From assembly GCF_019656315.1 (NCBI RefSeq), contig NZ_BPLU01000038.1:186001-250000 (forward strand): DNA of 64,000 nt. Direction: 5' to 3'. The notes beneath the pieces were generated by a model, which worked only from the letters and a program-made list of their open reading frames with translations, searched no databases and was not told where the DNA came from. Origin of the DNA: Flavobacterium sp. UMI-01 (GTDB taxonomy: Bacteria; Bacteroidota; Bacteroidia; Flavobacteriales; Flavobacteriaceae). The translations under genes and the position numbers were made by a program. Shown here one piece after another: positions 1 through 64,000 of the stretch. Position 1 is the stretch's first letter. The number at the start of each line of letters is the position of its first letter.

Positions 1-52
1 TAAGTTTTTATATTGTGTTTTATTTTCATAATTCTAGTATTAGTATGAATAA

Positions 53-880
53 TTAATTGATAGTCAAATTAGTGTATAAACTGTAAGGTTGGTATCTCAC
101 AGACTCGTTCACATAATGACCAATACCATTTTTAAAAACATAATTATGTCTTCTTACATTCTCTTCAAATCCTAATGTATTAGCGGTTTCAGGTAATGGA
201 GAGCCTGGTTCATTCACTTTTAATGTACTTCTTGCATCAACATCTCTTGAGAAAGAAATATCAGCCATTTCAGTTGACAAACTAACTGGTACACCTGTAT
301 TGTCTAAATTTACCTTAGGCAATAAGGTTTTAAATAAAACATAGACATCATACGTAGGAATGGTAGGTGTTTGCGCCACATAATCCGTTACTATATGGTA
401 TTTCAAAATAGCTTTAAGTGTGTTTAATTGTGCTGGTGTCCAAGTATCAAAATAAGTATCTGGATTGACAGTTGAATTATCTGCTAATTGTGCCCCAGTC
501 ACAGCTCTAATAATATCACGATCGTTATTTCCCGTAAAGGCATTGTTGTTCAATAACAAATAGGTTCTTTTTGTTGTAGCGGTTTGATCGTATAAGCTTT
601 CAAAACCTACTTTTTTAATTGCAGCAATCATGAAATCCAGCTCATCACCACTAGCACCTAAAACATTCGTATTACTCACTAATTTGAATCGGCCTTGAGC
701 ATCTCTAATCGCATTTGACTTACGAGTCTGAATGTACTCCCATGCCGTCATATCAGTAAATGGATCTTCTGTACTATAGGTTTCCCCCTTGAAATCAAAC
801 TGGTCTTGAACCCCTAACGTACAAGAACTTAAAACTGCTACCAAACAAGTAGCCAGTATTATTTTTATATACTTTTTCAT
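53..880 (-). CDS. FAS1 (fasciclin)-like surface lipoprotein of PUL 1
   Basis: A 275-residue lipoprotein: the signal peptide ends at Cys20 in VLSSC. The middle resembles a FAS1 fold: a strand with NNNAF (cf. the usual PTNxAF) near residue 112, then LKAILKYHIV near 155. FAS1 domains mediate adhesion or glycan/protein contacts; here it is probably an accessory glycan-binding protein at the outer membrane. It lies 20 bp after the SusD stop and is the last gene of the susC-susD-FAS1 unit, the position where other PULs carry a SusE/SusF or SGBP protein. Seen: lipobox and gene order. Inferred: ligand binding. The 52 bases after its stop show no obvious terminator. Confidence 0.75.
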   Translation of the reverse strand: MKKYIKIILATCLVAVLSSCTLGVQDQFDFKGETYSTEDPFTDMTAWEYIQTRKSNAIRDAQGRFKLVSNTNVLGASGDELDFMIAAIKKVGFESLYDQTATTKRTYLLLNNNAFTGNNDRDIIRAVTGAQLADNSTVNPDTYFDTWTPAQLNTLKAILKYHIVTDYVAQTPTIPTYDVYVLFKTLLPKVNLDNTGVPVSLSTEMADISFSRDVDARSTLKVNEPGSPLPETANTLGFEENVRRHNYVFKNGIGHYVNESVRYQPYSLYTNLTIN

Positions 881-900
881 CTGTTTTTTATTTTATAAAA

Positions 901-2460
901 TTAAGAGCCCCAACCTGAGTTTTGTGTATAACTATTCAAAGACTCTATAATGTGATTTTGATAAATTGGAAAATACAAACGGTCTTGCGTTAATGGATTA
1001 ACTCCTCTAGATTGTAAAAGTGGGTTAATATAATCAAAAGCCCTGTCGTTTCTTATCAAATCCCACCAACGTTTTCCTTCTCCCATCAACTCAAACTGAC
1101 GTTCATCTAAGATATAGCTGATTTGTTGCTCTTTTGTCGCTCCAAATTCATCCAAAGTAACCAACGGTAATTTTCTAGCTGTACGGATTTGGTTCAATAA
1201 AGTAAGAGCTTCAGTAGGTTTAGTCAATTTCACTTTCGCTTCCGCTAATAATAAAATCATATCGGCATAACGGTACATTACTACATCAGATCTATCCAAA
1301 TTATTTACCATATTAGAACGATCTTTCGTCCATTTGTGTAATCTAGCCTCGCCTATAGCTGTAGACCCCATTCCTATTAAGAAATCACCACCTTGCCTTG
1401 AGGCAAATTGTCTCCAATCTCCGTATAATGGAGTCGTAGTAGTAACACCACCCACTGTGGTGGTTTTAGTAAACACTGGTGGTGTTGTAGGATATTTAGT
1501 AGTCCATCCCACTTCGTCTTGAGGAAATCTTTCAATCCATTTATTTTCTACTAATGGTGAAATAACAGTGATAGAAGATCCCGCTACCCAAGTAACCCAT
1601 AAACCTGAAACCGTAGAATCAGCAGTATCATAACGAATAGAGAAGATTAACTCAGTACCTGTTTGCACCTTACCTGGTGCAGTAGGAAAGGCATTTGTTG
1701 GAAATTGGTTGTAAAACAAATCTTGCCAAGCTTGTGGTGTCGTAACTAAACTGTGGGTATTCAATTTAATTAAATCTTCAATAGCTTTCTCTGCTACACC
1801 TTCTTGCTTTAACCACATATACACTTCTGCTTTATGTGCTAAAACGCTCGATTTTGAAAAATTAAAAGGTGAAGCTGAAGTTGTGATTAATGCTTCCGCT
1901 TTAAGTAAATCAGGAATTACTACGGTATTCATAATCACATCATAAGGTGTTACTGGTTTATAAGCATCCGCTGTTGTTTTGATAGGTTCTAAAAACAAAG
2001 GAACATTTTTCCAGATACGAATCAAATCAAAATACACTTTGGATCGAATTGCATAAGCTTGTCCTAACGTATTTGGATCAGCACCTTGTAAGGCTTCTCC
2101 CCCTATAATCACTCTGTTAGCTCTATCAATGGTTTTGTAAAAATCATTCCATCTTAAAGTAGCATCAGCAGCATCCATCGAACTATTATGGAAAGAAGTC
2201 CTCGAAACATTGGTACTGGCTGGTGCTGGCCAAAAACTATCTGCTCTAAATTCCCCATATACATAATTCGCATTAGAATAGGCATTTTGTAATCCGTCAT
2301 ATACGCCTGCTAAAGCTAAATCCAACTCTGATTGATTTTTATAAAAAGTATTAGTTGATATAAAACTTTCTCCTTCTACATTCACAAAATCATCGCAAGA
2401 ATAAAGCATCCCTGCCGCTGCGAATAAAAGTGCAGCTTGTTTTATTTTAAATATTTTCAT
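901..2460 (-). CDS. susD: SusD/RagB-family glycan-binding lipoprotein (PUL 1)
   Basis: A 519-residue SusD homologue: lipoprotein signal with Cys22 (LYSC), then the SusD N-terminal TPR-rich region (SELDLALAGVYDGLQNAY near residues 44-61; RANRVI near 112) and the C-terminal RagB/SusD region with RYADMILLLAEAKVKL and the late LDERQFELMGEGKRWWDLIR block near residue 450. SusD proteins sit on the outer surface, bind the oligosaccharide and form the lid of the SusC channel. It starts 10 bp after the susC stop, so the two are certainly co-transcribed. The length is normal for the family. The ligand cannot be read from sequence alone. Confidence 0.95.
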   Translation of the reverse strand: MKIFKIKQAALLFAAAGMLYSCDDFVNVEGESFISTNTFYKNQSELDLALAGVYDGLQNAYSNANYVYGEFRADSFWPAPASTNVSRTSFHNSSMDAADATLRWNDFYKTIDRANRVIIGGEALQGADPNTLGQAYAIRSKVYFDLIRIWKNVPLFLEPIKTTADAYKPVTPYDVIMNTVVIPDLLKAEALITTSASPFNFSKSSVLAHKAEVYMWLKQEGVAEKAIEDLIKLNTHSLVTTPQAWQDLFYNQFPTNAFPTAPGKVQTGTELIFSIRYDTADSTVSGLWVTWVAGSSITVISPLVENKWIERFPQDEVGWTTKYPTTPPVFTKTTTVGGVTTTTPLYGDWRQFASRQGGDFLIGMGSTAIGEARLHKWTKDRSNMVNNLDRSDVVMYRYADMILLLAEAKVKLTKPTEALTLLNQIRTARKLPLVTLDEFGATKEQQISYILDERQFELMGEGKRWWDLIRNDRAFDYINPLLQSRGVNPLTQDRLYFPIYQNHIIESLNSYTQNSGWGS

Positions 2461-2470
2461 AATTTTCTTA

Positions 2471-5400
2471 TTAGAATTGTACTCTTAAACTTAATATAAT
2501 CTCTCTATCACTTGGGTATCTTAAGTTATCCACACTTGGTTGTAAAACACTGTCTCTACTACCAAATTCAGGGTTGTAACCAGAATAATTAGTCCAAGTC
2601 ATAATGTTATTCACTTGTAGATTTAATGATAAAGCCTTTAAGCCAATATTAAATGAATCAATCGTATTTTTAGAAAAGTTATACCCCATACGGATATATC
2701 TCCATTTGATAAAACTTCCGTCTTCAATATACAAACTGTTTGCAGTGTTGTTAGCAAAATCAAATCTGTTTTGAGGTCTATTCGCTGCACTTGCTATAAT
2801 AGGATAAGTAGCAATATCTCCTTGATTCGTCCATGCTTGTTCGATACGATCCGGAGCCGCTGTAACGGTATTCGCTCTAAAACTGTTTCTGTCATGATCG
2901 TAACGTCTGTAAATTTCGTTACCAAAACTATAGTCAAAAAGCACTCCCAAAGTGAAGTTTTTGTATTTAATATCGTGTGTCAAACCTCCGTATGTAGTAG
3001 CAATTCCGTTTCCTAAGATTTGCGTATCAGCAGTATTGATTTTACCATCGTTGTTGGTATCTTCCCAGATATAATCACCACCTTTAAGCACATTCCCTGA
3101 AGCTTCATGTACCAATTGTCTGATTGGACCACTATAAGCTTGACCAGCCGAAGTATTGTAAGTCCCTAAAAAGAAACCGTTGGCATCAAAATTAGGATAC
3201 AAGCGAGCTCCTGAAGTGGGGTCATAAGCATTGGATTCATCGTATTGGTAAATACCATTTTGCTTGTACCCGGTAAAATTACCAATAGGTTGTCCTTGCT
3301 GGATTACTGAAACACCGTTAATAATTGGAGTGTTTAATTGTGTTACCTCGTTATTAAGGAACCCTATATTAAAGCTAGCATCCCATGTAAAAGTTTTGGA
3401 CTTAATAATAGTTCCGTTAAGTGTAAAATCTAATCCTTTATTTCTAATAGTACCTCGATTTTCTTGGATTACTGAAAAACCAGATTCCTCAGGCAATCGT
3501 GTTTCTATCAACAAGTCTTTGGTATCTTTCAACCATGCATCCACTGAGAAATTCAATCTACGTTTGAACATTCCTAAATCCAAACCAATATTTGACGAAG
3601 CAGTTGATTCCCATTTGATAGTACTGTTCCCCACTACATCTGGAACAACTCCTAAAATTCCATTGTATAGTCCACTAGGTGTTAATTGATCTTCGTATTG
3701 AAAATCTCTAATTCGGTCATTCCCTACTACACCATAACTCGCTCTAATCAATAAATTACTAATTGACCCTATATTTTTCAAGAAATTTTCATTACTCACT
3801 CTCCAACCTAAAGACCCTGAAGGAAAATAACCGTACTTATTACTTGGTCCAAATTTAGAAGAGCCATCACGACGCATCGTAGCTCCTACTAAGTATTTGT
3901 TATCAAAATCATAGTTGAATCCTGTAAATAATGAGAATTGTCCTTGATCATAATTTTGCGTTTGATCTCTTTGTGCATTTGAGAACTGATTTGCCACTAA
4001 AAAATCTAAATTTGAATTATTTAATGTGGTAATCAAATCATTAGATAAAGCCGTACTAACTCCTAAAATTTCATATCTCAAAGCCTGTATCTGCATCCCT
4101 CCAAAAGCAGACAAACTGTGTTTGTTCCATTTTTGATTAAAATTCAAGAAATTATCTTGTTGTACGTTGTATTCAAGTGCATGTCTTTCGCCAGCAGTAG
4201 AACGAGAATCTACCGATGTTCCTCCCCCTACTAACAATGCCTTTGGTGAAAACAATTCCTCTTTAGTATAACTCATGTTTAATCCTATAGTAGATTTAAA
4301 CGTTAACTGAGGTAAGATTTTGTATTCCGCGTAATTAAATATATTGAATTTGTAAGCTCTTTTATTTTGTTTGCGCAATAACAATTGTTGTACTGGATTG
4401 GCAGAGCCATTATAACTTGTAGGGGTAGGTGACAAATCACCATTTGGCTCATAAATAGTAATATAAGGAATTCTATTTAATGAATTTCCTAATACCGCAC
4501 CTGAACTAATACCATTAGTTTCTTCAGCTGTCATATTAACTACAGTACCTGCACTAAACTTTTTAGTTGGTGTTAAATCCAATTTCAAACGAGTACTTAT
4601 TCTTTTAAAATCACTATTTAAAACTACTCCATCTTGTTTTAAGTAACCTGTATTCCAATAGAATTTTGATTTATCACCACCACCACTCAATGAAACATTC
4701 GTTTGGTGTCTAAAACCTGTTCTTGTAATAAGTTTTTGGTTATCCGGAGATTGTCTGTAACCTAAGTTTAAGGAATCCAATCTCGTTAAAGAAGTGTTTC
4801 CTGCATCTAGAACTCTTTCCATGAAAACCCTTTGTCTAGCATTAGCTACTGGTACAGCTCCTACTAAAGCATTCGCTCCTGTGATGGTCGTAACATCCAC
4901 TTTGAGATCTCCTTTTTTACCTGATTTTGTAGTAATTACCACAACACCATTAGCTCCTTGTGCTCCATAAGGGGCTGTTGTAGCACCATCTTTTAAAATC
5001 TCAAAACTTTCAATATCACTTGGATTTAAGTTATTAATATCAAAAGTTTGTTGTCCATCTACCACATACAAAGGACTAGTTGAACCATTAATGGAACCAA
5101 TACCTCTAATTCTGATATCAAATCCTTCACCAGGACCATTGTTAGATAAAATTTGAACCCCAGCTACTTTACCTTGCACTCCTTGTAGTACATCTATAGG
5201 TGCGGACTGTTCAATAGATTCTGCTTTTACACTAGTGATAGAACCTAAAACTTTTTCTCTTTGTACTTTTTGGTATCCAATTATCACAACATCTTCCAAA
5301 GCTTCAGCTGACTCTTTAAGTACAACATTTATTACTTTGTCATTGCCAATAGCTACTTCTTTTGCTTCAAAACCAATATAAGAAAACAATAGCGATTTTG

Positions 5401-5695
5401 CTCCTTGTGTAACAGGAATCACAAACTTTCCTTCAAAATCAGTTACAACACCATTTTTCCCTCCTTTTTGAAGTACGTTTACTCCTGGCAAAGGAAAACC
5501 AGTACCGTCTTTTACAACACCTGTAATCTTACTTTGAGCTTGCAAATTAGTTGTTGAAAATGCACAAAACATAATCATTAACAAAAATCCTAAACTCAAA
5601 AACGCCGGTTTCTTTTTCGTTTTTGGTCTCATCATTAGTCTTAGTTTTAACATAAAATTAATATTTAATTGGTTAATGTAATAGAGCGTCAACAA
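2471..5695 (-). CDS. susC: SusC-type TonB-dependent oligosaccharide transporter (PUL 1)
   Basis: Outer-membrane SusC/RagA receptor of up to 1074 residues. Order: signal peptide (hydrophobic FLSLGFLLMIMFCAF), a carboxypeptidase-regulatory-like domain (GVVKDGTGFPLPGVNV to SYIGFEAKEV), TonB plug (GKVAGVQI, RGIGS, PLYVVDG, IEILKDG-like SFEILKDGATTAPYGAQGAN), then the 22-strand barrel ending in an aromatic residue (SLRVQF). No STN domain, which fits control by the neighbouring hybrid two-component regulator rather than by sigma/anti-sigma. The longest frame starts at 5695, but the first 14 residues look untranslated; Met at 5653 or 5635 gives a better signal peptide. It imports oligosaccharides made at the surface by the PUL enzymes. 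Confidence 0.95.
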   Translation of the reverse strand: MLTLYYINQLNINFMLKLRLMMRPKTKKKPAFLSLGFLLMIMFCAFSTTNLQAQSKITGVVKDGTGFPLPGVNVLQKGGKNGVVTDFEGKFVIPVTQGAKSLLFSYIGFEAKEVAIGNDKVINVVLKESAEALEDVVIIGYQKVQREKVLGSITSVKAESIEQSAPIDVLQGVQGKVAGVQILSNNGPGEGFDIRIRGIGSINGSTSPLYVVDGQQTFDINNLNPSDIESFEILKDGATTAPYGAQGANGVVVITTKSGKKGDLKVDVTTITGANALVGAVPVANARQRVFMERVLDAGNTSLTRLDSLNLGYRQSPDNQKLITRTGFRHQTNVSLSGGGDKSKFYWNTGYLKQDGVVLNSDFKRISTRLKLDLTPTKKFSAGTVVNMTAEETNGISSGAVLGNSLNRIPYITIYEPNGDLSPTPTSYNGSANPVQQLLLRKQNKRAYKFNIFNYAEYKILPQLTFKSTIGLNMSYTKEELFSPKALLVGGGTSVDSRSTAGERHALEYNVQQDNFLNFNQKWNKHSLSAFGGMQIQALRYEILGVSTALSNDLITTLNNSNLDFLVANQFSNAQRDQTQNYDQGQFSLFTGFNYDFDNKYLVGATMRRDGSSKFGPSNKYGYFPSGSLGWRVSNENFLKNIGSISNLLIRASYGVVGNDRIRDFQYEDQLTPSGLYNGILGVVPDVVGNSTIKWESTASSNIGLDLGMFKRRLNFSVDAWLKDTKDLLIETRLPEESGFSVIQENRGTIRNKGLDFTLNGTIIKSKTFTWDASFNIGFLNNEVTQLNTPIINGVSVIQQGQPIGNFTGYKQNGIYQYDESNAYDPTSGARLYPNFDANGFFLGTYNTSAGQAYSGPIRQLVHEASGNVLKGGDYIWEDTNNDGKINTADTQILGNGIATTYGGLTHDIKYKNFTLGVLFDYSFGNEIYRRYDHDRNSFRANTVTAAPDRIEQAWTNQGDIATYPIIASAANRPQNRFDFANNTANSLYIEDGSFIKWRYIRMGYNFSKNTIDSFNIGLKALSLNLQVNNIMTWTNYSGYNPEFGSRDSVLQPSVDNLRYPSDREIILSLRVQF

Positions 5696-5750
5696 AACTG
5701 TTTCGATTCTAATACAGCTACAATGTTACTGTATAGGTTCATTAACTCTA

Positions 5751-5767
5751 TCCTGTATTGTACTGCA
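5751..5767 (-). promoter_or_regulatory. Candidate operator box, copy 1 (susC)
   Basis: The plus strand reads TCCTGTATTGTACTGCA. Close copies occur at 14855-14871 (before GH2) and 25702-25718 (before the sulfatase); each lies 56-80 bp before the first codon on the same side. Shared positions and placement suggest one regulator, most likely the AraC-type output domain encoded at 6203-10243. Confidence 0.5.
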
Positions 5768-6147
5768 ATGCAATGAAAACGATTAAACTTGACTCTTATA
5801 TCTTATTTTGTTGGCAACTATTTAACCCAACAAAACTTATTTTTAAATAACACTTCGTCGAAATAAAAAATGTGTTTTTTAACAATATTTTTCAATGTTT
5901 CTCCGAATGTTTTCTTCATTGAAATTTTAGAGAAAATGAAAAACAATTAGTATCATAATCACAATAAAAAATATCAACAGCAGTTCTAAAATTTTTGTTT
6001 GGTTGATTTTCATTTTAATAATGCCAAATAATTGTTTCATACCTATTTGCTTAAATCCTTATTGTAAAATTACCACAACACAAGTGCACAGAAGTACCAA
6101 ATAGGTCTTCAGAAGTACTATTTACAAGGGTTTAAGTAAAAAGAAGG

Positions 6148-6176
6148 AGGTGCTTCTGTAAAAAACAAAAGCATCT
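6148..6176 (-). terminator. Possible weak terminator after the hybrid two-component gene
   Basis: Imperfect inverted repeat (AGGTGCTTCTGT and ACAAAAGCATCT) starting 27 bp after the regulator stop. It has two non-Watson-Crick positions and no long T run on the minus strand, so termination may be partial. Confidence 0.35.
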
Positions 6177-6202
6177 AAAAAATAAAGCGTTCAAAAGGAT
6201 TG

Positions 6203-9200
6203 CTATGAATCCAAGAAAGTCTTGGCGTATTCCGAAGGTGTCATGCCGTACTTTTTACGGAAACACTTACTGAAGTATTTAGGGTTATTAAATCCTAATT
6301 TATAACTAATTTGAGAAATATTGATTTTTCCTTGTTCTAGATATTGAGCTCCTTTTTTCAAACGAATGTGTTGCACAAATTCATTAGGTGTAAAATCAGT
6401 CCAAGCTTTAATTTTTTTGAATAAAACCGTTCTGCTTACTCCTAGTTCTTCACAGAAGTAAAGGATATCAAATTGTTCGTTACCAATGTTATTCTCAACA
6501 ATTTGGATGGCTTTTTTATAAAGTTCTTCATCTAATGAAGACAAAACGACATCCTCCTGACGTTGCTCAGTGGACGAAAGTTTTTGTCGCAAACGGTCAA
6601 TTGAGGTTAATAAATTTTTTATGCGCAGTTTAAATTCAGCTATATTGAAAGGTTTACTAATATAATCATCAGCCCCACTTTCAAGTCCTTCTAATTTATA
6701 AATCAATGAAGAACGAGAGGTCAATAAAATAAATGGAATATGACTTGTACGAATATCTTCTTTTATTAACGAACACAATTCGGTACCCGTCATAACTGGC
6801 ATCACCACATCACTCACAATTAAATCAATAGGTTCAATTTGTGCTATTTTATAAGCTACTTTACCATTTTCGGCCTCAACAACGTTGTAGGTTTCTTGTA
6901 ATAGGTCACGCATAAATTTTCGCAACTGCTTATTGTCTTCTACTAAAAGTATGGTAAGCTTCTCTTGAGAACTTACCGCATCAACCACATCAGTTTCAAA
7001 AATTACTGGTTTCTCTTCTAATTGGTCCACATACTGCGACACATCATCACTGAATTTAAAATCAGTAATCACTTCTTCATCAAGTAAATGCGCCCTACCT
7101 AATAGAAGTGACACGGTAAAAATTGAACCCACCTCATCATTAGAACGAACCGTTAAACTTCCTTTATGTAAATCAACAATATTCTTTGCAATTGACAATC
7201 CTATTCCCGTCCCTTTATTATAATCGTTATCAGGCTTATTATTGAGTGCTACTTCAAAAAAGCGCTCAAATATTTTATCTTGGTATTCTTTAGCAACCCC
7301 CACTCCCGTGTCTTCAATTTGAATTGCAATAGTATTTGCATGTTGAATAATTCTCACGGTTATTTTACCGTTTTTGGGAGTATATCTAAAAGCATTAGAA
7401 ATCAAATTATAAAATACACGCTCCAATTTATAACGGTCGTAAAAAACAAGAATTTCGTCAGAAGGAGTATGAAAACTATAATCGTAATTACCATCTTTTG
7501 CGTACTCCGTAAAAGAAAGGTAAATTTCCTTTAAAAACTTCACAATATTTCCTTCGGCCGTTTCTAATTTCATTAAATTGTTCTCCAGCTTTCTAAAATC
7601 CATCAAGCGATTAATCAGTTGTAACAAATGATTGGCACTACTTTCGACAACTTTTAGTTTTTTATACATCTTACTACTACCTCTATAATCTTCAAGTATT
7701 TGATGTAAGGGACCTAATATTAGGGTTAACGGCGTTCTAAACTCGTGAGAGATATTCGTAAAAAATTCGAGTTTGGCTTTATTTACTTCTTTTGTTTGTT
7801 CGACTTCTAATTTTTCTAAATCCAATTGATGCTTGAGTTCGGCTTTGGATTTCAATATATCAAGCAAATAATACAGGCCTCCAAAAATCAAAATCCCATA
7901 AATCATAAATGCCCACCAAGTACGCCAAGGCGCTGGATTTACTCTGATTTTCAATTGAGTGGGTTCACTATTAGAAACACCATCATTATTGATCCCTTTG
8001 ACTTCAAACGTATAATCGCCAGGATTTTGAATGGTATAGGAAACGGAATTTTGTGTGGTTTCGTTCCAATCTTTTTCCAGACCTTTCAAACGATATTGAT
8101 AATGGTTGCTACTTGAATTAATAAAATTGGGAATAGAAAAACTGATATTAAAATTACCTTGTTCGTAGGAAAGTTCGATTTCTTCGGTAAATGTGATTGT
8201 TTTAGCAAGTAATTTAGTTTCATCGTTCACCTCAATCGACTTATTTTTTACTTTAAAATCGGTAATAATTACTTGTGGTGAATAGGTGTTTTTGACCAAT
8301 TTATTAGCATCAAAATAAACCGCCCCCGATGGACCTCCAAAAAAGAACTTGGAATCATCCACCCGTAAACTAGAATTATTATTATATTGATTACTTCCTA
8401 AACCTTCTTTACGGGTATAAGTAGCCAACACTTTGTAGTTATTGGGGTTAAAATAAAGAATCCCCTGGTTGACTGTACTCATCCAAAAATTTCCTTTTGC
8501 ATCTTCAATGATACATCTAACCCCATTCACTGGAGTTGCATTTCCTATTTTTACATCAACAGCTTTAAATTGATTATTGACCATTTTAAAAAGCCCATCA
8601 CCTTCTGTTGTTGCCCAGATTTGCCCTTTAGAATCTTCAAAAACAGAGGTAACACTATAACCAATTTGCGATTCTTTGTCAAAAAAATAGTCTTTAATAT
8701 TCCCTTTGCGATCGATAACATTCAATCCCTTAATGGTACTTATCCAAATATTCCCTTTGGAGTCAATTTTTATCGACCTTACAATACCAACAATTAATCC
8801 TTTTGAGTTGGTAGTAGTGCTAATTGTCTTTATCGCTTTAGTAGATGAATTATACCTAACTAATCCTTTTCCAATTGTCCCCAATAACATGTCTCCATTA
8901 GTATCTTGCTTGATAACATACACCCCAATACCTTGTAAATAATTAAATAATTGGCGGTGTAACGAAGTCGTTATTTTTTTGGTTTCCAAATTATATACCA
9001 CAAACGCATCTTCAAAAGTCCCTATCCAAAGGTTATTGTCTTTCGTAACAAACAAGGTTTTTATATTGTCGCTTAAAAAAGCAGGTGTATTTTTAGTATT
9101 TAAATGTTCGATGGACTTGGTTTTCTTATTGACAATCGAAATTCCTCCACCTTCTGTACCAAAAATAAAATAATCCTTGTAACTGACTATGGAACTCACT

Positions 9201-10243
9201 ACTTTAAAACCTAAGCCTAAGTTTCCCGGTTTTTGAGTAATATTGATAAAATTCACATTGGATTCATCCCAAATACCAATACCACCATTATAAGTCCCAA
9301 TCCAAATAGATCCTTTTTTATCCTTAAATAAAAATTTAATAAAATCATCATTAATGGATTCATTATCGTTGATATTGCTATTAAAGGGGCGTATGTTTTT
9401 ATTTTGATCAACTACTAAAAGTCCGCCGTAAGTACCAACCCAAAGTTTGCCTTTATCATCAAAAAGCATTTGTCTTACATTTTTATGGGTATTTTTCAGT
9501 TCTTTTAAATAAGGAGAAACTACACCGGTAACGGTATCATATTCTAAAACCCCTTGCGTTCTTGTTCCTAATAACAAATTCCCAGTAGGGCTCTCAATGA
9601 TATCCAGAATATTAAAATTTTCAGTTCCCTTAATTGTTTTAAACTGGTATTCAGTACGGGATTTACTAACGAGTTGCTTTAAACCATTTTTAGTACCAAT
9701 AAAAACTTTACCTTTTTTATTTTCAAAAATGGACAATATCAACCCTTCAGAAGATACTGATTTAAAAGAATCCTGTGCTTTATTATAAATGGAAAGTCCT
9801 GAGGGGGTTCCTATCCACAACTCTTTATTAGACAATTCTTTTATAGCCCAAATAGTATTGTCCCTAAGGGTCGTTTTCTCTTTATTTGTAAAATACGTCT
9901 TGAACGTATCATTCTGGGGGTTGTACTTGTTCAAGCCTATGGCTGTTCCTACCCAAATAAAGCCATCACTATCTTGTTTTAAACAAAGAATATCACTGTT
10001 ACTAATTGATAAGGGATTAGCCCTATTGTGTCTGTAAATGGTAAATTTAGAACCATCGTATTTATTTAATCCATCTCTGGTTCCAATCCATACTTGACCT
10101 AAATTATCTTGAATAATAGCTATAGCCGAATTTTGGGAAAGCCCGTCAACTGTAGATAAATGCTTGAATTTATATATTTCATTTTGCGAAAATCCAAACC
10201 ATATAACACTAAAAAGAAAGAATAAAACGTAAAGTTTTTTCAT
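6203..10243 (-). CDS. Hybrid two-component system sensor/regulator (HTCS)
   Basis: 1346 residues combining a whole signalling path. Order: signal peptide (1-19); many Reg_prop-type propeller repeats, recognisable by recurring G-x-(I/L)-W-(I/V)-G-T (about 20-650); a Y_Y_Y domain (about 690-770); a transmembrane helix (about 776-798); HisKA with NISHEFRTPLTL (phospho-His near 831); HATPase with NLISNAF, DTGVGV and GTGIGLSIAKN (about 938-1048); a receiver with LLVEDN, SDVVMP (phospho-Asp near 1146) and SKPFN; and a C-terminal AraC HTH (about 1245-1343). HTCS proteins sense a PUL-derived oligosaccharide in the periplasm and activate the matching susCD and enzyme genes. All catalytic motifs are intact. 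It lies directly upstream of susC. Confidence 0.96.
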   Translation of the reverse strand: MKKLYVLFFLFSVIWFGFSQNEIYKFKHLSTVDGLSQNSAIAIIQDNLGQVWIGTRDGLNKYDGSKFTIYRHNRANPLSISNSDILCLKQDSDGFIWVGTAIGLNKYNPQNDTFKTYFTNKEKTTLRDNTIWAIKELSNKELWIGTPSGLSIYNKAQDSFKSVSSEGLILSIFENKKGKVFIGTKNGLKQLVSKSRTEYQFKTIKGTENFNILDIIESPTGNLLLGTRTQGVLEYDTVTGVVSPYLKELKNTHKNVRQMLFDDKGKLWVGTYGGLLVVDQNKNIRPFNSNINDNESINDDFIKFLFKDKKGSIWIGTYNGGIGIWDESNVNFINITQKPGNLGLGFKVVSSIVSYKDYFIFGTEGGGISIVNKKTKSIEHLNTKNTPAFLSDNIKTLFVTKDNNLWIGTFEDAFVVYNLETKKITTSLHRQLFNYLQGIGVYVIKQDTNGDMLLGTIGKGLVRYNSSTKAIKTISTTTNSKGLIVGIVRSIKIDSKGNIWISTIKGLNVIDRKGNIKDYFFDKESQIGYSVTSVFEDSKGQIWATTEGDGLFKMVNNQFKAVDVKIGNATPVNGVRCIIEDAKGNFWMSTVNQGILYFNPNNYKVLATYTRKEGLGSNQYNNNSSLRVDDSKFFFGGPSGAVYFDANKLVKNTYSPQVIITDFKVKNKSIEVNDETKLLAKTITFTEEIELSYEQGNFNISFSIPNFINSSSNHYQYRLKGLEKDWNETTQNSVSYTIQNPGDYTFEVKGINNDGVSNSEPTQLKIRVNPAPWRTWWAFMIYGILIFGGLYYLLDILKSKAELKHQLDLEKLEVEQTKEVNKAKLEFFTNISHEFRTPLTLILGPLHQILEDYRGSSKMYKKLKVVESSANHLLQLINRLMDFRKLENNLMKLETAEGNIVKFLKEIYLSFTEYAKDGNYDYSFHTPSDEILVFYDRYKLERVFYNLISNAFRYTPKNGKITVRIIQHANTIAIQIEDTGVGVAKEYQDKIFERFFEVALNNKPDNDYNKGTGIGLSIAKNIVDLHKGSLTVRSNDEVGSIFTVSLLLGRAHLLDEEVITDFKFSDDVSQYVDQLEEKPVIFETDVVDAVSSQEKLTILLVEDNKQLRKFMRDLLQETYNVVEAENGKVAYKIAQIEPIDLIVSDVVMPVMTGTELCSLIKEDIRTSHIPFILLTSRSSLIYKLEGLESGADDYISKPFNIAEFKLRIKNLLTSIDRLRQKLSSTEQRQEDVVLSSLDEELYKKAIQIVENNIGNEQFDILYFCEELGVSRTVLFKKIKAWTDFTPNEFVQHIRLKKGAQYLEQGKINISQISYKLGFNNPKYFSKCFRKKYGMTPSEYAKTFLDS

Positions 10244-10381
10244 TTTAAAAAAATAAGGAGCTCGTCACTTTTATAACTAAAGTAAATGTAAGCTAAAGAA
10301 TTTAAAATTTAAAATAAATTCTTTGTAATTCCGCCCCCTTTCGTAACAAATCAAGCATTATAATTCAAAAAAAACTAGTAT

Positions 10382-11434
10382 TTATACCGATTTTCTATCA
10401 ATAAAATCAAAAGGCACTTTAATCTTTCCATTTCCTTTACTTAACAGCATCTGAGCAGCTGTTTCGCCCATAATTTTAAAATCAGTAGTCATCGTGGCAA
10501 TTCCTAATAACTCTTTTAAAGGAGTATCGTTATACGAAATCACTCCAATATCTTCCCCTAATTGTAATTCATTGTTTCGAGCTTGATTAATCAAATTAAC
10601 CAAATCAGATTCCTGAATAGTGATAAACAAATCTCCTTTATTGAGAACCATATCATCACATACTTCATTAAGGATTTCATAGTCTTTATCAAATTCTAAA
10701 CAAAATTTTCTAAAGCCATGCAAAATCCTTCTTGGATAAGGATAGACTGATTTTTCAGGATATATTAATGCGATTTTTTTATACTTATTGATTTTATTCA
10801 TTCCTTTTTTCAGTGCTTCATAAATATCTTTATCGTATTCTTGATACACGGCATTGACATCATCATCATCCAGTAAAGGCGGCATGATGTTATCCAAAAC
10901 CATTAATTTATTTTTAGGAATATTTTGTATAGCGGCTAATGCTTCCTCAGTAAAACTAGCATGTTGCAATTTTTCAGTTTTAAAATGTGGCATTACCACA
11001 TAAAAATCATATACCATTTTAGCATTCTTCAAAGTGTTCAGAAAAACAAACTCATCACAATGATAGATTACCAAGTCAATCTTTGAATTAATCCCTATTT
11101 TATTTAAAAAAGCATTATAAATGCTCATTTTATAAGAACTCATTTTACTAACCAAAAAAAGTATGTTTAATTTATGAGTGGTTTCAACGTTTGCTACATA
11201 ATTCCCTCTTCTAGGAATTGAAACAATGATATTGCGTTCTTTCAATATGTTATAGGCTTTTTCAACAGTATCACGCGACAAATTAAAATCTTCACTAATC
11301 GTATTAATGGATGGTAATTTGTGGTTCAATTCAATGTTACCTGTAGATATATTGTTTATAATCGAATCAACAATTTGTTGATACATTGGCACCCTAGAAT
11401 TTTTATTAATATCAATGTAATTTAATATTTCCAT
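10382..11434 (-). CDS. GntR-family regulator with periplasmic-binding-protein-like effector domain
   Basis: 350 residues. Residues about 10-75 are a GntR winged helix (PMYQQIVDSIINNI, KLPSINTISEDFNLSRDTVEKAYNIL). The rest has the alternating strand/helix pattern of a type-1 periplasmic-binding fold as in LacI-family effectors (NILFLVSK near 89, GEDIGVISYNDTPL near 300, then TMTTDFKIMGETAAQMLL). This combination is common in Bacteroidota for monosaccharide-responsive regulators (the fucose regulator of Bacteroides has this layout). It probably senses a sugar from the PUL 1 substrate in the cytoplasm. It stands between the HTCS and the GH2 gene. Paired GGTA/TACC motifs before its start suggest self-control. 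Confidence 0.85.
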   Translation of the reverse strand: MEILNYIDINKNSRVPMYQQIVDSIINNISTGNIELNHKLPSINTISEDFNLSRDTVEKAYNILKERNIIVSIPRRGNYVANVETTHKLNILFLVSKMSSYKMSIYNAFLNKIGINSKIDLVIYHCDEFVFLNTLKNAKMVYDFYVVMPHFKTEKLQHASFTEEALAAIQNIPKNKLMVLDNIMPPLLDDDDVNAVYQEYDKDIYEALKKGMNKINKYKKIALIYPEKSVYPYPRRILHGFRKFCLEFDKDYEILNEVCDDMVLNKGDLFITIQESDLVNLINQARNNELQLGEDIGVISYNDTPLKELLGIATMTTDFKIMGETAAQMLLSKGNGKIKVPFDFIDRKSV

Positions 11435-11492
11435 AGCATCAAGTAATTTAGTTAGTTAGATAGTTGGTTAAAAAACCTGAGTGCAATTTAAA

Positions 11493-11538
11493 GGGTACAA
11501 AGTATTAAATAGTACCTAAAAGGGTATTCAAAAATACC
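11493..11538 (-). promoter_or_regulatory. Candidate GntR operator: paired GGTAC/GTACC-type palindromes
   Basis: Two adjacent inverted repeats: GGTAC (11494-11498) with GTACC (11512-11516), and GGTATT (11523-11528) with AATACC (11533-11538). Between them reads AGTACC-N6-GGTATT, itself nearly palindromic. They lie about 60-105 bp before the gntR start, a usual place for autoregulation. Related AGTACC sequences occur at 6093-6098 and 25810-25815. Confidence 0.4.
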
Positions 11539-11745
11539 GACAAGCATCATTAACTTCAACAAAAACAACACATTGAGTACCCAGCTCCACTTTTTACTTT
11601 ATTCCTATTAAAAAAATCACAATCTCTTCCACTCAACCCCAAAACTTATTATCCAATAATCCACATTAAGATTTTGTTATTTTTGTTATTACAAAAAACC
11701 ATCAACCCACCGCCTTTGATTCGAGGCAAAATGGTAGTTATAAAA

Positions 11746-11773
11746 AAAGCTTCGGTTACACCACCGAAGCTTT
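11746..11773 (-). terminator. Rho-independent terminator after GH2
   Basis: Perfect 11-bp stem AAAGCTTCGGT / ACCGAAGCTTT with a 6-base loop, followed on the minus strand by a T run. It lies 21 bp after the GH2 stop. Confidence 0.85.
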
Positions 11774-11794
11774 CTTTTCTCTATCCATTCATTG

Positions 11795-14785
11795 TTACTT
11801 TTTCTTTCCAATCACCACATACATACGGCAATCTTTTGGTGCATCACCTTCAGTATTTCCAGCCATAATGATGCTTTCTCCCGCTTTGGCGGTACGTTTA
11901 AATAAGGACATTTTCACTCCACCTAAATCAATATCGTCACCTGTATCTACATATTCTTTTTTCAGGAATTCAGGTCTTGGCACACGGTCATCATGTCCTA
12001 CATAAATTTCCATATCCACACCTGCAACAAATTGCAATTGATCACGAGCCCAATATCTTTTGTCGGAATCAGGGGTTCTAACATATTCTGCTCCTCTTAA
12101 ATAACTTGGGATTACGGTGTAATTGTATTCTAAATCGGTATAGGCCTTTTTACCCCAATCCATTGTGGTGCGCAACATTGCTTTTGCATCCCCTGTGTAA
12201 CTAAACTTAGTAAACAACTTACTTGTATTGTTTTCGGCTGGATCATAAGCTGGCATAGCGGGTGTATGTACGGGCATAGGCTCTTCTATTGGAACATTTT
12301 TATATACCTGAGGCATCTCCAATGTCAAACCATTCTTGATTTCCACAGGAAGAGACTTCAAAACAATTGTTGCTGGTTTTAATCCTTGTCTTGTTGCAGT
12401 AATAATTACTTTACCTGCTTTTAATAAGGAACGAACAGCTACACGATTTATACCGCATTCTGTATCTAAATATAGGTTGTTGGTACTATTAGCTTTGCCA
12501 CTATTGTATCCACCACGCCAGATGGCAGGGCCCGAAATGGTAAAATCAACACGAGCAGCATCTAGCGGACAACGGTTTCCGTCTTTGTCAACCACTTCAA
12601 AATCCACCAAAGCAATATCTGAACCATCTGCTCTCCATCCTTCTGGACCGGTAATTGGAGTTAACTTGATGGCTACTGGCTCACCTACTGTCTTTTTAGT
12701 TTGTGTTACCAATACTTTATTATCAACATAACCCTCAACTTTAATTTCACCCGCTTCCCAAGCCACAGCAGGAAATTGGTACACATACCCATTTTCAGCT
12801 GTATCATCCGTTCCAATCAATTTACCATTGATGTACATTTTAACAGCAGCACAATTGGAAATCACATACATATCTTTCTTTGTTCCTTGGGTATAATTCC
12901 AATGCCCAATTAGGTGCACTTGAGGTTCTGGTCTCCACATGGCTTTTAAGGCATAAAATGCTTCTTTAGGCAAACGGACGCCATCCACTTCTCCACTAGC
13001 TCTGGTTACCTCAGTAGGATTTCGCCCTCCATGTGGCCCATCAGAAAAAACCCAATTGGCACCACCAGAATGATACACTTTTTTTCCCATTTTGTTCCAC
13101 CAATGGTCCGCTTGACGCACCGCAAATTCTTCTGAACCTATTTGGTAAGTGTTTTTATATAAGTTAGGATTGTTCCAAAAATTATCGTCGGGAGAATATT
13201 TGTCCCAAATACGTCTAGGCGCTTCATCACGCATGTATTCACTTTCGATAATGGGTAAACTAGCAAATTCTCTTTGCCAACCTTCGGTACCGACTTCGAT
13301 AGTCAAGTATTTTTCGGATTCTATTTTTAAATCAGAACGTCTGTTCCCTACCAACCTTTTGCCTTTAGGGTCATAGGTATTGATAATGTCTAGAATTTCT
13401 TGGTAATGTTTTTCGGTTTCGGCCCAGTTACCGCCTTCCCAAATAAAAATAGAAGGATTATTACGGAACTTAACAATCATATCTCTAAAAGCGGCAATAC
13501 GAATATCCCAAGTTTCACCTTCATCTTGTGATTCTCCTGAAACTCCTGGCATCAAGGTTACAAAACCATATTTATCTCCCATATCTACCTCTGATGGAGA
13601 GGCAGCACAATGTCCCCAACGAATGAAATTACCACCCGCTTCGTCCATTAATTTATAGGTAAAATCACGTAACCAATCAGGCAGAGCAGCGCCTAAACCC
13701 GCCCAAGTATTGGTTGGTTTTTGACCCCATCCGTGTAGTTTTGCATATTCGCCATTGTTATGAAAACCCGAATCTTTATTAAATTCAAAACTTCTGATTC
13801 CCAATGGAGTTTCATACGTATCTATTACTTTTTTTCCTTCTTTCAAAACCGTCAACACCTTGTACATATACGGTTTACGAGTGTACCATAACTGAGGATT
13901 CAGCACTTTAGCAGTAGAAGAAAAAACAAACTTTTCTCCAGCTTTAAGGTTTCTGGATGAGGCTGAAGTACTCACTACTTTGCCGTTAGCATCAATAATT
14001 TTGGCTTCACAAATAATTTCTTTTCCAGTATTGTATTCATTTTTCACTTCGGCTGTAACGGTAACATCTGCACTTTTTTCACTTATATTTTCAGCATACA
14101 CATAAGTTCCTACCGTTTTCATGTTGTCGTACAAAGGAAGGGTCACATGTAACAAATCAGTGGTGTGCAGAAAAACATTGCGATAAATTCCGCCATGTGT
14201 TGGATGCCAGTGTTCGTGGTTCCAAACTAAAGGATCGTTGTCTCTAAAATTATCGCTTTTACGGTCATTATTCACTTTAACAGCAATCACATTATCCGCA
14301 CCTCCATATTTAATATATTGACTAATATCATAACCAAATGCAATAAAACCAGTACGGTTTGTACCAATGTAAGTTCCGTTGATATAAACATCTGCAATTT
14401 GGCGTACACCTTCAAATTCGATAAAAACTTTTTTCCCTTTATCGGCAACAGGTAATTTAAAATGCTTGCGATACCAAACCGTCCCTCTCCATTGGTTTTT
14501 CTCTCCATGATGACCTCCTAAACTCAAATCATCAAAAGTATCCACATCATTAAAAGTATGCGGACAACTCACAGTACTCCATGATGAATCATCAAAGTTT
14601 AGCTCTTGCGCATTTTTGGGATTTTCTTTAATAAATTTCCAATCGGGATTAAAATTATACTTTGTACGGTTTCCTTTGGAAGCCTCTTTAAAATTTTGAC
14701 TATTCGCCGAAAGGCTTATCAAAATAAAAGCGGAAAAAATCCATAAAAAAGGGTGTCTTAAACTAGTTAAACTTTTTATATTCAT
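11795..14785 (-). CDS. Secreted glycoside hydrolase family 2 enzyme with extra C-terminal domain
   Basis: 996 residues with signal peptide (cut near SANSQ). GH2 sugar-binding jelly roll (about 60-215, WYRKHFKLP, GVRQIADVYINGTYIG), immunoglobulin-like domain, TIM barrel (about 335-620), then Ig-like domains and a roughly 120-residue C-terminal beta-rich region (YLRGAEYVRTP, IYVGHDDRVPRPEFL). The candidate nucleophile is in IIESEY (about 512). The usual acid/base motif WSxGNE is replaced by FIWEGGNWAE (about 447-455), so the canonical Glu after Asn is Trp here. GH2 members in PULs are beta-galactosidases, -glucuronidases or similar; the activity is not predictable. It has its own terminator, and a candidate operator lies 70 bp before its start. 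Confidence 0.88.
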   Translation of the reverse strand: MNIKSLTSLRHPFLWIFSAFILISLSANSQNFKEASKGNRTKYNFNPDWKFIKENPKNAQELNFDDSSWSTVSCPHTFNDVDTFDDLSLGGHHGEKNQWRGTVWYRKHFKLPVADKGKKVFIEFEGVRQIADVYINGTYIGTNRTGFIAFGYDISQYIKYGGADNVIAVKVNNDRKSDNFRDNDPLVWNHEHWHPTHGGIYRNVFLHTTDLLHVTLPLYDNMKTVGTYVYAENISEKSADVTVTAEVKNEYNTGKEIICEAKIIDANGKVVSTSASSRNLKAGEKFVFSSTAKVLNPQLWYTRKPYMYKVLTVLKEGKKVIDTYETPLGIRSFEFNKDSGFHNNGEYAKLHGWGQKPTNTWAGLGAALPDWLRDFTYKLMDEAGGNFIRWGHCAASPSEVDMGDKYGFVTLMPGVSGESQDEGETWDIRIAAFRDMIVKFRNNPSIFIWEGGNWAETEKHYQEILDIINTYDPKGKRLVGNRRSDLKIESEKYLTIEVGTEGWQREFASLPIIESEYMRDEAPRRIWDKYSPDDNFWNNPNLYKNTYQIGSEEFAVRQADHWWNKMGKKVYHSGGANWVFSDGPHGGRNPTEVTRASGEVDGVRLPKEAFYALKAMWRPEPQVHLIGHWNYTQGTKKDMYVISNCAAVKMYINGKLIGTDDTAENGYVYQFPAVAWEAGEIKVEGYVDNKVLVTQTKKTVGEPVAIKLTPITGPEGWRADGSDIALVDFEVVDKDGNRCPLDAARVDFTISGPAIWRGGYNSGKANSTNNLYLDTECGINRVAVRSLLKAGKVIITATRQGLKPATIVLKSLPVEIKNGLTLEMPQVYKNVPIEEPMPVHTPAMPAYDPAENNTSKLFTKFSYTGDAKAMLRTTMDWGKKAYTDLEYNYTVIPSYLRGAEYVRTPDSDKRYWARDQLQFVAGVDMEIYVGHDDRVPRPEFLKKEYVDTGDDIDLGGVKMSLFKRTAKAGESIIMAGNTEGDAPKDCRMYVVIGKKK

Positions 14786-14854
14786 TATTTAATTTTTTAA
14801 AAAACTATGGCTATTTCTAAACGCTAAAAATACAAAAGAGAAAAAATCAGCCTG

Positions 14855-14871
14855 TCCTGTGTTGTACTGCA
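14855..14871 (-). promoter_or_regulatory. Candidate operator box, copy 2 (GH2)
   Basis: TCCTGTGTTGTACTGCA on the plus strand, 15 of 17 identical to the susC copy, 70 bp before the GH2 start. Consistent with common control of transporter and enzyme. Confidence 0.5.
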
Positions 14872-14931
14872 TTCCTTTAAATAAAGTACTTTTTTTTCTG
14901 AAATTAAATAGTAGAATTAAAAATCAACTAA

Positions 14932-17019
14932 TTAAAATTGCAACATAAAAGTCACACTCTTACCTGCTTCGTTACCATCTGGTAACTTTAGATTGAGAAC
15001 AGACTGATTATTTTCAATTACCAATTGCTCGTTTTTGTATTTTTTATCGAAAGCCACACGAATAGTTGTCAACTTATGCGTTGGGTCACTGACCGTTACT
15101 TTCAATCCGCTATCTTGTTTTTCAACCAATAACAAACAAGGCTCGCTCACTGAAATTCCGCCGAACAAATCCACCTTACCTGCTTCATAAAAAACAATAC
15201 CTGCTAGACTTCCATCTTTACGACTAACGATTTGTTGGCTTTTCGCATTCTTAATTTCAAATAAAGGCTTTTTCTCTAATTGAATTAATTGTTGCTGCGT
15301 CGCATTTGGAACCAAAATATATTGGTAGTCTGCTTCTTTTGGTTTGGTTCCATGATTGAGATATACATTAAAGATATCCGCTTTGATGGTTTCGTCTTTG
15401 TAACGTTGCGCCACCTTGTACCACGAACCTGAAACGGTATCAGCAACCAAACTAACCTTCCCTCCCGAAGGGAAAAGATAGCCTACTCTATCGTGTAAAA
15501 TCCAGCTAGGATTGGTAAAATCTTGTTTTCCTGTGGCTTTTTGTATTTTGCTTTTGTTTTTTACTACAATTGCTCCATTGCGATATACCTGATTGATTCC
15601 TGTAGTCACATTAAAAGGCGTATCAGCTGTTATACCATTTCCTAAACAAACGATTTGGTTGTCCAACATAAACCATGCTTTGTTGGCTTGCAAACCGCCA
15701 CGATTGTATTGCAAAACCGCAAGTCCGTTGGTTCCATCCGTAACGCCGCCTACAAAATCACCTTCAATTTTATAACCCCAAGCATTGGATACAGGAATAG
15801 GAGCATCATCTTGAATAATCGTAGTTCCGGGCAATTTTTTCCAATCCCAAAAAGGAAAAACATCCAAGTATTCATTGTCTGATTGGTACAGTAAAGTCAT
15901 TCCGCTTCCCAAATGATAGCCTAACATATTTTCAAAATTCACCGTTTCATATCCATTCACACGGCTTGAAGACATTTTGAGCGTAAACAAATAATTGGGA
16001 GTTCGAGAAATATGAAAATCCGAATTCCAAAAATGTTTATTTCCCGACAAACTTTTATAATCTTGTGCTTTATTATAAACGGATGCAAACTCAGGATCTA
16101 ATTTTTCTAACTGTTTGAAATTTTTCAGAATGGCCTTTTGCTTTTTAGCCAATTCGCCTTGGAACAATTGCCTACCACTACCACCAATATCAAAGTTTTT
16201 TTTCCATAAAAACCACTGGGTTCCATCAAGAGCAAATTCCCGAATAATGGCTACTTTTTCTTCATCAAAAGCAAAAGGCGTATGGCGCAAAACAGCAATC
16301 CATTTAATCATATCACCTAAATACGATAAACCGTAATTCCCTTGTTGCAACATGGCGCCATGCTCGTGAAAACTATTATCGGGCTGAATTCCTAAATCTG
16401 TAGAAACTTTTAACTCACCTTGAATAGCTTTTGATGCAATATTTACGCTATCAATATTTCGAACTAACAAAGATTTGTACAACACATTACCTGCCAACCA
16501 AACTTTGTTTTGTCCTCCCATTCCAATCTTGGCTTTATTCAAGATTTTTACCCCAGTTTGCAACTGCTTGTCTGAAAGTTTATCTTCCATAACAATCAAA
16601 ACAGGAGCCAATTGTTGCGGAATTCCAATTTGAGGATACCACCAGTTAGGACTCACAAAATCATTTGCCAACCAATAATCTAAAGCAAGATGAATTTTAT
16701 CCAAAACTTCAGGTTTTTGATAATAATTTGAACCCTCTTTCAAATAAGCTTTAGACAAACGATTTAAATTCAAAAGGTGTAATAAAACTGGCCAATGCCC
16801 TCTTTGTTGGCTACTGTAATCAATGCCTGGCCAAGCTCCTTTTGCATCTAAGCTTGCAAGTAAATGTTCCACTTCGGAAGTGGGAACAGCATCTTCTAAA
16901 TACTTCTCTTTGATGTTTTTAAACAGTTGTTGCAATTCGTGCGGATACGCTTTATTCGATTGAGAAAAACTTGTAATTGAGAATATCAGGAATACTAGAA
17001 GCCAGTAATTTTTTTTCAT
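14932..17019 (-). CDS. Polysaccharide lyase family 8 (hyaluronate/chondroitin/xanthan-lyase family)
   Basis: 695 residues, normal PL8 length, with signal peptide (cut near SITSFSQ). N-terminal alpha/alpha toroid carries NWWYPQIGIPQ (125-135), QNKVW (Asn171), the catalytic-type SFHEHGAMLQQGNYG (His220, Tyr229) and GSGRQLFQGEL (Arg283). The central beta-sandwich shows SSSRVNGYETVNFENMLGYH, YLDVFPFWDWKKLPGTT. PL8 enzymes cleave (1,4) linkages to uronic acids by beta-elimination, leaving an unsaturated uronate end. Known specificities are hyaluronan, chondroitin sulfate and xanthan; the neighbours here (rhamnosidase, sulfatase) suggest another uronate polymer. No unsaturated uronyl hydrolase (GH88/GH105) is seen in the window. 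It lies between GH2 and GH78. Confidence 0.92.
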   Translation of the reverse strand: MKKNYWLLVFLIFSITSFSQSNKAYPHELQQLFKNIKEKYLEDAVPTSEVEHLLASLDAKGAWPGIDYSSQQRGHWPVLLHLLNLNRLSKAYLKEGSNYYQKPEVLDKIHLALDYWLANDFVSPNWWYPQIGIPQQLAPVLIVMEDKLSDKQLQTGVKILNKAKIGMGGQNKVWLAGNVLYKSLLVRNIDSVNIASKAIQGELKVSTDLGIQPDNSFHEHGAMLQQGNYGLSYLGDMIKWIAVLRHTPFAFDEEKVAIIREFALDGTQWFLWKKNFDIGGSGRQLFQGELAKKQKAILKNFKQLEKLDPEFASVYNKAQDYKSLSGNKHFWNSDFHISRTPNYLFTLKMSSSRVNGYETVNFENMLGYHLGSGMTLLYQSDNEYLDVFPFWDWKKLPGTTIIQDDAPIPVSNAWGYKIEGDFVGGVTDGTNGLAVLQYNRGGLQANKAWFMLDNQIVCLGNGITADTPFNVTTGINQVYRNGAIVVKNKSKIQKATGKQDFTNPSWILHDRVGYLFPSGGKVSLVADTVSGSWYKVAQRYKDETIKADIFNVYLNHGTKPKEADYQYILVPNATQQQLIQLEKKPLFEIKNAKSQQIVSRKDGSLAGIVFYEAGKVDLFGGISVSEPCLLLVEKQDSGLKVTVSDPTHKLTTIRVAFDKKYKNEQLVIENNQSVLNLKLPDGNEAGKSVTFMLQF

Positions 17020-17043
17020 CTATTTCTTTTTTTTATAAAAGTA

Positions 17044-17072
17044 AAAAAGGAATCTAAAACGGATTCCTTTTT
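17044..17072 (-). terminator. Rho-independent terminator after GH78
   Basis: Perfect 11-bp stem AAAAAGGAATC / GATTCCTTTTT with a 7-base loop, 41 bp after the GH78 stop and 25 bp before the PL8 start. It separates the two genes, so PL8 has a very short leader or depends on read-through. Confidence 0.85.
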
Positions 17073-17112
17073 CAAACTAAACTCAAATTATTTTAGCTAC
17101 TTAAATCAAAAC

Positions 17113-19878
17113 TTACTTAGCTACTTTATTGAACTCTTTTCCAGCTGCATAACTAAATTCATAGGTTCCAGAGCCCAATGCTACAACCACATTATTATCA
17201 ACTTCTTTAGCGTTTTTCTTCAGTTCTCCTTTAAGAGCACTGCCATTTAAAAGCACTTGGTTCAATGTTGCTTTAGGCAAAGTAACCGTTCCTGTAGTAT
17301 TGGCTGGTATAATCACTTTATAAATTAAATCGTCTCCTTTAATTTCCCAAGCGGATTGTACCAAACCATATAAGGATATAAATTCAGCGTTTGCATTGGT
17401 CAAACCTCCACCAGGATGAGGGTGAAACAAAGTATGTTTGTACCCTGGATTTTGAGGGTCGATACTCAAACCTGCCACATGCGTGTACAACCATTCACCA
17501 ATGGCTCCATAGGCATAATGATTAAAACTATTCATTCCGTCAATGATAGTTCCATCTGGTTTTTGGGTATCCCAACGCTCCCAAATCGTTGTCGCTCCCT
17601 GTGTTACAGGATACAACCAAGATGGATATTGCTTGCGGTTTAATAACATAAAAGCCAAATCATCACGACCAATAGCCGAAAGCGTACTGCACAACAAAGG
17701 TGTCCCCACAAAACCAGTAGTAAGATGCCCAAATTTCTTCACATCCTCGGCAAAATATTGAGCCGATTTTTGTCTCAAATCTTTTGGAATCAAATCAAAC
17801 GAAAGCGCCAAAGCATAAGCGGTTTGCGTATGTGACACCAATCTACCGTTGGGTGTTATAAACTCTTTAATGAATGCTTTTTTGACATTCTCCGCTAATT
17901 TTTCATACTTTGTTGCATCAGCAGTATTTCCTAAAATTGCCGCTATTTTACTCAATAAAGTAGTAGAATAGTTAAAATAAGCGGTTGCAATCAAATCTTT
18001 TTCGGTTACAGCACCAGCATAATCTGGTTTATCCGAATGGAAAGCCAACCAATCTCCCCAATGCCAACGGTTTTGATTCCATAAATAATCATCTCCAGCA
18101 TTTTTAGCCATATATTCCACCCACCCTTTCATACTCACGTATTGTTCCTCTAAAATACGTTTGTCACCATAGGTCTTATAAACCGTCCAAGGCACAATCA
18201 CCGCAGCATCTCCCCAAGCCGTAACTCCTCCTAATTTGTTATTCCACATATCCGGAATAATGTTCGGCACTTCGCCATTAGGTTGTTGGTCTAAAGCCAA
18301 ATCTTTCAACCATTTGGTGTAAAACGAAGCCACATCAAAATTGAAACCAGCCGTCATGCTAAACACTTGCGCATCGCCCGTCCATCCTACTCGCTCATCA
18401 CGTTGCGGACAGTCTGTTGGGATGTCTAAGAAATTATCTCTTTGTCCCCACTGTATGTTTTTTTGCAGTTGATTAATCAAAGGGTCTGAACAGGTAAAAG
18501 TACCTGTTTGCTTCATATCCGAATGAATTACAATACCTGTAATTTGGGCTGCAGTTGGCACAATTGGCCCTTCGACTTTTATAAAACGAAAACCATGAAA
18601 GGTAAAATGAGGTTCAAAAACTTCTTCTGCTCCGCCTTTTAAAGTATAGATATCCGTAGCCTCGGCAGCACGAAGGTTTTTAGTGAAAAAGTTTCCTTCT
18701 TTATCCAATACCTCAGCAAATTTCAAAGTCACTACATCGCCTTTTTTTCCATTTACCTTAATTCGTGCCCATCCTACGATGTTTTGTCCTAAATCAAAAA
18801 CCAATTCTCCAGAAGGTGTTTTAATCGTTTTGATGGGTTTGATTTCTTGGGTGGCTTTCACTGGCAAGCCATTTGAAGCTACTAAAATATCTTTAGAATG
18901 ATTCAGGATTCCAGCTGGCTTCCATTTAGCATCATTAAAGTCGGCTTTAGCCCAGCCGTCCATTTCTAGTCGGGCATCGTATTTTTCACCATTATAAATA
19001 TCGGCTTTCAAGATAGCGCCGTAAGATGTTTTCCAATTGTCATCTGTAACAATGGTTTCGCTAGTTCCATCAGTATAGTTTATTCTTAATTGAACCAATA
19101 AACCTAATTGGTCACCATAATAGGCACGCAATCCATCCCAACCCAAATAGCCACGGTACCAACCATCGCCTACTATGGCTCCTATGGCATTTTTTTGCTG
19201 TACCATTGAAGTTACATCATAGGTTTGATACTGAATGCGTTTTTTATAACTGGTAAAACCCGGTGTAAAAAGTTGGTCTCCCACTTTTTTCCCGTTCAAA
19301 AATAATTGATACAATCCTAGAGAAGTCACATACACTCTGGCGGAGCTTACTTTTTTGGTAGTTGCAAACTCTTTTCGATAATACTGAGCAGGTAACGAAG
19401 TAGTTGATTTGGTTTCGTCTTTCATGGTAATCCACGACGCTTTCCAGTTATCTTTTTCTAAAATTCCCATTTCCCAGTAAGCTGGTGTGCTCCATTCTGA
19501 AACTTTATTTTTATTATCCCAAATGCGTACTTGCCAATAAGCTCTTTGCATGGATTTCAACGGTGTTCCTTGATACGCCACATTTACGGATTGGTCGCTT
19601 TCTACTTTTCCAGAAGTCCAAAGTAGATTGTTTTTTTTGGACAAATTTTCAGCAGAACTAGCCACACGGATTTCGTAAGCTACTTGCTTCGCATTTTGTG
19701 TATCTGTAATCATCTGCCAGCTAAATCTTGGTTTTAAAACATCAATCCCAATAGGATTGACATGGTATTCACAGACTAATTTAGCTACACCTGTTTTAGC
19801 AAAAGATACTATCGAAAACGGTATAAGAATGATTAGAAACAAAAAACTTTTAAAATCTAATCTAACACTTTTTTTCAT
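17113..19878 (-). CDS. Secreted alpha-L-rhamnosidase, glycoside hydrolase family 78
   Basis: 921 residues with signal peptide (IVSFAK). Order: rhamnosidase N-terminal Fn3-like domain (about 33-140: PRFSWQM, AYEIRVAS, YWQVRIWDN), a beta-sandwich carbohydrate-binding domain (about 160-330), linker, the (alpha/alpha)6 barrel, and a C-terminal beta-domain. Catalytic block DCPQRDERVGWTGDAQ near residues 485-500 supplies the Asp/Glu pair of GH78. The enzyme releases terminal alpha-L-rhamnose by inversion, so the PUL 1 substrate probably carries rhamnose. It starts a unit ending in its own terminator. The Fn3-like domain resembles the C-terminal domain of the sulfatase at 23865-25622. Confidence 0.95.
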   Translation of the reverse strand: MKKSVRLDFKSFLFLIILIPFSIVSFAKTGVAKLVCEYHVNPIGIDVLKPRFSWQMITDTQNAKQVAYEIRVASSAENLSKKNNLLWTSGKVESDQSVNVAYQGTPLKSMQRAYWQVRIWDNKNKVSEWSTPAYWEMGILEKDNWKASWITMKDETKSTTSLPAQYYRKEFATTKKVSSARVYVTSLGLYQLFLNGKKVGDQLFTPGFTSYKKRIQYQTYDVTSMVQQKNAIGAIVGDGWYRGYLGWDGLRAYYGDQLGLLVQLRINYTDGTSETIVTDDNWKTSYGAILKADIYNGEKYDARLEMDGWAKADFNDAKWKPAGILNHSKDILVASNGLPVKATQEIKPIKTIKTPSGELVFDLGQNIVGWARIKVNGKKGDVVTLKFAEVLDKEGNFFTKNLRAAEATDIYTLKGGAEEVFEPHFTFHGFRFIKVEGPIVPTAAQITGIVIHSDMKQTGTFTCSDPLINQLQKNIQWGQRDNFLDIPTDCPQRDERVGWTGDAQVFSMTAGFNFDVASFYTKWLKDLALDQQPNGEVPNIIPDMWNNKLGGVTAWGDAAVIVPWTVYKTYGDKRILEEQYVSMKGWVEYMAKNAGDDYLWNQNRWHWGDWLAFHSDKPDYAGAVTEKDLIATAYFNYSTTLLSKIAAILGNTADATKYEKLAENVKKAFIKEFITPNGRLVSHTQTAYALALSFDLIPKDLRQKSAQYFAEDVKKFGHLTTGFVGTPLLCSTLSAIGRDDLAFMLLNRKQYPSWLYPVTQGATTIWERWDTQKPDGTIIDGMNSFNHYAYGAIGEWLYTHVAGLSIDPQNPGYKHTLFHPHPGGGLTNANAEFISLYGLVQSAWEIKGDDLIYKVIIPANTTGTVTLPKATLNQVLLNGSALKGELKKNAKEVDNNVVVALGSGTYEFSYAAGKEFNKVAK

Positions 19879-20112
19879 ATTAATAGAATAATTAATTATT
19901 ATAAGCCAAACAATTTGAATTCCTAATTTTGCCGAATTGAGTCATTTAAACGATACTAATAAAGGTACTTAGATTCAAAATATTCCTTTTTTTTATTTAA
20001 AAAACACTTAACTACCAATCCTTAAAAAGCAATTATTATTTTAAAATTTAATGGATTATTTTGGGTTGTTACTGCCTTTAAAATTAAAAAAAATCGGCAA
20101 GGCTTTTAGATA

Positions 20113-20146
20113 AAAAACCATTGAAAACGATCTCTCAATAGTTTTT
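20113..20146 (-). terminator. Rho-independent terminator after GH3
   Basis: Stem AAAAACCATTGA / TCAATAGTTTTT with one mismatch and a 10-base loop, T-rich on the minus strand, 15 bp after the GH3 stop. The rest of the GH3-GH78 spacer (19879-20112) holds the GH78 promoter side and no visible gene. Confidence 0.75.
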
Positions 20147-20161
20147 ATTTTTTTTAGAAAA

Positions 20162-22309
20162 TTACTTTACGGTTAGTTTAATTGTTGTCAAATCTTTGGC
20201 TAAAGATGAAGCTCCAACTGAAATGGTAAAATCTCCTGGCTCGACCACTTTTTTCATTTCTTGATTGTAAATCGATAGATTGTCAAAATTCAATTCAAAT
20301 TGAACCGTTTTGGTTTCACCTGCTTTGAGATGAACACGCTCAAAACCTTTTAGCATTTTGTTGTATCTTCCAACAGAAGCAAAATCATCCCTTATGTACA
20401 TTTGTACAATCTCGTCACCATCTCGTTTGCCAGTGTTGGTCACTTCTACCGAAACTGTTGTTTTTCCGTTAACAGCAATGGTCGGCTGAGCCAATTTTAA
20501 ATTTTTATATTCAAAAGTGGTATAACTCATTCCTTGTCCAAAAGCAAATAATGGTGTTTTATCAGCAAACTTATACAACCCTTTTCCTGAACCTACAAAA
20601 TCAGGTTTCTCTAAATAAGTAACCGGAATTTGCCCTACCGAACGCGGAAAAGAAACGGTTAATTTCCCTCCTGGATTGTTGTCTCCAAAAATAGTTTCAG
20701 CAATCGCCTCACCTGATTTCATGCCTAAATACCAAGTTTCTAAAATCGATGGAATTTTTTCAGCTATAAAATTGATGGAAAGTGGACGACCATTGATTAG
20801 AACAGCTACAATTGGTTTTCCTGTTTTATGAATTGCTTCTACCAATTCGTTTTGAACCCCAATTAAATCTAAATTATCTCTATCGATTCCTTCGCCACAA
20901 GTAAGAGAAGAACCACCAACGGCTAGAATAACCACATCTGAATTTTGAGCTGCTTTTATTGCCTCATCAAATCCAGCTTTAGAATCCGTATATAAATCAC
21001 AACCTTTGGCATAATTTACTTTTATATCCTTCCCTACTTTATCCTTAATCCCTTGTAAAACCGAAACATAATAAGGAGCTGCACCTGTATAGCCTCCTAA
21101 CAAAGGAAACTTTCCATTTGGCAATTTGTTTTCATCAGCATTTGGCCCAATTACCGCAATGCTTTTGATTTTGTTTTTATCCAATGGCAAAAGGTTGTTT
21201 TCATTTTTCAACAATACGATTGCTTTTTTGGCAATTTTCAAGGATACTGCTTGACTTTCAGGCTTACTAACTAATTTATCTGGATAGGTTTTTCCTAATG
21301 TTTCAAACAAACCCAATCTGTATTTAGCCGTTAAAACTCGGCTCACACTTTGGTCAATATTTTTAATAATCGAAGGGTCTCTTTTAAGCGCTTCTTTCAA
21401 AACGGCATTTGTATAAGTGGACCATTCCAAACTTTTACCAATTACCAAGTCCATATCGACTCCTGTTTTCAATCCTAAAATGGCAGCGTCTACTCTGTCT
21501 TTAGCAATCGAATGCATGATATTTAATCGCAACACATCGTTATTATCTGAAACGATAAAACCATCAAATCCCCATTTATCGCGCAACAATCCTTGTAAAA
21601 GCGGTTTGTTCATGTGCATAGGAATACCATTAAAATCTTGATGTCCTGGCATTAGCGAACCTACTTTGGCTTCTTTTACAACAGCTTCAAAAGGTGGCAA
21701 ATGAATTTCATACAATCTTCTTTCGGACATATCACTAAAACCTCCATTGATACCACGACGGTTTTCAGGATAGCCTACAAAATGTTTGGCCGTAGCCATA
21801 ATATGATTTTTGTCAAAACGTTCTTTACCCGTTCCTTGAAGTCCGTTTACAAAGGCAACACCCATTTTGGAAACTAAAAAAGGATCTTCGCCATAAGATT
21901 CTTCCACACGTCCATAACGAGGGTCACCCGTAATTACATCTAAATTAGGCGAATAACAATGCGTTAAATTAGCCGCTCTGGCTTCTAAAGCAATATGCGT
22001 AGTCATTTCCTGAAGCAATTTCGGTTCCCAAGTAGAACCCAAAGCAATCGCTTGCGGATACACGGTGGCATTGTCTAGCCACAGGCCGTGCAAACATTCA
22101 CTGTATTTCATCATAGGAATACCTAAGCGCGTGTTTTCAGGAGCATCTTGCGTTAATTGTTCTATTTTTTCGTCCAGCGTCATTTTTCCCAATAGTACTT
22201 TGACCTTGGCAGCAATTTCAGTATTCAATTGCTGTGCAAATCCTGCTTGAACATGGGCTACTACTAGCACAAAAAAGAATTTAACAAATAACGAATGTGA
22301 TTTAATCAT
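20162..22309 (-). CDS. Glycoside hydrolase family 3 (BglX/beta-glucosidase-xylosidase type)
   Basis: 715 residues with signal peptide (VQAGFAQ). Domain 1 TIM barrel (about 35-340) with KHFVGYPENRRG and the nucleophile block GFDGFIVSDNND (Asp255). Domain 2 alpha/beta sandwich (about 370-570) with AVIGPNAD, GGSSLTCGEGIDRDNLDL and FGDNNPGGKLTVSFPRS; C-terminal Fn3-like domain (about 640-715). GH3 enzymes act as exo-beta-glycosidases on glucose, xylose or related units, finishing oligosaccharides in the periplasm. The nucleophile is followed by Asn (SDN) rather than the commoner SDW, as in some xylosidase/glucosidase clades. Its promoter has a partial operator box about 74 bp upstream (TCCTGC at 22383-22388). 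Confidence 0.93.
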   Translation of the reverse strand: MIKSHSLFVKFFFVLVVAHVQAGFAQQLNTEIAAKVKVLLGKMTLDEKIEQLTQDAPENTRLGIPMMKYSECLHGLWLDNATVYPQAIALGSTWEPKLLQEMTTHIALEARAANLTHCYSPNLDVITGDPRYGRVEESYGEDPFLVSKMGVAFVNGLQGTGKERFDKNHIMATAKHFVGYPENRRGINGGFSDMSERRLYEIHLPPFEAVVKEAKVGSLMPGHQDFNGIPMHMNKPLLQGLLRDKWGFDGFIVSDNNDVLRLNIMHSIAKDRVDAAILGLKTGVDMDLVIGKSLEWSTYTNAVLKEALKRDPSIIKNIDQSVSRVLTAKYRLGLFETLGKTYPDKLVSKPESQAVSLKIAKKAIVLLKNENNLLPLDKNKIKSIAVIGPNADENKLPNGKFPLLGGYTGAAPYYVSVLQGIKDKVGKDIKVNYAKGCDLYTDSKAGFDEAIKAAQNSDVVILAVGGSSLTCGEGIDRDNLDLIGVQNELVEAIHKTGKPIVAVLINGRPLSINFIAEKIPSILETWYLGMKSGEAIAETIFGDNNPGGKLTVSFPRSVGQIPVTYLEKPDFVGSGKGLYKFADKTPLFAFGQGMSYTTFEYKNLKLAQPTIAVNGKTTVSVEVTNTGKRDGDEIVQMYIRDDFASVGRYNKMLKGFERVHLKAGETKTVQFELNFDNLSIYNQEMKKVVEPGDFTISVGASSLAKDLTTIKLTVK

Positions 22310-22382
22310 TGTAAATAATATTAATAGTTTTAGTCCACTCTATTCTAATTTCTAAAATTAGTGTAGGTCGTTCAAATAGTTG

Positions 22383-22401
22383 TCCTGCTTTATCGGTATA
22401 G
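22383..22401 (-). promoter_or_regulatory. Partial operator-like box before GH3
   Basis: TCCTGCTTTATCGGTATAG keeps the TCCTG half and T/A-rich spacer of the boxes at 5751, 14855 and 25702 and lies at the same distance (about 74 bp) from the start, but the ACTGCA half is not conserved. Weak evidence alone. Confidence 0.25.
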
Positions 22402-22433
22402 AAAATCTAACAAACCTAAATGGGTTTTCATTA

Positions 22434-23813
22434 TTACTTTTTAACTATCCCCGGAGCTATTTTGAAATGGATGTTTTTTTGATCTTCAGGCCATTTTTTA
22501 ATGGTTAACTGTTGGCTCATTTCATCCCAAACAAAGTCCGAACCGGTCGCTTTTGTATTGTTTTTTACTACTTGAAGTCCTTCTTTTTTAGTAGGATCAT
22601 AGGTTAGTATCATGGCATCATCACAAAAAATGGTAAATCCATCTGGATAATGCCTATTGGCTCCCACAAAGACAACCGAAGTTCCCTTGTTATTATCTGA
22701 TTTTAAATTAACATGTAGCGTACGGGTGGTAAAATCAAATTTGAATTTCAAAATATCTCCCGCAATCGTTTGGGGATAAGGTCTTGCAATGATATCAGTA
22801 ATGTACTTACGTTCTACCGTTCCGACGGCATTTTTGTCACTAAAAATGGCCCAGGTTGAAGGTCCTTCTGATAAAAAATTTTGCATTTTTGGATTTCCAG
22901 AAAACCAAGCTTTAATGCTTCCTACCCCCATTTCATCAAAAACTTCGGCGGTACGCATATACAATTCGGTATATTTAAGCTGTCCAACCTTTCCACTAAT
23001 AAGGGTATCTGTTTTGGCAAAAGTAGGAAAACCCCATTCTCCTATAAAAATGGGAGCATTTAGCATGGTCGATTCGCGATCAAAACGTTCCATCACAGGT
23101 TTTACCAAATCCATATTGCTCTGGTAAATATGGGGTGCAAAAACCACATTTTTCCGATTAACAGGCGCCGTAATTTCAGCATATTGATTGTTGTCCATCC
23201 CTTCTCCTTTATTCATAAAAATGGACTGAATCAACACTTTTTTATTTGGATTTATTTTTTGACTTTCATCTATGATTTTTTGGTACAACGGCACTAGGTA
23301 TTTTGCAGTCAAATCATCGTATGAAATATCCATCGTAAGTTTTCGCGGTTCGTTCACCACATCATAACCAAGCACAAAATTTTCGTTTTTATAGCGGTTC
23401 CAAATTAACTTCCATGCATCTATATAGGTTGTATGTTCCTTTTTTTTATTCAGCCAAAATTGCTCCCATGAAAAATGCTCCACTCCATAAACGGTCATTT
23501 TAAAAACCGTTTTAATCCCTTGTGCTTTGGCTAGATTGACAAGTGTGTCTAATTTGAGTAAATAATTGTTATCTACTTTGGCTCCTTGAAATGTACTGAG
23601 TTTCCCTAATTCCAGTCGGATTACTTGAGAATTAGCACCCATTCGCACCATTCGCAGATAATCATCAGCGGTAAAATTACCATCATTAGTCACCACCACA
23701 TACCCTCTAGGGATAACATGCCTGCCTTGTTCGTCACGCAAACCGTGTTTGATTTGGGAAAAAGCCGAACTCATTCCTAAGCTGAACATCAAAATTAAAA
23801 GGGTATTTTTCAT
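22434..23813 (-). CDS. Glycoside hydrolase family 5 with C-terminal beta-domain (endoglycoceramidase-like layout)
   Basis: 459 residues with signal peptide (SSAFSQ). Barrel signatures: RLELG near 66-70, acid/base in GYDVVNEPRK (Asn154-Glu155), HIYQ near 228, nucleophile in PIFIGEWGFP (Glu259), and AWFSGNP. Residues about 350-459 form a second beta domain (FVGANRHYPDGFTIFCDDAM) like the C-terminal domain of endoglycoceramidase-type GH5 enzymes. GH5 is broad (glucanases, mannanases, galactanases, glycoceramidases, exo-enzymes), so the substrate is open. The gene begins 51 bp after the sulfatase stop and is probably co-transcribed with it. Confidence 0.85.
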   Translation of the reverse strand: MKNTLLILMFSLGMSSAFSQIKHGLRDEQGRHVIPRGYVVVTNDGNFTADDYLRMVRMGANSQVIRLELGKLSTFQGAKVDNNYLLKLDTLVNLAKAQGIKTVFKMTVYGVEHFSWEQFWLNKKKEHTTYIDAWKLIWNRYKNENFVLGYDVVNEPRKLTMDISYDDLTAKYLVPLYQKIIDESQKINPNKKVLIQSIFMNKGEGMDNNQYAEITAPVNRKNVVFAPHIYQSNMDLVKPVMERFDRESTMLNAPIFIGEWGFPTFAKTDTLISGKVGQLKYTELYMRTAEVFDEMGVGSIKAWFSGNPKMQNFLSEGPSTWAIFSDKNAVGTVERKYITDIIARPYPQTIAGDILKFKFDFTTRTLHVNLKSDNNKGTSVVFVGANRHYPDGFTIFCDDAMILTYDPTKKEGLQVVKNNTKATGSDFVWDEMSQQLTIKKWPEDQKNIHFKIAPGIVKK

Positions 23814-23864
23814 GTTTATTTTTTATTTAATTAACCCTTAATCGGGTTTGCTTATCGCTGATTG

Positions 23865-25622
23865 TTATTTTTTAATTTGAAAAGATTTGGAAACCGAATA
23901 ATCTCCAGTTCTATTAACTTCATCCCACAAACGTACTTTCCAGTAATAGGTTTTTCCCGATTCTAATGATGAACCATTGTAGGCAATATTTGTAGCTTGT
24001 ATTTTACGCACTTCTTCGCTGTTCCAAACGTCTCCAATATTTTGGTTGAGTTTATCTAAAGAGCTTGAAACTAGAATTTGATACGCTTGTTGTTTGGCAA
24101 TTTGTTTCGGTACAGTCCAGCTAAATTGAACCAAGTTCGCATTCGCTGTTTTATCTTTTGTATTTTCTCCAAAAGTCACTGTTAATCCAGAGGCTAATCC
24201 AGAATAAGGGTCGTTATTTTTTGCAATTAAAGCATCACATTGGGCACGCAATTGCTTCAGTACTTTTTGATACTTTTTATCTTTTGCAAGATTTGTTAGT
24301 TCATTAGGATCATTTTGTAAATGATACAATTCCTCTATTGATTTATCATTCACGTATCGGAAATATTTCCATTCATTCGTACGAACACCTTCACTTGGCG
24401 GAATATTTTTAAACTCCCATAAATGTTCAATTAAAATAGCATCACGTTTTAAATTGGAACAAGACGAATTAATTAACGGCACTAAACTTTTGCCATCCCA
24501 AGAAGCAGGTTGTTTTACACCTGCCATATCCAAAATAGTAGCAGGTACATCAATATTCAACGCCATTTCTTCCACATCTTTATGTTCTTTTATACGTGGA
24601 TCGTAAATCATCAAGGGCACTCTAATCGAATTATCATACATTAACCACTTACCCGCCAATTGTCTTTCGCCCAAAAAATAACCATTATCGCCCATGACAA
24701 TAATAATGGTATTGTCAGCCAAACCTTTCTTTTCTAATTCTTTTCGGATTTTGGTAATTTCCATATCCACTCCAGCAATCATTCGGAAATAGCCTTTTAC
24801 ACTGTGTTGGTATTTTTCTGGAGTATCATATCGCCACGTCCATCTCAAACGGTTATAACCATCTTTGACTATTTGAGGCAATTTATCAAAATAGGTTTTG
24901 TCCGAAAATTTAGCATCGGGAACGGTAGTATTCGCAAGAACAAAATCTTGTTCTTTATCCCAAAAATATTGGTCTTTGGCAGAATCATGAGCATGAGGCG
25001 CACTAAAACTCAATTGCAAGCAAAAAGGCCTGTTCTTTGGAGCTTTGTCTATAAAATCCAAAGCTTGTTGCCCCGTATAACGCGTTAGATGCACCGTGTC
25101 TTTTCCGATTGTCTTGTAATAATAACCACGTCTGTCATGAAAAGATGCTTTGCGGTCGTAATCATCATATTCGTTATATAACTCATCTAAATGCTTGTAC
25201 TTTACACCAAATTTCCCAAAAAGTGCCGTGTAATAACCTGCTTCTTTTAGCACTTTAGGAAAAGCTTCTTGCATGTATTCCTGCTTTATTTCACTCGATG
25301 TAAAAGAGTAGCGATGCGTTCTTTCATACAGTCCACTAAAAATACTCGCTCTACTGGCAGCACAAATTGGTGTGGTGGAAATCGCATTTTTAAAATAAAC
25401 TCCTTCTTTAGCTATTTTATCCATTTCGGGCGTGTAGGCCAATGGATTTCCTGCATAACCAAGAGCATCAAAACGCTGGTCATCTGTAAGAATAAAAATA
25501 ATATTGGGCTTTTTTTCCGCTGCATGCTTATGCTGCCCCACAACCGTCGTGGTAGTAAAAACGAAAAACATTTTTAAAAATACGACTGCAAAAAACTGTA
25601 TTCTTGTCATTAAATCACTCAT
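23865..25622 (-). CDS. S1-family sulfatase with C-terminal rhamnosidase-type Fn3 domain
   Basis: 585 residues. Signal peptide; Met5 (25610) is an equally good start. Formylglycine site C87-A-A-S-R91 inside [14 protein letters not shown]; metal ligands in LTDDQR (Asp47-48) and VMGDNGYF near 312. The Cys at the modification site needs an anaerobic-type or FGE maturase, not present in the window. Residues about 480-585 ([30 protein letters not shown]) form an Fn3-like domain that resembles the N-terminal domain of the neighbouring GH78 in place of the usual bare sulfatase end. It hydrolyses sulfate esters on the glycan and starts the sulfatase-GH5 unit with an operator box 80 bp upstream. Confidence 0.92.
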
Positions 25623-25701
25623 TTATAATTTGAAAAAATTAGGAAGTTAGTAGCTATTTTTTATCCAAGAACAAATTAAAACATCTACTAAAAAAAATCT
25701 A

Positions 25702-25718
25702 TCCTGAGCTATACTGCA
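25702..25718 (-). promoter_or_regulatory. Candidate operator box, copy 3 (sulfatase-GH5)
   Basis: TCCTGAGCTATACTGCA on the plus strand, with TCCTG and ACTGCA halves identical to the susC and GH2 copies and the same 6-base spacer. It is 80 bp before the sulfatase start. Confidence 0.5.
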
Positions 25719-26104
25719 ATAGACAACAAAGTTTAGCTTAACATTTTCTTGTTGTTAATTCCTAACGGTATTTGGTATTGACAAAAATAATGGGTAAACA
25801 GGTTTTAAAAGTACCAAAAAGGGATACAATCGTCCTTTAGCAACAATCACAGGAATAGTTTCTTATTTTTTCAAGTCCTAAAAGAGACTAATTATCAAAA
25901 GTTTACAAATTTCATCTATGATTTTTAAAAAAAAGCGAGGAATGTTCAATAGCCATTTGAAGTTTTTATTCTATTAAAACACAGCAGAAGATAAAAGTTT
26001 AAAATTCTTAAATTTTAAACGTGTTCTAAAATATTGTTATTTGTACTAATTTTTTCAAATCTTCGATAAAATGGTTCGAGATTTGTTCGGTTGTGGCTAC
26101 TAGC

Positions 26105-26140
26105 AAAAAAGTCCGTTTTCTTTCGAAAACGGACTTTTTT
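26105..26140. terminator. Strong bidirectional terminator
   Basis: Perfect 16-bp stem AAAAAAGTCCGTTTTC / GAAAACGGACTTTTTT with loop TTTC, flanked by A and T runs. No intact gene ends here. It may insulate the PUL from the degraded block to its right, or be the end of a lost gene. Confidence 0.85.
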
Positions 26141-26179
26141 ATGTTGTTTTAACCATTTTTAACAAGTTAATAAATACAA

Positions 26180-26394
26180 ATTACTAACGAAGAAATTAGC
26201 AAAGTTGCAAAACAACTGAAGCTTGTTCCTGATGAATCTGGAAATATAGAATTGTATAATAAATTCTGGACGTATAATCTGCATTTAAAAATGAATATAC
26301 CGCTCCCCCGTTAGTTGTCTATGCAGATTTAATAGGTACCAGTAATAACAGAAATATAGAATCTGCCAAAATCATTTTAGAAAATGGATTATAA
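26180..26394 (+). pseudogene. 3' remnant of an AbiEi-type antitoxin/regulator gene
   Basis: Two reading frames join into one family C-terminus. First ISKVAKQLKLVPDESGNIEL then YNKFW (about 26190-26265), then after a frameshift near 26290 APPLVVYADLIGTSN and NRNIESAKIILENGL, ending at 26394. The APPLxVYADLIxT...NIExAK pattern is typical of the C-terminal end of AbiEi-type (type IV toxin-antitoxin) proteins. The 5' part, including the DNA-binding region, is absent. It overlaps the start of the toxin-like gene at 26384, the usual coupled arrangement. Confidence 0.65.
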
Positions 26395-27224
26395 ACCATC
26401 AAGTGAAAAACTGGAAAATCCATTATTAAAAAAACTGTTAGACTAACTAATTCAAGTATTTCTAAAATTGGAAATCAAATTTCTGTTATCGGAGCAACAG
26501 CAAGAGATATCATTATGGAGCTTCATGGAGAAAGATCAGGCAGAAGAACTCAAGACATAGATATCGCTATAGCTATTGATAAATGGGAGCAATTTTCAAC
26601 TATTGAAAAAGAAATAATACAACTGCCTAACTTTAATAAAGATCTCAAACAACAACAAAGTTTTTTATATCTGAAAGATTTTCAATTAGATATCGTTCCT
26701 TATGAAGGTATTGCAACTGCCGAAGACAAAATCTTCTGGCCACCAGATCAATCCTTAGCAATGACGGTACTTGGCTTTGAAGAAGCTGAAAAAGATTTGT
26801 TAAGAGTTAAAATAGATGAAACATTAAAATTGACGTTGTTTCTTTAGCCAGAATTTTCATTTTGAAATTGGTTGCTTGGAAAGACAGACATCATATAGGC
26901 AATAAAGATGCCGATGATATGGGATTTATTCTATTGAACTATCTCAATATCCACCAAGAAAGAGCTGTTATGGAGTACCACGAAGAAGTGTATAAATTAG
27001 AAAACTTCTCCATCACTAAAGCTGGTGCTGCTCTGTTAGGTTTAGATATCAACATACTCTTATCTGATAACAAAACCAATAAAGCTAAATTAAAAGCCAT
27101 TATCGAAACAGAGATAAAATTAAAAGAAAACAGTATTTTATTCAACCAAATACTCGAAACAAACCACATTAAATTTGATGATATCCTGGATTGTTTTCAA
27201 ATCCTTAATCAAAAAATAAAGTAA
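26384..27224 (+). pseudogene. AbiEii-type nucleotidyltransferase toxin, broken
   Basis: Translation from ATG 26384 reads MDYKPSSEKLENPLLKKLLD, then TAA (26444-26446), then LIQVFLKLEI, shifts frame to SVIGATARDIIMELHG, continues RTQDIDIAIAIDKW (nucleotidyltransferase metal-site region), LDIVPYEGI and TVLGFEEAEKD, then shifts again near 26830-26850 into DVVSLARIFILKLVAWKDR and runs to 27224. GATARDI and TxDIDIAI are hallmarks of AbiEii-like nucleotidyltransferases, which transfer nucleotides to tRNA or similar targets as toxins. At least one stop and two frameshifts make it non-functional. The piece at 26515-26847 and the piece at 26862-27224 are parts of this one gene. Confidence 0.75.
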
Positions 27225-27231
27225 TTGATTA

Positions 27232-27921
27232 ATGCAAATACAACAGTTAACAGGGAAAGGAAAAATAGAAAGTAACCAAGATTTTATCTGTGTAAACAAA
27301 TTAGAATCTGGCTTTTCCTTTTTTCTGATTGCTGATGGTATGGGAGGTTACGAAAAAGGTGATGGAGCGGCAAAGATTGCTGTTGAAAATATTTTCACAT
27401 TTCTTAACCATATTACACATATAAACGAACAAAATATACAACAAGCTGTTCACAAAGCTAATTTGGAAATCAAACAATTCAATACCAAAAATAATATTAA
27501 ATCTGGCGCTACAATAGGTGGTGTTATTATAGAAAAAGATACTATTCATATTTTCTGGGTTGGGGACGTTATGGTTTATCAAATAAACAAAAACGAAGTT
27601 TTGTTTCAGACAAAAAGCCATACTCTAGTAAATAGCCAACTTGAATCAGACAATTTAAAAGAAGATAAATCTTTAGATAAATATAGACATATTGTAACCA
27701 AATCTATTTCTGGAAAATCATCTGAACTGAACATTGGTTATCAATCCAAAACATTTTCTAAAGCCCAATCATTCATCATATGTTCCGATGGTCTTCACAA
27801 TGTAATTTCTATCGAGCAACTTCTCATATTTATCAATTAAAAAAACGGTTTACAAAAATTGGAACATCAAATTCTTAAGGAAGCACAAGATAATTACTCA
27901 ATTATTACCATAACATTCTAG
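27232..27921 (+). pseudogene. PP2C-family serine/threonine phosphatase truncated by an in-frame stop
   Basis: The open frame (27232-27840, 202 aa) begins MQIQQLTGKGKIESNQDF and carries the PP2C motifs IADGMGGYEKGDGAA, KSGATIGGVII, FWVGDVMVY and SFIICSDGLHN. A TAA at 27838-27840 interrupts it. In the same frame the sequence then continues KNGLQKLEHQILKEAQDNYSIITITF to a second stop at 27919-27921. The lost piece contains the family's final metal-binding Asp (DNYS), so the truncated protein is probably inactive. The gene follows the AbiEii remnant by 7 bp and may have been part of the same island. A natural 202-residue protein cannot be excluded. Confidence 0.7.
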
Positions 27922-27960
27922 TAGTTTTGAAAATTAAAAAATGAAACACGAATCTCAACT

Positions 27961-28040
27961 AAACCACTCTGCACTGAAAGTGCAGAGGTTTGTTTGACGA
28001 GGGACTGAAAGTCCCTCATTTCTTTCATTCGAGAATGAAA
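27961..28040. repeat. Three consecutive perfect hairpins at the IS200 end
   Basis: CTCTGCACT-GAA-AGTGCAGAG (27967-27987), extended by AAAC/GTTT; GAGGGACT-GAA-AGTCCCTC (27999-28017); TTTCATTC-GA-GAATGAAA (28023-28040). The first two share the loop GAA and the flanks CT/AG. The third overlaps the transposase stop codon at 28025-28027. Likely the recognition or protective hairpins of the element. Confidence 0.8.
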
Positions 28041-28462
28041 TTTGAATTATCATCATTATCTTTTCTTCTGTGATGCTCCAAATATTCATTTACCATTTTG
28101 TCAGTTATATTCCCAGTACTCCAAACTCCATATCCACTTGCCCAAAAATGTTGACCCCAATATCGTTCTTTCAATTCAGGAAATTCCATCTGTAATTTTC
28201 GAGACGTTCTCCCTTTAAAACTTTTTAAAATGGAACTGACATTCTGTTTGGGGGCATATTCAATATGCATGTGAACATGATCAGAACTTACAACTCCTTT
28301 TAAAATTTCAATTCCTTATGCTTCACAAATTTGTATCAAAATTTCACGGCAACGCTTTTGAACATCGCCTTTCAATACTTTATACCTATATTTAGTAACC
28401 CAAACAACATGACATGTTAATCTGCTTATGTTATGCGAACCTTTTCTTAAATCTATAGCCAT
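28025..28462 (-). pseudogene. tnpA: IS200-type TnpA transposase with internal stop
   Basis: Starts MAIDLRKGSHNISRLTCHVV then WVTKYRYKVLKG, the usual TnpA beginning. Codon 49 is TAA (28316-28318); after it the same frame continues GIEILKGVVSSDHVHMHIEYAP, the metal-binding HUH motif, and FKGRTSRKLQMEFPEL, YWGQHFWASGYGVWS, NEYLEHH (catalytic Tyr region). 145 codons in all, normal for the family. Translation from Met65 (28270) would lack the N-terminal half, so the enzyme is dead unless the stop is read through. Confidence 0.85.
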
Positions 28463-28514
28463 AACCTAAAGATATAGATTTTTTCGCATTACTAAAATAC
28501 TTCAATAAATTGCA

Positions 28515-29521
28515 GGGTTTTAGATCCGAAACTGTGACCAATAAAATAAAATTTCAGTAGGTGATTTCCATCAACAGCCATAGACAAAAAAACTGGAACT
28601 ATTTTTCTCAGTCAATATAGTTTTAGCGGGGGACTGTAGAGATGTAGCAACATCACAATTCTGTTTGTGTCTCCATGTGTTTGATGCATAAATTTGATCC
28701 CAATTCTTTGCCCACGATTCGGTTTTGCTATGAACACGCCCAACACACTCTTGAATGTCCAATTCTAGTTTTCTAAGAGGCCCTGTATTACAATTTTGTT
28801 TAAAAAATATCCCAAACGTAGAAGACATAATTGTCTTATTTGCCTGCATTCTACATTCATAGTACTAACCTTGTTTCGCAAGTGCTTTTGAGCGTATAAT
28901 TGCACCTCCATGAGTAAATACAGTATTATTTACTGTTTTAGGAGACGCGAATTTTTTAACGGTGACGTTCAAATTGCCATTGCTCACTGTAACGTTTTCA
29001 GATTCAAATAATCCAGGGGCTCTCCCAATGCAATTAAATCCATCTGTTGCTGGGTTTCTGTGCCATTTATTATCATCGAAAGTAGTACCATCAAATTCAT
29101 CGGACAATTCACTAACCTTAGTCCATTTTTTTATCAGATGGAGTTGGGTCAATTCCAATAAAATAAGGTTTATTGTTAGCAGGTGGATTTCGCGTTACAA
29201 TAACATCAAAGCTACAAGTCGCTAGGTTACCGGACCATCTTTTGCTTGAAACGTATTGGTTGTTGTTCCAATAGGAAACATAGCACCAGAGGTCAATCCA
29301 CTAGTTTTTGTAACCGTTACAGCGACATTGTCAGTAGCAGTTGGAACAGGATAATCTACTCTAACTTCACTCTCTGTTGAGGCAATAGCAACAGTAATGT
29401 TTCCCTGATAATTTATGACCGGTTTTTCAGTATCCACTACAGTGTCTTCTGTGCCACCACAAGAGGTGTTAACGAGCATCAAGAATATAATTGAGATGAA
29501 AATTAATTTCTTTTGTATCAT
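28515..29521 (-). pseudogene. GH16 agarase/porphyranase-like lipoprotein gene, broken by frameshifts and stops
   Basis: From ATG 29521: lipoprotein signal with Cys21 (VNTSC), a HYR/Ig-like domain (KPVINYQGNITVAI; TATDNVAVTVTKTSG), a frameshift near 29225, GNLATCSFDVIVTRNPPANN, a second frameshift at an A7 run near 29118, then GH16 sequence KWTKVSELSDEFDGTTFDDN, IGRAPGLFESENVTVSNG, an in-frame TAG (28865-28867), YYECRMQANKTIMSSTF, the active-site block KLELDIQECVG, NWDQIYASNTW, another stop after FVYGC, and WKSPTEILFYW, where similarity ends next to the IS element. Its parallel with the intact GH16 at 60132-61016 is close (YYECxMxANKTxMSSTF, ELDIQECVG). It lies just downstream of the SusCD pair of region 3. 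Confidence 0.88.
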
Positions 29522-29839
29522 AATCTTTTTTTTTTAGTTAATAATCAATTTATTAGGTGTTAAAAATAGCCTTATTAACGCGTAGGAAAGGAAACAGATA
29601 GTTTGAAAAGTAAAACATATGTTTTTTATTTTTTTTAATAAACAAACCAATATAAAGTTTAAGTGATTGTATAACGTAGGGCAAAATATTTAACGTTATG
29701 AGTAATAAATTAATTATGTACTAAAATCTTGAATTTACTTAAGAAAAGGGGACTTACTATTATTACATTCTCATCACAAACAAAATTTATAATTCTAAAA
29801 TCATTTTTTCAAATTCAAGAAAATGATTTAAAGCGAAAT

Positions 29840-29921
29840 AAAAGAGGTCGTAATTCGAGTGTAGACTACACCATAAAGTTAGACACTATTTGAGGGCAGT
29901 TCAGCAAATCACGACCTTTTT
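29840..29921. repeat. Hairpin enclosing a possible insertion-sequence end remnant
   Basis: Arms AAAAGAGGTCGT (29840-29851) and ACGACCTTTTT (29911-29921) pair over 11 bases with one bulge. The loop contains the perfect palindrome GTGTAG-A-CTACAC (29859-29871) and, read on the minus strand, TGAACTGCCCTCAAATAGTG followed by TCTAACTTTATGG, which resembles the ends of IS3-family elements. No transposase remains. Confidence 0.35.
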
Positions 29922-30035
29922 AAATTAAAATAATTTCTCTATCTCAGTAATAGGATGGAATTGAGATAACTATACTTACAAATGATTAGTAACCTATGTT
30001 AAAACTATTATTTATAATACAAACCCACTTAAAAA

Positions 30036-30068
30036 AAAAGGCTCAATCACAAAACGATCGAGCCTTTT
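30036..30068 (-). terminator. Rho-independent terminator after susD 2
   Basis: Stem AAAAGGCTC / GAGCCTTTT with a long A run on its 5' side that becomes T9 on the minus strand; 24 bp after the susD stop. It ends the sigma-FecR-SusCD operon before the GH16 pseudogene. Confidence 0.8.
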
Positions 30069-30091
30069 CCAACTAACTAAACAACCAATAT

Positions 30092-31564
30092 TTAATAATT
30101 ATTTTGAGTCAAAATTTTATTCGACAAATCAATTTGAGTTTGCGGAATTGGCATGACTTCATTTTTATTTTCTACAAAACCAAGAGGTGCTAAAATAGTT
30201 TTAGCTCTTCCTGTACGAATCAAATCTTGAAAACGTAAACCTTCACCGGCCAATTCTACTCTTCTTTCATGATAAATGGCATTTAATAATGGCTGACCAT
30301 TCAATGTTAATGGTAAATCAGGCACAACTGTAGGGAGAGCAGTTCCTCTGGCACGTGTTCTTACCTTATTAACATATTGTACAGCTGTAGCTGGATCGTC
30401 TTTGTAGATTGCTTCAGCATACATCAAATAAGCATCAGCCAATCGGATTAAACGAACATTTTGATCACTATTAAGTTGCCCTCCAACGGTTGGAATAGAA
30501 TATCCGCTAAAAGGTTTCCAAGCATATTTTTTATTATAATGTCCTGTCCCATATACTCTAGTATCATCAAAAATGAATGCACTTAACCTAGGATCATTTG
30601 GTTCATATTCATCAACTAAATTCTGCTTAATTTGAGAGAAACCAAACCCTTGACCATCTGTCGTTCTTGGCATCATTTGTTTTGGAACAGCTGTCCCTAA
30701 AGCACTCGTATTTGAAGAATAATTAATTTCAAAAACAGACTCTTTACTCCATTCCCCTAGCGGTTGAAAAATGGTATTTAAAGCAACTAATTCATAAGGC
30801 AACTTGAATAATTCCTCGCCGTATTGTTTTACTTTATCCATCTTGTTTTGATATAAAGAAACTCGCATCATAAATCCTAGAGCAGCACCTTTGTCTGCAT
30901 GTCCCTGATAAGAGGATGGCTTAGTAAATCTTGAAGGCAAATCTTGAATCGCTTTTAACAAGTCTTGCTCAATAAATGTATAAGTATCCGCTTTACTAGC
31001 TCTAGGAATATTCGCTTGTTCATAAGGCAATGGCTTATCGTACAAAGGAACTCCTCCGAAAAAAGTAACTAAGCTAAAATTGTAATAAGCGCGTAAAAAA
31101 TATGCTTCGGCAGCAATTTCTTTCTTTCTGTTAGCATCCGTAAAAGTCACTTTATCAATATTATCTAAAACTAAGTTGGCGTACAAAACACCTCTAAAAT
31201 TAATATCCCAACGAAAGTTCAAATATGGATTATTTGTCGTCAAAGTATATTCTTGTTTTTGTAATAAAAAAGGAATATCCGCTAAACTTAACCCACCTTT
31301 TTCGATATCATCAGTTCCGATGTCTCCCATAAATAAATCAGAAGACCAAACTTGTCCAAAAGAAGTATATTGCTCACGCATAGGGTTATAAGCAGCTGTT
31401 AAAGCTTGCTCCATATCAGCAGGTGTTTTATAAAAGTTTTCAACCACTGGCGAACCGAAAGCATCAATTTCTAAATAATCCTTACTACAAGATGCCAATC
31501 CTATTACTAAAACAACTGAAAAGTATCGTATCGCTTTTATAAATTTATTATTTATATTTTTCAT
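30092..31564 (-). CDS. susD: SusD/RagB-family glycan-binding lipoprotein (region 3)
   Basis: 490 residues; lipoprotein Cys26 (GLASC). SusD signatures: DMEQALTAAYNPMREQY, AAEAYFLRAYYNFSLVTFFGGVPL, LADAYLMYAEAIYKD and the closing NAIYHERRVELAGEGLRFQDLIRTG. It starts 10 bp after the susC stop and is followed by a strong terminator. It should bind the oligosaccharide taken up by the STN-type SusC next to it. No intact hydrolase is encoded beside this pair; the only neighbour enzyme is the GH16 pseudogene, so its ligand may be agar-derived, which is inference. Confidence 0.95.
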   Translation of the reverse strand: MKNINNKFIKAIRYFSVVLVIGLASCSKDYLEIDAFGSPVVENFYKTPADMEQALTAAYNPMREQYTSFGQVWSSDLFMGDIGTDDIEKGGLSLADIPFLLQKQEYTLTTNNPYLNFRWDINFRGVLYANLVLDNIDKVTFTDANRKKEIAAEAYFLRAYYNFSLVTFFGGVPLYDKPLPYEQANIPRASKADTYTFIEQDLLKAIQDLPSRFTKPSSYQGHADKGAALGFMMRVSLYQNKMDKVKQYGEELFKLPYELVALNTIFQPLGEWSKESVFEINYSSNTSALGTAVPKQMMPRTTDGQGFGFSQIKQNLVDEYEPNDPRLSAFIFDDTRVYGTGHYNKKYAWKPFSGYSIPTVGGQLNSDQNVRLIRLADAYLMYAEAIYKDDPATAVQYVNKVRTRARGTALPTVVPDLPLTLNGQPLLNAIYHERRVELAGEGLRFQDLIRTGRAKTILAPLGFVENKNEVMPIPQTQIDLSNKILTQNNY

Positions 31565-31574
31565 AATTTTCTAT

Positions 31575-34500
31575 TTAAAAATTCATATTTAGTCCCAAAG
31601 AAACCGTTCTCACAGAAGGATACCTTCCTCTATCAATTCCAATATCCAATGGACTATTTTGAGAATTATCAATTCCTACTTCTGGATCAAGACCGTTATA
31701 TTTAGTGAATGTCAACAAGTTTTGAGCAGAAACATAAAATCGTAACTGATCTAAAGCTATTTTATTACTAATGTCTTTGGGTAAAGTATACCCTAATTGA
31801 ACATTTTTTAATCTCAAATAAGAACCGTCTTTCACATATCGACTCGAAGTTCTTGAGTTGTTTGCTTGACTAGCAAAAGAAGCCCTTGGAATAGAATTAG
31901 AAGTTCCCTCACCTGTCCATCTTCCTAAATAATCAACATTAAAGTTTGTAGACAAGTCCCCCATCAAATCATAATCACTGGCATTAAAAATTTTATTTCC
32001 TTCACTTCCTTGAAAAAAGGCAGATAAATCAAATTGCTTGTAATCAATGTTTAGATTGATACCATACGTAAACTTTGGTAATGGTGAACCTATAAACGTT
32101 CTATCAGCATCATTAATAATTCCGTCGTCATTTTGATCTTTGTATTTTACATCTCCTGGTTTTGTACCTGGTAAATTTGGATAAGTACTAATTTCATTTT
32201 GATTTTGAAAAAGACCAATCATTTCTAGTCCATAGAAAGAAGCCAATGGATGTCCTGCTTCGGTACGGCTTACATTAGCAATACCTCCTTGTGCATTACC
32301 TGTTTGGAAAACAGTTCCCTCTGTAGCAAGTTGGAGCACTTTATTTTTAATAATCGCAATATTACCTCCTATATTAAATGAAAAATCTTTAATTACTTTT
32401 TTATAATTTGCAGTAAATTCAAAACCATCATTTTGAATATTTCCCGCATTCGTAAAAGGAGTATTTCGATAGCCAGAAGAAGATAAAATTGGAGTTGGCA
32501 TTAACATATCAGTCGTGTTTTTAATAAAATAATCAGCCGTGAAGGTGATTGAGTTATTTAAAAATGCTAAATCAAGTCCGATATTTTTAGTAACGGTAGT
32601 TTCCCATTTCAAATTAGAATTTCCTGGTGTTAAAGGCGCTACCCCAACTGTTGTTGATTCTGTGGGTCCGAAAGGATAATTAGTACCAATATTTAAAGTA
32701 TTATAAATGGCTGAGTTTGGGATATCTTGATTACCCGTTTTTCCCCAACCTAAACGAAACTTGAATTGGTTAATAGCTTCAACATTGAAAAATTTTTCTT
32801 TGTGAATATTCCACGCCAATGCTAAAGAAGGGAAATTTGCCCAACGGTTATTAGAACCAAAACGAGAAGAACCATCTTTTCTAAATGTACCTGTTAGTAA
32901 ATACCTATCATCATAATTATAATTGAATCTACCAAAAAAAGACAACAATCTTGATTCAGAAATATCTCCGCTATTAGTTGCTGAAGAGATAGAACCAGCA
33001 CTTAAAGTTGGATTGATAACACTCGGCGGAATATCATTTCGAGTGGTATTAACATTATTGAAATTTAATTCTTGAACCTCTTGTCCTAACAAAGCACTTA
33101 TGCTATGTTTTTTTGCTAAAGTTACATTGTAATTCAACGTATTAGACATTACATAAACTCTATTTTCGCTTCTATTTAAAGTATAAGTACTTAGTGCCGA
33201 ATTAATAATGGAGGATACAAAATAAGCAGGAACAAAATTATCTACTTTGGTATTGTTGATTTGTAAACCCAAATTGGATTTAAATTTTAATCCATTAATA
33301 ATATCAACATCCAATGAAACATCCCCTAAAAAGCTTTCTTTAATCGAAGGAGTATTCACATAAGTAGCAAAAGCAAGTGGATTTGCAACAATGGAATTGT
33401 ATTTGGATATACCAAAAGTCCCATCAGGATTGTAAATAGGAGATACTGGATCATTCAAATATCCTAAAAATGCTACTCTACTAGTTGAATTTCCAAACTC
33501 GGCAACACTTCTAGTTTTGGCTTTTGAATATTGAATATTATGCCCCAATTTAACTTTTGGAAGAATTTGATAGGTATTGTTTACTCTAAAATTAATTCTA
33601 TTATACGAAGAATTAACAACAATACCCTCTTGATCGATGTATCCAAACGAAACATAAAAAGTTGATTTATCGGAACCACCTGAAGCTGAAAGTTGGTGAC
33701 TTTGTATATTAGCTGATCTATATACTAAATCTTTCCAATTATAAGATGGCAATGATGAAGGGTTAACTAAGTCTGGATTCAATGGACGACCATCATTTGC
33801 CAATCCTTCATTAAATAAAGTAGCCCATTGCTCAGCATTCATCACTTTTAAATTATCAATACGTTCTTCTATTCCAGCATAATTAGTATAGGAAATCGTT
33901 GTTTTTCCTTTTGTACCACTTTTGGTTGTGATTAATACGACACCATTCGCACCTCTAGAACCATAAATAGCGGTAGCCGAAGCATCTTTAAGTACTTCAA
34001 TAGATTTAGCATCCTCCATATTAATACTAGAAATATCACTAATAGGAACACCATCTACAATATACAAAGGGTCAGCGTTATTTACTGTCCCAAAACCACG
34101 AACTCTAACTGTGGGAGTAGAACCTGGTGCCCCAGAACTTTTAGAAACAGTAACACCTGCCATTCTTCCTTGGATTGCTTGAGCAATAGAAGTGTTTTGA
34201 GTTTTATTTAATTCTTTGACATCTGCAGAAGATACAGAACCTGTAACATCCGACTTTTTTATCGTTCCATACCCAATGACAACCACTTCGTCTAAGGTTG
34301 CTGCATCACTCTGCAGAGATACATTTATAGTCGTTTTACCTGCTATGGCAACTTCGGTAGATTTTAACCCTAGATAAGAAAACACTAATATCTTAGCAGA
34401 TTCAGGCACTCCTAAAACATAATTCCCATCGATATCTGTTGTAGTTCCGATGGTTGTCCCTTTGACTAGTACATTTGCGCCGGGAATTGGCATGCCATCA

Positions 34501-34931
34501 GCATCTTTCACTGTTCCCTTGATGGTGATTTGCTGTATGATGTTATCATTACTAGCAACATTGTTTACTTCATTATTTTCTTTTAAAATAATTTGCTTGT
34601 TTTTTACTTTGTATGTGATATTTGAATTTAAAAATATTTTATCCAGTATATCTTTAAGTTCTTCATTTTTCACATTAATAGATACTACTCTATCTCCATT
34701 GATTTCTTCATTGTTAAATAAAAATTTAAACTTAGTATCTTTTTCAATTTTTTCTAAAAGAGTGGCAATCGTAACATCTTTTAAGTCATAAGTCAGTTTT
34801 ATGTTTTGAGAATAGGTTTTTGCATTAGTTGAACAAACGGTAATAAGTAGCAATAAAATTGTTAGTTTAAAAGCTAAATTAAATCGAATAAAAAAAGACA
34901 AACGGTGTCTTTGACTAATATTTTTTTTCAT
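31575..34931 (-). CDS. susC: SusC-type TonB-dependent transporter with N-terminal STN domain
   Basis: 1118 residues: signal peptide, STN (secretin/TonB short N-terminal) domain (about 45-115, LKDVTIATLLEKIEKDTKF, INVKNEELKDILDKIF), carboxypeptidase-regulatory-like domain (about 135-220, GMPIPGANVLVKGTTIGTTT), TonB plug (GRMAGVTVSKS, RVRGFG, PLYIVDG, IEVLKDASATAIYGSRGANG) and barrel ending GLNMNF. STN domains touch FecR-type anti-sigma factors in the periplasm, and the FecR gene lies 78 bp upstream. This is therefore a transporter that also transduces its own substrate signal, unlike the two other SusC proteins in the window, which lack STN. Confidence 0.96.
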   Translation of the reverse strand: MKKNISQRHRLSFFIRFNLAFKLTILLLLITVCSTNAKTYSQNIKLTYDLKDVTIATLLEKIEKDTKFKFLFNNEEINGDRVVSINVKNEELKDILDKIFLNSNITYKVKNKQIILKENNEVNNVASNDNIIQQITIKGTVKDADGMPIPGANVLVKGTTIGTTTDIDGNYVLGVPESAKILVFSYLGLKSTEVAIAGKTTINVSLQSDAATLDEVVVIGYGTIKKSDVTGSVSSADVKELNKTQNTSIAQAIQGRMAGVTVSKSSGAPGSTPTVRVRGFGTVNNADPLYIVDGVPISDISSINMEDAKSIEVLKDASATAIYGSRGANGVVLITTKSGTKGKTTISYTNYAGIEERIDNLKVMNAEQWATLFNEGLANDGRPLNPDLVNPSSLPSYNWKDLVYRSANIQSHQLSASGGSDKSTFYVSFGYIDQEGIVVNSSYNRINFRVNNTYQILPKVKLGHNIQYSKAKTRSVAEFGNSTSRVAFLGYLNDPVSPIYNPDGTFGISKYNSIVANPLAFATYVNTPSIKESFLGDVSLDVDIINGLKFKSNLGLQINNTKVDNFVPAYFVSSIINSALSTYTLNRSENRVYVMSNTLNYNVTLAKKHSISALLGQEVQELNFNNVNTTRNDIPPSVINPTLSAGSISSATNSGDISESRLLSFFGRFNYNYDDRYLLTGTFRKDGSSRFGSNNRWANFPSLALAWNIHKEKFFNVEAINQFKFRLGWGKTGNQDIPNSAIYNTLNIGTNYPFGPTESTTVGVAPLTPGNSNLKWETTVTKNIGLDLAFLNNSITFTADYFIKNTTDMLMPTPILSSSGYRNTPFTNAGNIQNDGFEFTANYKKVIKDFSFNIGGNIAIIKNKVLQLATEGTVFQTGNAQGGIANVSRTEAGHPLASFYGLEMIGLFQNQNEISTYPNLPGTKPGDVKYKDQNDDGIINDADRTFIGSPLPKFTYGINLNIDYKQFDLSAFFQGSEGNKIFNASDYDLMGDLSTNFNVDYLGRWTGEGTSNSIPRASFASQANNSRTSSRYVKDGSYLRLKNVQLGYTLPKDISNKIALDQLRFYVSAQNLLTFTKYNGLDPEVGIDNSQNSPLDIGIDRGRYPSVRTVSLGLNMNF

Positions 34932-35009
34932 AAATTTTTTGGTTTATTTGATAATAGTAAGTAATGATTCATCATTTTCAATCGGTATTTCTCATTGGCA
35001 ATTCTTTTT

Positions 35010-36164
35010 TTAAGGTTGGTTAATAGTGATTAATTTATCTTTTATTTCAAATTTGAAATATTTATTCTCTGCAAATGAATTGAGCGCTTCTTCAATCGTT
35101 TCTACATCAAATGAAGCAGTAAACAACTCTTGATTAAGCTCTTGGTAATTGTTTTTGATTTTTACATCATAATGACGTTCTAATTTTTTGATAATGTTGC
35201 CAAATTTTTGATTTTTGAAAACAATCCGCCCATCAATCCAGCTGGTATAAATATCTGTATCTACCTGTTTTCTTTTTATACCTGCCGTTTTAATCCACCA
35301 GTTAGCCCAATCTCCAGGAGAAAGTCGTGCCACTTCTTTTGAATTATCTAACGAAGAACTAAGACTAACCGAACCTTCTACCAATACTGTCGTAATGGAA
35401 GGATCTTCAGGATAGGCAGAGACATTGAATTTCGTACCTAGAACAGTAACATTCATCTGTGCAGTTTCAACAATAAAAGGATGTTTTTTGTCTTTAGAGA
35501 CTTCAAAATAGCCTTCTCCAATAAGATTCACTTTTCGTTTATATCCATTGATGAATTTAATTGGAAATCTAAAAACAGAACCTGAATTAAGGTGGACTAT
35601 GGTACCGTCTGAAAGGGTGATTTCAAACTTTTTACCATAAGGAATAGTCAATGTATTGTAGATTAATTTATCAACGTATTTAATGCCTCTAAAATCTAAT
35701 TTAGTTTCACTTTTAGCTCCCAATGTCTTTCCATTAGCATCTTTAATCCCGTAAATCATATTTGAAGACAAAACCTGAACATCCCCGTTTTCAGATTGTA
35801 AGGTAATTTCGTTAGATGGTAGTATAACTGATTGTTTTGTCAGAACAAAAGTATCTACGACATAACCTAAAACTAATACTCCAACAAATACAGCAGCATA
35901 CCTTAAGAAACGTTTAGAGAATAATTGCAATTGATTGCGACGGGTTTCTTTCTCATATTTACGGATTACTTTTTGCCAAGCTAACTCTGGGTTTACCGAT
36001 GCAATTTCAGCTATAACTTCTTTTTTGTTTTTTAGCTGTTCCAACTTGGTAAAGAAATCAAGATTCTTTTCAGACTCTTGCAACCAAGTATCAAAGAAAC
36101 GTGTTTCCTCGGGAGAAAGGTTTTGATGGTGTAGTTTTTTTATAATTACATCGATTATTTCCAT
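35010..36164 (-). CDS. FecR-family anti-sigma factor
   Basis: 384 residues: cytoplasmic N-terminal part (EETRFFDTWLQESEKNLDFF), single transmembrane helix (about 90-108, YAAVFVGVLVLGYVV), periplasmic FecR domain (TIPYGKKFEITLSDGTIVHL, NSGSVFRFP, GEGYFEVSKDKKHPFIVET, VLGTKFNVSAY) and a C-terminal DUF4974-type region (FKNQKFGNIIKKLERHYDV). It holds the ECF sigma factor inactive until the STN domain of the cognate transporter signals. It lies between the sigma gene (188 bp upstream) and susC (78 bp downstream), the standard order. Confidence 0.95.
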   Translation of the reverse strand: MEIIDVIIKKLHHQNLSPEETRFFDTWLQESEKNLDFFTKLEQLKNKKEVIAEIASVNPELAWQKVIRKYEKETRRNQLQLFSKRFLRYAAVFVGVLVLGYVVDTFVLTKQSVILPSNEITLQSENGDVQVLSSNMIYGIKDANGKTLGAKSETKLDFRGIKYVDKLIYNTLTIPYGKKFEITLSDGTIVHLNSGSVFRFPIKFINGYKRKVNLIGEGYFEVSKDKKHPFIVETAQMNVTVLGTKFNVSAYPEDPSITTVLVEGSVSLSSSLDNSKEVARLSPGDWANWWIKTAGIKRKQVDTDIYTSWIDGRIVFKNQKFGNIIKKLERHYDVKIKNNYQELNQELFTASFDVETIEEALNSFAENKYFKFEIKDKLITINQP

Positions 36165-36352
36165 AGGTCCTATCTTAAATCTAATGACTAGTATTTAATA
36201 TAAAGACCCAAAACTTCGATATCGGGTAGTCGTTTTTTTAAAAAAAATATTTTTTTAGCAAAAAAAATATAAACCTTTAAAAATCAACACTTTTCACTAT
36301 GTAAATCGTGCATCTATTTTTTAAAATATAATATTTCACCTAAGGATATAGA

Positions 36353-36880
36353 TTACCCCCAGATATTTTTAAGAAGAAACAACAGCAAAATACTTATCTC
36401 AACCATTTCGATTCGCATTTTCTTATAGGCTGATTTAATATGGTATTTAACGGTGTTGATAGAAATATTCATGGAATCTGCTACAAACTGATATTTTTCT
36501 CCTTCGATGGCACATCTAATAAAAATGCTTTTTGAAGGTTGTGGCAACTGCTCTAAGGCTTTATGTAGTAATGAGGTTTTATCTTCGACAACAGCTGTTT
36601 CGTCAGCTGAAAAATAATTTAAATCGGCTTCATTTAATGAAACAAATTTTTGTTGTTTTTTTATTTTTTTTAAACAACTATTCTTAATCGCTATGATGAT
36701 ATAGGATTTTAAATTAAGGATTTCATCCGTTTTATTTCGTACTAAAATTTTAGCACATACGTCTTGAACCACTTCTTCTGCCTCATCTCTATCTTTCAAA
36801 AAAGAGAACGATAAAAAACACCATTCTTTATAATGTAATAAAAAAAGTTTCTCTAAATCATTATGAATAGCGTGTTCCAT
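36353..36880 (-). CDS. ECF RNA polymerase sigma factor (FecI/RpoE-like)
   Basis: 175 residues with sigma-70 region 2 (about 10-75, FSFLKDRDEAEEVVQDVCAKIL, LKSYIIIAIKNSC) and region 4 (about 110-160, LEQLPQPSKSIFIRCAIEGE, VADSMNISINTVKYHIKSAYKKMR). No region 3, as in ECF factors. The C-terminus is a short hydrophobic tail (ISILLLFLLKNIWG), seen in some Bacteroidota ECF proteins. It should direct transcription of fecR-susC-susD once released. Its own promoter lies in the 387-bp spacer 36881-37267. Confidence 0.94.
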   Translation of the reverse strand: MEHAIHNDLEKLFLLHYKEWCFLSFSFLKDRDEAEEVVQDVCAKILVRNKTDEILNLKSYIIIAIKNSCLKKIKKQQKFVSLNEADLNYFSADETAVVEDKTSLLHKALEQLPQPSKSIFIRCAIEGEKYQFVADSMNISINTVKYHIKSAYKKMRIEMVEISILLLFLLKNIWG

Positions 36881-37267
36881 TATACATTATTCTTTTTATC
36901 AAAAAAAGGATCAAAGTAGTCCCTTTCTATATTTACATTTAGATTGTTGTATTAGGTCTCAATAATTGGGTAATTATAAAATTATACCTAACTGACAACT
37001 TTATTTGAACATTTGATTTTGCTTGTGATACAAATGTTTTTTTGTATTTAAAATGTTAGAATAAAAGCTTATTCTCATGGTTTTTGAGGTTATAAAGCAT
37101 CCAAATTTGTGAATCGAATAATTTGTAATCAAACAAATGAATTTCAGATACCACTTGGTTTTAGTTTATAAAAAAATAAAACCATCATTGTTAAAAAAAC
37201 TGCCCGAAAATTACTTTTCGGACAGTCTCAATAAAATAAATATATAAATAAACAAAATGTTTACCTT
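36881..37267. other. 387-bp gene-free region between the ECF sigma gene and rhaT-like gene
   Basis: Both flanking genes are on the minus strand, so this is the sigma promoter region plus the permease 3' end. Only the permease terminator (37199-37226) is recognisable; the rest is A/T-rich without a convincing frame. Confidence 0.6.
37199..37226 (-). terminator. Terminator after the RhaT-like permease
   Basis: Stem ACTGCCCGAAAA / TTTTCGGACAGT with one mismatch, 4-base loop TTAC, followed on the minus strand by a T7 run; 42 bp after the stop. Confidence 0.8.
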
Positions 37268-38278
37268 TTACATAGCTCCGTTTCCGAATGCTACAAAGAT
37301 GATTCCTGCCACCATACAAGCTAATCCTGCATAAAGGAAGTTTCTGGCCTTAGCCGAAGCGTTAATCCATTCCTTAGTAACAATTCCACTCATGATAGCA
37401 GTAACCACACAAGAGGTATTGAAAATGGCATAACCTACTGTGTTTCCACTGTTTCCTAATTTGAAAGCAGCAAAAGCAAACAAGGCCGATGCAGCATAAT
37501 GAAAGACTGCCATGACCAAAATCAAGAAAAAGTTTTTTCCAAAAGCGGGAGTGGTAAAATCGCCCCAAGCTTTCTTAGCCGATAATTGCCAAACAAAATA
37601 AGCCGTCATCACGATTCCACCACTAATAAAAATAGGGAACATTACCGCTACAGCTGTAATCCAATCAGCGTTTCCTTGAGCTTGACAAGCTTCATGTAAA
37701 TAAGGACGACCAACTGCATTGGCATAGCTAAATCCTGTAGCCAATAAACCTCCAACTACTGCGATTAAAATTCCAGTTGTCATTGAAGCTTTATCGGTAT
37801 TGTCTTTATCTTTATTTTCAAAACTTTCACGGATGTATCCTGCTTTACCATTGGCAAAAATTCCAATAAGTACAATGAATAATCCCGTTAGAATTAAGGT
37901 TAATTTGTTAGTTGGCGGTAACCCTTCCACAATAAAAGGAAGCAAAGAACCTACTAAAATTACAGTTCCAATGAATAATGAAAAACCTAATGAAAGTCCG
38001 ATGTAATTGATGGCTTTACTCCACATCATTACTCCTATTCCCCATAGGAAACTAGCTAATCCCATTTTGATTAAAATATCTGTTGGCATGTCGCTAAAAA
38101 TAGTCGAAAACCCGTTAATCAATGTAATAGATGCAATTATAGGCACTACAAACATGGTCAATAAAAAGAACAAACTCCAAGTGTTCTCGTATTTAAAATC
38201 CTTCGTAAATTTTTCAGGTAATGCATAGAGTCCTAGCATTAATCCAGCGAATATCGCTAGTAAGATTCCTTCAATCAT
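37268..38278 (-). CDS. RhaT-family sugar/proton symporter (putative anhydrogalactose or galactose permease)
   Basis: 336 residues with about ten hydrophobic segments, related to E. coli L-rhamnose/H+ symporter RhaT: GLASFLWGIGVMMWSKAINY then IGLSLGFSLFIGTVILVGSL near 74-112, YLHEACQAQG near 192, and a final MVAGIIFVAFGN helix. RhaT-family proteins bring free 6-deoxy-hexoses or related sugars through the inner membrane. Here it is the last gene of the cycloisomerase-mutarotase-permease unit beside the anhydrogalactose pathway, so anhydro-L-galactose or galactose is a more likely cargo than rhamnose; rhamnose from the GH78 reaction is possible. It starts 34 bp after the mutarotase stop and has its own terminator. 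Confidence 0.85.
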   Translation of the reverse strand: MIEGILLAIFAGLMLGLYALPEKFTKDFKYENTWSLFFLLTMFVVPIIASITLINGFSTIFSDMPTDILIKMGLASFLWGIGVMMWSKAINYIGLSLGFSLFIGTVILVGSLLPFIVEGLPPTNKLTLILTGLFIVLIGIFANGKAGYIRESFENKDKDNTDKASMTTGILIAVVGGLLATGFSYANAVGRPYLHEACQAQGNADWITAVAVMFPIFISGGIVMTAYFVWQLSAKKAWGDFTTPAFGKNFFLILVMAVFHYAASALFAFAAFKLGNSGNTVGYAIFNTSCVVTAIMSGIVTKEWINASAKARNFLYAGLACMVAGIIFVAFGNGAM

Positions 38279-38312
38279 AATTGTGTATTTTTGGTTGTTA
38301 ATGTATTGCTAA

Positions 38313-39401
38313 TCATTTGAATTTAAAGACTGTTGTACTTGTAAACTCTTCACCAGCTTTAGTAATGCTGTTTGGCGAATGGCTTATGTTAGGACCGTTG
38401 GGATAACGATGTGTTTCACAACAAAACCCACGATATTTTCCATATTGTTCACCATTTTCTCTTTGAATATCGTTAGAAGTATATTTTCCAGTATATAATA
38501 ACATACAAGGCTCGGTGGTGAACACTTCTAGTTGAAGATCATTCGATTCATTGGCAATCAAAGCCACACGATTCAGTTGTGCTGTAGGATTATCAAAAAG
38601 GTAAAAATGTTCAAAACCATCATTCATTGCCTGGTGTACATCGCCAATTCTTTTAGGTTCTCTTAAATCATCAGCTGCCCCTTCTACATTCACAATTTCA
38701 CCAGTGGCAGCTCCTGTTTCATCTAATTGTAATCTTTGGTTAGAAAATAACTGAACCGAATGATTTTCGACAGTATCTGCAAATTTTGACAAATTGAAAT
38801 AGGTGTGATTCGTTAACGATAAAGGCGTATCCTCTGTAGGTATTGCGGAATAATCGATACGCAATTCGTTAGCATCTGTTAAGGTAAATGTAACTGTTGT
38901 ATTAACATCGCCAGGAAAACCTTCTTCTAAATTTTCACTCAACAAAGTCATTTTTACTGAAGCAACAGCGTTGGAATCTATGATTTCAGCATTCCATATT
39001 TTTTTATCAAAACCTACTTTACCACCGTGTAAATTGTTCTCACCGCAGTTTTTAGCTAAATTGTATTGTTTTCCATTCAATTCAAAACTAGCGTCTTTAA
39101 TTTGAGAACAATAGCGTCCGATGGTTCCTCCAAAATAAGGGGCATTAGCCGTATAAGCCTCAGAAAAATACCCGTCAAGAGTATCAAATCCACAAGCTAT
39201 ATTCTCTAGTTTTCCTTCTTTATTAGGAATCAGTATAGAAGTAATGGTAGCTCCATAATTTGTTACTGTTACTTCTGTACCATTGGCATTTTGCAAACGA
39301 AACAAATGAATGTCTGTATTGCCTATTTTGCCGAAATTGGATTGGGTTGCCTTCATGGGGTTTCTTTTTTTTTGGTTAGTTAACATCTTATTTTTGCTCA
39401 T
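38313..39401 (-). CDS. galM: Aldose 1-epimerase (mutarotase)
   Basis: Galactose-mutarotase fold: [56 protein letters not shown] (active-site His region), [10 protein letters not shown] with the second His, and [15 protein letters not shown] with the conserved Glu. 362 residues from the longest start; the homologous part begins at MKATQSNFG (39356), and the first 15 codons overlap the cycloisomerase gene, so 39356 is the better start. It converts alpha and beta anomers so that hexose released by GH2/GH117 can be used. No signal peptide from the internal start, so cytoplasmic. Coupled between cycloisomerase and permease. Confidence 0.92.
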
Positions 39402-40482
39402 AAGGAGCTAGTTTTTCCCAGTCAAAAACAACTCCTGTTCCAGGATAATCCGGAGCAACAGCTCTATGATTTTCTACGACCAATGGACGTGTTGTGTATT
39501 GGTCAATAGGGAAACTATGTACTTCTAACCAACCCGAATTAGGCTGTGCCGAAACCAAACTTACGTGTAGTTCTTGCATACCGTGTGAACAAGCGGGTAT
39601 GTTATGTTTGTCTGCCAATCTAGCAGCAGCTAACCAACCTGTAATTCCCCCACAGTTAGAGGCATCTGGTTGAATAAATGATAATTTGGCTTGGTCAAAA
39701 GCATACTCAAATTCGTGATTGGTATGTAAGTTTTCACCCATTGCTAATGGGAATCCTGTTTGGTCAACAATTTCGCCATAACCTTTATAATCGTCTGGGA
39801 TGATTGGCTCTTCAAACCAAGTAATATCGTATTGTTTGAAACCTTCGATTGCACGGATCGCTTTTTCTTTAGACATCGAATAATTAGCATCCACCATAAA
39901 AGTCACGTCTGGACCTACAAATTCGCGAACGGCTTTGATGCGCTCTAAATCTTCCTCTAGGTTTTCACGCCCAATTTTGATTTTCACCGCTTTGAAACCC
40001 GCATCCATATAGCCTTGCATGTTGCGCAAAAGTTTTTCGATAGGAAATTGCAAATCGATTCCTCCGCAATACGCTTTACAAGTATTTCCTTGTCCACCAG
40101 CCATTTTCCATAAAGGCTGTCCAGCTTTTTTACATTTGATATCCCATAACGCAATATCTATGGTTGAAATAGCAAACGAGGCAATTCCGCCACGACCTAC
40201 ATAATGTACATGCCATTCCATGAAATCATAAATTCCATCAATATCAGTTCCATCTTTACCTACTAAAACCGAAGCAAAGTCGTGTTCTAGCATCGCTTTT
40301 ATCGCATACCCCCCTTTACCACCAGTATACGTATATCCTGTTCCTTCAGAACCATCTTCAAGGGTTATGGTAGTTGTTACCAATTCGAAATGAGAATGAT
40401 CTCCGTGCTTTGCATCGTTTAAAATCTCTGGCAATGGCACTTTAAACAATTGGACTTTTACATTTTTAATTGCTGTATTCAT
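39388..40482 (-). CDS. 3,6-anhydro-L-galactonate cycloisomerase-like enolase-superfamily enzyme
   Basis: 364 residues, mandelate-racemase/muconate-cycloisomerase family. Capping domain 1-120; barrel with Lys167-x-Lys169 (AVKIKIG), metal ligands Asp198 (VDANYS), Glu224 (WFEEP) and Glu250 (MGENL), Asp273 and His300 (CSHGMQELH). The N-terminal [15 protein letters not shown] and [13 protein letters not shown] match what I remember of agar-pathway cycloisomerases (EC 5.5.1.25), which open anhydrogalactonate to 2-keto-3-deoxy-L-galactonate. Alternatives are sugar-acid dehydratases (rhamnonate, fuconate, galactonate), which share the fold. GH117 and the three redox genes next door favour the cycloisomerase. 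It starts a unit after the 201-bp spacer 40483-40683. Confidence 0.85.
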
Positions 40483-40594
40483 CTTCGTCTATGTATTTTT
40501 ATTTAATCTGGATTATCTACAGAAATCAACAACACCTTTGTTCTTATTCTATTTGAAAATCCATGCACTTATTTTTTTGTCATGCTATTTACCG

Positions 40595-40638
40595 AAAAAG
40601 CTCCAGTAACAGTAAAACCCTGTACTGGAGTGCTTTTT
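40595..40638 (-). terminator. Terminator after the aldehyde dehydrogenase
   Basis: Stem AAAAAGCTCCAGTA / TACTGGAGTGCTTTTT with a one-base bulge pair and a 14-base loop, ending in a T run on the minus strand; 45 bp after the stop. It separates the dehydrogenase operon from the cycloisomerase unit. Confidence 0.8.
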
Positions 40639-40683
40639 ACAAAACGATTTCTTTGAAAAAAATCAATAGCAAATGGTATTAAC

Positions 40684-42138
40684 TTAAGCTTTATGTCTAA
40701 TATAGAAAGTTTTCTTTTCTAAATATTGTTCAAAACCATATTTACCGTCTTCCCCACCAGAACCAGATAATTTATATCCGTTGTGGAAACCTTGGTGTTG
40801 CTCACCATGACCACGGTTTACATAAATTTCTCCGTATTCTAGTTCGTCATTACATTTCATAATGGTGCTCATATCGTTGGTGAAAACCATCGCTGCCAAA
40901 CCATATTCGCAATCATTAGCATACCCGATTACTTCTTCAAAAGTCTTGAATTTAAGTACAGGTAATATTGGTCCAAAAGACTCTTCGTGAACAATAGTCA
41001 TCTCTTGCGTAACATTAGTTAAAACAGTTGGTTCAAACCAATATCCTTTTTCAAATCCGGCACCAGTTGGTTTGTTTCCTCCTGTAGCAACAGTTGCTCC
41101 TTCTTTGATACTTACAGCAACAAGGTGCTCCATAGCTTTCAATTCGGCAGCATTTACTTTAGGTCCCATATCGGTTTCTTCTAGCATTGGGTCACCAACT
41201 TTAAGTGCTTTTACTTTTGGAATGAATTTTTCCATGAAAACATCATAGATATCTTCGTGTAAATACATACGTTCGTTACATGTACACACTTGACCACAGT
41301 TGTCAAAACGAGAATGCAAAGCAGCATCTACAGCCGCATCGATATCTGCATCAGCAAAAACGATAAAAGGCGCTTTTCCTCCTAGTTCTAATTGTACATG
41401 TGTTAAATTTTCTGCTGCATTACGAGCAATATCTTGACCTACAGGCGTAGAACCTGTCATGGTAACCATTTTAGTGATTGGGCTTTTTACCAAAGCATTC
41501 CCCATCGCTCTTCCAGGTCCTGTAAGAATGTTAATTACTCCCGCAGGAATCCCCACTTTATTAGCAATATTTCCTAACTCTAAGGTTGATAAAGGTGTTT
41601 CAGATGTTGGTTTAATCACAATACTGTTTCCTGCAATCAAAGCAGGTCCCAACTTACGAGCTGCTAATGCAAAAGGAAAGTTCCATGCAGTAATAGCAAC
41701 AATAACCCCACGAGGTACTTTTTGAATCCAAATTTGCTCGTTTGGATTATCAGAAGGAATAATATCTCCTTCAATGCGACGTGCTCCTTCGCAAGCATAT
41801 TCAATGAAAGACGAAGCAACGGCAACTTCAAAACGAGCTACTTTTAATAATTTTCCTTGCTCTTTTACAATTAATTGCGCTAAATATTCTGAGTTCGCTT
41901 TAATCTCATTCGAGAACTTATATAATAATTCAGCTCTTTCTCTTGCAGGTTTCTTTTTCCATTCTTTTTGTGCTTTGTCAGCAAAGGCTAAGGTTTCTAG
42001 CGCTTCTTCAGCAGTACCATTTTGTACTCTTGCCACCACTTCTTCTGTAGCTGGGCTTAAAACATCAATTGTTTCACCAGAAGTAGAAGTTTTCCACTCA
42101 CCATTAATAAATAATTGGTATTCTTTAATTTCTGCCAT
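40684..42138 (-). CDS. Aldehyde dehydrogenase (AldA-like; putative 3,6-anhydro-L-galactose dehydrogenase)
   Basis: 484 residues, AldA-type NAD(P) aldehyde dehydrogenase: TAWNFPF (Asn153), MTGSTPVG, Glu251 in QLELGGKAP, catalytic Cys285 in NCGQVCTCNER, EESFGPILPV. Resembles E. coli lactaldehyde dehydrogenase AldA in SxxxNxGQVCxCxERxY and GFHxGxxxSGxGGxDGKxG. The anhydro-L-galactose dehydrogenases of agar degraders (EC 1.2.1.92) belong to this type and oxidise the sugar aldehyde to anhydro-L-galactonate. Lactaldehyde oxidation after rhamnose cleavage is the alternative, but no rhamnose isomerase, kinase or aldolase is here. Starts 27 bp after kduD; last of its operon. Confidence 0.88.
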   Translation of the reverse strand: MAEIKEYQLFINGEWKTSTSGETIDVLSPATEEVVARVQNGTAEEALETLAFADKAQKEWKKKPARERAELLYKFSNEIKANSEYLAQLIVKEQGKLLKVARFEVAVASSFIEYACEGARRIEGDIIPSDNPNEQIWIQKVPRGVIVAITAWNFPFALAARKLGPALIAGNSIVIKPTSETPLSTLELGNIANKVGIPAGVINILTGPGRAMGNALVKSPITKMVTMTGSTPVGQDIARNAAENLTHVQLELGGKAPFIVFADADIDAAVDAALHSRFDNCGQVCTCNERMYLHEDIYDVFMEKFIPKVKALKVGDPMLEETDMGPKVNAAELKAMEHLVAVSIKEGATVATGGNKPTGAGFEKGYWFEPTVLTNVTQEMTIVHEESFGPILPVLKFKTFEEVIGYANDCEYGLAAMVFTNDMSTIMKCNDELEYGEIYVNRGHGEQHQGFHNGYKLSGSGGEDGKYGFEQYLEKKTFYIRHKA

Positions 42139-42165
42139 CTTTACTTTTATTAAATTTTAAACAAT

Positions 42166-42936
42166 TTATCGTCCCATCCATCCACCATCAACAAGCATCG
42201 TTGTACCGTGCATGTAAGAAGCTGCTTCTGAACATAAGAAAACTGTTGGACCAGCAAAATCTTCTGGTTTACCCCAACGTCCCGCAGGAATACGTCCTAA
42301 AATAGAAGCCGAACGAACAGGGTCGTTACGCAATGCCTCTGTGTTATCTGTATCTATATACCCTGGTGCAATGGCGTTAACATTTACACCTTTACCTGCC
42401 CATTCGTTAGCAAAAGCCATTGTTAATTGACCAATAGCTCCTTTACTTGCAGCATAACCTGGAACTGTAATTCCCCCTTGGAAAGTTAATAATGAAGCAG
42501 TGAAAACGATTTTTCCGTTCCCTCTAGCTACCATTTCTTTTCCTATTTCTCTCGTTAGAATGAATTGTGCATTTTGGTTTACTTCAACCACTTTATCCCA
42601 CATTTCATCTGGATGCTCAGCGGCTGGTGCTCTTAAGATAGTACCCGCATTATTGACCAAAATATCGATTTGTGGAAAATCAGCTTTTACAGCTTCTATA
42701 AATGCATACAATGATTTTCTGTCACCAAAGTCACAAGTATATCCTTTGAATTTTCTACCTAATGCTGTTACTTCTTTTTCAACTGCACTTCCTTCTGTTT
42801 CTAATGAAGCACTTACACCAATGATATCAGCACCTGCTTGCGCCAAACCAATAGCCATTGCTTTTCCAATTCCTCTTTTGCATCCTGTTACCAATGCAAT
42901 TTTTCCTTTTAAACTAAATGTATCTAAAACGCTCAT
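42166..42936 (-). CDS. kduD: KduD-like short-chain dehydrogenase (2-dehydro-3-deoxy-D-gluconate 5-dehydrogenase)
   Basis: 256 residues, classical SDR: TGCKRGIG (Gly18, 22, 24), NNAG at 95-98, Ser148, Tyr161 and Lys165 (GYAASKGA), PGYIDTDNTEALR. Strong likeness to KduD: FSLKGKIALVTGC, NVNAIAPGY, AEILxRIPAGRWGxPED, VDGGW at the end. KduD interconverts 2-keto-3-deoxygluconate (KDG) and 3-deoxy-2,5-hexodiulosonate. In agar catabolism it would reduce the diketo compound formed by the neighbouring dehydrogenase, yielding KDG for the KDG kinase/aldolase route. The same enzyme would also serve uronate catabolism from the PL8 lyase. 25 bp from the zinc-type dehydrogenase gene, 27 bp from the aldehyde dehydrogenase. 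Confidence 0.92.
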   Translation of the reverse strand: MSVLDTFSLKGKIALVTGCKRGIGKAMAIGLAQAGADIIGVSASLETEGSAVEKEVTALGRKFKGYTCDFGDRKSLYAFIEAVKADFPQIDILVNNAGTILRAPAAEHPDEMWDKVVEVNQNAQFILTREIGKEMVARGNGKIVFTASLLTFQGGITVPGYAASKGAIGQLTMAFANEWAGKGVNVNAIAPGYIDTDNTEALRNDPVRSASILGRIPAGRWGKPEDFAGPTVFLCSEAASYMHGTTMLVDGGWMGR

Positions 42937-42961
42937 CTTTTTTTGTTTAATTGTTATTTAT

Positions 42962-43978
42962 TTATGCTTGGCAATCCATTAATACTTTTAATCCTTCTGG
43001 ATTTTTGTCGATATTTTCAAATACTTGTTGGATATTCGTCAACGGCTGTACATCTGTTATCATTTGTTCGAATGGCAACTCATTAGCCGTAATCAATTCG
43101 ATTGCTTTTTCGTAGTCTTCTTTTTCATAAACACGAGCACCGATTAAGCTTAATTCTTTCCAGAAAAATTTAAATAAATCTACTGGTTTTTTCTCTCCGT
43201 GAATGGCAACCATCAAGATTCTTCCTCTAATTCCAGCTACTTCACACATAATGTCTAAGGCAGGTTGCACCCCAGCTACTTCAAAAACTACATCCGCTCT
43301 ACGGTTATCTGTTTTTGATTTTACATATTCCACTAAGTCCACATCGATTGGGCTTACCGCATCAAAACCAAGTTCTTTAGCTTTAGCAATACGATTAGGA
43401 TTAACCTCTGAAATAATTACTTGTGCGCCTACTTCTTTTGCAGCCATCGCTACTAACAAACCAATAGGACCTCCTCCTAAAACGACTGCTGTTTCTCCTT
43501 TTACCAATCCACTTCTACGTACATCATGTGTAGCTACAGATAAAGGTTCGATTAATGCTGCTAATTTTAAGTCGGTAGTTTCTTTTAATTTATGTAAGGT
43601 AAAAGCAGGTACATTCCAATACTGTTGCATAGCACCAGGACTATCAATTCCAATAAACTTTAATTCTTCGCAAATATGATTGAATCCTTTATCAGAAGCT
43701 TTTGCCTTGCGATCATCCAATGGACGAACTACCACTTTGTCACCAATTGCGTATCCACTAACCCCTTCGCCAACAGCATCAATAACCCCTGACATTTCGT
43801 GACCAATTGTTTCAGGAATGTTTACTCGTTTATCCATCATTCCGTGATAGATGTGTACATCAGTTCCACAAACTCCCACATAGGCCACTTTAATTCTAAC
43901 TTCACCAGCAGCAGGTTGCGCTACTTCTTTTTCAATAACTGTAAAGGTTTTATTCCCTTCGTAAATGGTTGCTTTCAT
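42962..43978 (-). CDS. Zinc-type medium-chain dehydrogenase (putative 2-keto-3-deoxy-L-galactonate 5-dehydrogenase)
   Basis: 338 residues, MDR family: GVCGTDVHIYHG (catalytic Zn Cys37), GHE (His60-Glu61), LGGGPIGLLVAMAAK Rossmann motif near 168-182. The loop that normally carries four structural-zinc cysteines has only one Cys, so the structural zinc is probably absent. In agar degraders, an MDR enzyme (EC 1.1.1.389) oxidises 2-keto-3-deoxy-L-galactonate at C5, after which a KduD-type enzyme makes KDG; both genes sit together here. L-threonine or sorbitol-type dehydrogenases are similar in sequence, so assignment depends on context. First gene of the operon, with the operator-like repeat just before it. 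Confidence 0.87.
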   Translation of the reverse strand: MKATIYEGNKTFTVIEKEVAQPAAGEVRIKVAYVGVCGTDVHIYHGMMDKRVNIPETIGHEMSGVIDAVGEGVSGYAIGDKVVVRPLDDRKAKASDKGFNHICEELKFIGIDSPGAMQQYWNVPAFTLHKLKETTDLKLAALIEPLSVATHDVRRSGLVKGETAVVLGGGPIGLLVAMAAKEVGAQVIISEVNPNRIAKAKELGFDAVSPIDVDLVEYVKSKTDNRRADVVFEVAGVQPALDIMCEVAGIRGRILMVAIHGEKKPVDLFKFFWKELSLIGARVYEKEDYEKAIELITANELPFEQMITDVQPLTNIQQVFENIDKNPEGLKVLMDCQA

Positions 43979-43986
43979 TATATATT

Positions 43987-44030
43987 TATTTGTTTCAAAT
44001 GATAAACTTGTTTCTTATTTGAAACAAATA
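43987..44030 (-). promoter_or_regulatory. Candidate IclR-type operator and promoter of the anhydrogalactose operon
   Basis: Perfect inverted repeat ATTTGTTTCAAAT (43988-44000) and ATTTGAAACAAAT (44017-44029), one flanking pair more on each side; each arm is itself a palindrome (ATTTG-N3-CAAAT). It lies 10-52 bp before the dehydrogenase start. On the minus strand TATATTTG (44025-44032) fits the Bacteroidota -7 consensus TAnnTTTG and overlaps the repeat, which would let a bound repressor block the promoter. The TGTTTCA/TGAAACA halves resemble KdgR/IclR-type sites. Confidence 0.65.
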
Positions 44031-44115
44031 TAATAATAACATTTTATATATAATTAATTAAGAGCCAATTTTTTTTCATTAGAAAAACTAGTTTCATATA
44101 TAAAATAAGGAATAA

Positions 44116-44147
44116 AAAAAGTGTTTTGAATTTTCAAAACACTTTTT
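44116..44147 (-). terminator. Terminator after the IclR-family gene
   Basis: Stem AAAAAGTGTTTTG / CAAAACACTTTTT with loop AATTTT and a T run on the minus strand, 32 bp after the stop. It isolates the regulator from the dehydrogenase operon. Confidence 0.85.
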
Positions 44148-44178
44148 GTAAGATGTATCACACATTAAAGCAAATGAT

Positions 44179-44970
44179 TTATCGTGCGATATAGCCTAAT
44201 TTTAGAGATATTTCAAGTGCATATCGAAGGATAATTTTTCCTTTAGCTTCAAATTCTTCATGTGGCAACCTACCATGAGGAGCCGTAATCCACAAACAAG
44301 CAACAGGATAACCGTATTCATTAAAAATAGGAGCTCCTATACAATGAATACCTTGTATATCTTCACCATTATCAATAGCATAGCCTTTTTGTTTTACCTG
44401 AAGTAATTCTTCTTTAAAAGCCTTTTTTGAAGTGATAGTATTGTTTGTTAGTTTAGTAAAACTAATACCATCTATTATAGGTTTTGCATCTTCCTCAGGC
44501 ATAAAAGCAAGAATGGATTTCCCTCCTACTGAACTATGTAGATGAAAGCGAGTTCCTTGTTCCACAAAAAGTTTAACAGGAAAAGAAGAAGAAACTTGTT
44601 CTAAAATAGTTCCTGTTTCCCCTAATACCACACCAAGCATCACAGATTCTTTCAACTCATCTCTAAGAGCGCGCATGATATCTATTGACAATTCTACAAT
44701 GCTCTGCTCATTCATCGAAGAAATTCCCAAGGTGAGCATTTTTCGCGAAAGCGTTATTTTTTTAGTGGTTTCGTTTTTTTGCAAATAATTTTTAAATATC
44801 AAAGTATTTGTAATACGAAAAGCACTCGACTTGGTAACATCTAAAGTTTGTATAATTTCAGTCAAAGTGAGTCCTTTAGGATGTGTAGCAAGCAACTCAA
44901 TAATTTGCAATCCTCGCTCAAGGTTGGGAACATTATAATTCGATTTTAGGTCTTCTTTTTCTGGAATCAT
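44179..44970 (-). CDS. IclR-family transcriptional regulator (probable regulator of anhydrogalactose/KDG genes)
   Basis: 263 residues: winged helix (about 14-75, NLERGLQIIELLATHPKGLT, SSAFRITNTLIFKNYL) and the IclR effector domain (about 90-260, GTRFHLHSSVGGKSILAF near 141-158, GEDIQGIHCIGAPIFNEYGY, then PVACLWITAP). KdgR, a family member, senses KDG, the end product of the adjacent pathway, so this protein may sense KDG or an earlier sugar acid. It is transcribed alone, away from a repeat-filled spacer, with the palindrome ATGAAATTTCAT 43 bp before its start, and ends at its own terminator. The operator at 43987-44030 lies within 200 bp of its 3' end. Confidence 0.92.
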   Translation of the reverse strand: MIPEKEDLKSNYNVPNLERGLQIIELLATHPKGLTLTEIIQTLDVTKSSAFRITNTLIFKNYLQKNETTKKITLSRKMLTLGISSMNEQSIVELSIDIMRALRDELKESVMLGVVLGETGTILEQVSSSFPVKLFVEQGTRFHLHSSVGGKSILAFMPEEDAKPIIDGISFTKLTNNTITSKKAFKEELLQVKQKGYAIDNGEDIQGIHCIGAPIFNEYGYPVACLWITAPHGRLPHEEFEAKGKIILRYALEISLKLGYIAR

Positions 44971-45012
44971 ATAACTCGTAATATTAATTTTGAGACAAAA
45001 GTACTGTTATTT

Positions 45013-45024
45013 ATGAAATTTCAT
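45013..45024 (-). promoter_or_regulatory. Palindrome before iclR
   Basis: Perfect 12-bp palindrome ATGAAATTTCAT, 43 bp before the IclR start, inside TTATGAAATTTCATGA. IclR regulators often repress themselves at similar TGAAA/TTTCA sites; role inferred. Confidence 0.35.
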
Positions 45025-45093
45025 GAGATAAATTACAGCGTAAATAATCTAAAGGATAAAGATTATTATAGCAGTTAAATAATTGATTAGGTG

Positions 45094-45281
45094 CTAACCC
45101 GTTGGGTGAAATTAATCAGATTCATTTAAAAATGGTAATTCTAATTTAAATCTAAAATTATTTATAACAAACATGTCAGTCTGAGCCCGTCGAAGACTTC
45201 ATATATGATACATTTCGACAAGCTCAATGTGACAATAGGTATAAAATTAACCCATTAAATTAATTTTACCCAACGGGTTAG
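45094..45281. repeat. Nested inverted repeats (REP-like)
   Basis: Outer arms CTAACCCGTTGGGTGAAATTAAT type: 45094-45116 and 45259-45281, 22 of 23 bases complementary. Inside lies a second imperfect inverted repeat, TGTCAGTCTGAGCCCGTCGA (from 45174) facing TTCGACAAGCTCAATGTGAC (to 45233), of the kind scattered in Flavobacteriaceae genomes. The inner unit may have inserted into the outer one. Confidence 0.7.
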
Positions 45282-45299
45282 ATACTATTTAAACCTAAA

Positions 45300-45410
45300 T
45301 TACGCGTTGGAACACGGATAATACAGATGAAACGGATTTGCACAGTTTTTTTTAATAGTTTTTACAACATAAAATCTGCGAAAATCTACCTATAATCAGC
45401 GTGAAAAAAA
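45300..45410. repeat. Interspersed-repeat-like A/T-rich stretch
   Basis: Sequence of the form ACGCGTTGGAACACGGATAA ... AAATCTGCGAAAATCTACC ... ATCAGCGTGAAAA resembles non-coding repeats common between genes in Flavobacterium relatives. Identification rests on memory of the pattern, not on a second copy in this window. Confidence 0.4.
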
Positions 45411-45450
45411 TAATAAAATCCTAATGCGGATTTTGGGCTAAAACAAAAAA

Positions 45451-45486
45451 TCCCCTCTTTTAATTTCGAAGAAAGAAAAGAGGGGA
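45451..45486 (-). terminator. Rho-independent terminator after GH117
   Basis: Perfect 11-bp stem TCCCCTCTTTT / AAAAGAGGGGA with a 14-base loop, followed on the minus strand by T6; 21 bp after the GH117 stop. Confidence 0.9.
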
Positions 45487-45506
45487 CTTAAAGAAAAGAA
45501 ATCCTA

Positions 45507-46748
45507 TTATTTGTGCATGCTTTCCGCTTTTTCAGTTTTGCCGTTAACTGATTTTTCACCAGCAGCCACATGAGTTGTTTTTCTCTCAGATGAAAAACGC
45601 ATAATGCTTTGATAATTCCAGTTGTTGTATTTATGAGTCAATCCCCAACGCAAAGTTTCTGTTGGTTCTTTTTCATTATCTGCTGTTCTATCTAAACCAA
45701 TAGCATGAGGAGCATCTTTAATAGAAGCTTTAATCTCGAAATTGATTCCATCAGGAGACCATTGTAAGGTGTTTTTTTCTGGTCCATCTGTAGTAATTAA
45801 AGAGGCAATTCCTCCATTATACGGCCAAACACAAATTTCATGTCCACTGTTACTGATAGGATTATAAGGTGATTTCACATAAGGTCCTAATGGATTATCA
45901 GCAATGGCAACACCATGACGGATTTGACGACCTCCAAAAGTCATTTCTTCACCCATTTGCTCTCCTTTGTAATACAAATAGAACTTTCCTTTATAAGGTA
46001 AGATACAAGGATCGTGTGTTTTATGACTATCAAAGTCACCTTTTTTCTCCACTAAGAAACGGTTGTCTTCTTTACCTTTCCAAACTCCATTTTCAGCAGG
46101 AGCTAAAATTGGTGCATCTAATTTAGTCCAAGGTCCGTCTGGCGAAGTTGACCAAGCCATTCCTACTTTTTCTTTTACACGCACATTATAAATTCCTTCC
46201 ACTGTTTGATAGCACAAATAATATTTGCCATCCCATTTCATGATTTCAACAGTAAAAACAGAACGGTCATCATAAGAACCTTTTTTCCCTCTAGCGATTG
46301 CTACACCTTCTTCTTTCCATGTCCATCCATCTTGAGAAGTAGCATACCAAATATCACATCTGTCCCAAGGAAATACTTTTTTATTTTCCATATCCCCTCC
46401 AAAACCTTGTGTAGGACCTGTGCTTTTTGAATACCAAACATAGTATTTACCATTTTCTTTGATGATTGCACTTGGATCTCTTCGTACTACACCTTCTTCA
46501 TAAGCTAAGTCCCCTTTCAGAGGTTTTAAATCACTAAACTCGATAAACCATTCGTTACCTAAGTCTTGATCCCATTGTAAAGCGCGTTTTGTTGCTGCAC
46601 TTAAATGATCTACATCCATAATACCATATTTATCTTTATACTTTATGGCTTTGGCTCTTAATTCTTTGTCTTCTTTGGATTGTGCTGTCATATTAAAAAA
46701 CATTCCAGTGGTTAATAAGCCTAAAAGGCTCTTTTTAATTAGATTCAT
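45507..46748 (-). CDS. ahgA: Glycoside hydrolase family 117: 1,3-alpha-3,6-anhydro-L-galactosidase (AhgA-like)
   Basis: 413 residues with signal peptide (MFFNMTAQ). Five-bladed propeller with N-terminal helical tail used in dimer swapping ([11 protein letters not shown]). Family residues present: Asp91 ([13 protein letters not shown]), Asp246 ([10 protein letters not shown]), His303-Glu304 ([10 protein letters not shown]); also [20 protein letters not shown] and DDRSVF. GH117 removes 3,6-anhydro-L-galactose from the non-reducing end of neoagaro-oligosaccharides (EC 3.2.1.159). The full motif set matches the active agar-specific clade as I recall it. Last gene of the GH2-GH117 operon (15-bp gap). 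The C-terminal tail (about 395-413) is charged and disordered. Confidence 0.93.
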
Positions 46749-46763
46749 TTTGGTTTAATTTAA

Positions 46764-49295
46764 TTATTTATTAGTTAACTGTATTGTATTGCTTCTAATT
46801 TCTTTTGCGTTAGCTTTAATTGTAGCTGAAACAGGACCATCTTTCTTTGATTGTACAATTAATAAACACCTGCCTTGGGAAGGAATAATTTTATTTGATT
46901 GAATTTTTTGAACGTTATCTACCGCTCCATTATCAACACCTAACACTTTCAAATTACCGTCAATTGTAAAGCTAATTTCTGGATTTATTGTTTTCACAGG
47001 ATTGTTTTTTGCATCCATGATTTGAGCAACAATGTGCGCTACTTCATAACCGTCAGCTCTTAATTCGGTTTTATCAGTTGTCAGCTGTATGTGATGTGCT
47101 TGCTTAGGCGTAATTCTTTCAGAGCTAATTATACGACCCGATTTTGTTCCTTTAGCAGTTAATTTTCCAGCCTCAAAAGGAACTGCCCATTTATAAATGC
47201 GGTCTTCAAAATCAATTAATTTTTTCTTCCCTAAGGAACGGTCATTTAAAAACAATTCCACTTCATCACAATTGGAATACACTTCAACAATGGTTTGAGT
47301 TCCTTGATTGTATTCCCAATGCTCATTAACATCATGCCAAACCCACAATGCTTTTTCCCAAGCTCCTTTCTTTTTTTCAACAGGTTCACCAGTTTTATCA
47401 TCTATTTTATAAGTGGACTTATCAAGTGTTTGTGTGGCGATATACAATTCAGGAGCCTCATTCCATAAAGATTTCATCATATGGTAAGATGGTTTTTCGA
47501 AACCGGCATAATCTAAAATACCACTTGGCGTTCCTTTTTCAGGCCATTTTTTATTGGATTCTCCCATATAATCAATCCCTGTCCACAAAAAAGTTCCTGA
47601 AATAAAAGGACGTTCCATGATGGCTTTCCATTCGTGCCATTGCGCTACGTTTTCAGTCCCCATAATCGGTAAATTAGGGTAATTTGTATGGCCATAATCA
47701 TAAACAACTCTTCGGTAGCTATAGCCTATAATGTCTAAAGCATCGGCGTAACCCGATTCGTAACTAGAAGAAGGCAAAATACAATTGGCAATTACATAGC
47801 GAGTGGTGTCCATTTCTTTTGTCCATTTGGCTAGTTTTTGGGCAGTAACTCCAATATCGTATTTTTCCTTAGGTAAAGTTTGGAGTTTTTCTTTGATTAC
47901 TTCAATCGAATTAGGAGGAAGTGACCAAAAATAGTTCCCACTCCAATCCATATTGTTAAAGAAACCTGTAGCCTGTGCATTTCTATCATAAGTCCATTCA
48001 ATTTCATTACCAATGCTCCACTGAATGATACTCGGATGATTTCTATGAGCTAACATGGTGTTTTTCAAATCACGCTCTGCCCATTCTTGAAAGTGTTCGG
48101 TATATCCTCTGGTAATGTAATCAACAGACTTCTCCTTCATATTCAGCCTTTTGTCTTTTGGGTTATCCCATTCGTCAAAAAACTCATCCTGAACCATGAT
48201 GCCCATTTCATCACAAAGCGAAATAAATTCATCTGAACCAGGATTGTGTGAAATTCTAATAGCATTCACACCTGCTTCTTTTAATTTTTCAAACCGTCTT
48301 CTCCAAACGTCTTTAGGAACTGCTGCTCCTACTAAACCAGCATCGTGATGCAAACAAACACCTTTGATTTTCATATTTTTACCATTGAGATAAAAACCAG
48401 TATTAGCATCAAACTTGATGGTTCTTATTCCAAAAGTAGTGCTGTTTTCATCAATGACTTTCCCATTTTGTTTGATGGTCGTCACAGCAGTGTATAAATT
48501 TGGATTATTGATATCCCATAATTTAGGATTATTTACCACTGATTCAATGATGAATTTTTCTTCTTTATGAGCATTTACTTTTCCTGTGATGGATTTTTCA
48601 GCCACTTTAACACCTTTATTATCTAAGAAAACAGTGTTTAGTTCAAAGTTTTCCAACTTGTCAAAGTTGTTTTTGACTTTGATTTCTAAATGAATGTTGC
48701 TTTTTTGACTGTCCACTTTTGGAGTCGTAATATAAGTCCCCCAAATTGGGATATGTAAATTGTATTTCGTGATTAAATTTACATTTCTATAAATTCCTGA
48801 ACCCGTGTACCAGCGACTATCAGCATATCTTGTTCGATCAACTTTTACTTTGACTTCATTTGCACCATTGCTTTTTAAGTTAGCACTTAAGTCATAATAA
48901 AAAGGGGAATACCCATAAGGATGTGTGCCTAATTTTTTATCATTGAGCCAAACTTCACTATTATTATAAATCCCATCAAAAAGAAGATAAGTTGTATGGT
49001 TTTTACTTGGCTTTAAATTAAAGTTTTTCTTGTACCAACCCATTCCTCCGGGCAAATACCCCGTTGCTCCTTCTCCTTTAATTGAATCAAAAGGAGCTTC
49101 AATACTCCAATCATGTGGTAGATTGACTTTTCTCCAATTTGAATTTTGACTATTTTCTAGTTTAAAATTCCAATTAAAATTAAAATCGGTATTATTTTGA
49201 GTGACGTTTTGAGCAGATGAACTTAGTATGACTAAATTCAAAACACTCAATCCAATTATTTTTTTGACGGATAAGAATTTCGTTTTATGTTCCAC
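46764..49295 (-). CDS. Glycoside hydrolase family 2 beta-galactosidase-like enzyme
   Basis: 843 residues with signal peptide (LSSSAQ). N-terminal sugar-binding domain (about 55-190, [29 protein letters not shown]), Ig-like domain, barrel with acid/base in [12 protein letters not shown] (near 429) and nucleophile in [10 protein letters not shown] (near 545), then DUF4982-like and Ig-like domains (about 610-843). All catalytic motifs are canonical, unlike the GH2 at 11795-14785. In agar PULs such enzymes remove galactose from agaro-oligosaccharides, alternating with GH117. The gene opens the operon with GH117; a TTTGTTTCAAA core lies 38-48 bp before its start. Confidence 0.93.
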
Positions 49296-49756
49296 TTTTT
49301 TATAATTTTGTATATATAGTTTTTAATTTGTTTTTGTTTCAAAAAACTAAAAAAGGACTGATTTTTTTTATTGTGGCACTTTGATTTAGTAATTGCCTCG
49401 AATCCCTATTTTATATTTTTTAAATTGAATTATTGATTTTAACGTCTAATATCTTAATCGGATATTTATTTGCTTATAGAGATGTATATTATCAATATCT
49501 AATTTTTACCCAATAAAAGTTATTGATTCTTAATAATATTCACTTTAAAAATCCATAATTACCAACTAAGCAAATATCTTACTATTATAGGCAACCATAA
49601 TAAATTAGAACTAGACAAGAACTGAACAAATGTTTTTTTTGACCATTTGTTCTGTTTTTTAAACTAGACATTAACTACATTGTACTCTCAAATTTTAATT
49701 ACTCTAAAGTTGAGTTTAAATTTTAAAGTATTTTTACCAAAATAAACTAACCAAAA
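49296..49756. promoter_or_regulatory. 461-bp divergent promoter region (GH2-GH117 and LuxR-type regulator)
   Basis: Genes diverge from this spacer. It contains TTTGTTTCAAA at 49333-49343 on the GH2 side. The rest is A/T-rich; no ORF is supported and no clear -33/-7 pair is claimed. Confidence 0.6.
49333..49343 (-). promoter_or_regulatory. Candidate IclR-type operator before GH2-GH117
   Basis: TTTGTTTCAAA, the same 11-base core as in the arm at 43988-44000, 38 bp before the GH2 start. A single copy, without the second arm. It suggests that the hydrolases and the catabolic genes share a regulator. Confidence 0.5.
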
Positions 49757-51442
49757 ATGATTGAATCTACTTTTCTAAAAACCTTAATGAACCTAAGTTT
49801 TAAAAAAAGCTACTACTGTCTAAATCAAAAATTATTCTGTAGTAATAGCTTGTTTGTATATTTTACTTTATTTTCCATTTGCTCTTATGCTCAATATGAT
49901 TATAAATCTAATCCGTATTTAGAAAAAGCGGAGCAATTAAAGTACATCAACCCTGATAGCTCCATTTCTTATTACAAAAAAAGTATTTCACTTTATGAAA
50001 CAGAAAAAGACACTGTTAATATTATTAATAATATCATGGCATTGTCTTTTTTATACGCTCATATTGTAGATTACGGAAAATCCTATGATGGTTATTGGAG
50101 AGCCTTATTATTAGCTGATAAATCAAAAGACGATGCATCTAAAGCCAGAATTTACCAAGCCTTAGGCTGGCTATATAGTTATTATGACCGAGAAGAAGAA
50201 GCTTTGCGCTATTTTAATAATTCATTAGAGATAACTAAGCGTAATAGTAACGTAAATAAAGTTAGAAATTATGAATATCTATCACAAGATTATTTTTCGA
50301 TTTTAAATCATTATCGCGTTAATGGAAATTATAAAAAAGCAAAAATTTATTTAGATAGCTGTTATATAGCTCACAACAAAATCAATAGCGGAAAAAAAAG
50401 TCAATACATTGAAGCTGAAGCCGCCTATCTCAATGCAGTAGATAAAAAATATGATTTAGCATTAACAAAATTAAAAGAAGCAAATGATTATTTTGAAGTC
50501 AGAGATCCCTCCTATTTAACTATAATTAATTATCTCATTGGTGATGTACATAGAATAAAAGGAGACCTTCATAAAAGTATTGTTTATTTTGAAAAGTCTC
50601 TTGCTTTTTCAAAGAAATATAAAAGCCATTCTAATTATAGACTGATGACTCATGAAATTTTAGGTAAAACCTATGCCTCTATCGGAGATTATAAAAATGC
50701 GTATTTACATTCAAATCAAGCCATGGTTTTTAATGCACAAGTTTTTGGAAAGAATAGTAAAAACAGTCAACATCTTTTTGAAATAAATGACAGATATAGG
50801 ATGCAAAAAGAGAAAGAAAAAGAAATCATAAGATTACAACGAATTAAAGAATTAGAGCATGAGGAAAATATTGCTAATTTAAAAACTATATTATATTCTT
50901 TGATTGTTATTTCTTTACTATTATACGGTAGATTATTAATTAAAAATATTAGAAGAAAACATCAAGCTGAAAAACAAGCTCTAGCGGAAAAGCAAGAAAT
51001 GGAACTTCAAAAAAGTAAAGAAATCTTAGAGCTAAAAAACAAGGAACTTACTTCTTCGGCATTGCAATTAATCGAAAAAGACGAATTTATAGAGCGACTA
51101 AAGGTTAATTTGACAGAAAACAAAGAAAATGTTGATGTAAGAACAATTAATAAAATGCTTAAAACCATTCAAGGTACACCTACTAGTAATTGGAAAGAGT
51201 TTGAAGCCCGATTCACTGCTGTGAACCAAAGTTTTTATACCAACTTAAAAGAAAAATATCCGGATTTAGGCCAAACAGATTTAAAAATATGCGCTTTAAT
51301 TAAGTTGAATTTTTCGAGTAAAGATATGGCTTCATTATTAGGTATTTCATTTGAAAGCGTTCATACTTCACGTTATCGCTTACGTAAAAAATTCAAATTA
51401 GATAGAAATGACAATTTGAATGATTTCATTGCAGAAATTTAA
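49757..51442 (+). CDS. Membrane-anchored TPR regulator with LuxR-type HTH
   Basis: 561 residues from the longest start; Met at 49787 is an alternative. Signal sequence (FVYFTLFSICSYAQ), TPR repeats (about 50-350; ALRYFNNSLEI, KSIVYFEKSLAF), a transmembrane helix near 376-393 (LYSLIVISLLLYG), coiled coil (about 395-440, KQALAEKQEMELQKSKEILE) and a C-terminal HTH (about 505-555, LGQTDLKICALIKLNFSSKD then MASLLGISFESVHTSRYRLR). There is no kinase or receiver, so the periplasmic TPR part presumably passes a signal straight to the DNA-binding end. It is probably the local regulator of the susCD-SGBP operon downstream. Not a known named gene. Confidence 0.85.
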   Translation: MIESTFLKTLMNLSFKKSYYCLNQKLFCSNSLFVYFTLFSICSYAQYDYKSNPYLEKAEQLKYINPDSSISYYKKSISLYETEKDTVNIINNIMALSFLYAHIVDYGKSYDGYWRALLLADKSKDDASKARIYQALGWLYSYYDREEEALRYFNNSLEITKRNSNVNKVRNYEYLSQDYFSILNHYRVNGNYKKAKIYLDSCYIAHNKINSGKKSQYIEAEAAYLNAVDKKYDLALTKLKEANDYFEVRDPSYLTIINYLIGDVHRIKGDLHKSIVYFEKSLAFSKKYKSHSNYRLMTHEILGKTYASIGDYKNAYLHSNQAMVFNAQVFGKNSKNSQHLFEINDRYRMQKEKEKEIIRLQRIKELEHEENIANLKTILYSLIVISLLLYGRLLIKNIRRKHQAEKQALAEKQEMELQKSKEILELKNKELTSSALQLIEKDEFIERLKVNLTENKENVDVRTINKMLKTIQGTPTSNWKEFEARFTAVNQSFYTNLKEKYPDLGQTDLKICALIKLNFSSKDMASLLGISFESVHTSRYRLRKKFKLDRNDNLNDFIAEI

Positions 51443-51462
51443 TCCTTTCATCGTCTTTTAAT

Positions 51463-51496
51463 AACATCGATTGTAACATCATCGATGTTTTTTTTT
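51463..51496 (+). terminator. Rho-independent terminator after the TPR/LuxR regulator
   Basis: Perfect 9-bp stem AACATCGAT / ATCGATGTT with loop TGTAACATC and a following T run; 21 bp after the stop. Confidence 0.85.
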
Positions 51497-51828
51497 ACCC
51501 GATACTTTGCGATAATATCCATAAAAAGATATACAGTAAAATTAAAATAAACAAGAAATTTCAATTTTTACCAAAATCAGATAGTTTAAATATTATCAGT
51601 GATTAGTTGTGTCTAGTTTTTTGCCCATAACCTTATAAATGAAAGCAAATCATCAAAAAAAAACATTTCTGTATAGTTTTAATCAAGTTTGTTTTTTAAG
51701 CTTTAAAGTACTAATAACATAATTTAGCACTGTTAAAATTTCATTATATATAAAAAAAACAAACTAATAATAGATAATGAATAATAAACAACAAACTAAA
51801 AAATTAATTAACTAATTAAATTTATTGT
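51497..51828 (+). promoter_or_regulatory. susC 3 upstream region
   Basis: About 330 bp of A/T-rich sequence between the terminator and susC, presumably the PUL promoter. The last 100 bp are strikingly A-rich. No clear operator repeats, ORF or RNA is visible. Confidence 0.45.
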
Positions 51829-54800
51829 ATGAAAAAAAAGAATGGATTTTGGAAAAAAACGTTTCCAATAATGTTTTTATTTCTAAGTTTTTTTGTGACA
51901 AATGCGCAGAAAAAAGTATCAGGTCAAATTAAAGATGATGTTGGCCTTCCATTACCAGGTGTTTCAGTATTAATTTCGGGAACTCAAACAGGAACTGTAT
52001 CTGATATAGATGGAAAATATACAATTTCAGCAAAGGAAAGTGATGTATTATTATTTTCATTTATTGGTTTCAAAAGTCAAAAAAAGACCGTTGGAAATTC
52101 AAAACAAATCAATATAACATTAATCACAGATACTAAATTACTGGATGAAGTAATTGTTAATGTTGGTTACGGAAAACAAAAAGTAAAAGAAGTAACGGGT
52201 GCAGTTGTTCAAGTAAAGTCAGATATTATTGATCGTGCTCCTGTTTCTGATATCAGTGAGTCAATCCAAGGACGTGTAGCTGGTGTAAATGTTCAAGCAG
52301 CCAGTGGACGTCCTGGAGAAGCTGCAAATGTGCAAATACGAGGAGTAGGTTCATTGCTAGGTAAATTAGAGCCATTATATGTGGTTGATGGAGTTCCTTA
52401 TGAATCTAATCCCAATATAGCTCCAGATCAAGTAGAAACCATGGATATCTTAAAAGATGGAGCAGCAGCTGCTATTTACGGAGTTAGAGCTTCTAATGGT
52501 GTAATATTAATAACTACTAAAAGAGGAAAACAAGGTAATATAGCGGTAGATTTATCAACTTATACAGGTATTCAAAATATTACTTCTGGTACACCATTGA
52601 TGAATACACAGCAACAATTATTTGCTGATTTTTCGATTGAACCTGTACTTAATTCTGGGAATTTACCTGGATATTTTATTATTACTCCTGAATTATTAGA
52701 TTATAATAGTAATTATGTAAAAGATGTTCAAAATAACAATGCCATCATTAAAAATTACAATTTAGGTATCTCAGGTGGAACTAAAGATCTATCTCTTAAT
52801 TTCAATACGAGTTATTTTAATCAAGATGGTGTGTTATTGAATTCTGATTTTGATCGATTGAGTTCAAGATTAACAGCCCAATTTACCAAAGGTAAATTCA
52901 AGGCTTTTGCGACTATTGGTTTAACGGATGAAAATCGTTCACAAGAGCCTTGGGGATTATATGAATATAGTATTGGTCAAAAACCATGGCAAATTCCATT
53001 AGGTGATTTGAATATTAGTGGTGCCAATGAGGTAAACATACCCGTTGATAACACAATTTACTTTGGTTATTTAGCAAAGCAGCTTCAAAATATCGATGAT
53101 AGAAAAAGTTCCACATCAAACATTGCTTTAAATTTAGAATATGAAATTCTAAAAGGTTTAACTTATAAAATCAGTTTGAGTAAAAACAAATACGATTATA
53201 AGCGTAAGTTTTTTAGCCCTACTTATTTAATCTATGGTTTGGACGGAACGCTTAATGCAACTGCTTCAACTTTACAAGCGCAATTGCAAGAAGATTATAA
53301 TTTCTCAGAAAGAAATGTTATTGAAAATATGTTGAATTACAATTTAAAAATTGCAAAACATAAATTTACCACCACAGTAGTCTCTTCTTATGAAGAATTT
53401 TATGCTAAACAATTTTCAATTGGAGCAATTGGTTTCCCTACTAATGACACACAAGAAATAGGTCAAGGACAAGAAGCAAAAGCCCCCTCTAGCTTTGTTA
53501 ATGAGTACACTTTGGCAGGATTGTTAGGAAGATTTCAATACAATTATGACGAACGTTATTTGTTCTCGGCCAGTATTCGTAGAGACGGATCTTCAAAATT
53601 TGTAAATAATCGCTATGCTAATTTCCCTTCAGTTTCTGCCGGATGGAATATTACTGAAGAAAAATTCTTTAAAAATTCAAGCTTAAACAATGCTGTTAAA
53701 AGTTTAAAATTAAGAGCTAGTTATGCACAGATTGGAAATCAAGATATCCCTCCTTATTCTGCTTCAACCCAATTAGAAACAGGTGTAAATTATTTATTTG
53801 GACCTAATGAAGTAATTACTTCTGGATTGATTCAAAGACGCTACGCTAATCCTGACTTGAAATGGGAAACAAGTATTTCTAAAAACATAGGTATCGATTT
53901 AGCCATGTTTAATAATAAGTTTACACTGAACGCTGATGTGTATAGCAATGATAAACAAGACATGCTTTTGCCATACCAAACACCTCCATCAGCTGGTACT
54001 ACTCAGCCTAATGCAGAGACTACCTATAATCCTATTTATGTGAATGCTGGAAAAATGACCAATAAAGGTATTGAAATAGCTACCGCCTATAGAAATCAAT
54101 TTAAAAACGGTTTGAAATACGATATTTCAGCAACTTTCACAAAAAATGTTAATGAAATAGTAGATTTAAACGGTATTCAAAGAGGATATCCTAATGGCCG
54201 TCCTACTTTGTCTTTGGGTAATGCAATTGATCAAACAACCTTTTTTGCAGTAGGACACGAGGCTGGTTCTTTCTTTTTACTTAACAATTTAGGCGTAATC
54301 AAAACTGATGAACAATTAGCGGCCTACAAAGCGCTTGTACCAAATGTGAATGCACAAAAAGGAGATATCATGTATGAGGATGTAGATAAAAATGGAAAAA
54401 TAGACGAAAATGACCGTGTATATTCAGGCTCAGGACAACCAGACTTTGAGGCTGGATTAAATATCGACTTAAAATATAAGAATTGGGATTTATCAGTACA
54501 ATCGTATTTGTCTTATGGAGCAGAGTTATTTAATGGCGCACGCTTCTTTGCTTATGCGCAAGGAAGACATCTAGACCAATTTAGTCAATGGTCACCACAA
54601 AATCCAACTTCAGATATTCCTAGTTTTAGAAAAAGTTCATTAAGCGAAAGTGTAAGAGCTAGATCTGATTATTGGTTAGAAGATGGAACTTACTTCAGAT
54701 TGCGTAATATCACTCTTGGATATTCTTTACCAAAAGAAATTCTTGATAAATACGGCATAGGAAAACTAAGACTATATGTGACAGGTTTTAATCCATTTAC

Positions 54801-54924
54801 ATTTACTAAATATACAGGTTATGATCCCGAAGTTGGAGGGAATGGAATCAGTACTAGAGGGGTAGATAGTGGAAACTATCCAGTAGCAAGACGATTCGTT
54901 CTAGGTGCCCAAGTTAAATTTTAA
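51829..54924 (+). CDS. susC: SusC-type TonB-dependent transporter (region 5)
   Basis: 1031 residues: signal peptide (FLFLSFFVTNAQ), carboxypeptidase-regulatory-like domain (GQIKDDVGLPLPGVSVLISG, LFSFIGFKSQKK), TonB plug (GRVAGVNVQ, RGVGSL, PLYVVDGVPYES, METMDILKDGAAAAIYGVRA) and barrel ending in VLGAQVKF. No STN domain, which fits control by the upstream TPR/LuxR regulator. It should import agar- or porphyran-type oligosaccharides given the neighbouring GH16 and GH117, which is inference. The first of a three-gene unit with SusD and the SGBP. Confidence 0.95.
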   Translation: MKKKNGFWKKTFPIMFLFLSFFVTNAQKKVSGQIKDDVGLPLPGVSVLISGTQTGTVSDIDGKYTISAKESDVLLFSFIGFKSQKKTVGNSKQINITLITDTKLLDEVIVNVGYGKQKVKEVTGAVVQVKSDIIDRAPVSDISESIQGRVAGVNVQAASGRPGEAANVQIRGVGSLLGKLEPLYVVDGVPYESNPNIAPDQVETMDILKDGAAAAIYGVRASNGVILITTKRGKQGNIAVDLSTYTGIQNITSGTPLMNTQQQLFADFSIEPVLNSGNLPGYFIITPELLDYNSNYVKDVQNNNAIIKNYNLGISGGTKDLSLNFNTSYFNQDGVLLNSDFDRLSSRLTAQFTKGKFKAFATIGLTDENRSQEPWGLYEYSIGQKPWQIPLGDLNISGANEVNIPVDNTIYFGYLAKQLQNIDDRKSSTSNIALNLEYEILKGLTYKISLSKNKYDYKRKFFSPTYLIYGLDGTLNATASTLQAQLQEDYNFSERNVIENMLNYNLKIAKHKFTTTVVSSYEEFYAKQFSIGAIGFPTNDTQEIGQGQEAKAPSSFVNEYTLAGLLGRFQYNYDERYLFSASIRRDGSSKFVNNRYANFPSVSAGWNITEEKFFKNSSLNNAVKSLKLRASYAQIGNQDIPPYSASTQLETGVNYLFGPNEVITSGLIQRRYANPDLKWETSISKNIGIDLAMFNNKFTLNADVYSNDKQDMLLPYQTPPSAGTTQPNAETTYNPIYVNAGKMTNKGIEIATAYRNQFKNGLKYDISATFTKNVNEIVDLNGIQRGYPNGRPTLSLGNAIDQTTFFAVGHEAGSFFLLNNLGVIKTDEQLAAYKALVPNVNAQKGDIMYEDVDKNGKIDENDRVYSGSGQPDFEAGLNIDLKYKNWDLSVQSYLSYGAELFNGARFFAYAQGRHLDQFSQWSPQNPTSDIPSFRKSSLSESVRARSDYWLEDGTYFRLRNITLGYSLPKEILDKYGIGKLRLYVTGFNPFTFTKYTGYDPEVGGNGISTRGVDSGNYPVARRFVLGAQVKF

Positions 54925-54946
54925 TAACCAAAAAAGTAAAAAAAAA

Positions 54947-56677
54947 ATGAAACAATTCAATATAAAAACAAAAGCATTGTCCCTGACAATTATGGCATGC
55001 TCTTTACTTTCTCTATCTAGTTGTGATGAGAAAGATTTCCTATCAATTGATAATCCTAACTCAGTAACCGAATCAACCTTCTGGAAATCACCTTCCCAAT
55101 TTAATAGTGCTTTAACCACTGTTTATGCTGCCATGCAGTTTCAAGCCATAAGTGGTGTTGGTATTCACGAAGAAGAATTAAAAGCGGATATAGGTGACAC
55201 ATATACCTTTTTTTCCCCATTAGCATACAGACAATTAACCTATACTGACAATTCTCCTCAGGTAGTTAATAAATGGAATCAATTGTATATTGGAATCTTT
55301 AGAGCTAATCAAGTGATTAACCAAATTAATAAAGTAGATGCTTCCATTTTTGCTCCAAAAGAAAAGGAGTCAATTTTAGCACAAGCTCGTTTTTTAAGAG
55401 CCTTTTTTTACTTTAAATTAGTACATTCTTATGGAAAGGCAGTAATAAGAACAGAAGTTTCAACAACTGACTTAGATAAGCCTGCAAGTTCAATTCAAGA
55501 AGTAAACAATCAGATTATTATTCCTGACTTAATGTATGCAAAAGAAAACTTACCAACAACATGGACTGGACTTAATATAGGTCGAGTAACATGGGGTAGC
55601 GCAACCTCTTTACTTGGAAAAGTATATTTATATGATCAAAAATGGGGGCCTGCAGCTAAAGAATTCAAAGATGTAATTGATTCTAAAATTTATGCATTAA
55701 CTCCAAATATTTTAGACAATTTCACTGATCAAAAGGAATTTAACTCTGAATCCATTTTAGAAGTAGCTTATAGCTCAACTGCTAATCCTGGTGCTAATGG
55801 AGCAAATGTTGATGACACACCTTTCGCTTCAGGTGCTGAAGCTAGTGCAATTGCTCCACAGTATGCTTCTATTAGTTATGGAGGTTTTAATACAGTTGTC
55901 GCTAATTATTACTTACATGAATTATTCACTAATGATGAAATTGACCCCTCAAACCCAATCAATACAACTAATACACAATCGAGAAGATTAACAGCTTCTA
56001 TTTGCCCTAAGAATTTTGAAGGCACTTATTTTGGTGTTACAAATTCAGAAAATAAAGTACACGCTTATAGAGGTTTAGGATTGACTGCATTAGTAAAAAA
56101 AGGAACTAATTGGTATCAAGGAACTTCAGAAATCCCTTTGAATCGTAGTGGAATAAATTTCAGACACATCCGTTTAGCCGATGTCTATTTAATGTATGCT
56201 GAAGCTGTTTTAAATGCAACCGGTGATGTAAACGAAGCTATCAAATATATTGACTTGGTACGCTCTCGTGCTGGTGTCAAAACTTTAACTCAATATTTAG
56301 CAGAGAACAGTAATACCTTTCCACAATTACACATAAGTAAACAGGTAAATGGAGGTATTCAACCTAAAGTAGCCCCTACAAAAGAAAATGTATTGAAACA
56401 TATTCAAATGGTTGAAAGACCTTTAGAACTTTGTTTTGAAGGCTTTAGATGGAATGACTTGGTTCGATGGGGAATTGTAAAAAGTGTATTTACTAATTTA
56501 GGAAATGATTTGAATTGGAGAAAAAATAACTTCGCAACAATACTCAATAAAGCACCATTATATATTGAAGGCTCTGTTAATCTACTAGCTTTACTTGGTA
56601 TTCAAAACTATAACCCAGCAGTACATGATTATTTTCCAATACCTGCTGCCGAACTGCAAAGTAATAAAAACCTTTAA
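54947..56677 (+). CDS. susD: SusD/RagB-family glycan-binding lipoprotein (region 5)
   Basis: 576 residues from Met at 54947; an earlier in-frame ATG at 54905 would overlap susC and precede the signal peptide, so 54947 is preferred. Lipoprotein Cys26 (SLSSC). SusD blocks: QFNSALTTVYAAMQF, FLRAFFYFKLVHSYG, HIRLADVYLMYAEAVLNATG and MVERPLELCFEGFRWNDLVR. Somewhat longer than average because of loops in the middle (about 300-400), where glycan contacts usually are. 22 bp after susC. Confidence 0.94.
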   Translation: MKQFNIKTKALSLTIMACSLLSLSSCDEKDFLSIDNPNSVTESTFWKSPSQFNSALTTVYAAMQFQAISGVGIHEEELKADIGDTYTFFSPLAYRQLTYTDNSPQVVNKWNQLYIGIFRANQVINQINKVDASIFAPKEKESILAQARFLRAFFYFKLVHSYGKAVIRTEVSTTDLDKPASSIQEVNNQIIIPDLMYAKENLPTTWTGLNIGRVTWGSATSLLGKVYLYDQKWGPAAKEFKDVIDSKIYALTPNILDNFTDQKEFNSESILEVAYSSTANPGANGANVDDTPFASGAEASAIAPQYASISYGGFNTVVANYYLHELFTNDEIDPSNPINTTNTQSRRLTASICPKNFEGTYFGVTNSENKVHAYRGLGLTALVKKGTNWYQGTSEIPLNRSGINFRHIRLADVYLMYAEAVLNATGDVNEAIKYIDLVRSRAGVKTLTQYLAENSNTFPQLHISKQVNGGIQPKVAPTKENVLKHIQMVERPLELCFEGFRWNDLVRWGIVKSVFTNLGNDLNWRKNNFATILNKAPLYIEGSVNLLALLGIQNYNPAVHDYFPIPAAELQSNKNL

Positions 56678-56704
56678 GCTAATTTTTAAAAATTTCAAAA
56701 GGAT

Positions 56705-56733
56705 TGATGTTTATGCGCTTTTGATAAAACATC
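56705..56733 (+). promoter_or_regulatory. Intercistronic hairpin between susD and the SGBP gene
   Basis: GATGTTTAT (56706-56714) faces ATAAAACATC (56724-56733) across about 9 bases, with one bulge. No T run follows, so it may protect or attenuate the transcript rather than end it. Confidence 0.3.
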
Positions 56734-56758
56734 ATTCCAACGAAAAAAATATTAAGAT

Positions 56759-58345
56759 ATGAAAACAAAATTTAAAAAAATTATAGCTCTTTGTATTGCT
56801 ACATTTGGATTACATTCCTGTAATGACATTTATGATGCGATCAATTTAGATGAAGCTAATAGTCGTATTATTGCAACTTCCCAAATGAATTTTGATAATA
56901 CAATTAGAGTGGGTACAAGTATAACTCTTGGTGACTTATCCTCAGGTGTCCAATCAAGATTATGGACCTTTCCTGAAGGTGTTGCAGATATTGTAGACTC
57001 TGATAATGATGTAACAACTACAACTGCTAATGTGAAAGCAATTTTTAATACCGTAGGAACTCATAACGTAAAGTTACATCAAGAGTTCAAAGAGGAAGCT
57101 TACGATTTCAAATACACTAATAAAATTGGAAAAGTTGTTGATACTACGTTGGTCATTACAGTTTTACCACAAATTAAAGTAACTGTTACTGCGAACTACT
57201 TAAATTCAGATGGAACATTAGGTGCACCTTTAAATATGGCTGATGGAGCTAAAAATCAAGTTATAGCAAGTAGAACCATCCGATATACTTTAACTACAGA
57301 AGGCGCTCCTGAAAAGTATCTTTGGACAATACCTGGTGGAACTCCTGAAACCTCTGTTGAAACCTCTAAGACTTTAGATGTAAAATATAAAAAACTTGGT
57401 ACGTATGGCTTTAGTATTAATGGCTCAACAGCAAGACCTGCTGGTTCTGGTACAACGGTATTTACTGAATTAATACAAGTTATTCCTTCAACTGATCCTG
57501 TTACTTTAGATGGTGCTCAGGTATCTAATAACACTATTCGATTAAATTTCAGTAGAGAAATGGACCAATCAAGTTTAAAGACTACTGATTTTACAGCAAG
57601 TGTTACTCATCCTACTAAATCTGTTCCTTCACATACCATTTCATCAGTTTCAGTTGATCCTACTGAAGGGAATATTGTTGTAATTAAATTCCTTTCAGGG
57701 CAAAACTTGTATAATGATGATGTTGTAAAAATATCATATACTAAAGGTTCGATGACCACGGCTGATGGTGTTGCTGCAAGTTCATTTGCAAACTTACCAG
57801 TAAGTTTTGCTGGTGAAAATTTACTTTCAAAATCGCCTTCAACTTATGATGCTGGTTTCGAAACATCAACTAATGCTAATTGGAAATATTTAGGATGGGG
57901 AGCACCTTGGGATAAATACACTTTAAATATTTCTGGTGCTAAAGCGCATTCAGGTAGTAAAAGTGCTTATATCGAAATACAACCTGCTGGCGGAATGATT
58001 ATGGGACATTTTAACAATTCAAATACTCTCGTAACTTTTAATTTAGTTGCTGGAAAAACATATGAAATGGGTTGTTGGACTTATGTTGAAAGTTTAGGTA
58101 GTAAAACTTCAACTCCAGATTTACGTTTTTATCTAAGTCCAAATACTGATTGGGGAATTGGCCCTAATCCTGGATTCTCACCGACCTTTACCGTAGGAAA
58201 ATGGGTTTATAGCTCTACTTTAGTAAAGATAAATGCAACGGCTAATTATAACTTTATGATTCGAGGTGATAATGCTGCTAATTCTCAAGCTTTAAAATTC
58301 TACCTAGATGATATTACTGTTACTGAAGCAGTATTAAGACCTTAG
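56759..58345 (+). CDS. Surface glycan-binding lipoprotein (PKD/Ig-like domains and a C-terminal CBM-like domain)
   Basis: 528 residues; lipoprotein Cys21 (GLHSC). Two PKD-like domains (about 45-150, SRLWTFPEGVADIV; about 165-250, YLWTIPGGTPETS), a SwmB/Big-like domain (about 255-350, NTIRLNFSREMD, DDVVKISYTKGSMTTADGVA), and a C-terminal beta-sandwich (about 355-525, AGFETSTNANWKYLGWG, YEMGCWTYVES, FYLDDITV) with the look of a CBM4/9/22-type carbohydrate-binding module. The gene order SusC-SusD-SGBP and this stalk-plus-binding-tip layout fit an outer-surface glycan binder. No enzyme motif is present. Confidence 0.85.
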   Translation: MKTKFKKIIALCIATFGLHSCNDIYDAINLDEANSRIIATSQMNFDNTIRVGTSITLGDLSSGVQSRLWTFPEGVADIVDSDNDVTTTTANVKAIFNTVGTHNVKLHQEFKEEAYDFKYTNKIGKVVDTTLVITVLPQIKVTVTANYLNSDGTLGAPLNMADGAKNQVIASRTIRYTLTTEGAPEKYLWTIPGGTPETSVETSKTLDVKYKKLGTYGFSINGSTARPAGSGTTVFTELIQVIPSTDPVTLDGAQVSNNTIRLNFSREMDQSSLKTTDFTASVTHPTKSVPSHTISSVSVDPTEGNIVVIKFLSGQNLYNDDVVKISYTKGSMTTADGVAASSFANLPVSFAGENLLSKSPSTYDAGFETSTNANWKYLGWGAPWDKYTLNISGAKAHSGSKSAYIEIQPAGGMIMGHFNNSNTLVTFNLVAGKTYEMGCWTYVESLGSKTSTPDLRFYLSPNTDWGIGPNPGFSPTFTVGKWVYSSTLVKINATANYNFMIRGDNAANSQALKFYLDDITVTEAVLRP

Positions 58346-58365
58346 TTTTTATTTTGGTTAGTTTG

Positions 58366-58407
58366 AAGAGCGGTTACTTTGAAATATAAGTCAACCGCTC
58401 TTTTTTT
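58366..58407 (+). terminator. Rho-independent terminator after the SGBP gene
   Basis: Stem AAGAGCGGTT / AACCGCTCTT with a 17-base loop and a following T run; about 20 bp after the stop. Confidence 0.85.
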
Positions 58408-58623
58408 ATGAAAATTATCGATTTTTATAATACCCCCCCAATTGTATTTTTATTCCGTAATCAATAAAAAAATAGCATAATGCATACTGTCACCCCTTTG
58501 AAAAATTATAATGAAAAGAAAATATTTCAATAAAAATCCCAAAAATCATATTTCTCGCCTGATACAAAAGCTTTTTTCCTCCTAAGAAAAGAACTCTATA
58601 CAACAATGAAAATAACCCCAAAT

Positions 58624-58667
58624 GGTTGCTCTTTATTCCTTTTGGACAAAAGAAACAAAGAGCAACC
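58624..58667 (-). terminator. Hairpin terminator after the second GH117
   Basis: Perfect 11-bp stem GGTTGCTCTTT / AAAGAGCAACC with a 22-base loop, 50 bp after the GH117 stop; the T run on the minus strand is short, so efficiency is uncertain. Confidence 0.55.
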
Positions 58668-58717
58668 TTAAATATTAATTAGGATAGAAATCCAGATAGC
58701 AATTGGTTATCTAAACA

Positions 58718-59974
58718 TTATTTGCCATTTAATACTTTTTGGTTTTCTTCAGCAATTCTAGCTTTTTGTTTTGGATTTAATCCTTGTTTAAAATTATCCT
58801 CTGGTTTGGTATAAATATGAGACCTTTTCATATCTGGATCATCTACATCCTGACTCAAATCGCAATCAAAACGAACTAAAATAGCATGATTAGTCGCCCA
58901 TCCGTTTACTGTAGTCAAATGGCTAATTCCCCAAGTAATTCCTCTACCATCTTTGGTATCGGTAAAGGCATCTGGAATAAAAGGCCCCGCTGCATCAGGC
59001 ATTAACTCGGTGATAGAAGCAATGTCAAAATTCACTCCGTCCTTAGCGTACTGAATGGTATTATGCTCGTTACCATCTCGAATAGTAAAAGCTGCGATTC
59101 CTTCTTTGAAAGGAAACATCGTTGTTTCATGTCCTGACGCCAAAACAGGATTCAACGGATTTTTAGTAAATGGTCCAAATGGATTGTCGGCAGTTGCCAA
59201 ACCTTGCATACGCACTAAATTTGGTTTTCCATCAAAATCCGATTTGTAATACAAGTATATTTTTCCTTTGTAAACCAATGGATAAGGGTCGTGAATCGAA
59301 TATTGATCCCAAGCATCTTTAGGGCCATTCGGAATTACAATTTGATTCGTAGCCGTCCAAGGACCGTCAGGTGAATCAGCATACGACATCAAAACAGGAC
59401 AATCATCTCCACGAGTTCCGCTGGCTTCACTAAAACCTTGGTAATACATATAATACTTCCCTTTCCATTTCAAAATATCAGCTGTAGCTACTGAACGGTG
59501 ACCCAAATTAGGCTTAGGAGGTCTTGGAATAGCCACTCCTTGCTCTTCCCAAGTAAAACCATCTTTACTGGTAGCGTACCAAATTTCAGCCAAATCCCAA
59601 TCGGCGGATGGAATCGTTTCCGTTGCTAATTTAGCTCCTTTAGGCGAAGTAGGTGTTTGACGGTGCGTGTACCACACATAATATTTGCCATTTTCAAAAA
59701 TTACTTTCGAAGGATCTCTACGCGTAATCGTTCCATCATGATTGCTGTAATCAAGCCCTTTCAATTCCGTATATTTAAATTGGGTATATAATTCGTTAGC
59801 CTCTGGTCTCGGAGCCATATAATTATCATAATTACGTTGCATGGCTTTGCTCAAAGGCATATTGGGCTTTTCATTGGGTAAAACAAATGGAAAACTTTCT
59901 TTGGTTGTTTTACACGAAGTCATTCCCAAACCTACAACGGCAAGCAGACATAAAATGGTTTTGTTGGTTTTCAT
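58718..59974 (-). CDS. Second GH117-family lipoprotein (divergent clade)
   Basis: 418 residues; lipoprotein Cys21 (GMTSC), so membrane-anchored unlike the soluble GH117 at 45507-46748. Keeps the family residues: Asp87 (TRRDPSKVI), Asp229 (SIHDPYPLVY) and His282-Glu283 (SGHETTMFPF), plus DLAEIWYATSKDGFTW and ADSPDGPWT. The N-terminal helical part (MPLSKAMQRNYDNYMAP) differs. Related GH117 clades in Zobellia showed no activity on neoagarobiose as I recall, so a different substituted or sulfated agar/carrageenan oligosaccharide may be the substrate. Last gene of the GH28-sulfatase-GH16-GH117 unit, 157 bp after GH16. Confidence 0.88.
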   Translation of the reverse strand: MKTNKTILCLLAVVGLGMTSCKTTKESFPFVLPNEKPNMPLSKAMQRNYDNYMAPRPEANELYTQFKYTELKGLDYSNHDGTITRRDPSKVIFENGKYYVWYTHRQTPTSPKGAKLATETIPSADWDLAEIWYATSKDGFTWEEQGVAIPRPPKPNLGHRSVATADILKWKGKYYMYYQGFSEASGTRGDDCPVLMSYADSPDGPWTATNQIVIPNGPKDAWDQYSIHDPYPLVYKGKIYLYYKSDFDGKPNLVRMQGLATADNPFGPFTKNPLNPVLASGHETTMFPFKEGIAAFTIRDGNEHNTIQYAKDGVNFDIASITELMPDAAGPFIPDAFTDTKDGRGITWGISHLTTVNGWATNHAILVRFDCDLSQDVDDPDMKRSHIYTKPEDNFKQGLNPKQKARIAEENQKVLNGK

Positions 59975-60131
59975 ATTAGTAGTATGTTTTAGTAATATTG
60001 ACGATAGTTTTCGTCAGTTGCATTTAGTTTAAAATTTAATTTAGATTTTTTTTAAAATTGAGGTTTCAAAAATTTTGTTTCTTTCCTTTAATGATTCCTT
60101 GATTCATCAAACCCTTTTGAATAACAACATT

Positions 60132-61016
60132 TTAATCATTCAATTTCCAGGTTCTTACCCAATTATAGGTTGTAGTTCTATCAGCAACAGAACCTGTCAT
60201 TCCACCATCGGCAGGAACTGGATTCCAATCATAGGTTTCAACTACCATTCTTAAATACATTTCGATATCAAAATCAGCAGGTGGTTTCACTTTGGTTACA
60301 AATTTACCGTCTAAAAAGAATAAAATTTCGTCTTTAGATTTCCACCAAACGCCATACACATGAAAAGCATCATATACTTTCCCCCCAATATCGCCTCCAC
60401 CTTTGTTAGAACCTTTGGCATAATCACAGCCCTCAGGTATGTTGCGACTGTGGGTATTGGAATTCATTTTTTGATCAAAATTTTTCATCCACTCGGCTTT
60501 GTTTACAATTTGCCCCACACATTCCTGAATATCCAATTCAGTTGTTCTTTTATCACAACCTTGCGCCCCTTTGCCTTCATTAATCAACCAAAATGTTGAA
60601 GACATAAAGGTTTTATTGGCTTTCATTTCACATTCATAATAGCCATATTTCATTGCATTTCTAGAACCTACATAACCACCACCGTGTGTATAGGTTTTAT
60701 TTTGTTTTACCACTGGTTGCGGTAGCAAGGTCGTTGTGATTTTCAAACTTCCATCAGATACTGTTATATTTTCGGCCATGAACAATCCAGGAGCTCGACC
60801 TATCCAACCTTGCCCTGAAATTTGCCATTTATCTTCATCAACTTTATTCCCGTTAAATTCATCCGACATGTTTTTTACCAATTCCCATTTTTTGCCATCT
60901 GGTTTCGGATCTTGCCCTTTTTCAAAAACGGGACTTTTTTGTGCCACGATACTATTTGCGGCTAATACTAAAATAAAAGGTGCAATTTGTTTTAATGTTT
61001 TGATAACTTTTTTCAT
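60132..61016 (-). CDS. Glycoside hydrolase family 16, agarase/porphyranase type
   Basis: 294 residues with signal peptide (LAANSIVAQ). Beta-jelly roll: SDEFNGNKVDEDKWQI, IGRAPGLFMAENITVSDG, YYECEMKANKTFMSSTFWL, active site Glu160-x-Asp162-x-x-Glu165 (TTELDIQECVG), HVYGVWWKSKDEILFFLDGK. ExDxxE is the beta-bulge active site used by agarases, porphyranases and carrageenases. The ELDIQECVG block and genomic setting with GH117 point to agar or a substituted agar; exact subfamily is not determined. No binding module. It is the intact counterpart of the GH16 pseudogene at 28515-29521. 26 bp after the sulfatase stop. Confidence 0.92.
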   Translation of the reverse strand: MKKVIKTLKQIAPFILVLAANSIVAQKSPVFEKGQDPKPDGKKWELVKNMSDEFNGNKVDEDKWQISGQGWIGRAPGLFMAENITVSDGSLKITTTLLPQPVVKQNKTYTHGGGYVGSRNAMKYGYYECEMKANKTFMSSTFWLINEGKGAQGCDKRTTELDIQECVGQIVNKAEWMKNFDQKMNSNTHSRNIPEGCDYAKGSNKGGGDIGGKVYDAFHVYGVWWKSKDEILFFLDGKFVTKVKPPADFDIEMYLRMVVETYDWNPVPADGGMTGSVADRTTTYNWVRTWKLND

Positions 61017-61042
61017 TTTTATTGGTGTAATTAATTCTAATC

Positions 61043-62887
61043 TTATTTGGTTGCTAAATATTCTAATCTTCTACCTACTGTATAATTTTCACGCACTTTT
61101 TTGTCTATTTTTTCCAACTCAAGTTGGAATGGATATTTTTGATAGAAATCTTTTAATAGCACTATGCTATTCAAAATCAACAAGGCTTCCGTTTCTTTTT
61201 TGGATTGATAAAGTGCTTCCAGAATAGGTTGGCTAGTGTTTTGATGTGCGACAATTGCCAAAAATTCAGCGGCTCTAACTCTGTTAATGATTTCAGTATC
61301 CGATTTCATTAGAGTTGTAATTTGTGATGTCAACGATTTTGCTTGTTCTCCAAAAGAAGTCGCTACAATTAATCCCCAGTAACGCTCCCATTTGTCTTTT
61401 GATTGCAAACATTTTACAATCTTAGGGGCTGCTTTGTCAAAATTTAACACCTCTAAATCAGCAATTTTAAGGTACTTCTTGATGTCTTTTTGATGTTTTT
61501 TTCCAAACTCCAACGGATTCTGAATGGCATTATCCAACAAATAAAATTCAGGATACAAGGACAAATCAGGTTGTTTTTCCATCCAAGAATGCAACTTTTT
61601 GCGCAAACTCACTAACTGTGACTGATAAGCAGGATCGTTTGCCAAATTTTTAGTTTCAAATGGGTCTTTGTCTAAATCATATAAGGCTTCGGCTGCTTTG
61701 GGCTCAAAAAACTGCGATTGCACTGCATTTAATTTTCCAGCCTTGAATAACTCAAACCATTCCTTATACGCCAATTGTTTGTAACGGTACTCATTCATTA
61801 ACCCATCTACATTGAAAGGTTCAAAATTGCGCACGTACTTCAGGTTTCCTTTGCGAAGACTTCTTACCATATCGTACTTTTCGTCAAAACGATCTGCATA
61901 ACCAATGGTTTCATCTCTCTTTTCAAGTTCATTTTTAGAAATATTTTTTCCTAAAAAAGGTTTTCCATCCATTGTTTTAGGGACACTAACACCTGCAAGT
62001 TTCAAAACAGTCGCTCCAAAATCCACAAAACTCACAAAAGAATTGGTTCGTGAACCCGGTTGAAAGGCTGCTAAATCCTGGTATTTCTTTGGCACATAAA
62101 CAACCAGTGGAATATGTAATCCCGTTTCGGTTAAATAGCCTTTACTATCAGGCAATACGCCACCATGATCTCCATAGTAGAAAATAATAGTATTCTCTAA
62201 TAAATTATCTTTTTTCAATTGGTCTAAAACCGCGCCTACTTCAGAGTCCATTGCCTTTATTTTATCGCGGTAATAGGTGTTTGTATATCTAAACAAATCG
62301 GTTTGAGGGTGATTCGGTTGTACAAAAACCTCAGCAGGATTCATTGACGTTTTGGTTGTATTCATCGTTTCCTTAGTAAAATGAATACGGCTTTCGTGAG
62401 TGGTTTCGATATTAAAAACATAAAAGAAAGGTTGCCCTGGCTTTCTGTTTTTATAGGATGCTTTTTTAGACGATTCGTCCCAAACCTCATTGGATTTATA
62501 AATATTATAATCTTCCTTAGCATTATTGGCTGTATAATAACCCGCTTTTCTCAAATAAGCGGGAAACATTTCTTGCGTATTATTCAAGGTTACTTTGCCT
62601 TCCGCACGGTGGTAATGCGTTGCTAATTTGGGTCCATACGTTGACGTAATCAAAGTAGAACGAGCAGCACTACATACCGCAGCATTCGAAAAAGCACGGT
62701 CAAAAACAATTCCGTCCTTAGCTAAATTCTCAATGTTGGGCGTGGCAATACCGTGTTCATCAAACAATTTCATATAATGTTTCGAATTGTCCTCAGAAAC
62801 AATCCAAACAATATTGGGTTGTTGGGCATATGAGGCAACCGTTGTGATTAGATTGACTAAAAATAGTTTTACTAGTTTATTATTCAT
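61043..62887 (-). CDS. S1-family sulfatase with C-terminal helical-repeat extension
   Basis: 614 residues with signal peptide (TTVASYAQ). Formylglycine site Cys72-Ser-Ala-Ala-Arg76 (AAVCSAARSTLITS); N-terminal metal motif is SEDNS rather than LTDDQ, as in one S1 group; YYGDHGG near 235 for the second metal region. Residues about 470-610 look like HEAT-type helical repeats (VKCLQSKDKWERYWGLIVAT, RAAEFLAIVAHQ), an addition that may aid partner or substrate contact. It removes sulfate esters from the algal glycan. The gene starts 3 bp after GH28 ends and lies 26 bp before GH16, so it is operonic. Confidence 0.93.
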   Translation of the reverse strand: MNNKLVKLFLVNLITTVASYAQQPNIVWIVSEDNSKHYMKLFDEHGIATPNIENLAKDGIVFDRAFSNAAVCSAARSTLITSTYGPKLATHYHRAEGKVTLNNTQEMFPAYLRKAGYYTANNAKEDYNIYKSNEVWDESSKKASYKNRKPGQPFFYVFNIETTHESRIHFTKETMNTTKTSMNPAEVFVQPNHPQTDLFRYTNTYYRDKIKAMDSEVGAVLDQLKKDNLLENTIIFYYGDHGGVLPDSKGYLTETGLHIPLVVYVPKKYQDLAAFQPGSRTNSFVSFVDFGATVLKLAGVSVPKTMDGKPFLGKNISKNELEKRDETIGYADRFDEKYDMVRSLRKGNLKYVRNFEPFNVDGLMNEYRYKQLAYKEWFELFKAGKLNAVQSQFFEPKAAEALYDLDKDPFETKNLANDPAYQSQLVSLRKKLHSWMEKQPDLSLYPEFYLLDNAIQNPLEFGKKHQKDIKKYLKIADLEVLNFDKAAPKIVKCLQSKDKWERYWGLIVATSFGEQAKSLTSQITTLMKSDTEIINRVRAAEFLAIVAHQNTSQPILEALYQSKKETEALLILNSIVLLKDFYQKYPFQLELEKIDKKVRENYTVGRRLEYLATK

Positions 62888-62890
62888 TTC

Positions 62891-64000
62891 TCAATTATTA
62901 TGTTTTACTTTTTTTCTGTTTACAAAAATGTTTTGTGTTGAACCATTCAACACATCATCAAAAACTATCGGTTTACGTTCGTCCTTGTTCACAATATTGA
63001 TATGGAAATTATCAATTGATAAACCATCAACATGGCGGGCAAAAATTCCAGATGCTGGTAAAGTGCCTACTTTACTAAATTCTGGCCACCAATCGCCCAA
63101 GGTTTCAAGGGTAAATTCTTTTATATTTTTATTTAATGCATCTGCTTTTGTTCCGCCACCTGAAACAGTCATTTGGATGTTTTTCAACTGAATATCGGTA
63201 ATATAATGATTCGGCATTCCTGTGATAAAAATGACCGAATTTTTGTCCAACGCTCTATTGTCAACTATTATATTTTCGAAAATAAAACCATGCATGGCTT
63301 TCATAGGTGCCATTTCTTTGGGTGCATCTACCCCTGCTCTTTGCTGGCAAAAAGTCATGAAAATAGGGCGTGGTACGTTTTTCATTACAATATTCGAAAA
63401 AATCATATTTTTCATTTCGCCTCCTTCGTTCATTTGGATTTTTAAACCTGAATCTGATATATCATGAAAGGTACAATTATTCACGGTAACCGACTCAAAA
63501 TCGCCTCTGGAAGCCAAACCAAAACGCATGGCTGCCCATTTACTCGTAAACACACAATTGGTTATTACAATATCTTTACAAGGTTTATCAGGTCTGGAAG
63601 TTTGCAAACAAATGGAATCGTCGCTGGTATCAAAAGACGAATTAGAGACTCTCACATTGGTACACCCATCAAAATCCAGTCCATCTCCATTGTGATTGAC
63701 TCTGCTGATAATTTTAATTCCATCTACTACAATTTCGTTGCAATACAACCAAGCCGATGTCCAAGCTGCAGGGTTTATTAGCGTAACATCTCTTAAATGA
63801 ATATCATTGCAATTTAAAAACCGAAGCATCATCGGGCGACCGCCTTTTTCTTTGGTAAAATTCTTCGGATGACCATTGGCATCAATAGTGCCTTTTCCTT
63901 CAATTGAAAAAGATTTGGCCTCATTCGCAAAAATCAAGCAACGATCCATATGAGGTTCGTTCTTATAGGTGTTTTTATGCGTATCCGTTGCATAATCCGA
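62891..64000 (-). CDS. Glycoside hydrolase family 28 (polygalacturonase-like), 5' end outside the window
   Basis: Partial: the frame stays open to base 64000 (SDYATDTHKNTYKNEPH precedes the first in-window Met at 63949), so the N-terminus with any signal peptide lies beyond. Right-handed beta-helix signatures: FSIEGKGTIDANG, NHNGDGLDFDGC (NTD-equivalent NGD), DTSDDSICLQ (catalytic DD) and the repeated NxxF coil pattern. The usual GxGH is replaced by GLASRGDFESV and RxK is SDSGLKIQ. GH28 enzymes hydrolyse galacturonic, or in some clades xylo- or rhamnogalacturonan-type, linkages by inversion. With GH16, GH117 and a sulfatase it may attack a side group of agar/porphyran or an associated pectin-like glycan. 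Confidence 0.85.
   Translation of the reverse strand, partial: SDYATDTHKNTYKNEPHMDRCLIFANEAKSFSIEGKGTIDANGHPKNFTKEKGGRPMMLRFLNCNDIHLRDVTLINPAAWTSAWLYCNEIVVDGIKIISRVNHNGDGLDFDGCTNVRVSNSSFDTSDDSICLQTSRPDKPCKDIVITNCVFTSKWAAMRFGLASRGDFESVTVNNCTFHDISDSGLKIQMNEGGEMKNMIFSNIVMKNVPRPIFMTFCQQRAGVDAPKEMAPMKAMHGFIFENIIVDNRALDKNSVIFITGMPNHYITDIQLKNIQMTVSGGGTKADALNKNIKEFTLETLGDWWPEFSKVGTLPASGIFARHVDGLSIDNFHINIVNKDERKPIVFDDVLNGSTQNIFVNRKKVKHNN

Follow-up and report, generated by a model that had tools for sequence, protein, structure and literature searches.

A GH28 protein with altered substrate-binding residues in a sulfatase- and porphyranase-containing locus of Flavobacterium sp. UMI-01

Gene organization and partner enzymes

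The window, that is, the whole 64,000-nucleotide stretch of DNA analysed, carries genes for a GH28 protein (hereafter GH28A), a sulfatase (sulfatase B), a GH16 enzyme and a GH117-type enzyme in an operon-like run, all four on the minus strand as the first-pass annotation had described (Table 1). The complete GH28A gene extends 270 bases past the window, where its 5′ part occupies C37:250001-250270 (L004:2002-2271). With this upstream sequence recovered, the full gene (L004:892-2271, equal to C37:248891-250270) encodes 459 amino acids with a signal-peptide-like N-terminus.

Table 1. Features of the locus in window coordinates
Feature	Position	Strand	Remarks
GH28A gene, 3′ part	62891..64000	(-)	369 of 459 codons; PF00295
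S1 sulfatase B, S1_8-like	61043..62887	(-)	614 aa; S1_8C match, PF00884
GH16, porphyranase-B type	60132..61016	(-)	294 aa; 3juu match
GH117-type enzyme	58718..59974	(-)	418 aa; lipobox-like N-terminus; 4u6d match
GH16-GH117 gap, 157 bp	59975..60131	(-)	GH28B site in three related loci
SusC-like + SusD-like pair	51829..56677	(+)	PF00593/PF07715, PF07980/PF14322 above cut-offs

The stop codon of GH28A ends at 62891 and sulfatase B starts at 62887, leaving a gap of 3 bp as read directly from the sequence. Sulfatase B (end 61043) and GH16 (start 61016) are 26 bp apart, and GH16 (end 60132) and GH117 (start 59974) are 157 bp apart, which makes GH117 the loosest member of the run. Outside the window, the same-strand run begins earlier, with GH29, then sulfatase A after 27 bp and GH28A after a further 9 bp; beyond GH29 lie 556 bp without an ORF of at least 120 aa. 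The first-pass membership list was right but two genes short, sulfatase A and GH29 lying beyond the window. Its 3-bp and 26-bp gaps are exact, whereas the true co-transcription claimed from them goes further than the spacing, which suggests that the six genes are transcribed together. Promoter and terminator counts were close to those in shuffled sequence and were left aside as evidence: L004 1-6500 gave 22 and 5 hits against an expectation of 24.1 and 5.3, and window positions 58200-64000 gave 28 promoters, slightly above the background of 20.7 (sd 4.2), and 6 terminators against 4.0 (sd 2.3). The SusC/SusD pair is convergent with the operon and 2 kb from its end. Such a pair next to carbohydrate-active enzymes and sulfatases identifies the region as a polysaccharide utilization locus.

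The five other operon proteins match the profiles of GH29, sulfatase (two), GH16 and a GH43-like family (corresponding to GH117), and none of them matches a pectin family in Pfam, which argues against the pectin-like linkage suggested in the first pass. Among solved structures, sulfatase B is closest to 9bba, the β-galactose-2-sulfatase S1_8C (E = 1.7e-172, residues 19-598). This full-length match, together with the formylglycine motif C-S-A-A-R and a PF00884 score of 128.7 bits, assigns sulfatase B to the S1_8C type by sequence. By analogy with S1_8C, its target is most likely the 2-sulfate of β-linked galactose; other enzymes of the S1_8 subfamily have xylose-2-sulfate or N-sulfoglucosamine as their substrate, according to the available text of PMC12549532. 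The GH16 enzyme is closest to porphyranase B (3juu, E = 2.7e-151; next 4awd, 5.1e-40), and this full-length match with its clear distance to other GH16s is as expected of a porphyranase B. It contains the E-L-D-I-Q-E motif, and its similarity to PorB suggests endo-action on porphyran. The GH117-type enzyme is assigned through its match to solved GH117 structures (4u6d, E = 8.5e-217; the 3,6-anhydro-α-L-galactosidase 3p2n, 1.1e-60). The best solved matches of GH29 are the exo-α-L-galactosidases 7snk (2.2e-86) and 7ljj (3.1e-86), followed by the fucosidase 4ni3 (1.2e-70).

Fold, active-site residues and relatives of GH28A

GH28A scores 68.2 bits against Pfam PF00295 (cut-off 22.9), and its AlphaFold model (pLDDT 92.9) is a right-handed β-helix; profile and predicted fold together place it in the GH28 family. 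The closest solved folds are the exo-galacturonidases 5olp, 3jur and 2uve (Foldseek E = 4.4e-19, 7.6e-17 and 1.5e-16), and the comparison with 5olp gives a VIA Z of 38.3 and an rmsd of 2.5 over 365 residues. The VIA Z does not separate endo- from exo-enzymes, so that exo action of GH28A is at most probable.

The Asp triad (N-x-D, D-D), which we take to be the catalytic residues of the GH28 family, corresponds to D196, D217 and D218 and is kept in 73/73 GH28A orthologues. W245, R249, K277 and Q279 are invariant in the same 73 proteins. In polygalacturonases, the GHG His and R-x-K presumably form the substrate-binding motif. Throughout the 73 orthologues, W245 replaces the His, and G-L/F-K-I-Q stands where polygalacturonases have R-x-K, so that GH28A lacks the combination by which a polygalacturonase is recognized. 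The modified motifs noticed in the first pass are real, and they fit the shifted specificity it had proposed, here one for something other than homogalacturonan. In phmmer alignments, 5olp, 3jur and 2uve all have a His opposite W245. The R and K of 2uve lie opposite K277 and Q279, whereas in the alignment of 3jur, offset by two, K277 faces the K of R-L-K. The 2uve register is favoured by multiple alignments, and GH28A has no R-x-K in either register. The His and R-x-K are present in the GH28s L001, L080 and L097. L001, the second GH28 of the same genome, retains HGHG and R-F-K, and the third (L003) has neither motif in full (L; R-x-Y).

The nearest characterised GH28, by both profile and tree, is the rhamnogalacturonidase BT4146. 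Its model (NF049898) is the best NCBIfam match of GH28A, with a score of 220.5 bits where the cut-off is 500. Three GH28s above this cut-off also lack the His and R-x-K, which rules out a motif change unique to the window GH28 and removes the ground for a novel linkage read from the motifs alone. A tree in which three BT4146-type sequences are the only characterised GH28s joins them with GH28A at a support of 0.999. Its rows L081, L083, L084 and L085 are neighbouring, near-duplicate GH28A genes, the GH28B genes of those stretches being absent, and L082 is a second GH28A-type copy (56%). Position 249 is basic in the GH28A and BT4146 types and is V, T, S or G in the other GH28s compared, whereas the three sequences of the BT4146 type carry T, A and E in place of W245, K277 and Q279.

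A general search found no GH110 among the Pfam or PDB sequence matches of GH28A (E 0.001), and the absence of GH110 from the 50 VIA matches listed carries no weight. A search for plasmid carriage returned two Persicobacter records at E of 1e-60 or better.

Neighbourhoods of the GH28A orthogroup

The window GH28 is a member of a distinct orthogroup, which we named GH28A. Its 72 loci were collected in one scan seeded with six query peptide patterns, which misses more distant members. ORFs (≥150 aa) were called mechanically, some loci being cut by contig ends, and neighbours were classified by BLASTP (E ≤1e-8) against 26 window and L004 proteins, with unlike genes left blank. A sulfatase lies within five genes of GH28A in 64/72 loci (157/659 neighbour genes) and is missing from this range in the other eight, compared with 1/20 hand-picked loci (1/190 genes) of other GH28s. 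These control loci, all 22-32% like GH28A, include several per genome (three from G061; two each from G049, G100, G117 and G011) and one cut by a contig end (L119); the motif was checked in two, L108 and L118 (genes L080 and L097). Adding the other GH28 loci of the window genome, L122 with a sulfatase five genes away and L123 with none, changes the control to 2/22. Within the same distance, GH2 occurs in 39/72 GH28A loci, GH16 in only 17/72 and GH117 in 12/72. Three loci (L068, L069 and L072) apparently belong to lake or soil organisms, which counts against a role in sulfated red-algal galactan use.

Other Flavobacteriaceae show this gene order too, and the random order elsewhere that would have spoken against the first-pass annotation was not seen. 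Locus L007 has GH28A, sulfatase B, GH16 and GH117 as in the window, L005, L006 and L009 have the same order with the paralogue GH28B ahead of GH117, and L065 has GH28A, GH16 and GH117. GH28B thus occupies the GH16-GH117 gap in three of these five loci; tblastn with 40 GH28B-class sequences saw no remnant of it in the 157-bp gap of the window (best E 0.054).

GH28A was found in 10 genomes of a 199-genome sample that includes the window's own genome, by counts that ignore kinship and genome size. All 10 carry GH117 (20/199; Fisher p = 8.7e-12) and a PorB-like GH16 (15/199 overall), and four have a κ-carrageenase-like match (7/199), none above the model cut-off. This association, in print since 2017 for Zobellia galactanivorans (PMC5698469), contradicts the first-pass view that polygalacturonase-like enzymes fall outside the standard agar systems. 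GH28A is absent from 10 of the 20 GH117 genomes, and only the other 10 have it, which limits how standard it can be called.

The Zobellia locus (ZGAL_3628-3640) contains two GH28s, GH2, GH29, two S1 sulfatases, SusC/D and two putative GH16 porphyranases, according to the available text of PMC5698469; the GH28-porphyranase association is therefore already published and not new. The same text annotates GH28 as polygalacturonase in a table, reports higher expression of the GH28 genes on carrageenans, with a log2 value of 7.8 in the first of two carrageenan columns and values of 3.9 and 4.3 in the second, and describes the SusD-like protein as showing no noticeable binding of any tested ligand, carrageenans included. 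Its authors consider the locus more likely to serve a different sulfated galactan, for instance sulfated agars. Z. galactanivorans itself is outside the fetched loci, and its ZGAL numbers were matched by gene order. In the literature searched, which excludes most subscription papers, the tags ZGAL_3631, ZGAL_3632 and ZGAL_3628 appear only in PMC5698469, and no published activity of GH28A was found. Five loci from other Zobellia have GH2, GH28A, GH28B, S1, S1 and then GH16, with extra ORFs interspersed in L030 and L035; GH117 follows in L037 (one ORF later), L040 and L042. The GH16 of L040 is nearest to the β-porphyranase 4awd (E = 2e-48). Unlike the window, with its PorB-type GH16, S1_8-like sulfatase and no GH28B, Zobellia has S1_28 and S1_30 sulfatases (PMC5698469, as available) and GH16 enzymes only 34-35% like that of the window. 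The porphyran exo-cycle of Bacteroides plebeius consists of GH16, S1_11, GH29 and GH2C (PMC12316285), and the main text of that paper does not mention GH28. It shares with our locus a GH16 porphyranase, a sulfatase and a GH29 like the exo-α-L-galactosidase BpGH29.

Proposed role of GH28A

From the gene order, the orthogroup, the retained triad, the altered binding residues, the sulfatase link and the genome-level link to porphyranase-like GH16 and GH117, GH28A appears to be a gene for sulfated-galactan use and not a pectin gene that strayed into the locus. We favour, with a probability of roughly 0.6, a role in degrading sulfated galactans of red algae, those of the agaran/porphyran type being the most likely. 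In our best reading, GH28A is a periplasmic, inverting, probably exo-acting α-glycosidase for sulfated agaran oligosaccharides. The GH16 porphyranase would cut the polymer into oligosaccharides, which SusC/D would import into the periplasm. There, chain-end sulfate would be stripped by sulfatases A and B, GH29 and GH117 would remove α-L-galactose and 3,6-anhydro-L-galactose, and GH28A, inverting and with its triad kept, would remove a further α-linked residue that GH29 and GH117 refuse. This residue would probably be a terminal one and probably carry a sulfate or have one beside it. We infer the mechanism class, periplasmic site, exo action, sugar and order of steps of this scheme. Because GH29 and GH117 already cover the known α-L residues of porphyran, there is no assigned gap for GH28A.

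As to the sugar, we tentatively suggest, at less than even odds, that GH28A and its paralogue GH28B are α-galactosidases acting on the terminal α-galactose of sulfated agarans, in its L or D form and perhaps with a 6-sulfate. Such enzymes would have evolved by swapping carboxylate-binding residues (W245, R249, K277 and Q279 in GH28A). To our knowledge, no α-galactosidase activity is known for GH28. According to the available text of PMC7939477, GH110, an inverting α-1,3-galactosidase of λ-carrageenan, shares its fold and catalytic machinery with GH28 (β-helix, inverting, Asp residues), so that galactose specificity should be reachable on a GH28 scaffold. GH110 works with S1_8 sulfatases and GH2, and S1_8C acts with GH110 and GH2 in a λ-carrageenan cascade (PMC7939477 and PMC12549532, as available); GH110 is a separate family, and its likeness to GH28 is taken from published descriptions.

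Because the nearest characterised GH28s by profile and tree are of the BT4146 group, GH28A may instead be uronate-specific and rhamnogalacturonidase-like, removing α-linked galacturonate or a related uronate, either a minor unit of red-algal walls or part of associated pectin-like material. The best NCBIfam model, the well-supported clade and the shared basic residue 249, which could hold a carboxylate, all point this way, but the score far below the cut-off, the different residues at 245, 277 and 279 and the sulfatase-rich surroundings of GH28A make it rather unlikely. Action on carrageenan-type chains, where GH28A would do a GH110-like job by removing non-anhydro α-D-galactose (6-sulfated or desulfated) of μ/ν-type units, would explain the rise of the Zobellia GH28 genes on carrageenans, which a purely agaran role could accommodate only through shared regulation or mixed extracts (PMC5698469, as available). 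It is also consistent with the part that S1_8C, to which sulfatase B is closest among solved structures, plays in a λ-carrageenan cascade (PMC12549532, as available) and with the frequent GH2 neighbours. We nevertheless regard it as improbable, since κ-carrageenase-like matches occur in 4 of 10 GH28A genomes and porphyranase-like GH16 in all 10. The Zobellia SusD-like protein bound no carrageenan either, a weak argument as it bound no other ligand (PMC5698469, as available). An ordinary polygalacturonase that entered the operon by chance would account for the GH28 fold and the Asp triad, but we reject this very remote option on the missing His and R-x-K and on the contrast in sulfatase neighbours between GH28A and other GH28 loci.

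The label polygalacturonase is easily given to GH28 genes, and for GH28A it is very likely wrong. GH28A seems to be a marker of the use of sulfated galactans rather than pectin, and a corrected annotation would alter which substrates are predicted for marine genomes. Should GH28A prove to be an α-galactosidase, it would represent a new GH28 activity and account for a step in the degradation of seaweed sulfated agarans, giving marine Bacteroidota an exo-step, so far missing, that acts on the non-anhydro part of red-algal galactans.

A run of six genes around GH28

The first-pass annotation had placed an operon with GH28, GH16, GH117 and sulfatase genes at 58718-64000, and these minus-strand genes are present as it described. 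The genome comprises 4.02 Mb in 76 contigs, and the window corresponds to C37:186001-250000. L004, the stretch of this contig that continues past the window end, completes the GH28 gene and supplies two more genes of the run, GH29 and sulfatase A. No ORF of at least 120 aa was found in the 556 bp upstream of GH29, and a SusC/SusD pair lies downstream of the run and is convergent with it.

Genes of the run and other features
Feature	Location	Strand	Length	Remark
GH29		-	520 aa	first gene of run; 27 bp to sulfatase A
S1 sulfatase A		-	550 aa	9 bp to GH28
GH28		-	459 aa	3 bp to sulfatase B
S1 sulfatase B (S1_B)		-	614 aa	26 bp to GH16
GH16		-	294 aa	157 bp to GH117
GH117		-	418 aa	last gene of run
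GH28B examples	L005 14172-15524; L040 11382-12770; 36 others			second GH28 group beside GH28A
Frequent sulfatase family	L018 13143-14702; 46 other ORFs
GH28A, Persicobacter plasmid records	CP012861.1 136879-138186; NZ_AP025300.1 23290-24597			62.6% and 56.8% identity
GH117-type matches	window 45507-46748, 58718-59974; C37:294794-413376			five within C37:392233-413376
Broken porphyranase-like GH16 copy	window 28535-29131	-		two in-frame stops
RhaT-like transporter, aldose epimerase, mandelate-racemase-type enzyme, aldehyde dehydrogenase, SDR, ADH, IclR regulator, then GH117-type gene	window 37268-46748	-
GH2, PL8, GH78, GH3, GH5, sulfatase with GH78-like Ig domain	window 11795-25622	-		separate polysaccharide locus
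Aldehyde dehydrogenase, enoyl-CoA-hydratase-like, 385-aa protein	L004 7123-10704			between two CAZyme runs

The closest solved protein to GH16 is porphyranase B (PorB; E 2.7e-151), with the second-best match far behind at 5.1e-40, and that to GH117 is 4u6d (8.5e-217), a Zobellia GH117. The top solved matches of GH29 are BpGH29 exo-alpha-L-galactosidase structures (2.2e-86 and 3.1e-86), followed by a fucosidase (1.2e-70). Sulfatase A is closest to 6hr5 (1.9e-62), a match that indicates no sure substrate. Sulfatase B matches S1_8C over almost its full length (1.7e-172), an enzyme that takes the 2-sulfate off a terminal beta-linked galactose and thereby opens the way for GH2 (PMC12549532). The BpGH29 step of the porphyran cycle comes after a sulfatase step (PMC12316285).

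At least nine GH117-type matches lie on C37 (nine of the 18 first-look candidates were scored), five of them within C37:392233-413376, the picture of a dense red-algal-galactan region. The broken GH16 copy is 46% identical to the PorB-type protein over residues 42-236. The transporter-to-GH117 gene set is presumably a 3,6-anhydro-L-galactose catabolic cluster. The three-gene set in L004 is odd for a galactan locus; its 385-aa protein has no NCBIfam match and is solute-binding-like by eye.

Recurrence and neighbours of GH28A

A single scan of a species-genome collection found 72 loci with GH28A, the orthogroup of the window's GH28, at 52-81% identity. By their record titles, the loci come mostly from Bacteroidota of presumably marine origin, with two from Kiritimatiellales, two from Planctomycetaceae (a single genome) and one from Pelagicoccus; L068, L069 and L072 would, by a guess from the titles, be from lake or soil organisms. 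GH28A also occurs on two Persicobacter plasmid records.

Within five genes of GH28A, the 72 loci hold a sulfatase in 64 cases, another GH28 in 39, GH2 in 39, GH29 in 21, GH16 in 17, GH117 in 12 and SusC in 8. When protein clusters within six genes are considered, one sulfatase family occurs at 46 loci, most commonly two genes downstream, GH28B at 38, one GH2 family at 32 and sulfatase A at 25. For the member of the frequent sulfatase family in the Zobellia locus L040, even the best solved match is distant (E 3.3e-39). Of 20 control loci with other GH28s, all from this bacterial family, one has a sulfatase (2/22 with the two other GH28 loci of the window's genome), and the comparison of 64/72 with 1/20 gives a Fisher p of 1.7e-12 for loci that are not independent. 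The order GH28-S1_B-GH16-GH117, which the first-pass annotation had proposed to look for elsewhere, recurs in L007; L005, L006 and L009 show it with an additional GH28B, and L065 lacks its S1_B. Near GH28A, a PorB orthologue (at least 60%) lies in 5/72 loci and S1_B in 7/72. These counts indicate that sulfatases, GH28B and GH2 are the core companions of GH28A, with the PorB-GH117 arrangement as one variant of this neighbourhood.

In a family-wide set of 199 genomes from 198 genera, the window's own genome included, GH28A (E <=1e-120) is present in 10, GH117 (1e-40) in 20 and PorB-like GH16 (1e-20) in 15, as counts uncorrected for kinship and genome size. All 10 GH28A genomes, one of which is the window's, also have GH117 and PorB-like GH16; GH28A is absent from ten of the genomes with GH117 and from five of those with PorB-like GH16. 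A kappa-carrageenase-like match (1e-60) was observed in seven genomes, including four of the 10 with GH28A, none above the model's cut-off.

Residue signature and probable role

In the AlphaFold model of GH28 (pLDDT 92.9, input alignment of 36 sequences), the closest folds are galacturonidases and polygalacturonases. Among curated models, that of the rhamnogalacturonidase BT4146 comes closest, although its score of 220.5 bits is below the cut-off of 500. N194, D196, D199, D217, D218, W245, R249, G275, K277, Q279, E282 and R301 are invariant in 73 GH28A sequences. Positions 245/277/279 are H/R/K in the GH28s L001, L080 and L097, L/R/Y in L003, and T/A/E, with K at 249, in three BT4146-type GH28s. 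W245, K249, K277 and L279 are shared by 38 of 40 GH28B sequences; the two exceptions are fragmentary rows from L031, with gaps or other residues. The register at 277-279 is based on the multiple alignment and 2uve, and the pairwise 3jur alignment is shifted by two; R-x-K is absent from GH28A in both. Loss of the polygalacturonase signature is thus common to several GH28 branches, and the exact W/R/K/Q set is the mark of GH28A. No activity was found in the literature searched for GH28B, as for GH28A.

GH28A most likely acts late in the breakdown of sulfated agaran oligosaccharides, probably as an exo-enzyme. Judged from the alignment, the basic R249 and K277 may leave room for an anionic group, either sulfate or carboxylate, and the candidates for its sugar are L-galactose, D-galactose and a uronate. 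GH110 is an example of the GH28 fold and Asp machinery put to use on alpha-1,3-galactose (PMC7939477). The kinship with BT4146 and the carrageenan response of Zobellia genes argue against a simple agaran-galactosidase account, and carrageenan-type and uronate-type substrates are kept as rivals. In PMC5698469, ZGAL_3631 and ZGAL_3632 are entered as GH28 polygalacturonases beside S1_30, S1_28, GH2, GH29 and SusC/D, with induction by kappa- and iota-carrageenan and not by 3,6-anhydro-D-galactose. The same paper reports no noticeable binding of the SusD-like protein to any of its ligands, and its authors consider the locus, which contains the putative porphyranases ZGAL_3628 and ZGAL_3640, more likely to serve a different sulfated galactan, for instance sulfated agars. 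The loci found here in other Zobellia have a matching gene order.

No other paper on the ZGAL_3631/ZGAL_3632 locus tags was found in the literature searched. As PMC5698469 already places GH28 with putative porphyranases, the pairing had been seen before and the finding is partly anticipated in print; the definition of GH28A as an orthogroup, the residues that mark it and the way it compares with other GH28s come from the present analysis. The GH28 finding is real and recurrent, and GH28A is probably misnamed by its family annotation.
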